A stretch of DNA of 27,206 bases from Streptomyces sp. V1I1 (GTDB lineage Bacteria > Actinomycetota > Actinomycetes > Streptomycetales > Streptomycetaceae). The DNA is taken from contig NZ_JAUSZH010000002.1 of NCBI RefSeq assembly GCF_030817355.1, positions 1 through 27,206 on the forward strand, given 5' to 3'. The notes under the pieces were generated by a model that saw only the letters and a list, made by a program, of their open reading frames with translations, was not told the DNA's origin and did not search any database. Position numbers and translations under genes: made by a program. Below are positions 1 to 27,206 of the stretch, piece by piece (positions within the stretch are counted from its first letter, which is position 1; every line of letters starts with the position of its first letter).

Positions 1-74
1 GCTTGTTCTTTATGGTCTGACCTCGAACGACGTCCCGAACGTGATCGCTCGTACGAGGATTCCGGGGACGTGAA

Positions 75-137
75 CACGGCCTTCGTCTGATCCTGTGCTC
101 CGACCAAAGAGGCACTTGACCAGCAACGAAGGCCGTG
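75..137. repeat. Subterminal inverted repeat before the transposase start, element A
   Basis: Bases 75-86 (cacggccttcgt) and 126-137 (acgaaggccgtg) form a perfect 12-bp inverted repeat around a 39-base spacer. The right arm ends five bases before the ATG at 143. Element B keeps the same arrangement. It could be a transposase binding site or an mRNA stem that masks the ribosome binding site. Confidence 0.6.
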
Positions 138-142
138 GGGGG

Positions 143-1588
143 ATGAGTTTGCTGCATCACGATGTCGGGCGGGATCCGTTCACGGTGGCGTCACGCTTCC
201 GGGACGATTTCTTCGACTGCCTGACCGGGCGCGGGGACGAGTTGTTCGAACTGGCGGGCGCGCTGCTGTGTGCGGACGGGCCGGTGACCGCGCCGGTAGA
301 CCTGACGCTGGTGGCCGGGCACCGGCGTGGACACGGCGCGATGTACGACGCGCTGAACTGCGGGAGCGTGGACGTGCCGCGGTTGCGGCAGGTGCTGGCC
401 GGCTTGCCGCAACCCGAGGCCGCCGACGGGCGCCTGGTGCTGGCCGTGGACGTCACGAACTGGCTCCGCCCGGACGCACCCACCAGTCCGGATCGCTTGT
501 TCTGCCACGTCTACGGCCGCAGCGGCCGGTCCTCCGACCAGTTCGTGCCCGGCTGGCCCTACTCCTTCGTCGCCGCCCTGGAATCGGGCCGGACGTCATG
601 GTGCCAGCTCCTGGACGCCGTCCGTCCCGGCCCTGCCGACGACGTCGCCGAGGCTACTGCCACGCAGGTCCGCAGGGTGGTCGAGGACCTCATCGACATG
701 GGCCGGTGGCGCATCGGCGACCGCGACATCCTGATCGTCTTCGACGCTGGATACGACGCCCCGCGCATGGCCCACCTCCTGCACGGGCTGCCGGTGGAGG
801 TCCTCGGGCGGATGCGCACGGACCGGGTGATGCGCAGGCCGGTCCCGGTCCCGTGGATCTCGCCACCGCAGGGCGGCCGTCCGCCCAAGCACGGCAAGGA
901 GTTCCGCTTCGCCAAACCGGAGACCTGGGGCGAGCCGGACGCGGCCACCACGCAGGTCACCGACCGGTACGGCACCGCCCGCGCGATGGCCTGGGACCGC
1001 ATCCACCCCCGGCTGACCACCCGATCGGCGTGGATCGACCACACCGGTGAACTCCCCGTCATCGAGGGCACGTTGATCCGCCTCCAGGTCGACCGCCTGC
1101 CCGGCGGCAACGACCCGCTGCCGCTCTGGCTGTGGTCTTCGGCCACCGGCCTGACCGCCGCCGAAGTCGAGATCCGCTGGCAGGCGTTCCTGCGACGCTT
1201 CGACCTGGAACATACCTTCCGCATGATCAAACAGACCCTCGGCTGGACCCGCCCGAAGCTCCGCACCCCCGAGGCCGCGGACCGCTGGACCTGGCTGATC
1301 ATCGCGGCGCACACCCAACTCCGTCTCGTCCGCGAGGCCGCCGCCGACCTCCGCCGCCCCTGGGAGCGACCCGCCGAGCCCGGCCGCCTCACCCCCGCCA
1401 GAGTCCGCCGCGGGTTCAGGAACCTCCGCCCACACTTGACCTGTCCCGCCCGAGCGCCGAAACCATCCCGGCCGGGACCTGGCCGTCCTCCCGGCTCGAA
1501 GAACCGGCACCCGGCACCCCGTCACGACGTCGGCAAAACCGTCAAACGGCCCGAGGGCATCAAGGAACGCTCCCGGGCCGGAGGATAA
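143..1588 (+). CDS. DDE transposase of insertion sequence A
   Basis: The 481-residue protein should catalyse cut-and-paste transposition of the element around it. A DDE-type acidic triad is proposed: Asp in LAVDVTNWLRPD, Asp in IVFDAGYD, and Glu in the helix motif LEHTFRMIKQTLGW, which recalls the YREK region of IS4/IS701-type transposases. The C-terminus is basic (PGRPPGSKN). The start at 143 was chosen because MSLL aligns with the start of the second copy; an upstream GTG-type start at 95 would read through the subterminal inverted repeat. The frame is intact. It resembles a Streptomyces group that NCBI labels NF041680, from memory; placement in an IS family is tentative. Confidence 0.85.
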   Translation: MSLLHHDVGRDPFTVASRFRDDFFDCLTGRGDELFELAGALLCADGPVTAPVDLTLVAGHRRGHGAMYDALNCGSVDVPRLRQVLAGLPQPEAADGRLVLAVDVTNWLRPDAPTSPDRLFCHVYGRSGRSSDQFVPGWPYSFVAALESGRTSWCQLLDAVRPGPADDVAEATATQVRRVVEDLIDMGRWRIGDRDILIVFDAGYDAPRMAHLLHGLPVEVLGRMRTDRVMRRPVPVPWISPPQGGRPPKHGKEFRFAKPETWGEPDAATTQVTDRYGTARAMAWDRIHPRLTTRSAWIDHTGELPVIEGTLIRLQVDRLPGGNDPLPLWLWSSATGLTAAEVEIRWQAFLRRFDLEHTFRMIKQTLGWTRPKLRTPEAADRWTWLIIAAHTQLRLVREAAADLRRPWERPAEPGRLTPARVRRGFRNLRPHLTCPARAPKPSRPGPGRPPGSKNRHPAPRHDVGKTVKRPEGIKERSRAGG

Positions 1589-1614
1589 AGAACAAGCTGA
1601 GCTTGTTCTTTATC
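1584..1614. repeat. Palindromic IS-IS junction
   Basis: The right terminal repeat of element A (1584-1598, gataaagaacaagct) and the left terminal repeat of element B (1600-1614, agcttgttctttatc) are perfect reverse complements separated by one G. Together they make a 31-base near-perfect palindrome. Confidence 0.85.
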
Positions 1615-1675
1615 TTCGAGCCTCGAACGGGCTTCGAACTTGAGGCAGGTTTTCGCAGTTCACCGGCTATGTGAG

Positions 1676-1733
1676 CGGCCTTCGCGCGATCGTGTGCCGT
1701 GTTGAGTAAGGCATCTGATCAGCACGAAGGCCG
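1676..1733. repeat. Subterminal inverted repeat before the transposase start, element B
   Basis: cggccttcg (1676-1684) and cgaaggccg (1725-1733) form a 9-bp inverted repeat with a 40-base spacer, just before the ATG at 1739. It is the counterpart of the repeat at 75-137 although the surrounding sequence has diverged. Confidence 0.55.
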
Positions 1734-1738
1734 TGGAC

Positions 1739-3178
1739 ATGAGTCTGCTCTTATCCGGGCCCCGGCGGGAGGCGTTCGCGCAAGCGTCACGCTTCAGGGG
1801 CAAGTTCTATGCGTGTCTGACCGCTCGGCGCGATGAACTGTTTGAGCTCACCGACGCGGTGCTGTGTGCCGACGGCCCGGTGAAGTCGCCCGTCGACCTG
1901 ACGCTCCTGCCCGAACACCGGCGTGGGCACGGGGCGTTGTACGGCGGGCTCAACCGCGGCCGGATCGATGTCGGACGGCTGCGGGCGGTGCTCGCGGGAC
2001 TGCCGCTGCCGCGTTTCCCGGACGGTCGGCTCGTCCTGGCCGTCGATGTGTCGCCATGGTTGCGCTCGGATGCGCCATGCTCGAAGGATCGGCTGTTCTG
2101 CCACGTCTACGGCCGCGCGAAGAGCGCGTCGCAGTTCATCCCGGGTTGGCCGTACTCCTTCGTGGCCGTGCTGGAGCCCGGCCGCACCTCCTGGACCACC
2201 GTCCTGGACGTCGTCCGGCTCGGACCCGTCGACGACGCCACCGCCGTGACCGCCGCCCAGCTGCGGGCCGTGGTCGAGCGGCTCGTCGCTGCCGGCCAGT
2301 GGACGCCGGGCCAGCCGGACATTGTGATCGTCGGTGATGCCGGATACGACATCACGCGCCTGGCCTGGGTCCTTCGCGACCTGCCCGTCGAGGTGGTCGG
2401 CCCGATCCGTTCCGACCGGGTCATGCGGCTGCCGAAGCCGCCGCGGGTCTACGACCCCAAGGGCGGGCGTCCGCCCAAGCACGGCAAGGAGTTCCGCTTC
2501 GCCAAGCCGGACACCTGGCCGGAGCCTACGATCACGACGATCACGGACACCACGAACTACGGCAAGGCCCAGACACAGGCCTGGGACCGGGTCCACCCGC
2601 GCCTGACTCATCGCTCGGCCTGGCTCGACCACCAGGGCGAACTACCCCTGGTCGAGGGCACATTGATCCGACTGAAGGTCGAGCACCTCTCGAAGGAGCG
2701 CGAGGCGCCGCCGGTGTGGCTGTGGTCCTCGAAGACCGGTGCCAGCCTCGCTGACGTCGACCGTTGCTGGCAGGTGTTCCTGCGCCGCTTCGATCTGGAG
2801 CACACATTTCGCTTCGTAAAGCAGACCCTCGGCTGGACCACCCCGAAGGTCCGCATTCCCGAGGCAGCGGACCGCTGGATCTGGATCCTTGTCGCAGCTC
2901 TTGCCCAGCTGAGGCTAGCCCGCCCTCTCGCCCAGGACCTCCGCCGCCCCTGGGAGAAACCAGCCTTGCCCAACCAGCTGACCCCGGCCCGGGTCCGCCG
3001 GGGGTTCAGGAACATCCGCGCTCACATCCTCTGCCCGGCCCGTGTTCCCAAACCCAACGGCACCGGCCCCGGTCGGCCACCCGGAGCCAAGAACAAACAC
3101 CGGGCACCCCGCTACGACGTCGGCAAGACCGTCAAACGCGCCGAGACCCTCGCCGAACTCCACGCGTCTCGAAGATAA
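1739..3178 (+). CDS. DDE transposase of insertion sequence B
   Basis: This 479-residue protein is homologous to the transposase at 143-1588 over its whole length, sharing the blocks LFCHVYGR, GRPPKHGKEFRFAKP, RFDLEHTFR and KQTLGWT. The proposed acidic residues are conserved: Asp in LAVDVSPW, Asp in IVGDAGYD and Glu in LEHTFRFVKQTLGW. The start at 1739 (MSLL) matches copy A; a GTG two codons upstream is possible. As in copy A, the stop codon falls in the terminal inverted repeat. The frame is intact, so both elements may be active. Confidence 0.85.
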   Translation: MSLLLSGPRREAFAQASRFRGKFYACLTARRDELFELTDAVLCADGPVKSPVDLTLLPEHRRGHGALYGGLNRGRIDVGRLRAVLAGLPLPRFPDGRLVLAVDVSPWLRSDAPCSKDRLFCHVYGRAKSASQFIPGWPYSFVAVLEPGRTSWTTVLDVVRLGPVDDATAVTAAQLRAVVERLVAAGQWTPGQPDIVIVGDAGYDITRLAWVLRDLPVEVVGPIRSDRVMRLPKPPRVYDPKGGRPPKHGKEFRFAKPDTWPEPTITTITDTTNYGKAQTQAWDRVHPRLTHRSAWLDHQGELPLVEGTLIRLKVEHLSKEREAPPVWLWSSKTGASLADVDRCWQVFLRRFDLEHTFRFVKQTLGWTTPKVRIPEAADRWIWILVAALAQLRLARPLAQDLRRPWEKPALPNQLTPARVRRGFRNIRAHILCPARVPKPNGTGPGRPPGAKNKHRAPRYDVGKTVKRAETLAELHASRR

Positions 3179-3249
3179 AGAACAAGCTCACGGACTGGCG
3201 CCGCTGAGGCCGTTGCTGCCCGCTTGTCGTCCGGCCCGGACGGGACGGG

Positions 3250-5358
3250 CTAACCGTCAGCTCCAGGCCGGTTGCCGGCCGTGAACGCCTCCTCCACACG
3301 ATCCTGCAGCCGGGCGTGACGGAACTGGAAGACGGGCCCCACCGTGCGCAGGACGTGACGCTCGCGAGCATCCGAGAGAAACTTGACCAGGCGGACCGGA
3401 GCCTCGTTCCTCCGGCGCAGCTGGAGGCTCGCGAGGAACGCGCGCCAGGTCACCGATCCGACCAGGCTCAGCGCCAGGCTGAGCAGGAGGCCGCCCACCG
3501 TCACCAGTGCGATCCCGGACAGGAATCCGTCGATGAGTCCGAAGATGCGATGGTCCGTCAGTTCGGCGAGCAGACCCAGGCATGATCCTCCGATGAGACT
3601 GCCGGCGAGGCCGCCGGCGATTCCGGCCGTCAGCGTGTACTGGCGGTCCTGTCTCCAGCACGAGACGGGATCGATGGGAGTCCGGCTGTCGGCGCTGCGG
3701 TTGCTGAGACCCGTGACGAATCCGCCCACCACACCGGCGAGGAGGCCGAACACCAGGCCGCCGAAAAGCATGACGACGCGGCCATGGGCGAGGAGCAGGG
3801 CGACGCCTAACGCCAGTCCAAGCGCTCCACCGCCGGCGATCCCGAACAGGAAGTTCTCGCGGACGACGAAGTCCCTCCACTGCAGACGGCCCAGCAGCTG
3901 GGGGGAGTCCCCGGCACGCCCGTACGTGAGTGACATCGTCACGGAAAGTCCCACCACCGCACCGGCTATCAGGCCGGCGGCCGGCCCCGCCCAGAAGAAG
4001 CCCGCCGCCCCGGCGAGAACTCCCAGGCAGAGGCAACTGGCCGCCGTTCTCGGCCAGGCCGACCGCCACCGGGGGACCTGCCACCAGGCGAGGTCGCGGC
4101 TTCCCTCGCTGTTCATCCGGTGCGCGATGACGCCGAGCCAGCGCTCGGCCTGGCCGAGACTGTAGCGACTGCGCGGCTGACCCAGCCGGTCGTCGTCATA
4201 GGCGGCGGGCAGGACTCGATCGAGAAGGTGGTCCTCCACCGCCGCCCGGTCCGCGAAGCGCTCGAGGTCGAAGCGCTGATCCGCGCGGTAGGTGTCACGC
4301 ATCAGCGTGAGCATCAGGGGTGTGTCCAGTGCCTGAGCCACTGCGCCCAAAGGGTTCATACGGATGTGCTGCACCAGACCGCGCCAGGCGTCCGGGGGCG
4401 GCTGCGCCTGGCAGCGCGTCAGGTACTCCGCCGCGTCCTCGGCGCTGACCGGAAGCAGTTCGAGGCCGGCGGAGCCTGACAGGGGTCCCGCCGCGGCAAC
4501 GGCCGTCAGAAGCTCCCCGACCCGGCTCAACAGGACCAGGCGGAAGTTCGCCTGCTCGTCCAGCGCCCGCAGAGCCACGGGGCGTACGGCTTCGGGTATC
4601 TCGTCCAGCCCGTCCAGAAAGACGGCGACCCGACCCGCGCCGATGAGTCTGGAGACAACACCGCCCGCGTGTTCTTCGGACTTCCTGAACATGTAGTCCG
4701 TGGCCAGTCGAGTGGCGAGCCAGTCATGCAGCCGCTGCTTCCGCGGGTCCCATCCGCTCAGCGTCAGCAGCACTGGTACGGGAACTCTCGCGCGCGCGCC
4801 GGCTTCGAGCGCCTCGCGATGCGCGAGGGCGTCGAGCAGCAACCTAATGACGGCGCCGCTCTTGCCCGCACCGCCTGCTCCGACGATCACCATCCGCCCG
4901 GAGTCCAACGCACCATAGAGGCGGAACAAGTCCCGAACGCCGCCCGACTCCAGATCCGCCGGGGTGATCGGGTCCAGCCCCAGCAGGGGCCCAAACCGCG
5001 ATGAGCCGGTCCCGATGCCCACCGCATCGGTCGCCGGACCCGATACGGGGAGACTCGACCACCTCCAGCGCACCGGCACGGGGCTCGGATGTATCAGCCG
5101 CCGTTCGCTCGCCGCGGCGCTCCACTGCGCCTTCACTCGCTCAGCCAGCTCGTCCGCGAAGTCACGCAGTGCCAGTTCGGTGTGTGCCGTCCGGGGCCTG
5201 CGGTTCGTCAGAAATAACGCCCCGCTGGCGGCGGGAACGACGACCGCGGCGATCCCCTGGACGAGCGTGGCCGCGGAGTCCCGGTCATGGGACCGGAAGA
5301 CGAAGGCCAGGGCGACGAAGACGACGACTGCGATGATCAGCAAACCCACGATGACCAT
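3250..5358 (-). CDS. Membrane-anchored NACHT/STAND NTPase
   Basis: The 702-residue protein begins with a transmembrane helix (about residues 2-22) and a second hydrophobic stretch (31-51). A P-loop follows: Walker A GAGGAGKS at about 160-167 and Walker B VFLDGLDE at about 246-253, the D-x-(G/A)-L-D-E form typical of NACHT domains. From about residue 440 there are several glycine-rich membrane segments. NACHT proteins are signal-transducing ATPases; in bacteria some act in phage defence. Here the ATPase would sit at the membrane, and the membrane part could be sensor or effector, which is inference. The start at 5358 has an AGGAGG nine bases upstream; a longer frame starting at 5436 lacks this and would place a polar stretch before the first helix. 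The gene stands alone between two IS elements. Confidence 0.8.
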   Translation of the reverse strand: MVIVGLLIIAVVVFVALAFVFRSHDRDSAATLVQGIAAVVVPAASGALFLTNRRPRTAHTELALRDFADELAERVKAQWSAAASERRLIHPSPVPVRWRWSSLPVSGPATDAVGIGTGSSRFGPLLGLDPITPADLESGGVRDLFRLYGALDSGRMVIVGAGGAGKSGAVIRLLLDALAHREALEAGARARVPVPVLLTLSGWDPRKQRLHDWLATRLATDYMFRKSEEHAGGVVSRLIGAGRVAVFLDGLDEIPEAVRPVALRALDEQANFRLVLLSRVGELLTAVAAAGPLSGSAGLELLPVSAEDAAEYLTRCQAQPPPDAWRGLVQHIRMNPLGAVAQALDTPLMLTLMRDTYRADQRFDLERFADRAAVEDHLLDRVLPAAYDDDRLGQPRSRYSLGQAERWLGVIAHRMNSEGSRDLAWWQVPRWRSAWPRTAASCLCLGVLAGAAGFFWAGPAAGLIAGAVVGLSVTMSLTYGRAGDSPQLLGRLQWRDFVVRENFLFGIAGGGALGLALGVALLLAHGRVVMLFGGLVFGLLAGVVGGFVTGLSNRSADSRTPIDPVSCWRQDRQYTLTAGIAGGLAGSLIGGSCLGLLAELTDHRIFGLIDGFLSGIALVTVGGLLLSLALSLVGSVTWRAFLASLQLRRRNEAPVRLVKFLSDARERHVLRTVGPVFQFRHARLQDRVEEAFTAGNRPGADG

Positions 5359-5591
5359 GCAAGTCCCCCTCCTGGCACCGTACCGGGAGTGTGTCAGAGG
5401 GTTACAGGCCGTGTCCTTCGATCGGCCGTGCAGCACGTCACGCGAGGCAGACAGGGTTACGTCCAGCTGTCACGAATCCAGCTGCTACCAGCGGTATGAC
5501 GACTCTACGTCACGCTCGTTGTCCCTCTGGCTGTCCGACTTCGGTGGCAAACGGTCCAGGTTCAGTGTCAGAGGGCAAGAAGGACTGTCCT

Positions 5592-5639
5592 GTCTCAACG
5601 AAGTTAGTCGTTGGCAGACCGCTGACCTAGCGGTGGTTT
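5592..5639. repeat. Left terminal repeat of the IS701-type element (two blocks)
   Basis: The outer block 5592-5609 and the inner block 5627-5639 are separated by 17 bases. Both have reverse-complement partners at the right end. Confidence 0.7.
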
Positions 5640-5682
5640 TAGGCCGGACAGTGGGAGCTTTGCTCACTCTTCGGGGGCTGTG

Positions 5683-7105
5683 ATGACCAAGCGTGTGCCG
5701 TGTCCGCCCGCTCCGGGCCCACTGGAAGCCTATGCCGCGCGTTTCGATGACCTCTTCTCCACGCTGGCACAGCGCCGGGGGTTCCGCGAGTATCTCGCCG
5801 GGTTACTGCTGCCGAGGGACCGCAACAAGACGCTGACCTGCCTGGCCGGGACGGAGCCTGTGGCCGGTGCCCAGCATGCGGCGGTGCAGCGGCTGCAGTT
5901 CTTCCTGTCCGAGTCGACGTGGGACCTGGAGAAGGTCAACGCCCGGCGTGTGGAACTGCTGCTTGCGGACCCGGCCACGGCCCCGCACGCGGGCGGGGTG
6001 CTGGTGATCGACGATTCCGGAGACCGCAAGGACGGCACTGCCACCGCCCACGTGGGCAAGCAGTACCTGGGCTCGGTCGGGAAGATCGACCGCGGCGTCG
6101 TCGCGGTGACCACCTGCTGGGCCGACGAGCGCGTCTACTACCCGCTGCACGCCGTCCCCTACACCCCCGCCCACCACTTCCCGAAAGGGAAGAACGACGC
6201 CGGCTTCCGCACGAAACTGCAGATCGGGGCCGCCCTGGCCCGTGATGCCCCCCGGGCGGGGGTGTCCTTGCGGGCGGTCGCCGCCGACTGCGCTTACGGC
6301 GACCAGGACGCCTTCCGCAGGCAACTGGACGCCGCAGGACTGCCGTTCGTGATGGCACTCAAGCCCCGCCGGGGAGCCTGGTCATACGGTGACGAGGCGT
6401 ACACGCCCGTGGATGCCGCCCGCAACCTTATCTGGGGCGGCCCTGAGGCCCCCGGGAACTGGACCACGGTCACACGAACCTTCCGTGACGGGCACACCGC
6501 TACCTGGTGGGCCGCCGACGCACAGCTGGGCTGGTGGGGACCGGATGGCACCACGCGCCTGGTGGTGGCCACCACCGACCCGGCCACCCTGCCCGCGCAG
6601 TCCACCTGGTACCTGGCCACCGACCTGCCCCGGCCCGGCGGACCACGGGAGGCGGACAGCCCGGCCCCAGCTGCCGACCTGGCCGAAATTGTGCGAATCT
6701 ACGGCATCCGGCACTGGATCGAGCAGAGCTACAAGCAGGTCAAGGACGAACTCGGCTGGGCAGACTTCCAGGTCCGCTCCGACACCGCCATCCGCCGCCA
6801 CCAGACCCTCGTCACCTGCGCGTTCAGCTTCTGCTGGGACACCTGGTTTGCCCCGCCCCCGCCTGCCACGGATGAGGAGGAGCCGGTGCCCAGCCGGCCA
6901 GAGAGGGGGTATTGCGCCGTCCCACCAGACCCAGCAGGCCTGCTGGCCCCAAGCCCTCCGGGCCGTCCGTGGCTGGCTGACGCCCTGGGCCACGCTGCAA
7001 CGCTACTGGCGAGCGTGGACAGCCAAGCCCCCGCCCACCGAGCTCCAGGCCCTGATCAACGCTGTCGGCACCGGCAGACCTCTTAACCTCTACCTCCCGG
7101 CCTAA
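5683..7105 (+). pseudogene. IS701-family transposase, frameshifted near the C-terminus
   Basis: This is an IS701-type DDE transposase. Acidic residues are seen in VLVIDDSGDRKDG, in AVAADCAYGD and in HWIEQSYKQVKDELGW. The frame is normal to the stretch of five G at 6905-6909. After that, the expected C-terminus (QALRAVRGWLTPWATLQRYW to LNLYLPA) continues in the next frame and stops at 7105, while the original frame ends at 7086 with unrelated residues. Removing one G restores the whole protein. The cause may be a real one-base insertion, a sequencing error, or programmed +1 frameshifting; the first two are more likely. A GTG at 5680 directly precedes the chosen ATG. The catalytic part is complete, so some activity cannot be excluded. 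Confidence 0.75.
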
Positions 7106-7106
7106 C

Positions 7107-7140
7107 AAACCACCGCTAGTCGGACTAACTTCGTCGAGAC
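7107..7140. repeat. Right terminal repeat of the IS701-type element (two blocks)
   Basis: The inner block 7107-7119 (aaaccaccgctag) and the outer block 7123-7140 are separated by only three bases. Confidence 0.7.
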
Positions 7141-7449
7141 TTTCTCCCTGTTCTTGGTGTGGGGGTCCCGTGTTGAGTGCGGAGATTCCCGGCTGTCTGG
7201 TGGCCTTTCAAAGCGGTGCTGGGACCGAGCGTTTCAGCCGGCGCTCCATCTGGCCAGCCTGTGGGTTGTGACCGCGCTTGCGTGATGGATACGCCTGACT
7301 CCGGCTACTTACTACGGCGTGCGGCTGACACGTCACGCTGGCACCGCCCACACCCCGCTGAGGTCTGGCCGCTGATTCTGGTAGGGGGGAAGGGCGACCT
7401 GGAAATCCCGTCAGGTCTCGCGGCTGGCGGCAGAAGAACTGACACGAGG
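7141..7449. other. Non-coding stretch right of the IS701-type element
   Basis: I see no convincing gene here. Open frames on both strands lack a ribosome binding site and recognisable sequence. It holds the downstream region of the leftward gene that ends at 7450. Confidence 0.5.
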
Positions 7450-8232
7450 TCACTCGTCGGGCGGCCGAGGCGGCTCAGAAGGCGGGTTTTCGTCTGGCGG
7501 GGGCTGAGGCGGTTCTCCACTGATCGAACCGACCGCTTGCCACCTGCGGTTCTCGGGGTCCCAACGAATGTGGCGTTGAGACAGGCCCTCTCGAGCAAGT
7601 TGCGCCAGCTGGGCCGCAGCTTCGGCGGGAATCTCCTTCGGACATTCGATGACACAGTTGTTCTCAACGTCGTGGATCACCGCCCAGGTTGTGTCTTGAG
7701 CGGAGCCATCACGAACTACCGGTGTAGCCCGGGATAGTGCGCGCTTCAAGATTTGATAGGCGTCTTCGGCTGCCTTCCCCGCCATGGACGACAGGAACGC
7801 ACCGGCGAGGGTGAACACCGAGATCGTGGCCACGGGGTTTCCCAGGACCAGCGACATCACGTCCATCCGCACGTCGTGCGACGTCTCGATGTGGACATCC
7901 ACCTCGGCTGCCAGCCCGGGGCCATCGTTCATGACTAAGAGAGCCTGCTTCACGGCTGTGGCGCCCCCGGGTGTGATCGGCGCAGACGCCCTGCCCACTG
8001 CCCAGTACTCGTGGGCGACAGGTCCGTCGGCAGCCCATCCAACGAGGCGCAACCGTCGATGGACCCCACCTTGTGGGTCTTCTCGATACGCCACTATCTC
8101 CGCAGCCCAACGAAGATCGCCGGGGCGCCCGAAGAAGTGGGGTGCCATGCCGTACGAGGTGCTTTCGATGACCCAACCGGCCGCCACGAGTGCCGCCTTC
8201 TGTGGTCCACCGAAGGTGTCAGGTTGACTCAT
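7450..8232 (-). CDS. Unknown protein with a central hydrophobic segment and proline-rich tail
   Basis: I do not recognise a named family for this protein of about 260 residues. The N-terminal half looks like a mixed alpha/beta domain. A hydrophobic segment (NPVATISVFTLAGAFLSSMAG, about 140-160) is followed by KAAEDAYQILKRAL, a strand-rich section and the closing motif HIRWDPENRRW, then a proline-rich acidic tail. A hydrophobic linker followed by a small domain ending in L-x-W-D resembles companion proteins of actinobacterial conflict systems; this is a weak inference. The start could be 8241 or 8232; 8232 was chosen because GGGG lies just upstream. The gene lies immediately downstream of a broken protease gene. 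Confidence 0.65.
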   Translation of the reverse strand: MSQPDTFGGPQKAALVAAGWVIESTSYGMAPHFFGRPGDLRWAAEIVAYREDPQGGVHRRLRLVGWAADGPVAHEYWAVGRASAPITPGGATAVKQALLVMNDGPGLAAEVDVHIETSHDVRMDVMSLVLGNPVATISVFTLAGAFLSSMAGKAAEDAYQILKRALSRATPVVRDGSAQDTTWAVIHDVENNCVIECPKEIPAEAAAQLAQLAREGLSQRHIRWDPENRRWQAVGSISGEPPQPPPDENPPSEPPRPPDE

Positions 8233-8271
8233 GGGCCCCATCGTGGCTGATGTTGCGTGACAAGAACCAGG

Positions 8272-8625
8272 TCAGACCTGAACGCGAGCCCGTGAGCAAT
8301 CACCAGCCATGCCGAGGTGGGAACGCTTCAGGGTGCCCAGGCGATTCTGCGCAATCCGGTTGTCGTCATGCGGGCCGGGCTCCACGACGTCGTCGCCCAG
8401 CTCGCCGTCGGGCCCGTGCAGAACATGCCAGTTGCTCAGGACGTAGGGCGTGCCGTCCATCTTGTCGAAGACGACGCAGCCGAGGGTCCGGCCGAGACCT
8501 TCACGTGTCCGACGCTCGCACCGGGCAGGTTCGGGTCGAGGCGCCGCTTGCGCGTCGGGCTCTCCGCCTCGGCCACCGCCACCACGCCAAGCAGTGGTCA
8601 GCCCTGCTTCGATATCCGGCTCCAT
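8272..8625 (-). pseudogene. Trypsin-like serine protease remnant
   Basis: One frame reads GRTLGCVVFDKMDGTPYVLSNWHVLHG, with the catalytic-His motif of trypsin-fold peptidases (SNWHVL), then ENRIAQNRLG-like sequence and RSHLGMAGDCSRAR. The upstream part of the same domain (VAEAESPTRKRRLDPNLPG, then ASVGHVKVSAG) is in a different frame, so at least one frameshift lies near 8500-8510, and another change is likely near 8580. The sequence stops after the GDC motif, well before the Asp and Ser of the triad. A deletion has joined this stub to the region before the unknown gene at 8232. It is non-functional as a protease. Confidence 0.7.
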
Positions 8626-8919
8626 GGCAGGCTCAACGCACCCCCGATCGGGTGGGTCACGAACCACCACCGCTCTGATGCAGCGTCAGCCCACTAGACT
8701 CGAAACAGGCACGCTGACCAGGACAAATGGAGAAGCACAACTGGAGTACTAGAGGGCCCAGTGTCTGAACGTCCACGGATTCCGCCGAACGTTCCTGAAC
8801 GCCTTGGGCCGTTCAGCGTTGCGCCGGTTCGCATAGCCCGGTGACCTGCGACGTCCAGGTCTATGCGGGGCCGTACGGATCACTAGGTGCCCGGGGGTGT
8901 GCGGCGGTCTGCTGGAGGC

Positions 8920-9150
8920 ATGGCTGACATCGACACAACCTCCCAGACGCCCGAGCCCGAACTGCCCCCCGCCTCCCGGGAGCCGGCGCTGCCGCCTGAG
9001 CCGACGCGGCACCAGGTACTTGACATGGTGGTCCTCGTTGCCCTGCTGGGCGTGTGCGCGGGGGTGTACCGCGCGGTCGGGAACGCCGGCTTCTCCGTGA
9101 TCACCGGGGCAGTCGCCGGGCTGTACGGCACCTGGCGCATCCGGCGCTGA
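8920..9150 (+). CDS. Small membrane protein, unknown function
   Basis: The 76-residue protein has an acidic, proline-rich N-terminus (TPEPELPPASREP) and two hydrophobic stretches, VVLVALLGVCAGVYRAV and FSVITGAVAGLYGTW, ending in basic RIRR. It is probably an inner-membrane protein with a short hairpin. GGAGG lies only one base before the ATG at 8920, which is very close; a GTG at 8887 in frame is an alternative. No family is recognised. About 250 bases upstream (8671-8919) show repeated gaacg motifs, including the palindrome gaacgttc near 8789, but no gene. Confidence 0.55.
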   Translation: MADIDTTSQTPEPELPPASREPALPPEPTRHQVLDMVVLVALLGVCAGVYRAVGNAGFSVITGAVAGLYGTWRIRR

Positions 9151-9187
9151 CTGGGCAGGTCGCTTCCGGTTGGACCCGTTGGCCCTA

Positions 9188-9212
9188 GGGCGCGTATCGG
9201 GTCGTGATCAAT
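9188..9212. repeat. Left terminal inverted repeat of the IS5-type element
   Basis: It matches the reverse complement of 10259-10283 at 24 of 25 positions. Confidence 0.85.
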
Positions 9213-9260
9213 CTGTCGATTCGCCCTCGTGGTGAGGCCTGGACCGGTAGATCTTCTTCC

Positions 9261-10263
9261 GTGACGCGAGTGCAACTGACGGACGCGGAGTGGGAGTTCA
9301 TCGGGCCGTACCTGCCGATCGGCGAGTACGGCCCGTATCCCGAGCGGTTACGGCAGCAGTTCGAGGGTGTGATCTGGCGGTTCAGGACCGGCGGACAGTG
9401 GCGGGAGATGCCGGAGGAGTTTGGTGCCTGGTCGACCGTCCACAACCGCTTCCGGCAATGGCGTGACGCCGGCGTCTTCGAGGCCCTGCTGGAGAGTCTG
9501 ATCGCGGAAGCGGCGAAGCGGGGTGAGGTGGACCTGTCCCTGGTCAGCATCGACTCCACCACCGCGCGTGCTCACCACGACGCGGCCGGGATGCACCTGG
9601 GCGAGGACGTCCTCGGCGCACTGGAGAAGGCTGCCGCCGAGGCGGAGAAGGCCAGGTCAAAAGGGGCAGTCTCGAAGAACAAGACGGACAGGAGGTCGAG
9701 ATCGATCCCGAGCGGGAGGAGCGACGACGCATCCGGCGCCGGCGAAAACTCCGGCTGAAGACCGCCCTCCTGGGACGCTCCCGGGCGGGCAGACCAGCAA
9801 GGTTCACCTGGCCGCCGACCGCAAGTGCCGCCCGCTGGCGTTCGTGCTGACCGCAGGCCAGGCTGCCGACAGCCCACAGTTCATCCCCGTGCTGGGGAAG
9901 ATACGGGTCCGCGGCCCCGTCGGCCGCCCCCGCACCCGGCCGGACGCGGTCGCCGGGGACAAGGCCTACTCCTCCCGCGGCAACCGGGCCCACCTGCGCA
10001 GACGCGGTATCAAGGCAGTGATCCCGGAGAAGAGGGACCAGACCGCCAACCGGAAGAAGAAGGGCTCCGCGGGCGGTCGGCCTGTCAGCCACGACGCCGA
10101 TCTCTACAAGGAGAGGAACACCGTCGAGCGCCTGATCAACAAGCTCAAGGCCTGGCGAGGGATCGCCACCCGATACGACAAGACACCGGACAGCTACCTC
10201 GCCGGCCTCCACCTGCGCGCCTCAATGATCTGGGTGAAGGACCTCGCCCGGACCACCAATTGA
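9261..10263 (+). pseudogene. IS5-family transposase split over three frames
   Basis: The N-terminal domain (VQLTDAEWEFIGPYLP to LVSIDSTTARAHHDAAG, including the first catalytic Asp) is in one frame from the GTG at 9261. The middle (DPEREERRRIRRRRKLRLK, then TALLGRSR) is in a second frame from about 9683. The C-terminal part (GGQTSKVHLAADRKCRPLAF, AVAGDKAYSSRGNR with the second Asp, ERNTVERLINKLKAWRGIAT with the Glu) is in a third frame from about 9784. Both joins need a one-base addition. IS5 elements can use one programmed frameshift, but two successive shifts of the same sign point to decay or sequencing indels. All catalytic motifs are present. Confidence 0.8.
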
Positions 10264-10283
10264 TCACGACTCGATACGCGCCC
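10259..10283. repeat. Right terminal inverted repeat of the IS5-type element
   Basis: It is the partner of 9188-9212. It starts at the very end of the transposase reading frame, just before its stop. Confidence 0.85.
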
Positions 10284-10285
10284 TA

Positions 10286-10992
10286 ACGGACTCCACGTCA
10301 GGGAAGGGGTTCTTTCGCCCAGCCGGAGGCGGCCCACAACGACACGGAAGTCACTGCCATGCCAGCTCTCGCTCTGCAGAGGCGGAAGCTGCCGCAGTGC
10401 GGCAGGCTGTTGGCGCGGATGCCTCCCCTCGGACGGGGCCGTTGCAGGTGTGCAGCTCACGCACGTGCGCAGCGATGCGTGCCGCTCCGGGCCGCCCAGC
10501 GTCGCGACGGCAACCTTCGCCCAGTTGAGCGATGCTTCCACTCCACGGAGTTTTCCCTTCGATCTCCAGCTCACCGTAGGCCGGGCCAGGCCGTGAACGA
10601 CACGGCCCCCGATGACCCACATGGGGCGTCGGCTCAGGCACGATGGGCGAATGGATCATGGAGCAGCACCGCTGGCTGGCAGCACCCGTCGCAGTATCGC
10701 CATTGAGACGACTTCCACGACGCGGCGACGGGGATGAAGGTCAATGTTGGGAGCCGTCGTTGGAGGCTTCGTGCCGCCAAGGCGTGTCGTGATCGCTGGT
10801 GGATGGCGCGGGCGGATCGGCACGGGGGTGGCGGAGTTTCCGCGGTCTCGCCTCTGTCAGCGACCGATGGCCCCGCCCGAGCGGGCGGAGCCTTCAAGCC
10901 TCCTGGGACTCCGCACGTCTTGTCTCCCAAGGGGGTCGGCAGCCGCGGTTCGCTGCGGTCAGCACTGGCCCGGAAGGGCGAGCAACCGGTGA
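10286..10992. other. Long stretch without a convincing gene
   Basis: Several frames are open on both strands but none has recognisable protein motifs or a good ribosome binding site. A hairpin-like sequence (cgcccgagcgggcg, near 10877) lies near the 3' side of the leftward SUKH gene. I see nothing else. Confidence 0.5.
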
Positions 10993-11679
10993 TCAAGCGC
11001 CGCTGCTGGTCGCCTGCTCCCAGGCGGTGAGGACGTCGGCGGGGATGCGTCCGCGGTCGGGTACCTGGTAGCCATTGGCGCGGGCCCAGGCCCGGACGGC
11101 TTTGCCGTCGATGGCCCGGCCTGCCGAGGGAGGTGCGGGCTCGGGGTCGCGGCGGGCTGCCGTTGAGGGGGTGAAGAAGGCTCCCTGGTCGAGGAGGTCA
11201 CTGGGGAACAAGGGCACTTTCGTCTCGCCGCTGAGGACTGAGGCGAGGAAGTGTGTGAGAGTGCCGTCGAAGGTGTACCAGCCGGGACCGCGGGCTTCGT
11301 TGACGGCGATACCCCAAGCGTCAGGCTCCGTTGCCGGGTCGGTGATCCAGAACAGGTATTCACCGTTGTCGGTCACGCCAATGGCGAAGAGGTCTGCCGG
11401 GTCGTAGGGGACTGGGTAGGTGCCGCGGTCGTGTCCCTGCTCGAGCTGGGCGCGGATGGTGGCGGGCATCGGGCCGGTGAGGTTGACCCACTCAGTCGCC
11501 CCGTGCGGGTGGTAGATGTTGATGAATCCGCAGAAGGCGCCCGGACCGTAGGTGGTCGCCATCTGCTTGTAGTCGTCGGGCAGTCGCATGCCGAGGGTGT
11601 TCTCGACTGTGTCCCAGTCCACGGGGGGCGGGCCGGCGGGGGGCGGGCTGAGCCGGGTGAGGTCGTTGAAGCTGGTCAC
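10993..11679 (-). CDS. SUKH (SMI1/KNR4) immunity-like protein with Lsr2-type C-terminal domain
   Basis: The 228-residue protein has an SMI1/KNR4 (SUKH) fold in its first 150 residues: VDWDTVENTLGMRLPDDYK, then YGPGAFCGFINIYHP, and DNGEYLFWITD. SUKH proteins commonly neutralise nuclease toxins. The last 40 residues (AVRAWARANGYQV, DRGRIPADVLTAWEQA) match the DNA-binding tail of the actinobacterial nucleoid protein Lsr2, including the RGR that inserts into AT-rich minor grooves. The GTG start overlaps the stop codon of the upstream RHS toxin (GTGA), with GAGGA five bases before, so the two are translationally coupled. It is therefore the likely immunity protein of that toxin. Why it carries a DNA-binding tail is open: autoregulation or nucleoid placement are guesses. 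Confidence 0.85.
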   Translation of the reverse strand: MTSFNDLTRLSPPPAGPPPVDWDTVENTLGMRLPDDYKQMATTYGPGAFCGFINIYHPHGATEWVNLTGPMPATIRAQLEQGHDRGTYPVPYDPADLFAIGVTDNGEYLFWITDPATEPDAWGIAVNEARGPGWYTFDGTLTHFLASVLSGETKVPLFPSDLLDQGAFFTPSTAARRDPEPAPPSAGRAIDGKAVRAWARANGYQVPDRGRIPADVLTAWEQATSSGA

Positions 11680-14600
11680 AGGAGTCCTCGGCGGTGTCGC
11701 TGTTGCTGTTCGTGGGCGGGGTTGGTCATCGGGACGTCCAGGCTGAAGCCGCGGTTTCCGGTGGCTTCGAGCTGAATGTACTTCGGTACGGAGTCCTTTT
11801 CATCGTCGGTGTACTCGAGGTAGACGTTGTAGGTGATGATCTCGCCGTCCGCAACGGCGTTGTAGATATCCTGCTCCCAGTCCCGCATGTCAGGGCTGTT
11901 CGTCGGGTTCTGGGTGATGGTGAACAGGTTGTCCAACGTGTCGCCGGATCCGCCCAGCATTCTGGCCAGCATGTGCCCGCGCGCTTGGTTGTAGTCGCCG
12001 CCAAGGAAGCCTGGCGGCTCCAGCGAGTTCCTGGCATGAGTGCCTTCGTCGAGCATGTCCCGGGTGATGATCGCATTCATCTCGTAGGGGCGGCCGTGCT
12101 CGTCGCGGGTGAAGGTGACCCGCCGTCCCCAGGTGGGGTCGGCGTCGCAGCCCGCCAGGCCCAGCGGGTCGGCCAGGGTGAAGGGGTTGGGGACGTAGGC
12201 GTAGTGGTTGATGGCCGGGGCAAGGCCGAGGGGATCGGGGGTGATGTAGCGGCCGAGGTCGGGGTCGTAGTAGCGGTTGACGTTGTAGTGGAGTCCGGTT
12301 TCGGGGTCGAAGTACTGGCCCGGATAGCGCAGCGGGGTGTAGGCGGTACTGTCGCGGTTCCACTGGGTGATGCCCCAGGCGGTAGAGCGGGCGCGCCAGG
12401 CGAGGGCTCCGTCCGGGTCGACGAGTTCACTGGGACTGCCGGACAGGTCGGTGACGATGGCGAAGAACCGCCGATCGATCTCTTCCTGGGCGGTGTCGGT
12501 CTTGATCTCACGCTGTGCGAGCGGGCGCAACCCTGCGTAGTCCCACACCAGGGTGGTGCTGTCGGTGTACTGCTCGGCCAACTGCGCGCCGTCCCAGCAG
12601 TAGGAGGTGGCCTCGGTGAATTGGCCATCGGTGTCCAGTCGCTGTTTGGCGAGTCGGCGGCCGAGGGCGTCGTAGAGGTAGCGCCACCGGCCGGTGGGGG
12701 TCTCGGCGTGGGTGAGCCGGTCTTCGGCGTCCCAGGTGAAGCGCCAGGTAAGGGTCTTTCCCGAGAGGGTGTTCGTCTGGCGGAGGGTGAGGCGGCCCTG
12801 GGCGTCGTAGCGGTAGCGGGTGCGTCCGGCTCGGGTGATGCGGGTGCCGTGGTAGCCACGTTCTCCGGTGTTGTCCTGGCCGGGTGCCCGCGGGGGAAGG
12901 GCGGTGTGGGTCTGGTCGCCGGCAGTGTTGTAGGCGTACTGCTCGGTCCACCCGCGGGCGTGGACTGTGGTGATCCTGCTGGCGGCGTCAACGGTGTAGG
13001 TGCGGCGGCCGGTGTGGCTGTCGTCGACGCTGAGGGGTGAGCCGTCGGCCTGATATGCGAAGGCACGTTCCAGGACGGTGTCGTGTGGGGTGCTCAGGGA
13101 CTGGTGGACGCAGCGCCCTACCGCGTCCCACTCCTGGCGGAGAGTGATCGTGTCCTGGAGCGTGCGGGCCGTTTCGCGTCCGAGCGCGTCGCGGGAGAAG
13201 CTGAATGAGTGGTCTCCGGCGGCGTAGGTGGCCAGCCCTTCCCACGTGTAGGCGAGGTCGCTGCTGGCACCGGAGGGGGTGCGCCGGTGGGTGCGGCGGC
13301 CCAGAGCGTCGTAGGCCAAGGTCAGGGTGCGGCCGTTGGCGGTCTCGGCCACGACCCGTCCTGCTGCGTCGCGCTCGAGGTCGATGCGGGCGTGGGCGTT
13401 CGTGATCTGGGAGACGTGGCCGGTCTCGCCGCGGGAGAAGGTGGAGACAGAGCCGTCGTCGTGGTGCAGGCGGGTGACGCGGCCAAGGATGTCGCGTTCG
13501 AACATCAGAGTCTGCCCGGCGGCGTTGGTGCGGCGCACCAGGCGGCCGAGCGCGTCGTGCTCGTAGGTCAGGGTGCGGCCGTCGAAGTCTGTCTCGGATA
13601 TGAGGCGGCCGGCCGCGTCGTAGGTGTACTCCCATTCCAGGCCTTGGGCGTTGGTGACCTTGGTCAGTCGCAGCTCGGTGTCGTGGGTGAAGCGGTATGC
13701 GCCGCCCCCGGTGTGGGTGGTGGCGGGCTGGTCGAAGTGGGTGGCTGTGTAGGTGCTGGTGCGGCCCATGCGATCGGTGTGGGACGTGAGGTTGCCTTCG
13801 CCGTCCCAGGTCCATTCCTCCCTGGTGCCGTCGGGCAGCTCGCGCCATGCGGGCTTTCCCTCGGTCGTCCATCCCTGGCGGAGGGTGCCGCCGACAGCGT
13901 CGGTGACCGTGGTGGCGCGGCCGAAGGCGTCCCGGGAGCAGACGGTGCTCGCGCCGTCAGGGGCGGTGATCCGCAGCGGCAGGCCGGCCGCGTCGGTCGT
14001 GATCCGTGTGACGTCGCCGACCGCGTTGCGTACGGCGATCACGTGTCCGCGATGGTTGAACTCGTACTCGGTACGGGCCCCGCTGGGCTCGATGACCATA
14101 GTGCGGTTGCCCTGGTCGTCGTATGCGTACTGGCGCTGAATCCCGCCCCGTTCGGTGACCGTGACGGGCTGGCGCAGCTGGTTGTACACGGCGGTGGTGC
14201 GCACCCCGTCGGGGGCGACGAGGCCGACGAGGCTGCCGTCGGTGTCACGTTCGAAGCGGGTGGTGTGTCCCAGGGCGTCGGTCTGCGCCAGCACCTGGTC
14301 GTAGGCGTCGAACTCGAAGTGCGTGGTGTGCCCCAGGGGGTCGGTCTCGGCGACGATCTGCAGGGCCTGGTTGACGTGGAAGAGGGTGGTGGCGCCGGTG
14401 GAGTCGGTATAGCGGGTAACGCGGTGGCCGGGCTCGCTGTGGACGTCATAGGTGAACGCGGAGGAGAGGAATCCGTCCGGTCCGGTGGTTCGGGTGACAC
14501 GACCCGTGCTGTCGTAGGTGTAGTGGTAGGTGGAGTCTTTGCGGTCAGTCCAGGACGTGACGCGCCCGTCCTGGTCGTAGGTGAACCGCAGCGGAAGCCC

Positions 14601-16349
14601 GGAGGAGTTGGTGACCGCGTCCAGGTTCCGGTCGCTGTCGTAGCCGAAGGACACGATCTGGACTGGGCCATCCGGCGTGTGCAGGGCGAGCCCGGTGACA
14701 CGGCCCAGCTCGGGATTGATGTCGACCCGCAGGCGGTAGCCGCCGTCGTGGACAACGGTGGCGGGCAGGCCCTCATCGTTCCGGCCGAACTGCACGGAGT
14801 TTCCGTTGCGGTCCTCGATCTCCTTCAGCCAGTACAGGCCGCCTGCCCGGTAAGGGCTGCCGGTGAAGCGCCGGGTCAGCCCAGATCGCGGATCGGCGAC
14901 GGCGTACGTAGTGTCACCCAGCGCACTGCTCTCCACGTAGGTGAGCGGCAGCCGGTCCCCTTCTAGAGGCCACACATCCTCGCCCTCAGCCGCCGGCAGC
15001 ATGGGGTAGACGAGTACGGAGCCGTCCTCGCGGGCCCACGCCGCGCCAGCGCCGAGGAGTTCCAGGCGCTCATCCAGCGTGGAGGCCCAACTGGCGCCGA
15101 AGCAGTGGCCGTACCGGTAGCCGGAGACGTGCGTGCGCCGCAGCACCAGCGGCAGCACCCCAGGGAGGATCAGGTCAGTCTGCGGCAGCACCATCTCACC
15201 GCTCGCTACGTCGACCGGGTCGGTCTCGCAACGGCGTTTGGCGAGTGAGACCCCCTTCTCCCGGGGGCTTTCCTGCGTCTTCTGCATCGACTCGGGGCGG
15301 CGGCGCCGCTCGTCGCCCGACCTGCCGCGGCGTCCCTTGAGGTCGCCCTCGTCCTTGCGGTCATCGGACTTGATGTTCTTGACGCGATCGCGGACGTCGT
15401 GATCGGTGTCCTTGTGGGTCTTCGAGCCTTTGGTGATGGCGTTCGGGAGCGTTTTGCCGACATGGTCGCCGAGGTCGTTCAGCGCCTTGCCGAGTTTCTC
15501 CGTCACGCCCTCGATGGTCGTGTCCAGGACGGCGGTCAGGGAGTCCTTGCCCTTGGCGCGGCCGTGATGGCCCTTGGCCTTGCCGAGCTTGCCCCCGGTC
15601 TTGTTCCGCATCGAGATCTGCACGTTGGCCAGGTGCATCCCCGCCTTACCGTGCGCGTCGTGGTCGATCACCGGACCGGCGCCGGGCCCCTGGCCGCCCG
15701 GCCCGTCGGCGGAGTTGAGCTGCAGCCCGTCCTTGCCGGCCTGCACCGTCTGGTCGGTGTTGTAACCGTCCTGCACACCGGCGACGTTCATCGCGGTCTG
15801 GATGGCCAGGTCCGCCACGACATTTTCGATGGCCGCGACCGCGGGCTGCGTGAGCGTCGCGACGATCTCTGAGACCGCCGCCTCCGCCATCTCCTTGAGG
15901 ATCCTCTTGAACGCGATACGGGTGGCCGCGATTTTCGCGCCCGCAAGCAGCGTCGACAGACCAGCCGTCACCGGCGCGAACGCGAGCGTGATGCCCACCG
16001 TGGCACACAGGTCAGCCAGTTCACCGACGGCGGCTATCTTCCGGGCGACGATGATGTCCGCCACCCGGTCCAGCGCCCCCGCGATGATCCGGGCCGCCTT
16101 CGCCAGGTCCTTGTGCTTGCCCTGCACCTTCGACCAGTGCTTGTCCAGCGCGGTCAGCGATTCGCTCTGGCCGCTGGAAAGCAGCCGTTGGACGTATTGA
16201 TGCGCAGCGTGCCCATCGTCATCGGCGTCGTCCGCGAACTCCCGCAGCGCGTCCGCCATGTCGCGGTACGCGTCCTCGTCGACGTTGGGCCAGCCCACAC
16301 CGACGACATCGAGCATCGTGTCGACACCCTCAGGAATCGTGTAACCCAC
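11676..16349 (-). CDS. RHS-repeat polymorphic toxin with C-terminal nuclease domain
   Basis: This is a protein of about 1557 residues. The N-terminal 270 residues are helical (HWSKVQGKHKDLAKAARIIA), with a hydrophobic stretch around LAFAPVTAGLSTLLAGAKIA, resembling the N-terminal regions of actinobacterial exported toxins. A basic linker follows, then a DUF6531-type entry (ETDPVDVASGEMVLPQTDL, about 373), many YD repeats (such as YTYDAAGRL) and the RHS core end RYYDPDLGRYITPDPLGL at about 1380-1398. The last 159 residues are the variable tip: NQARGHMLARMLGGSGD, then NLFTITQNPTNSPDMRDWEQ, which fits DNA/RNA non-specific endonuclease toxins, with the RGH histidine as probable catalytic residue. 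The GTG start at 16349 was chosen with GGGGG upstream; a longer frame would add a cysteine-rich stretch with no binding site. Antisense open frames are shadows. Confidence 0.9.
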   Translation of the reverse strand: MGYTIPEGVDTMLDVVGVGWPNVDEDAYRDMADALREFADDADDDGHAAHQYVQRLLSSGQSESLTALDKHWSKVQGKHKDLAKAARIIAGALDRVADIIVARKIAAVGELADLCATVGITLAFAPVTAGLSTLLAGAKIAATRIAFKRILKEMAEAAVSEIVATLTQPAVAAIENVVADLAIQTAMNVAGVQDGYNTDQTVQAGKDGLQLNSADGPGGQGPGAGPVIDHDAHGKAGMHLANVQISMRNKTGGKLGKAKGHHGRAKGKDSLTAVLDTTIEGVTEKLGKALNDLGDHVGKTLPNAITKGSKTHKDTDHDVRDRVKNIKSDDRKDEGDLKGRRGRSGDERRRRPESMQKTQESPREKGVSLAKRRCETDPVDVASGEMVLPQTDLILPGVLPLVLRRTHVSGYRYGHCFGASWASTLDERLELLGAGAAWAREDGSVLVYPMLPAAEGEDVWPLEGDRLPLTYVESSALGDTTYAVADPRSGLTRRFTGSPYRAGGLYWLKEIEDRNGNSVQFGRNDEGLPATVVHDGGYRLRVDINPELGRVTGLALHTPDGPVQIVSFGYDSDRNLDAVTNSSGLPLRFTYDQDGRVTSWTDRKDSTYHYTYDSTGRVTRTTGPDGFLSSAFTYDVHSEPGHRVTRYTDSTGATTLFHVNQALQIVAETDPLGHTTHFEFDAYDQVLAQTDALGHTTRFERDTDGSLVGLVAPDGVRTTAVYNQLRQPVTVTERGGIQRQYAYDDQGNRTMVIEPSGARTEYEFNHRGHVIAVRNAVGDVTRITTDAAGLPLRITAPDGASTVCSRDAFGRATTVTDAVGGTLRQGWTTEGKPAWRELPDGTREEWTWDGEGNLTSHTDRMGRTSTYTATHFDQPATTHTGGGAYRFTHDTELRLTKVTNAQGLEWEYTYDAAGRLISETDFDGRTLTYEHDALGRLVRRTNAAGQTLMFERDILGRVTRLHHDDGSVSTFSRGETGHVSQITNAHARIDLERDAAGRVVAETANGRTLTLAYDALGRRTHRRTPSGASSDLAYTWEGLATYAAGDHSFSFSRDALGRETARTLQDTITLRQEWDAVGRCVHQSLSTPHDTVLERAFAYQADGSPLSVDDSHTGRRTYTVDAASRITTVHARGWTEQYAYNTAGDQTHTALPPRAPGQDNTGERGYHGTRITRAGRTRYRYDAQGRLTLRQTNTLSGKTLTWRFTWDAEDRLTHAETPTGRWRYLYDALGRRLAKQRLDTDGQFTEATSYCWDGAQLAEQYTDSTTLVWDYAGLRPLAQREIKTDTAQEEIDRRFFAIVTDLSGSPSELVDPDGALAWRARSTAWGITQWNRDSTAYTPLRYPGQYFDPETGLHYNVNRYYDPDLGRYITPDPLGLAPAINHYAYVPNPFTLADPLGLAGCDADPTWGRRVTFTRDEHGRPYEMNAIITRDMLDEGTHARNSLEPPGFLGGDYNQARGHMLARMLGGSGDTLDNLFTITQNPTNSPDMRDWEQDIYNAVADGEIITYNVYLEYTDDEKDSVPKYIQLEATGNRGFSLDVPMTNPAHEQQQRHRRGLL

Positions 16350-17032
16350 GACGCAACAACCCCCGCAGCAAACGCAATCGAACAGAAACAAGATCAACCA
16401 GCATGCCATGAGACGCGCGTGCGGTCCCAGGAGGTTCCCGGTCACCTCGGCGGCAAAAGGTCTGGGAAGACCGATGGCACAAGGGAGTCCCCTTGTCGGC
16501 GCGGTCGTCGTACGCCGGACCGCAGCTGTCCATGAGCTCGCAGATCTACGCGGTGCTGGAGCCGGTGCACTGGCTGCTGGAGCAGGTGAACAACCCGTTC
16601 GTGGCGCGCCGTGTACGGGGAGGAGCTGTCGAGTCCGGTGACTCGCCTCTCATCAGAGCGAGCTGGTGGGCTGAGGCGGGAGGCCAGAACGGCCGAGCTT
16701 ATGGGAGCTCTTCCCGGCGTCACGGTCCTCACCTGGACCTGCCCGCCCCCCTGGTCGTGGTTCGGCGGGAGTCATGGGCCGCCGCCACGCAGAGCACGCG
16801 GCGCAGCCCGCCCCGGATCGGACGGGCGGAGCGATCGTCGCCGCCACCGCGCCGAAGCGGTGGGAGGGCAGGCCGTCTGAGTCCTGGACTTGACTCCGTG
16901 ACAGACGCCGGGGCCGGAAGCCGGTCAGTTGCCGGGGTTCGGGGCCTATGGCATGCCCTCGCTACGCCCTCTTGGGCCAGGTCCGTGCTATTGCGGTGAT
17001 CTCCCACGTGCCCCGGATCCTTGGCGCGCTGC
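16350..17032. other. Upstream region of the RHS operon, no clear gene
   Basis: It should contain the toxin promoter, which I cannot pinpoint. A 39-codon frame at 16774-16893 (+) has GGGAG just before its ATG but unrecognised sequence; I do not call it as a gene. Coding-like fragments in two frames at 16541-16720 (for example VYGEELSSPVTRL) may be gene remains. Confidence 0.4.
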
Positions 17033-17617
17033 TTACTCTTGTGTTTCCTCGGTATCGGTTTGGGTGGGGTTGGTCTGGTCGGGGTTGGCGCCCGGCGATG
17101 GTTCCTGGCCTGGGCTGGGGGCGGTACCGGCCTCTCCGGTGTCTCGGGGGGTATCTGGTTCTGTGGTGTCGCGGATGGTGCCGGCCCCGGCAGTGCCGGG
17201 CTGGGGATCGGGGAAGAACTCGCTGAGGAGCTTGTGGGCCTGCTTGGCCGAGACGCCTTCCAGCTCGATCTCCCGCTCCTGGTGGCGAATGACGAACCTC
17301 TTGCCCCTGTTGCGGTAGAGGAAGGCCGTCAGGACGGCGACCAGCCCTGTCAGCCCGCCCGGAACCACCGCCGAGACCCAGCCGAAGATGTAACCCCCGG
17401 TGGGGTGGAGCGCTGCATGTCCCGCGTAGTAATCCCCTCCGGAGTGGACGTCTTCCGCTCCGGACTCCTGAAGCTGGGTGGCGGTGATGGAGTGCAGCCC
17501 CCTGGGTAGGGAGCGAAGTTTCAGCTGATGCAAGCCGCCGCCCATCTGTGTGTGGACCTTGATCTCGAGCGGGAGTTCAGCGGGCTGCGGATCCGTCTCA
17601 GGTCGGGTATCTGACAT
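17033..17617 (-). CDS. Single-pass membrane protein of unknown function
   Basis: The 194-residue protein starts with a strand-rich domain (LEIKVHTQMGGGLHQLKLRS), continues into one strong transmembrane helix (GWVSAVVPGGLTGLVAVLTAFL, about 77-98), then a short domain KRFVIRHQEREIELEGVS plus AKQAHKLLSEF, and ends in a disordered Pro/Thr/Asp/Glu-rich tail of about 50 residues. The post-membrane section recalls the effector-associated constant components of actinobacterial conflict systems, but I would not assign it. The ATG at 17617 has GGGGG nine bases upstream; a start at 17677 would add 20 residues containing this RBS region. Its neighbours are non-coding. Confidence 0.65.
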   Translation of the reverse strand: MSDTRPETDPQPAELPLEIKVHTQMGGGLHQLKLRSLPRGLHSITATQLQESGAEDVHSGGDYYAGHAALHPTGGYIFGWVSAVVPGGLTGLVAVLTAFLYRNRGKRFVIRHQEREIELEGVSAKQAHKLLSEFFPDPQPGTAGAGTIRDTTEPDTPRDTGEAGTAPSPGQEPSPGANPDQTNPTQTDTEETQE

Positions 17618-18296
17618 GCGAAGGTCCCCCTCTCTCTCACGGGTGGCTGGGACGACTGCGGAGATTTCAGTCGCCATGAGTGAGCCAGACCTCAGCGCAC
17701 CCCTCGCACGGGGTCTGGGTCCCTTCCCGCACGCCGGGGCCTAAGTCTTCACCAGCAGAGGCTGCTGATGTTGGTTCTCACTGGAACTCCGTAGGCAACG
17801 CACTCAGCTGAGCCCGATCGACCGGTGGTGGCTTCTCGTGCGTCATGGTGACGTCTTCGGTGCAGTTCGACAGGCGGCCTTTCCGGCAGACGGGAGGAGG
17901 TCCTGGCGGACGTGCAGAGGCGCATCCCGCGTGTCTCCGGGACGGCCGCAGGGGCAGTGCGCCGATGGCTGTCACGGTGCCTGCTCGCCCGGCGGTTGAC
18001 CGGCTCCGGCAGCGTCCCGAGACCGGTCACGTGTACGGGCCTTGTCCGCCACGATCCGGACGGGGCGGGTGCGGGGTCGTCCCTGCGTCGCCGGCATCCG
18101 CCCATGGCTCCTGCCGGGTGGGGGAGTTGAGTACGCTCTTGCGGTGCCGCGACCCAGCCGCGAGACTCCCCGCAAGCTGCACCTTGTGCGGAGCCGGCTG
18201 GTTTTGTACCACGACTGAGCAGTGGTTGGAGACGGCGCGAGCGCGCACCGAAGTGCATTGAGTGGACAGGTTGTCTCGGGGACAGGGGGGCCATCG
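17618..18296. other. Non-coding stretch between two small membrane protein genes
   Basis: There is no convincing gene. The frames have no recognisable sequence. A 22-codon frame on the minus strand (17778-17846, starting MTHEKPPPVDRAQ) lacks a binding site. A short hairpin (cagcag, loop agg, ctgctg) lies near 17753-17767. The promoter of the gene at 18297 should lie at its right end. Confidence 0.4.
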
Positions 18297-18599
18297 ATGG
18301 ACGACGTGACGCGCCGTATCGAGCCTGCGCAGGCGGCGGAGCTGCACGACCTCGCCAAGCGGACCAACCGGCTCGTCCTCGTTGCCGCGGTCATAGCCGC
18401 GGTCGTGTGGGTGGCGGCAATTTCGGCTGCTGGCCCTGAGCTGGCCATGCCGCTGATCGTGATGAGCGGAGCGTTTGGAGTCGGTGTCGTCCTTGTCGTG
18501 GCTCGCCCGTTCACCAAGCTGCGGAACGAACTCGGGCTTACCGCGGCCGAGGCACAAGTGGTGATCCGGCATGAGCGGCTGCGCCGTCAGGCGCCCTAA
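18297..18599 (+). CDS. Two-helix membrane protein, unknown function
   Basis: The 100-residue protein has an amphipathic N-terminus (VTRRIEPAQAAELHDLAKRT), two transmembrane helices (LVLVAAVIAAVVWVAAISAA and PLIVMSGAFGVGVVLVVA) and a charged C-terminus (LTAAEAQVVIRHERLRRQ). The ATG at 18297 is preceded by GGGGGG with good spacing; the longer frame from 18222 is not needed. No family is recognised, and no adjacent gene suggests a role. Confidence 0.65.
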   Translation: MDDVTRRIEPAQAAELHDLAKRTNRLVLVAAVIAAVVWVAAISAAGPELAMPLIVMSGAFGVGVVLVVARPFTKLRNELGLTAAEAQVVIRHERLRRQAP

Positions 18600-19102
18600 A
18601 CGCCCGCGGAGTCGTTGCCCGAGCACGGGGCGGGTCCGGTGCGGGCAGCCGGTGTTGGCCGGGCCGCGGTCCCGCCCCTGCGGGCGCCGCACTGACCGCG
18701 CTGAGGCAGGCGTGCTCCGGTCGCTGGCGGTATCACTGTCGGCCGGGCCTCGTGCATGCCGCCTGGTGGGGATGTACGGGGCCCGTGGTTGTGGTGGTGG
18801 TCAGCGGGTGACGGCGACGATCACGTCGATGAGCAGCACACGGGGCCGCCTGGCGAGCAGCGCGGTGCTGCGGGCCCGGTGCCCGGAGTCGGCCGACATC
18901 GGGTTGTGCTCCGGGCTTGCGGGTCATCCCCAGGAAGCGGAGGGCTGGCAGCGTACGTTGCCGTCGCGCACCGGTCTTCGGTCGTCGATGAGCGTCCGTA
19001 GCTCGTCGTGCCCCAGCCGGTCGGCCGTCCGTTCCGGCTCGGGCGGTGTTGCTTTAATGCGTCGTGATCTTCGGCATCGCGTGGAGCAAGGGGGACGTGC
19101 GA
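18600..19102. other. Mostly non-coding stretch with one candidate short reading frame
   Basis: Apart from the short minus-strand frame at 18801-18899, I see no supported gene. The large open frame at 18571-19344 on the plus strand looks like a shadow. Confidence 0.4.
18801..18899 (-). CDS. Candidate 32-residue peptide
   Basis: The frame MSADSGHRARSTALLARRPR, followed by a hydrophobic VLLIDVIVAV section, has GGAG about ten bases before its ATG. An arginine-rich start followed by a hydrophobic stretch could be a small membrane peptide or a leader peptide, but no downstream gene supports a leader. It is a low-confidence call. Confidence 0.2.
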   Translation of the reverse strand: MSADSGHRARSTALLARRPRVLLIDVIVAVTR

Positions 19103-19294
19103 ATGAATCCAGTGCTGAAGCTCTGGGGCAACATCTTGGGCTGCGGTTTCTTCGTGGCGTTCGTTGTTGTCGGCATAGCGGATCCGCTCGTCGGGGGAGC
19201 GTGGCGATGGCTGGGCATCGTGTGCGGGGTGTTGGGGGTTCTGGGCCATTGGCGGGGCGCCCGGCTGGCGAGGCAAGAGCAACTGGAACGCTGA
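19103..19294 (+). CDS. Small two-helix membrane protein
   Basis: The 63-residue protein starts MNPVLKLWGN and has two hydrophobic helices (ILGCGFFVAFVVVGIA and WLGIVCGVLGVLGHW) followed by a charged end (RGARLARQEQLER). The ATG at 19103 has GGGGG at good distance, which is why the upstream GTG at 19064 was not used. No family is recognised. It is the third small membrane protein in this part of the window. Confidence 0.55.
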   Translation: MNPVLKLWGNILGCGFFVAFVVVGIADPLVGGAWRWLGIVCGVLGVLGHWRGARLARQEQLER

Positions 19295-19669
19295 CTGCGG
19301 CCCATCTTCGGGCGCTTTGCGAGAGGGGGCCGGCGGCCGGCTGAGGGAGGCCCCGGTCCGTGGTGACAGGGACCGGTCGGCGGTTGGGTGCGCAGCTCCG
19401 TGGCCGGTGCCCCGGTATACACGCCGCATCGTGTTGTGTCGTGTCGCCGAGCGTGCGTAATTGCTACGCGCTCTGGCGTGGTCGGGCGCGGCCGTGTTCG
19501 ACCGTGTCTGGACGGGTGGGTGGAGTGTGCTGCGGCAGCCGCTGGTCTGGCTGCGCCGTTTTGCGCGGCCGCGTCCTGCTGGCCGGCGTGAGGGACAAGA
19601 GCGATATCGGTCTGCTCAACGGCCTGGGCGTCGCCGGGTCGCGCTCGCCTTGGCGCCGCTCATCCAAGG
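19295..19669. other. Stretch without a recognisable gene
   Basis: Open frames on both strands are arginine- and proline-rich and look like shadows of GC-rich non-coding DNA. No motif is recognised. Confidence 0.4.
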
Positions 19670-19892
19670 GGCCCATCGGGCCTCGGCCTGCACTTTGTCT
19701 CCCGGGCCCCGGCAGGGGCCCGGCCCTTACTGTCCCGCTGTCCCCGACAGGGGCAGCCCCGGCCGGCCAACGGCCGGCCCGTTTCAGATCCGGGCCCGGA
19801 CCGCGCTTTGTCTCCCGGATCCCGTCAGGGGCCCGGTCCTCACCGTCCCGCTGGCCCAGGCTGCGGGCTGCCCCCTGCCGGCCAACGGCCGG
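19670..19892. other. Cluster of short perfect hairpins
   Basis: The stems are 19670-19682 (5 bp, loop atc), 19702-19723 (9 bp, loop ggca), 19761-19779 (8 bp, loop aac) and 19878-19892 (6 bp, loop aac). The atc and aac triloops also occur in the hairpin array at the right end of the window. None is followed by a T tract, so ordinary intrinsic terminators are unlikely. Confidence 0.65.
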
Positions 19893-19917
19893 ACCCCGTC
19901 TGCTGCCTGTTTCTGTG
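19691..19917. repeat. Imperfect 113-bp tandem duplication
   Basis: Blocks recur at a fixed offset of 113 to 115 bases: ctttgtctcccgg (19693, 19806), caggggcccgg (19713, 19826), gtcccgctg (19732, 19845) and ccggccaacggccgg (19763, 19878). The two units have diverged but remain clearly alignable. Confidence 0.75.
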
Positions 19918-19952
19918 TCAGGACTGCTGCCGTGCCCGGGGCGGGGCAGCTG

Positions 19953-20418
19953 ATGTTCGCGCAGCGCGGCACCGGCTGGCCGCATTGGTGGAGTTCGACG
20001 TGGCAGGTAGGTGCCGGCAAGGTCAGCTGGCCCGTGCGAGCTCACGTGCCGGTGCTGGCTTCCCGGCCGATGCGAGGGTTCACGTGGCGGTCGAAGCAGC
20101 GGCATCGCCCGGGCTTGAGGTGATGGCGTCAACGGGCAGGACGCACGGCTTCGAGTCGCTGGAGGAGATGCGGCTGCTGGTCGCGCTGGACTTCCTAGGC
20201 GCATCGGAGGTGCTGTCGCAGCCGTTCCGACTGGACTTCGAGCACGCAGGCGGGGACACGTGGCACATCCCGGACTTCCTGGCCGTGGTCGGCGGGGGGA
20301 TGTGGCTGCTGGACGTCCGTCCGATGGAACTGGTCAAGGAAGAGGATGCGCTGAAGTTCGCGGCGGCCAGGGAAGTGGCGGCGGCATGCGGTGATCGAGT
20401 GCCGGCACCCAGCCGCGT
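19953..20418 (+). pseudogene. TnsA-like transposase endonuclease subunit, broken
   Basis: Two frames carry successive parts of a TnsA-like endonuclease as found in actinobacterial heteromeric (Tn7-like) transposases. The first ends VPVLASRPMRGFTWRSKQRH, then RPGLR at the TGA at 20121-20123. The second continues MASTGRTHGFESLEEMRLLV to WHIPDFLAVVGGGMWLLDVR. FESLEE, PDF and LDVRP match the expected Glu and Asp active-site positions; in TnsA a Lys usually follows, here Arg. Adding one G at the TGA would join the halves. The 3' end merges with the epoxide hydrolase end, so the C-terminus is missing too. No TnsB, TnsC or TniQ partner is present. Confidence 0.65.
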
Positions 20419-21591
20419 TCACCGATTAGCGGCCAGCACTGCCGCGAGGCCCTCTTGTAGATCTTTGACGAAATACTCGGGAACCTCCAGCGACGGGAAA
20501 TGTCCCCCGATTTCGGGCGACCTCCATCGGACGATCTGTCGGTACCGCTCCTGCGCCCAGGGGCGCGGACACTTCTCGATGTCGCGGGGATACATACTGA
20601 TTGCTGACGGGACGTCGACCCGAAGTTCGGGGTCCAGCGAGTTGTGGCCTTCGTAGTAAATGCGGGCCGACGATGCGCCGGTCCGCGTCAGCCAATACAG
20701 GGTGACGTCGTCAAGAACCCTGTCTATGGAAATCGTCTCGAACGGGCTGTCTTCGGTATCTGTCCACTCAGCGAACTTGTCAAGGATCCAGGCAAGAAGC
20801 CCGACTGGTGAGTCGACAAGCGAGTAGCCGATGGTCTGCGGTCGGGTCGCCTGCTGCTTCGCGTACGCCGCGCGGTGGCGCCAGAAATCGCGGGTTTCCT
20901 CGGTCCACTTGCGCTCGACCGCCGTCAGCCCGTCCGTTGTCAAACCGGGCGGCGCCTCCGCGAACGTTGTGTGGATGCCGAGAACGTGCGCCGGGAACCT
21001 GCCGCCGAGAACCGTGGTGATATTACCTCCCCAGTCGCCGCCGTGGGCTGCGAACTTGCTGTAGCCGAGCCTTCCCATCAGTTCCACCCATGCGGCCGCG
21101 ATCTTTTCGGTTCCCCACCCGGTGGTGGCCGGCTTGTCGCTGTAACCAAAGCCTGGCAGCGATGGAACCACGACGTGGAACGCCGGCGCGTCTACATCCT
21201 TCGGATCTGCCAGCTCGTCTACTACATCGATGAACTCAGCAATGCTGCCTGGCCAGCCGTGCGTCAGGATCAGAGGAGTGGCATCTGCGCGCGCGGATCG
21301 GCGGTGCAGGAAGTGGATTCCCAGATCATCAATGGTCGTGCGGAACTGGCCGATACGGTTGAGGCGCTCTTCGAACGACCGCCAGTCGTACCCGGTGCGC
21401 CAGTAGTTCACGACATCGACGAGGTCGGCGAGAGGAACGCCCTGTTCCCATCGGCGAGGGTCGGGCGCGGCGCGATAGACCGTCTCGGCCTCCGGTAGCC
21501 GCGCCGCGGCCAGTCGCGCGCGCAGATCGTCGAGGTCAGCGTCAGTTGCGTGGGCTTCAAATGCTTGCACGTCGCTGGTTGGACGGGGCAT
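20419..21591 (-). CDS. Epoxide hydrolase (alpha/beta hydrolase with EHN domain)
   Basis: The 390-residue enzyme should open epoxides to diols. An N-terminal EHN segment (about 7-110) matches microsomal/juvenile-hormone-type epoxide hydrolases. It is followed by the oxyanion motif LTHGWPGS, the nucleophile in HGGDWGGN, tyrosines in IYYEGHNS that can polarise the epoxide, and the catalytic His in IGGHFPSLE. The length is normal for the family. The ATG at 21591 has AGGAGG a few bases upstream. It is divergently transcribed from the CGNR gene at 21674, with two operator-like repeats in the 82-base gap, so it is probably controlled by that protein. The natural substrate is unknown. Confidence 0.92.
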   Translation of the reverse strand: MPRPTSDVQAFEAHATDADLDDLRARLAAARLPEAETVYRAAPDPRRWEQGVPLADLVDVVNYWRTGYDWRSFEERLNRIGQFRTTIDDLGIHFLHRRSARADATPLILTHGWPGSIAEFIDVVDELADPKDVDAPAFHVVVPSLPGFGYSDKPATTGWGTEKIAAAWVELMGRLGYSKFAAHGGDWGGNITTVLGGRFPAHVLGIHTTFAEAPPGLTTDGLTAVERKWTEETRDFWRHRAAYAKQQATRPQTIGYSLVDSPVGLLAWILDKFAEWTDTEDSPFETISIDRVLDDVTLYWLTRTGASSARIYYEGHNSLDPELRVDVPSAISMYPRDIEKCPRPWAQERYRQIVRWRSPEIGGHFPSLEVPEYFVKDLQEGLAAVLAANR

Positions 21592-21612
21592 GAGACCTCC
21601 TGGCCATCGTGG

Positions 21613-21671
21613 AACCGGCTAAGGCGGTTCTATCGTGCCTTCGTGCCGGCGTGCAACCCGCTAAGGTGGTT
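21613..21671. promoter_or_regulatory. Two operator-like repeats between divergent genes
   Basis: AACCGGCTAAGGCGGTT (21613-21629) and AACCCGCTAAGGTGGTT (21655-21671) agree at 15 of 17 positions, are themselves imperfect dyads (AACC...GGTT), and start 42 bp apart, about four helical turns. The right copy ends two bases before the ATG of the CGNR gene and contains its AAGGTGG ribosome binding site. This suggests an autorepressed regulator binding both sites and also controlling the epoxide hydrolase. Confidence 0.75.
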
Positions 21672-21673
21672 CC

Positions 21674-22249
21674 ATGCGTGCTGGGTTCCCTGACTTCCGC
21701 CTCGGTAGCGTGCTAGCGACCAGCTTCACGGGGACTCTGTCGGAGCGTCATGGCAACGCTGTGGAGCGCATTCCCACGCCGCACCGACTCATCGACTGGC
21801 TGGCAGTGAACGGCCTCGCCGTGGCGTCCTGCACCACTGCCCAGCTCGACCTCGCTCGGGAACTGAGGGAGTCGATTCACGCCGCCGCGACAGCGGCCGC
21901 GATCCAGGACGCTCTCCCTGCGTCTGCTGTCCAAGTCATCAATGAGTGCAGCGCTCAGGGTCGGGCCGCGGCTGTCCTGACGCCCGAGGGTAAGCGGCGA
22001 TGGCGGCTCAGCTCGGCTTCCTGCGTGGAAGATGCCCTCAGCGTGATCGCCGCCGACGCGATCACCATCATCGCAGGCGAACGAGACGGAAAATTGGCCT
22101 TGTGTGCATCACCAACCTGCCAAGCCGCCTTCTTCGACACCAGCCAAAGTCGCACCCGCAAATGGTGTGACATGAACACGTGCGGGAATCGTCAGAAGAA
22201 AGCGCGCTTCAATGCCAACCAGCGCAAAAACCCCAGATCAGCGGAGTGA
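21674..22249 (+). CDS. CGNR zinc-finger (ABATE-type) regulator
   Basis: The 191-residue protein has an N-terminal ABATE-like ligand-binding region (FTGTLSERHGNAVERIPTP, DWLAVNGLAV) and a C-terminal CGNR zinc finger: LCASPTCQAAFFDTSQSRTR, then KWCDMNTCGNRQKKARF, with four cysteines for zinc. Such proteins are putative transcription regulators, often beside the enzyme gene they control. Here that is the divergent epoxide hydrolase. The start overlaps an operator-like repeat, which suggests negative autoregulation and possibly a very short leader. Confidence 0.88.
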   Translation: MRAGFPDFRLGSVLATSFTGTLSERHGNAVERIPTPHRLIDWLAVNGLAVASCTTAQLDLARELRESIHAAATAAAIQDALPASAVQVINECSAQGRAAAVLTPEGKRRWRLSSASCVEDALSVIAADAITIIAGERDGKLALCASPTCQAAFFDTSQSRTRKWCDMNTCGNRQKKARFNANQRKNPRSAE

Positions 22250-22350
22250 TCGTTACCTCGGTACATCCAAGTGGGTCCCACACTGCGACACATGGGTGCA
22301 CCCCAACGGCACCGCTGAGACGCCATCCGCTTTCCGAACGTGATCGTTTA

Positions 22351-23150
22351 GTTCGGGTGGGTGGGTATGAACTCCGGTCGGCAGCGGGAGAGATGGGCGT
22401 GGTTGGTCCGTTCGTCTGGCTCGTGGAGGTGGCTGGTGGCGTCGGTGCTCGGTTTGCTGGAGGCTCGGGAGAAGAGGGTCCGGGAAGTACATCTTGCGCA
22501 GTTGGTCGAGCAGTGGGACGGCGGCGTCGCGGTCCTGCACGCTCGCCGCGGTCACCGCAACGGCCAGGACCAGGCCGAGGCAGTCCACCACCAGGTGCCG
22601 CTTGCGGCCGCCCACCTTCTTCCCGCCGTCCCAGCCGGACGTGGAGCGCGGGATGTTCGCCGCTGCCCGCAGTGACTGCGAGTCCACGATCGCGGCCGTC
22701 GGGTCCGCCTTGCGGCCCTCCTTGTCCCGCACGCGGTCGCGCAGCCGGCCGTGGAGCTCGGCGAGCAAACCCCTCACCTGCCAGCGGCGGGCGAAAGCGT
22801 GCACACGCCGGTACGGCGGGAAATCCGCAGGCAGATTGACCCACTTGACGCCGTTGTCGACCACGTAGCGGACTGCATCCAGCATCACACGGTGGCAATA
22901 GCTCTCCGGTCGGCCGCCCCGTCCTTCAAGCCACGCGGGCACCGGCAGCACCGCCCGGATGACCTGCCATTCCGCGTCCGTCATGTCCGAGCCGTAACAC
23001 CGCACGCGCTCCGGCCCGTCCGCCGCGTTGCCGAACCTGTGCGCGAGGCAGTCACACGACAGGGACGGCGAGTTGGACTCCACACAGGTGAGCGCGAAAG
23101 ACTGCGGCAACAGGGCCTCCTGGTGATCGGTTTGGTTCGCACCCCCGAAC
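22351..23150 (-). mobile_element. IS5-family insertion sequence, internally deleted
   Basis: The ends are gttcgggtgggtg at the left (from 22351) and cacccccgaac at the right (23140-23150), flanked on both sides by TA. At about 800 bp it is shorter than an intact element of this kind because the last third of the transposase is missing. Confidence 0.7.
22364..23005 (-). pseudogene. IS5-family transposase, 3' part deleted
   Basis: The N-terminal part is normal: GSDMTDAEWQVIRAVLPVPA, GVKWVNLPADFPPYRRVHAF, the first Asp in AAIVDSQSLRAAANI, GGRKRHLVVDCLGLVLAVAV and ASVQDRDAAVPLLDQLRKMY. After MYFPD (about 22478) the expected second Asp (ADGGY motif) and Glu segment are absent, replaced by unrelated proline/arginine-rich sequence. 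A short stretch near the end may be the last few family residues, so an internal deletion is likely. The GTG at 23005 is the probable start; the open frame extends to 23110. The protein cannot be active. Confidence 0.75.
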
Positions 23151-23249
23151 TACCAAGAGGCCCTGCTGTCATGCGCCGGCCCTCGCGTGATCACCCGAAC
23201 AGGAACCCTGTTCGACCAGACCAGCCCCGTCATCGATAAGCGGATGGCG

Positions 23250-23292
23250 TCTCACTTCAGCGCCTGAGTGTCTTCTCGTTCCGGTGCCCGCG
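23250..23292. repeat. 43-bp direct repeat, copy 1
   Basis: It is identical to 24887-24929. On the minus strand it spells the last codons and stop of the DNA-binding gene that ends at 24893, but here without the rest of that gene. Confidence 0.9.
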
Positions 23293-23379
23293 GAAACAGG
23301 TCCTGAGCGGTCCTTCCTTGGCACGTGGCGAGACGACGACGGACGCCTCTTGAGAATGCCCAGCACAGCGAAGCGAGAG

Positions 23380-23475
23380 TCAGCTCTGCGGTGATCCGGT
23401 GATGTTCGAGACTCTGTCGGAGATGATGGCGAACCGGTCGTGGCCGGTGCCGTCCCGTTCGGTCATGCCCGCCAT
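23380..23475 (-). CDS. Short coding fragment or small gene, 31 residues
   Basis: The frame MAGMTERDGTGHDRFAIISD, then RVSNITGSPQS and stop, reads like real protein. In the same frame it extends upstream only to a stop at 23521-23523 (SQGSCTAGELAGT). It lies 90 bases after the S8 gene on the same strand. It may be the 3' remnant of a larger gene or a small gene; no binding site is clear and no family is recognised. Confidence 0.3.
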   Translation of the reverse strand: MAGMTERDGTGHDRFAIISDRVSNITGSPQS

Positions 23476-23564
23476 GGTCCCCGCCAGCTCACCGGCCGTA
23501 CAGGAGCCCTGGCTGACGCGTTACCCGGGCGGGCCGCCCGCTCTCGCGCGCATGCCGGAGGTCC

Positions 23565-24761
23565 TCAGCCTGCGTGGCGTCTGCGCCTCGCGACCCACAC
23601 GGCCACGGCCGTGACGACCAGGATGGCGGCCGCCCCGGCCCCGACGAGCACCGGCACGTCCGGTGGCGAATCGTCCGCGGCCGCGGTGTGTGCTGGCGAC
23701 GGCTTCGGGTTCTCGGGAGGCTTCGGGGACGGCGAGGTGGGCCGGTAGCCGACCGGTTCCACGAACTTCGGCATCTCGTTGCGGTCCGCGGGGCCCGGGT
23801 CGCCGAGGCCCCGGTTGATGTGCGCGCCGGGGCGGATCACGCCGTAGCCCAGGTAGTTGCTGACCGTTCCGGGCTTCCAGTCGTCGCCGCGGCCGGCCGT
23901 GTCGAGCATGACGCGCAGGACCTGCGCCGCCGTCCAGTCGGGGTGCAAGGACCACATGAGGGCCGCGGAGGCCGAGGCGAGGGCGGTGGCGGCGTGGGCG
24001 CCGCCGCCGTCTGGACAGTAACGCCGGAAGGTCGCGTCGCACCAGCGGGGGATGTTCACTCCGGGCGCCGCGAGGGCCACGTCGTCGCCGTGCTGGGAGA
24101 AGTCGGCGACCTGCGAGTTCTCGTCGAAGGAGGCCACCCCGACGACTTCCGAGAAACGCGCCGGAGCCAGCGGCTTGTTGCCCTCCTTGGCGTTGTCGCC
24201 GGTGCCTGCGAACACCAGCACCTCCTTGGCGAGGGCGTCCCGCAGGGCGTATCGCTGCCCGGTCATGCCGGCACCGATGACGTACTCGCTGCCGACCGAG
24301 ATGCTGATGATCTTCGCGCCGCGCTCCAGTGCCATCTTGATGGCCCGGTCGACGTGGTCGTCGATGCTCGGCAGTTCGTCGTGCTTGAGTAGCGGCACGC
24401 GGATTGGGATGATCTTGGCACCGGGGGCGAGGCCCTGGATGCCGCCGCCCGCGCCGGTTCCGGCGATTAGCTCGGCCGTCGTCGTTCCCTGGCCGTCGCG
24501 GTCGCCGCTGTCGGGGCGTCCTCCGGGGACGGACGCGTCTCCGCCGGGCAGCACCTGGCCCTTGAGTGAGGGCGTCGAGGGGTTCACTCCGGAGTCGATG
24601 ACGGCGATCTTGATTCCTTCGCCCGTCGTCTTCTTCCAGATCTGGTCGACGTTCATCCGGTCCAGGTACCACTGCCGATCCCTGGCTCCGGCCGCGTGCG
24701 CGGAGGACGCCTGGCCGGTCAGTCCCGCGGTGAGCACCAGCACGACGGCCAGAGCGCGCAT
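23565..24761 (-). CDS. Mycosin-like S8 family protein lacking two catalytic residues
   Basis: The layout is that of type VII secretion-associated mycosins: a signal peptide (MRALAVVLVLTAGL, cleavage after AHA), an S8 domain (about 30-330), a proline-rich linker and a C-terminal transmembrane anchor (VLVGAGAAAILVVTAVAVWV) with RRRR. The catalytic Asp is present (AVIDSGV, D56). The His motif, normally GHGT, reads DGQGTTTAELIAGTG (Q91). The Ser motif, normally GTSxATA, reads GGGAHAATALASASA (H256). Two triad residues are therefore replaced while the fold motifs are kept, so it should be proteolytically inactive and may act as a scaffold or decoy. The start at 24761 gives a normal signal peptide; an ATG at 24842 in frame would add 27 basic residues. 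Neither has a clear binding site. Confidence 0.8.
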   Translation of the reverse strand: MRALAVVLVLTAGLTGQASSAHAAGARDRQWYLDRMNVDQIWKKTTGEGIKIAVIDSGVNPSTPSLKGQVLPGGDASVPGGRPDSGDRDGQGTTTAELIAGTGAGGGIQGLAPGAKIIPIRVPLLKHDELPSIDDHVDRAIKMALERGAKIISISVGSEYVIGAGMTGQRYALRDALAKEVLVFAGTGDNAKEGNKPLAPARFSEVVGVASFDENSQVADFSQHGDDVALAAPGVNIPRWCDATFRRYCPDGGGAHAATALASASAALMWSLHPDWTAAQVLRVMLDTAGRGDDWKPGTVSNYLGYGVIRPGAHINRGLGDPGPADRNEMPKFVEPVGYRPTSPSPKPPENPKPSPAHTAAADDSPPDVPVLVGAGAAAILVVTAVAVWVARRRRHAG

Positions 24762-24886
24762 GCCCGCGTCGTATCGGGCGGCGGCGGCCGACCGTCGCCG
24801 CCCCGTCGTCCTACGGAAGGGCCTTGAGAAGAGGGATGCCATACACCCGATTGGATCATGCCGGTCGGCACCCGCCTCCTGCTGCC

Positions 24887-24929
24887 TCTCACTTCAGCGC
24901 CTGAGTGTCTTCTCGTTCCGGTGCCCGCG
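24887..24929. repeat. 43-bp direct repeat, copy 2 (3' end of the DNA-binding gene)
   Basis: It is identical to 23250-23292, from tctcacttcag to gtgcccgcg. It covers the last 12 codons, the stop and six bases beyond of the gene ending at 24893. The offset between copies is 1637 bp and the S8 gene lies between them. Confidence 0.9.
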
Positions 24930-25276
24930 CTGTGTAGAGCGCGACGTCGACGGCCCCGGCCCGGGAGGTACCGAAACGCACCTCGATCGATTCGGCGGGC
25001 TTGATCCACCCCAGGCGCACCATGTGGTCGAACTCGCGACGGCGCCAAGCCGAGCCGGGCGGCGGCCTGCTCCGGTCCGAGTGGGGTGTCGGCGGCGACC
25101 AGCTCCGGCAAGTCCTCCCGCTGGCAGACCTCCGCGACCTGGTGGGGGTGCAGCAGCGAGCCGTCCAGGTTCGCGCTCAGCTCGGTGAGCAGCCCGCGGT
25201 CGATGAAGCGCCGCACGACGAACTTCTCCCGTCCGGACAGCTTCGCCACCTGCCGTGCCACAAGCAGTACTTCAGT
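24893..25276 (-). pseudogene. Putative DNA-binding protein, one-base frameshift, 5' end uncertain
   Basis: Upstream of about 25046 one frame reads LLVARQVAKLSGREKFVVRR, FIDRGLLTELSANLDGSLLH and LVAADTPLGPEQAAARLGL. Downstream the next frame reads RRREFDHMVRLGWIKPAESI, EVRFGTSRAGAVDVALYTAR and APEREDTQALK, then stop at 24893. EQAAARLGLRRREFDHMVRLGWI looks like a helix-turn-helix/MerR-like DNA-recognition unit seen in Streptomyces accessory proteins; I do not know a name. Removing one C of the CC at 25045-25046 joins the frames. The N-terminus cannot be fixed because the gene runs head-on into a plus-strand fragment near 25262. Confidence 0.55.
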
Positions 25277-25453
25277 GCGGCTCTGGGCGAGCAGGCCCGC
25301 ACCCTCGATGCCAGCGCACCTCTGCTGACCGTCGAGTGCGGGCTTATCGACCGGGCAGCGCTTCACAGGGAGACCGCCCCGGCCGCCCTGCTGGCCCTGG
25401 CCGCCGTCGAACAGTGGCTCCTGGGAGCGGTAGAGCGCGGAGCAGTCCTCTAG
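25262..25453 (+). pseudogene. 3' fragment of an unidentified gene
   Basis: The 63 codons KQYFSAALGEQARTLDASAP, LLTVECGLIDRAALHRETAP, AALLALAAVEQWLLGAVERG and AVL have the residue pattern of a genuine C-terminus and are followed ten bases later by a strong hairpin. The ending recalls C-termini of asparagine-synthetase-like macrolactam cyclases, but this is only an impression. Sequence before about 25262 in this frame is not protein-like and is occupied by the minus-strand gene, so the 5' part has been lost. Confidence 0.4.
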
Positions 25454-25462
25454 CCCCCAACG

Positions 25463-25496
25463 GCCCGTGGGGCGGCATCCGTGCCGCCCCACGGGC
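25463..25496. terminator. Strong hairpin, likely terminator
   Basis: A perfect 15-bp stem (gcccgtggggcggca and its complement) closes a tccg loop, ten bases after the stop at 25453. There is no T tract, as is common in streptomycete terminators. It also separates the GNAT gene from upstream transcription. Confidence 0.7.
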
Positions 25497-25530
25497 ACGC
25501 CGTTCCTGGACAGAAAGGAATCCCCCGGTC

Positions 25531-26403
25531 ATGGTCGTAATCGTGAGCCCCGTACTCGGCCTGTCCCTGCGCCCGTACACCCTGGCCGACCAATCGGCCG
25601 TACTGCGTCTGATCGAGGCCGACCGGCTGCCCGGCCAGCCCCAGCCCACCCCCGCCATGCTCACCGAAGCGCTGGAAGGCCGCTCGTCGGTGGATGCAGG
25701 CTGGTGGGCAGAGTTGGAGAGGCCAGCGGTTCAGGTGGCCGTGGACGGCTCTGGAACGGTGGCCGGTGTCGTCTCGTACGCGGTCCGCCCCAAGGACGAC
25801 ACCGGGCTGCTGCTGTGGCTGCACTGCCGCGAGGATGCCCGGACCGCCGACACGCTGATCGGCCACGCTCTCGCCGAGCTCGCGCCCCGGCCAGTCCACG
25901 CGTTCCACTTCGCCTCGGCCCTGTCTCAGGGGCTGGAGGCCCTGCCGGTCCGTCACCGCCCCGCGACCGCTCAGGCGTTGGAGCGCGCAGGATTCACCGG
26001 CGAGCGACTGTGGAGGTACATGCGGGCCGATCTGCCCGCACCCGGCCTGCCGCACCTCGATCACGTCCATGTCGGGCCCGACCCTGGCGGGAAGCACGCG
26101 CGCCGCCTGGAAGCGCGGCAGGACGGAAACCTCGTCGCCGAAGCCGTTGTCGGCCTGCCGGTTGGGGGCATCGGTGTCCTGTGGTGGATCAGCGTGGAAC
26201 CGGCCGCCCGGGGCCGAGGGTTGGGACGAGCCATGCTCGGCTCAGCACTAGACGTCCTTACCGGGCTGGGAGCCCAGGAGGTGATCCTCTACGTGGACGA
26301 CGACGCACCGCCCGGAGATGAGCGGGACCGGACAGCCGCCAACTCGCTCTACGAATCAGCTGGGTTCACAGAAGTCGATCGCCTGTATTCCTATTCGCTG
26401 TAA
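25531..26403 (+). CDS. GNAT-family N-acetyltransferase, tandem-domain type
   Basis: The 290-residue protein has a C-terminal GNAT domain with the acetyl-CoA-binding motif ARGRGLGRAMLGSALDVL and the closing NSLYESAGFTEVDRLYSY (about 270-288). The N-terminal half (LSLRPYTLADQSAVLRLIEA, ALERAGFTGERLWRYMRADL at about 150-170) looks like a second, degenerate GNAT fold, so this is a tandem GNAT protein. It should transfer acetyl from acetyl-CoA to an amine; the substrate is unknown. The ATG at 25531 has AAAGGA about ten bases upstream. It is a single-gene unit bracketed by two hairpin terminators. Confidence 0.85.
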   Translation: MVVIVSPVLGLSLRPYTLADQSAVLRLIEADRLPGQPQPTPAMLTEALEGRSSVDAGWWAELERPAVQVAVDGSGTVAGVVSYAVRPKDDTGLLLWLHCREDARTADTLIGHALAELAPRPVHAFHFASALSQGLEALPVRHRPATAQALERAGFTGERLWRYMRADLPAPGLPHLDHVHVGPDPGGKHARRLEARQDGNLVAEAVVGLPVGGIGVLWWISVEPAARGRGLGRAMLGSALDVLTGLGAQEVILYVDDDAPPGDERDRTAANSLYESAGFTEVDRLYSYSL

Positions 26404-26417
26404 CCCCGCGAGCAGTT

Positions 26418-26451
26418 AACAGAAAGGGCCCCGAAAGGGGCCCTTTCTGTT
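26418..26451 (+). terminator. Intrinsic terminator after the GNAT gene
   Basis: A perfect 15-bp stem (aacagaaagggcccc) closes a gaaa loop and is followed by a T-rich stretch (ttcctcttcc). It starts 15 bases after the stop. Confidence 0.9.
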
Positions 26452-26594
26452 TTCCTCTTCCCCGTTCGGCGTGTTTCTGGTGGGGTTTGGTTTCCTTCTC
26501 ATTTTGTCTGACGTAGCGTCAGTTTCGGAGAGTGTGAGAGTGTGTCAGGTGTTGGGTCTGGGAAATTCGTCGGCCGTCTCAGTGTCGCCTTAAA
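26452..26594. other. Entry to the terminal non-coding region
   Basis: It is T- and G-rich on the plus strand and has no gene. A 6-bp hairpin with loop tag (ctgacg/cgtcag) lies at 26508-26522. Confidence 0.5.
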
Positions 26595-26674
26595 GTGAAT
26601 TCCCGGAGCGCTCTATTCGGCCGTAAGGCCGCTTCGGAATTCCGGGGCCGGCCTGCTCGTGCCCGGGAATTCAC
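26595..26674. repeat. Nested hairpin structure
   Basis: An outer 12-bp inverted repeat (gtgaattcccgg at 26595-26606, ccgggaattcac at 26663-26674) encloses a small hairpin at 26618-26631 (5-bp stem, loop gtaa) and the palindromes cggaattccg and ggccggcc. A branched fold is possible. Confidence 0.75.
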
Positions 26675-26765
26675 GCACACGCCGATAAGCGCGCGACGCT
26701 GCGCCCGGCAGGGCGCTCCCACCCACTCCCGTGCACCCGCCCCGGGACACCCTCGCCCCCAGTCC

Positions 26766-27202
26766 CCCGTACCGCTGTACGGGTACCGTCACCCACCACC
26801 ACACCCCCTCGGCCCCGACAGGGGCCCACCACACCCCCGACACTCCGTCACCCTGCCTATCAGGCAGGGGACATGAGCCCAGAACCCAGACTCTAGCCAC
26901 ACCCCAACTTCGAAACACCCCCGCACCCCTCGGCCCCGACAGGGGCCGGGCCCCTGCCCCCACGAGTCCGCCACCGGCGGACACCCCAACACATGACACA
27001 CCATCAATTCCCGCAACGCGGGAATCCAAGAAAGCCTGAAAGGCTTTCAAAAACCCACAACCAAGAATTCCCGACAGGGAATTCAAGCACGCCCAGAATA
27101 ACCCCCGAAGGGGGTTATTAGAAACCACCCCGAATTCGCCGCCAGGCGAATTCCTGCGGAATTCCGCCGAAAGGCGGAATTCAATAGGGAGCTTTAGCTC
27201 CC
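26766..27202. repeat. Array of short perfect hairpins at the window end, telomere-like
   Basis: Stems (length, loop on the plus strand): 26766-26783 (7, cgct), 26811-26826 (6, gaca), 26851-26869 (8, atc), 26932-26947 (6, gaca), 26966-26982 (7, acc), 27007-27025 (8, aac), 27030-27048 (8, gaa), 27065-27084 (8, gaca), 27097-27119 (10, gaa), 27132-27153 (9, gcca), 27159-27182 (10, gaaa), 27187-27202 (6 to 8, ttta). Four outer stems contain gaattc or aattcc. No gene is seen. Density rises toward the end. This is the organisation of a linear-replicon telomere, but the archetypal Streptomyces terminal sequence is not present. Confidence 0.7.
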
Positions 27203-27206
27203 TCCG

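Follow-up and report, generated by a model that had tools for sequence, protein, structure and literature searches.

The stretch of DNA analysed here (the window) is the whole of contig C2 of Streptomyces sp. V1I1, 27,206 b in length. Three DDE_5 transposase genes, the first two of which are 71% alike in DNA, lie on its + strand at 95-7086, near the inner edge of the terminal repeat described below. The - strand at 10993-16445 encodes a protein with Rhs repeats, WXG100-like at its start and endonuclease-like at its end, and a SUKH/Lsr2-domain protein follows; by its domains the first would be a polymorphic toxin at the terminal repeat, and the second the product of a likely immunity gene. Directly 3' of a GNAT gene stands an inverted repeat that has the appearance of an ordinary transcription terminator, and the right edge carries a dense array of hairpins (Table 1). 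A preliminary description of the sequence had counted about 14 perfect hairpins, nearly half of them in the last 200 b, a count that we confirm: 14 such hairpins (stem of at least 6 bp, loop of 1-6 nt) lie in 26508-27206, seven of them in 27007-27203, far above the number in shuffled sequence. Four listed ORFs of at least 80 aa also fall within 26508-27206.

Table 1. Features of the chromosome end of Streptomyces sp. V1I1 (window coordinates, except those prefixed C1, which refer to the chromosome contig)
Feature	Position	Strand	Remark
Terminal inverted repeat, part common to both C1 ends	1..12801	.	left C1 end 1-12129, right C1 end 1-12801
15-bp inverted repeat directly 3' of GNAT gene	26418..26451	+	outside the telomere count; terminator by appearance
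Telomere, hairpin array conserved with linear plasmid ends	26615..27206	+ (3'-ending, overhang strand)	inner border approximate
Hairpin GGCCCC-GACA-GGGGCC	26811..26826	+	
Inner hairpin, 8-bp stem, ATC loop	26851..26869	+	weakly kept in plasmids, 59.4% of cells paired
Non-palindromic box CCCAGACTCTAGCCACACCCCAACTTCGAAACACCCC	26885..26922	+	~285-320 nt from the end; nearly invariant over 14 ends
Hairpin CGGCCCC-GACA-GGGGCCG	26931..26948	+	alternative to the hairpin picked at 26940-26956
Hairpin, 7-bp stem, ACC loop	26966..26982	+	
Hairpin, 8-bp stem, AAC loop	27007..27025	+	compensatory changes in three pairs
Hairpin, 8-bp stem, GAA loop	27030..27048	+	
Hairpin, 8-bp stem, GACA loop	27065..27084	+	one pair C-G in the window, G-C in seven plasmid ends
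Hairpin, 10-bp stem, GAA loop	27097..27119	+	compensatory change in plasmids
Hairpin, 9-bp stem, GCCA loop	27132..27153	+	conserved, 98.6% of cells paired
Hairpin, 10-bp stem, GAAA loop	27159..27182	+	conserved
Outermost hairpin AGGGAGCT-TT-AGCTCCCT	27186..27203	+	sequence absent from all 13 aligned plasmid ends
RS490-like gene, 273 aa, HTH	in C1:8205998-8209259	-	73% identical to plasmid protein
RS495-like gene, 83 aa	in C1:8205998-8209259	-	81% identical to plasmid protein
RS500-like gene, 742 aa, Tap/Tac-like	in C1:8205998-8209259	-	85% identical to plasmid protein

The V1I1 genome consists of two contigs (8,298,722 b in total), the other being the chromosome contig C1 of 8.27 Mb. BLASTN aligned window 1-12129 with C1 12127-1 in inverted orientation (99.97%) and window 1-12801 with C1 8258716-8271516 in direct orientation (99.98%), and the two ends of C1 align to each other over 12.1 kb. 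Since C2 matches at both ends of C1, the chromosome has terminal inverted repeats and C2 reads outward beyond each of them. The simple reading is that C2 represents a collapsed terminal inverted repeat of ~27 kb that the assembler was unable to position at both ends; terminal repeats, it has been noted, may end up as a contig of their own (PMC11260486). Its outermost known base is 27206, and the array thus sits at the outer edge of the terminal inverted repeat of a linear replicon. Looking for the same palindromes at the other replicon end had been suggested beforehand: the overlap of C2 with both C1 ends is direct, while the array at both ends, like the identity of the outermost 14.4 kb, is something we infer, because C2 and C1 are separate contigs.

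When loops are restricted to 3-6 nt, 300 dinucleotide shuffles gave 0.72 hairpins on average and 4 at most, against the 14 observed; for stems of at least 8 bp, seven were observed against 0.04. Counting stems of at least 7 bp, the array contains 89 stem bp, against a maximum of 22 in 699-b stretches taken every 100 b across the rest of the window. Folded as single-stranded DNA, the + strand of 26900-27206 reaches -80.9 kcal/mol (z = -11.4), the - strand having a z of -9.8, and the spacers of the last 320 b are rich in A and C (68 C, 48 A, 16 G, 9 T). The end thus has palindromes capable of folding on the 3' strand, one of the properties of a Streptomyces-type protein-capped telomere.

Matches to the array were found by blastn in 12 of 72,556 plasmid records, nine of which are from Streptomyces and are matched at most 61 nt from the record end; the three non-Streptomyces records, with matches of only 31-39 nt, were dropped. 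Eight Streptomyces linear plasmids (NZ_CP109591, NZ_CP108986, NZ_CP107747, NZ_CP109385, NZ_CP109342, NZ_CP108771, NZ_CP107846, NZ_CP108865) show 74.6-80.0% identity over 50-77% of the query, and the ninth, pSVL1, matches over 114 nt at its record end. The eight belong to the same telomere family as the window, although they are plasmids whereas the window is chromosomal. The array is present at both ends in five of the six plasmids read at both; NZ_CP107747 has it at the right end only. The plasmid matches start at 26615, but one alignment with NZ_CP107747 (72%) extends inward to 26421, so that the conserved part lacks a sharp inner border. At the outer border, six of the 13 aligned plasmid ends stop before the outermost hairpin of the window and seven continue with different sequence, NZ_CP108771 and NZ_CP107846 having a different hairpin in its place, which leaves the exact last bases uncertain. 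NZ_CP108865, a linear plasmid of S. virginiae, combines a window-type telomere at its one matched end with encoded Tpg and Tap and is perhaps a hybrid replicon. The record of pSCATT has no array at either end. Several linear plasmids, Rhodococcus pNSL1 among them, carry DUF3846 genes no more than a few kb from their ends.

Elsewhere, the distribution is narrow. Searched against 150 related genomes, the last 302 b gave a long match in the V1I1 genome only and matches of 27-64 nt in nine others; no match to the array was obtained in phage records, and none to the box pattern in viral contigs. The box, a candidate protein-binding site to judge from its conservation, was absent at up to one mismatch from all of 392 genus genomes besides V1I1, and a collection of 84,980 species yielded it in one contig, from Streptomyces sp. 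ISL-36, where it lies 85 nt from the contig end. In that strain, which also has an RS490 homologue, 219 nt align at 83%.

The window and 13 plasmid ends are colinear and were combined in an alignment of 14 ends, the array-less left end of NZ_CP107747 being left out. Pairing and covariation were counted over eight of these ends (the window and one end of each of seven plasmids). Standard pairs occupy 85.7% of 658 cells, against 27.5-55.5% with the partners slid by 1-3 columns, a control in which the window structure is favored because the structure was taken from the window itself. Changes on both sides are seen in 12 of 88 pairs, in 21 cells, against 0-3 pairs when slid. In one of five measures, which counts further pair types, the shuffles are not exceeded (156 of 500). 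Across the 14 ends, 71 of 100 loops are of the G..A form on the strand with the outward 3' end and one is T..C, which is G..A read on the opposite strand (two-sided binomial p = 3e-20, a value that overstates independence as the ends are related). Loop closure by a sheared G-A pair on the overhang is a described mark of Streptomyces telomeres (PMC4513846, PMC8743542, PMC7205883), and the bias fits what would be expected of a folded 3' overhang. The preliminary description had proposed that the array is a telomere whose palindromes fold in the 3' overhang; the passage of C2 beyond both C1 ends and the homologous arrays at linear plasmid ends support the former, and strand-specific loops together with covariation are in line with the latter. 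That the right edge is a telomere we regard as close to certain.

Neither a single-sequence search nor the NCBIfam model NF047541 found a match to Tpg in the V1I1 genome, and 40 of the 90 genomes searched pass the family cut-off. Tap is represented by a fragment with two stops (C1:232556-233008, + strand) and by weak matches to its HTH region. The working tap and tpg of the archetypal class were hence not detected in V1I1, and the broken tap is read as a trace of a former archetypal telomere system. A search for terminal protein genes other than tpg and tap, which the preliminary description had recommended, returned a candidate: when six whole plasmids were compared with the window and the outermost 420 kb of either C1 arm (with the remaining chromosome searched for Tap, Tpg, RS500 and the helicase only), a plasmid-type operon with intact frames was found ~77 kb from the tip (Table 1). 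Decayed partial copies of RS490, RS495 and RS500 lie beside it (C1:8195110-8197962, - strand). The operon is not the sole plasmid remnant, as other plasmid-like DNA occurs near 8.22-8.23 Mb and in the left arm. All nine plasmids with a matched telomere encode RS500 and a helicase, a co-occurrence that partly reflects common descent, since the plasmids share a backbone. The conserved plasmid helicase was also considered as a telomere protein and set aside: its V1I1 counterpart, a helicase-associated-domain protein, is in two frames (C1:8178471-8180949), and no match exists in the 20 kb around the RS500/RS490 pair of genome G052. Of 133 listed window ORFs, 20 were scanned with Pfam, and no terminal-protein candidate was among them. 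We lean towards the operon encoding a telomere-associated and a terminal protein, with RS500 and RS490 as the putative end-patching pair.

The link between this operon and a particular type of end is a loose one. Among 90 genomes, RS500 is full in V1I1 and G052 and partial in G028. In G052, which has no Tpg and no full-length Tap and carries an inverted repeat near its C1 ends, RS500 (54%) overlaps RS490 (46%) 33 kb from the contig end. At the start of its C1 (stretch 1-3000), the first ~250 b hold another array, in which each of six hairpins has a G..A loop on the 3' strand; the array has GCCA and GTCA loops and differs in sequence from the window telomere. Two further plasmids with RS500 have other arrays. 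In NBC_01207 the left end combines CTTG loops with 64 nt of archetypal-like sequence (E 7e-13), and the loops of the right end are GCA; in S. canus NBC_01002 the left end, the sole end read, has CTTG loops. Arrays of repeated CTTG-loop hairpins at the left ends of the RS500-bearing plasmids NZ_CP108555 and NZ_CP108710 may possibly constitute a further telomere type. Given the different arrays on two RS500 plasmids and the presence of Tpg alongside the partial RS500 of G028, operon and telomere type do not correspond strictly; more than one kind of end is served, or accompanied, by the RS500 gene family. A Y-family (IMS) polymerase gene lies at 26258-27328 of NZ_CP107747, and related genes occur in the five other plasmids compared whole; a link between translesion polymerases and the replication of Streptomyces telomeres has been described (PMC4513846).

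Close to the N terminus of RS490 is an HTH-like region, with helices at 18-52 in a model of mean pLDDT 88.2 and pTM 0.62, and many of its positions are invariant in an alignment of 74 rows drawn from the 120 matches listed of 276. Profile comparison with Tpg (15 rows, from the 120 matches listed of 2906) detected no homology. For RS500 (56 and 64 rows, from the 120 matches listed of 522), hhalign aligned the same middle region with Tap at an E of 0.05-0.09, which is not significant alone, and a single BLASTP comparison of the G052 RS500 protein with Tap gave E = 1.5e-4 over 194 aa. By sequence, no counterpart of RS500, RS490 or Tap was found among solved structures. RS500 carries the database label Mucin-19, in our view a misnomer. 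The order of its conserved residues, D....Y, R.ILL..IG, RTDA.Y, resembles the motif order of family-B DNA polymerases, and relatives at ~30% identity (pSCO2, Curtobacterium) keep the D and Y of the first motif and the D of the last. Tap and Tac add nucleotides to their own terminal proteins in vitro (PMC4513846), and Kitasatospora viridifaciens is described as being without tpg and having Tac-Tpc homologues on the right arm (PMC7188733). From this report, and from the relatives of the pair that pFRL3 and pSCO2, both listed as SCP1-type, encode, RS500 and RS490 are plausibly relatives of Tac and Tpc, by way of these plasmid pairs and not of the proteins of SCP1 itself.

Streptomyces replication forks run to the chromosome end and leave a 3' overhang, and protein capping is the rule for actinomycete linear plasmids. 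At the V1I1 end, the + strand would remain as the overhang once the forks arrive, and would fold into a row of hairpins with G..A loops and unpaired A/C-rich spacers. A telomere-associated protein of the Tap/Tac kind may bind these hairpins, perhaps together with the conserved box, and load a terminal protein, a side chain of which would prime synthesis of the missing 5' end; the RS500-like, RS495-like and RS490-like proteins are the candidates for this patching. The telomere was probably acquired from a linear plasmid by end exchange, in which it would have replaced an archetypal Tap/Tpg end and left the broken tap behind. We put the probability of this overall reading, a linear-chromosome telomere in a ~27-kb terminal inverted repeat at both ends, of plasmid origin, with the folded overhang patched by the proteins of the operon, at roughly 0.8. 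The chromosome would seem to have switched from Tap/Tpg to a plasmid-related telomere type. Telomeres are often lost from assemblies or left on a contig of their own, as C2 was here, and the box and the strand-biased loops offer rules for finding chromosome ends among such contigs.

Other explanations would give the array a different nature. Hairpins can truncate reads and the right arm contains plasmid material, so that an old plasmid end stranded inside the replicon, at which assembly halted because hairpins blocked sequencing, could mimic a telomere; we consider this very improbable, as C2 passes both C1 ends with the array at its outer edge, where the array has its only long match in the genome, and stems and box are conserved with replicon ends. 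Lower still is the chance that a protelomerase closed the end covalently as a hairpin, the arrangement of Borrelia and phage N15: the outermost element is indeed a short palindrome, yet instead of a single long terminal palindrome the array has numerous separate short hairpins, whose loops show a strand bias, and it is shared with actinomycete linear plasmids, for which protein capping is described as the rule (PMC4513846). Clustered transcription terminators, or repeats with no telomeric role, would account for dense hairpins in a region to which no gene is assigned; this explanation has in our view a negligible likelihood given the location of the array at replicon ends in plasmids, the loop strand bias and the absence, on inspection of the sequence, of T runs after the stems of 27007-27203.

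A more serious competitor accepts the telomere and disputes its proteins: patching would be performed by others, for instance GtpB/GtpA-like proteins, and the RS500 operon would be a passenger, a remnant of a plasmid. It draws on the imperfect correspondence between operon and telomere type, and on GtpB/GtpA having been described as a third known system (PMC7205883). We nonetheless hold it to be unlikely, as the operon is intact beside decayed copies and fragments, no working Tap or Tpg was found, and a comparable pairing exists in G052. Patching of the overhang by the operon proteins remains the reading that we prefer.

Six telomere classes are listed in PMC8743542, according to which others may await discovery, and characterized telomere proteins are reported there for Tap/Tpg and Tac/Tpc only. 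We compared the classes through one end each of pFRL1 (archetypal), pRL1, pSCO2 (SCP1-type) and pSGZL (Sg2247-type), the last two labels being those of PMC8743542 for records that are both marked circular. The label of pFRL1, which we assume to be archetypal by its sequence, rests partly on its Tap/Tpg genes. Its left end matches the window end over 19 nt (E 0.003) and gives only three short internal matches in the V1I1 genome, in agreement with the initial view that the archetypal palindrome is absent. The atypical classes, whose comparison had likewise been advised, gave no better likeness: 12 nt at best (E 1.4) for the left end of pRL1, 25 nt (E 0.12) for the end of pSCO2 and 17 nt (E 0.003) for the left end of pSGZL, the one member through which the Sg2247 class (terminal 150 bp) was compared; matches within that class are given as at least 19% coverage and 76% identity by blastn (PMC8743542). 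The 5' strand of pSCO2 starts GGGGGG; this 5' G run of the SCP1 class is absent from the window, whose - strand starts CGGAGGG. Hairpins with G..A loops occur in the compared ends of both pSCO2 and pSGZL. It is highly likely that the telomere differs from the four classes compared, and probable that it forms a new class rather than belonging to Sg13350 or pRL2. The open-access literature searched, to which most subscription papers do not belong, showed no description of the array or of the operon as its telomere proteins.

Of the SCP1 type (SCP1, pSCO2, pFRL3), two plasmids encode relatives of RS500 and RS490 (30% and 24% in pSCO2, 58% and 50% in pFRL3), but the pSCO2 end is unlike the window telomere and the left end of pFRL3 has no array. 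The Sg2247 type (pSGZL and others) resembles the window telomere by eye in short stems, G..A loops and AATTCC and CCCCC..GGGGG stems, whereas only 17 nt align and the pSGZL loops are GGA/GTA. We tentatively entertain, at somewhat less than even odds, a wider reading in which a seventh streptomycete telomere class moves between linear plasmids and chromosome with its own end-patching operon, and in which RS500 would be a divergent relative of Tap with a family-B-like motif order, so that Tap, Tac and relatives on Micrococcus, Cutibacterium and Curtobacterium plasmids would form one telomere-specific polymerase family; if true, a single family would explain the polymerase activity of Tap and Tac, which lack an assigned polymerase domain. 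From the archetypal Tap/Tpg telomere the V1I1 end differs in that only short stretches match, Tpg was not found in its genome and Tap is broken, and it nevertheless has in common with it the terminal inverted repeat, the purine-closed loops of the 3'-strand hairpins and a subtelomeric two-protein operon with the large gene first. To the known systems it would add a further conserved telomere class, one that has relatives on eight plasmids and for which a specific gene pair is the candidate.
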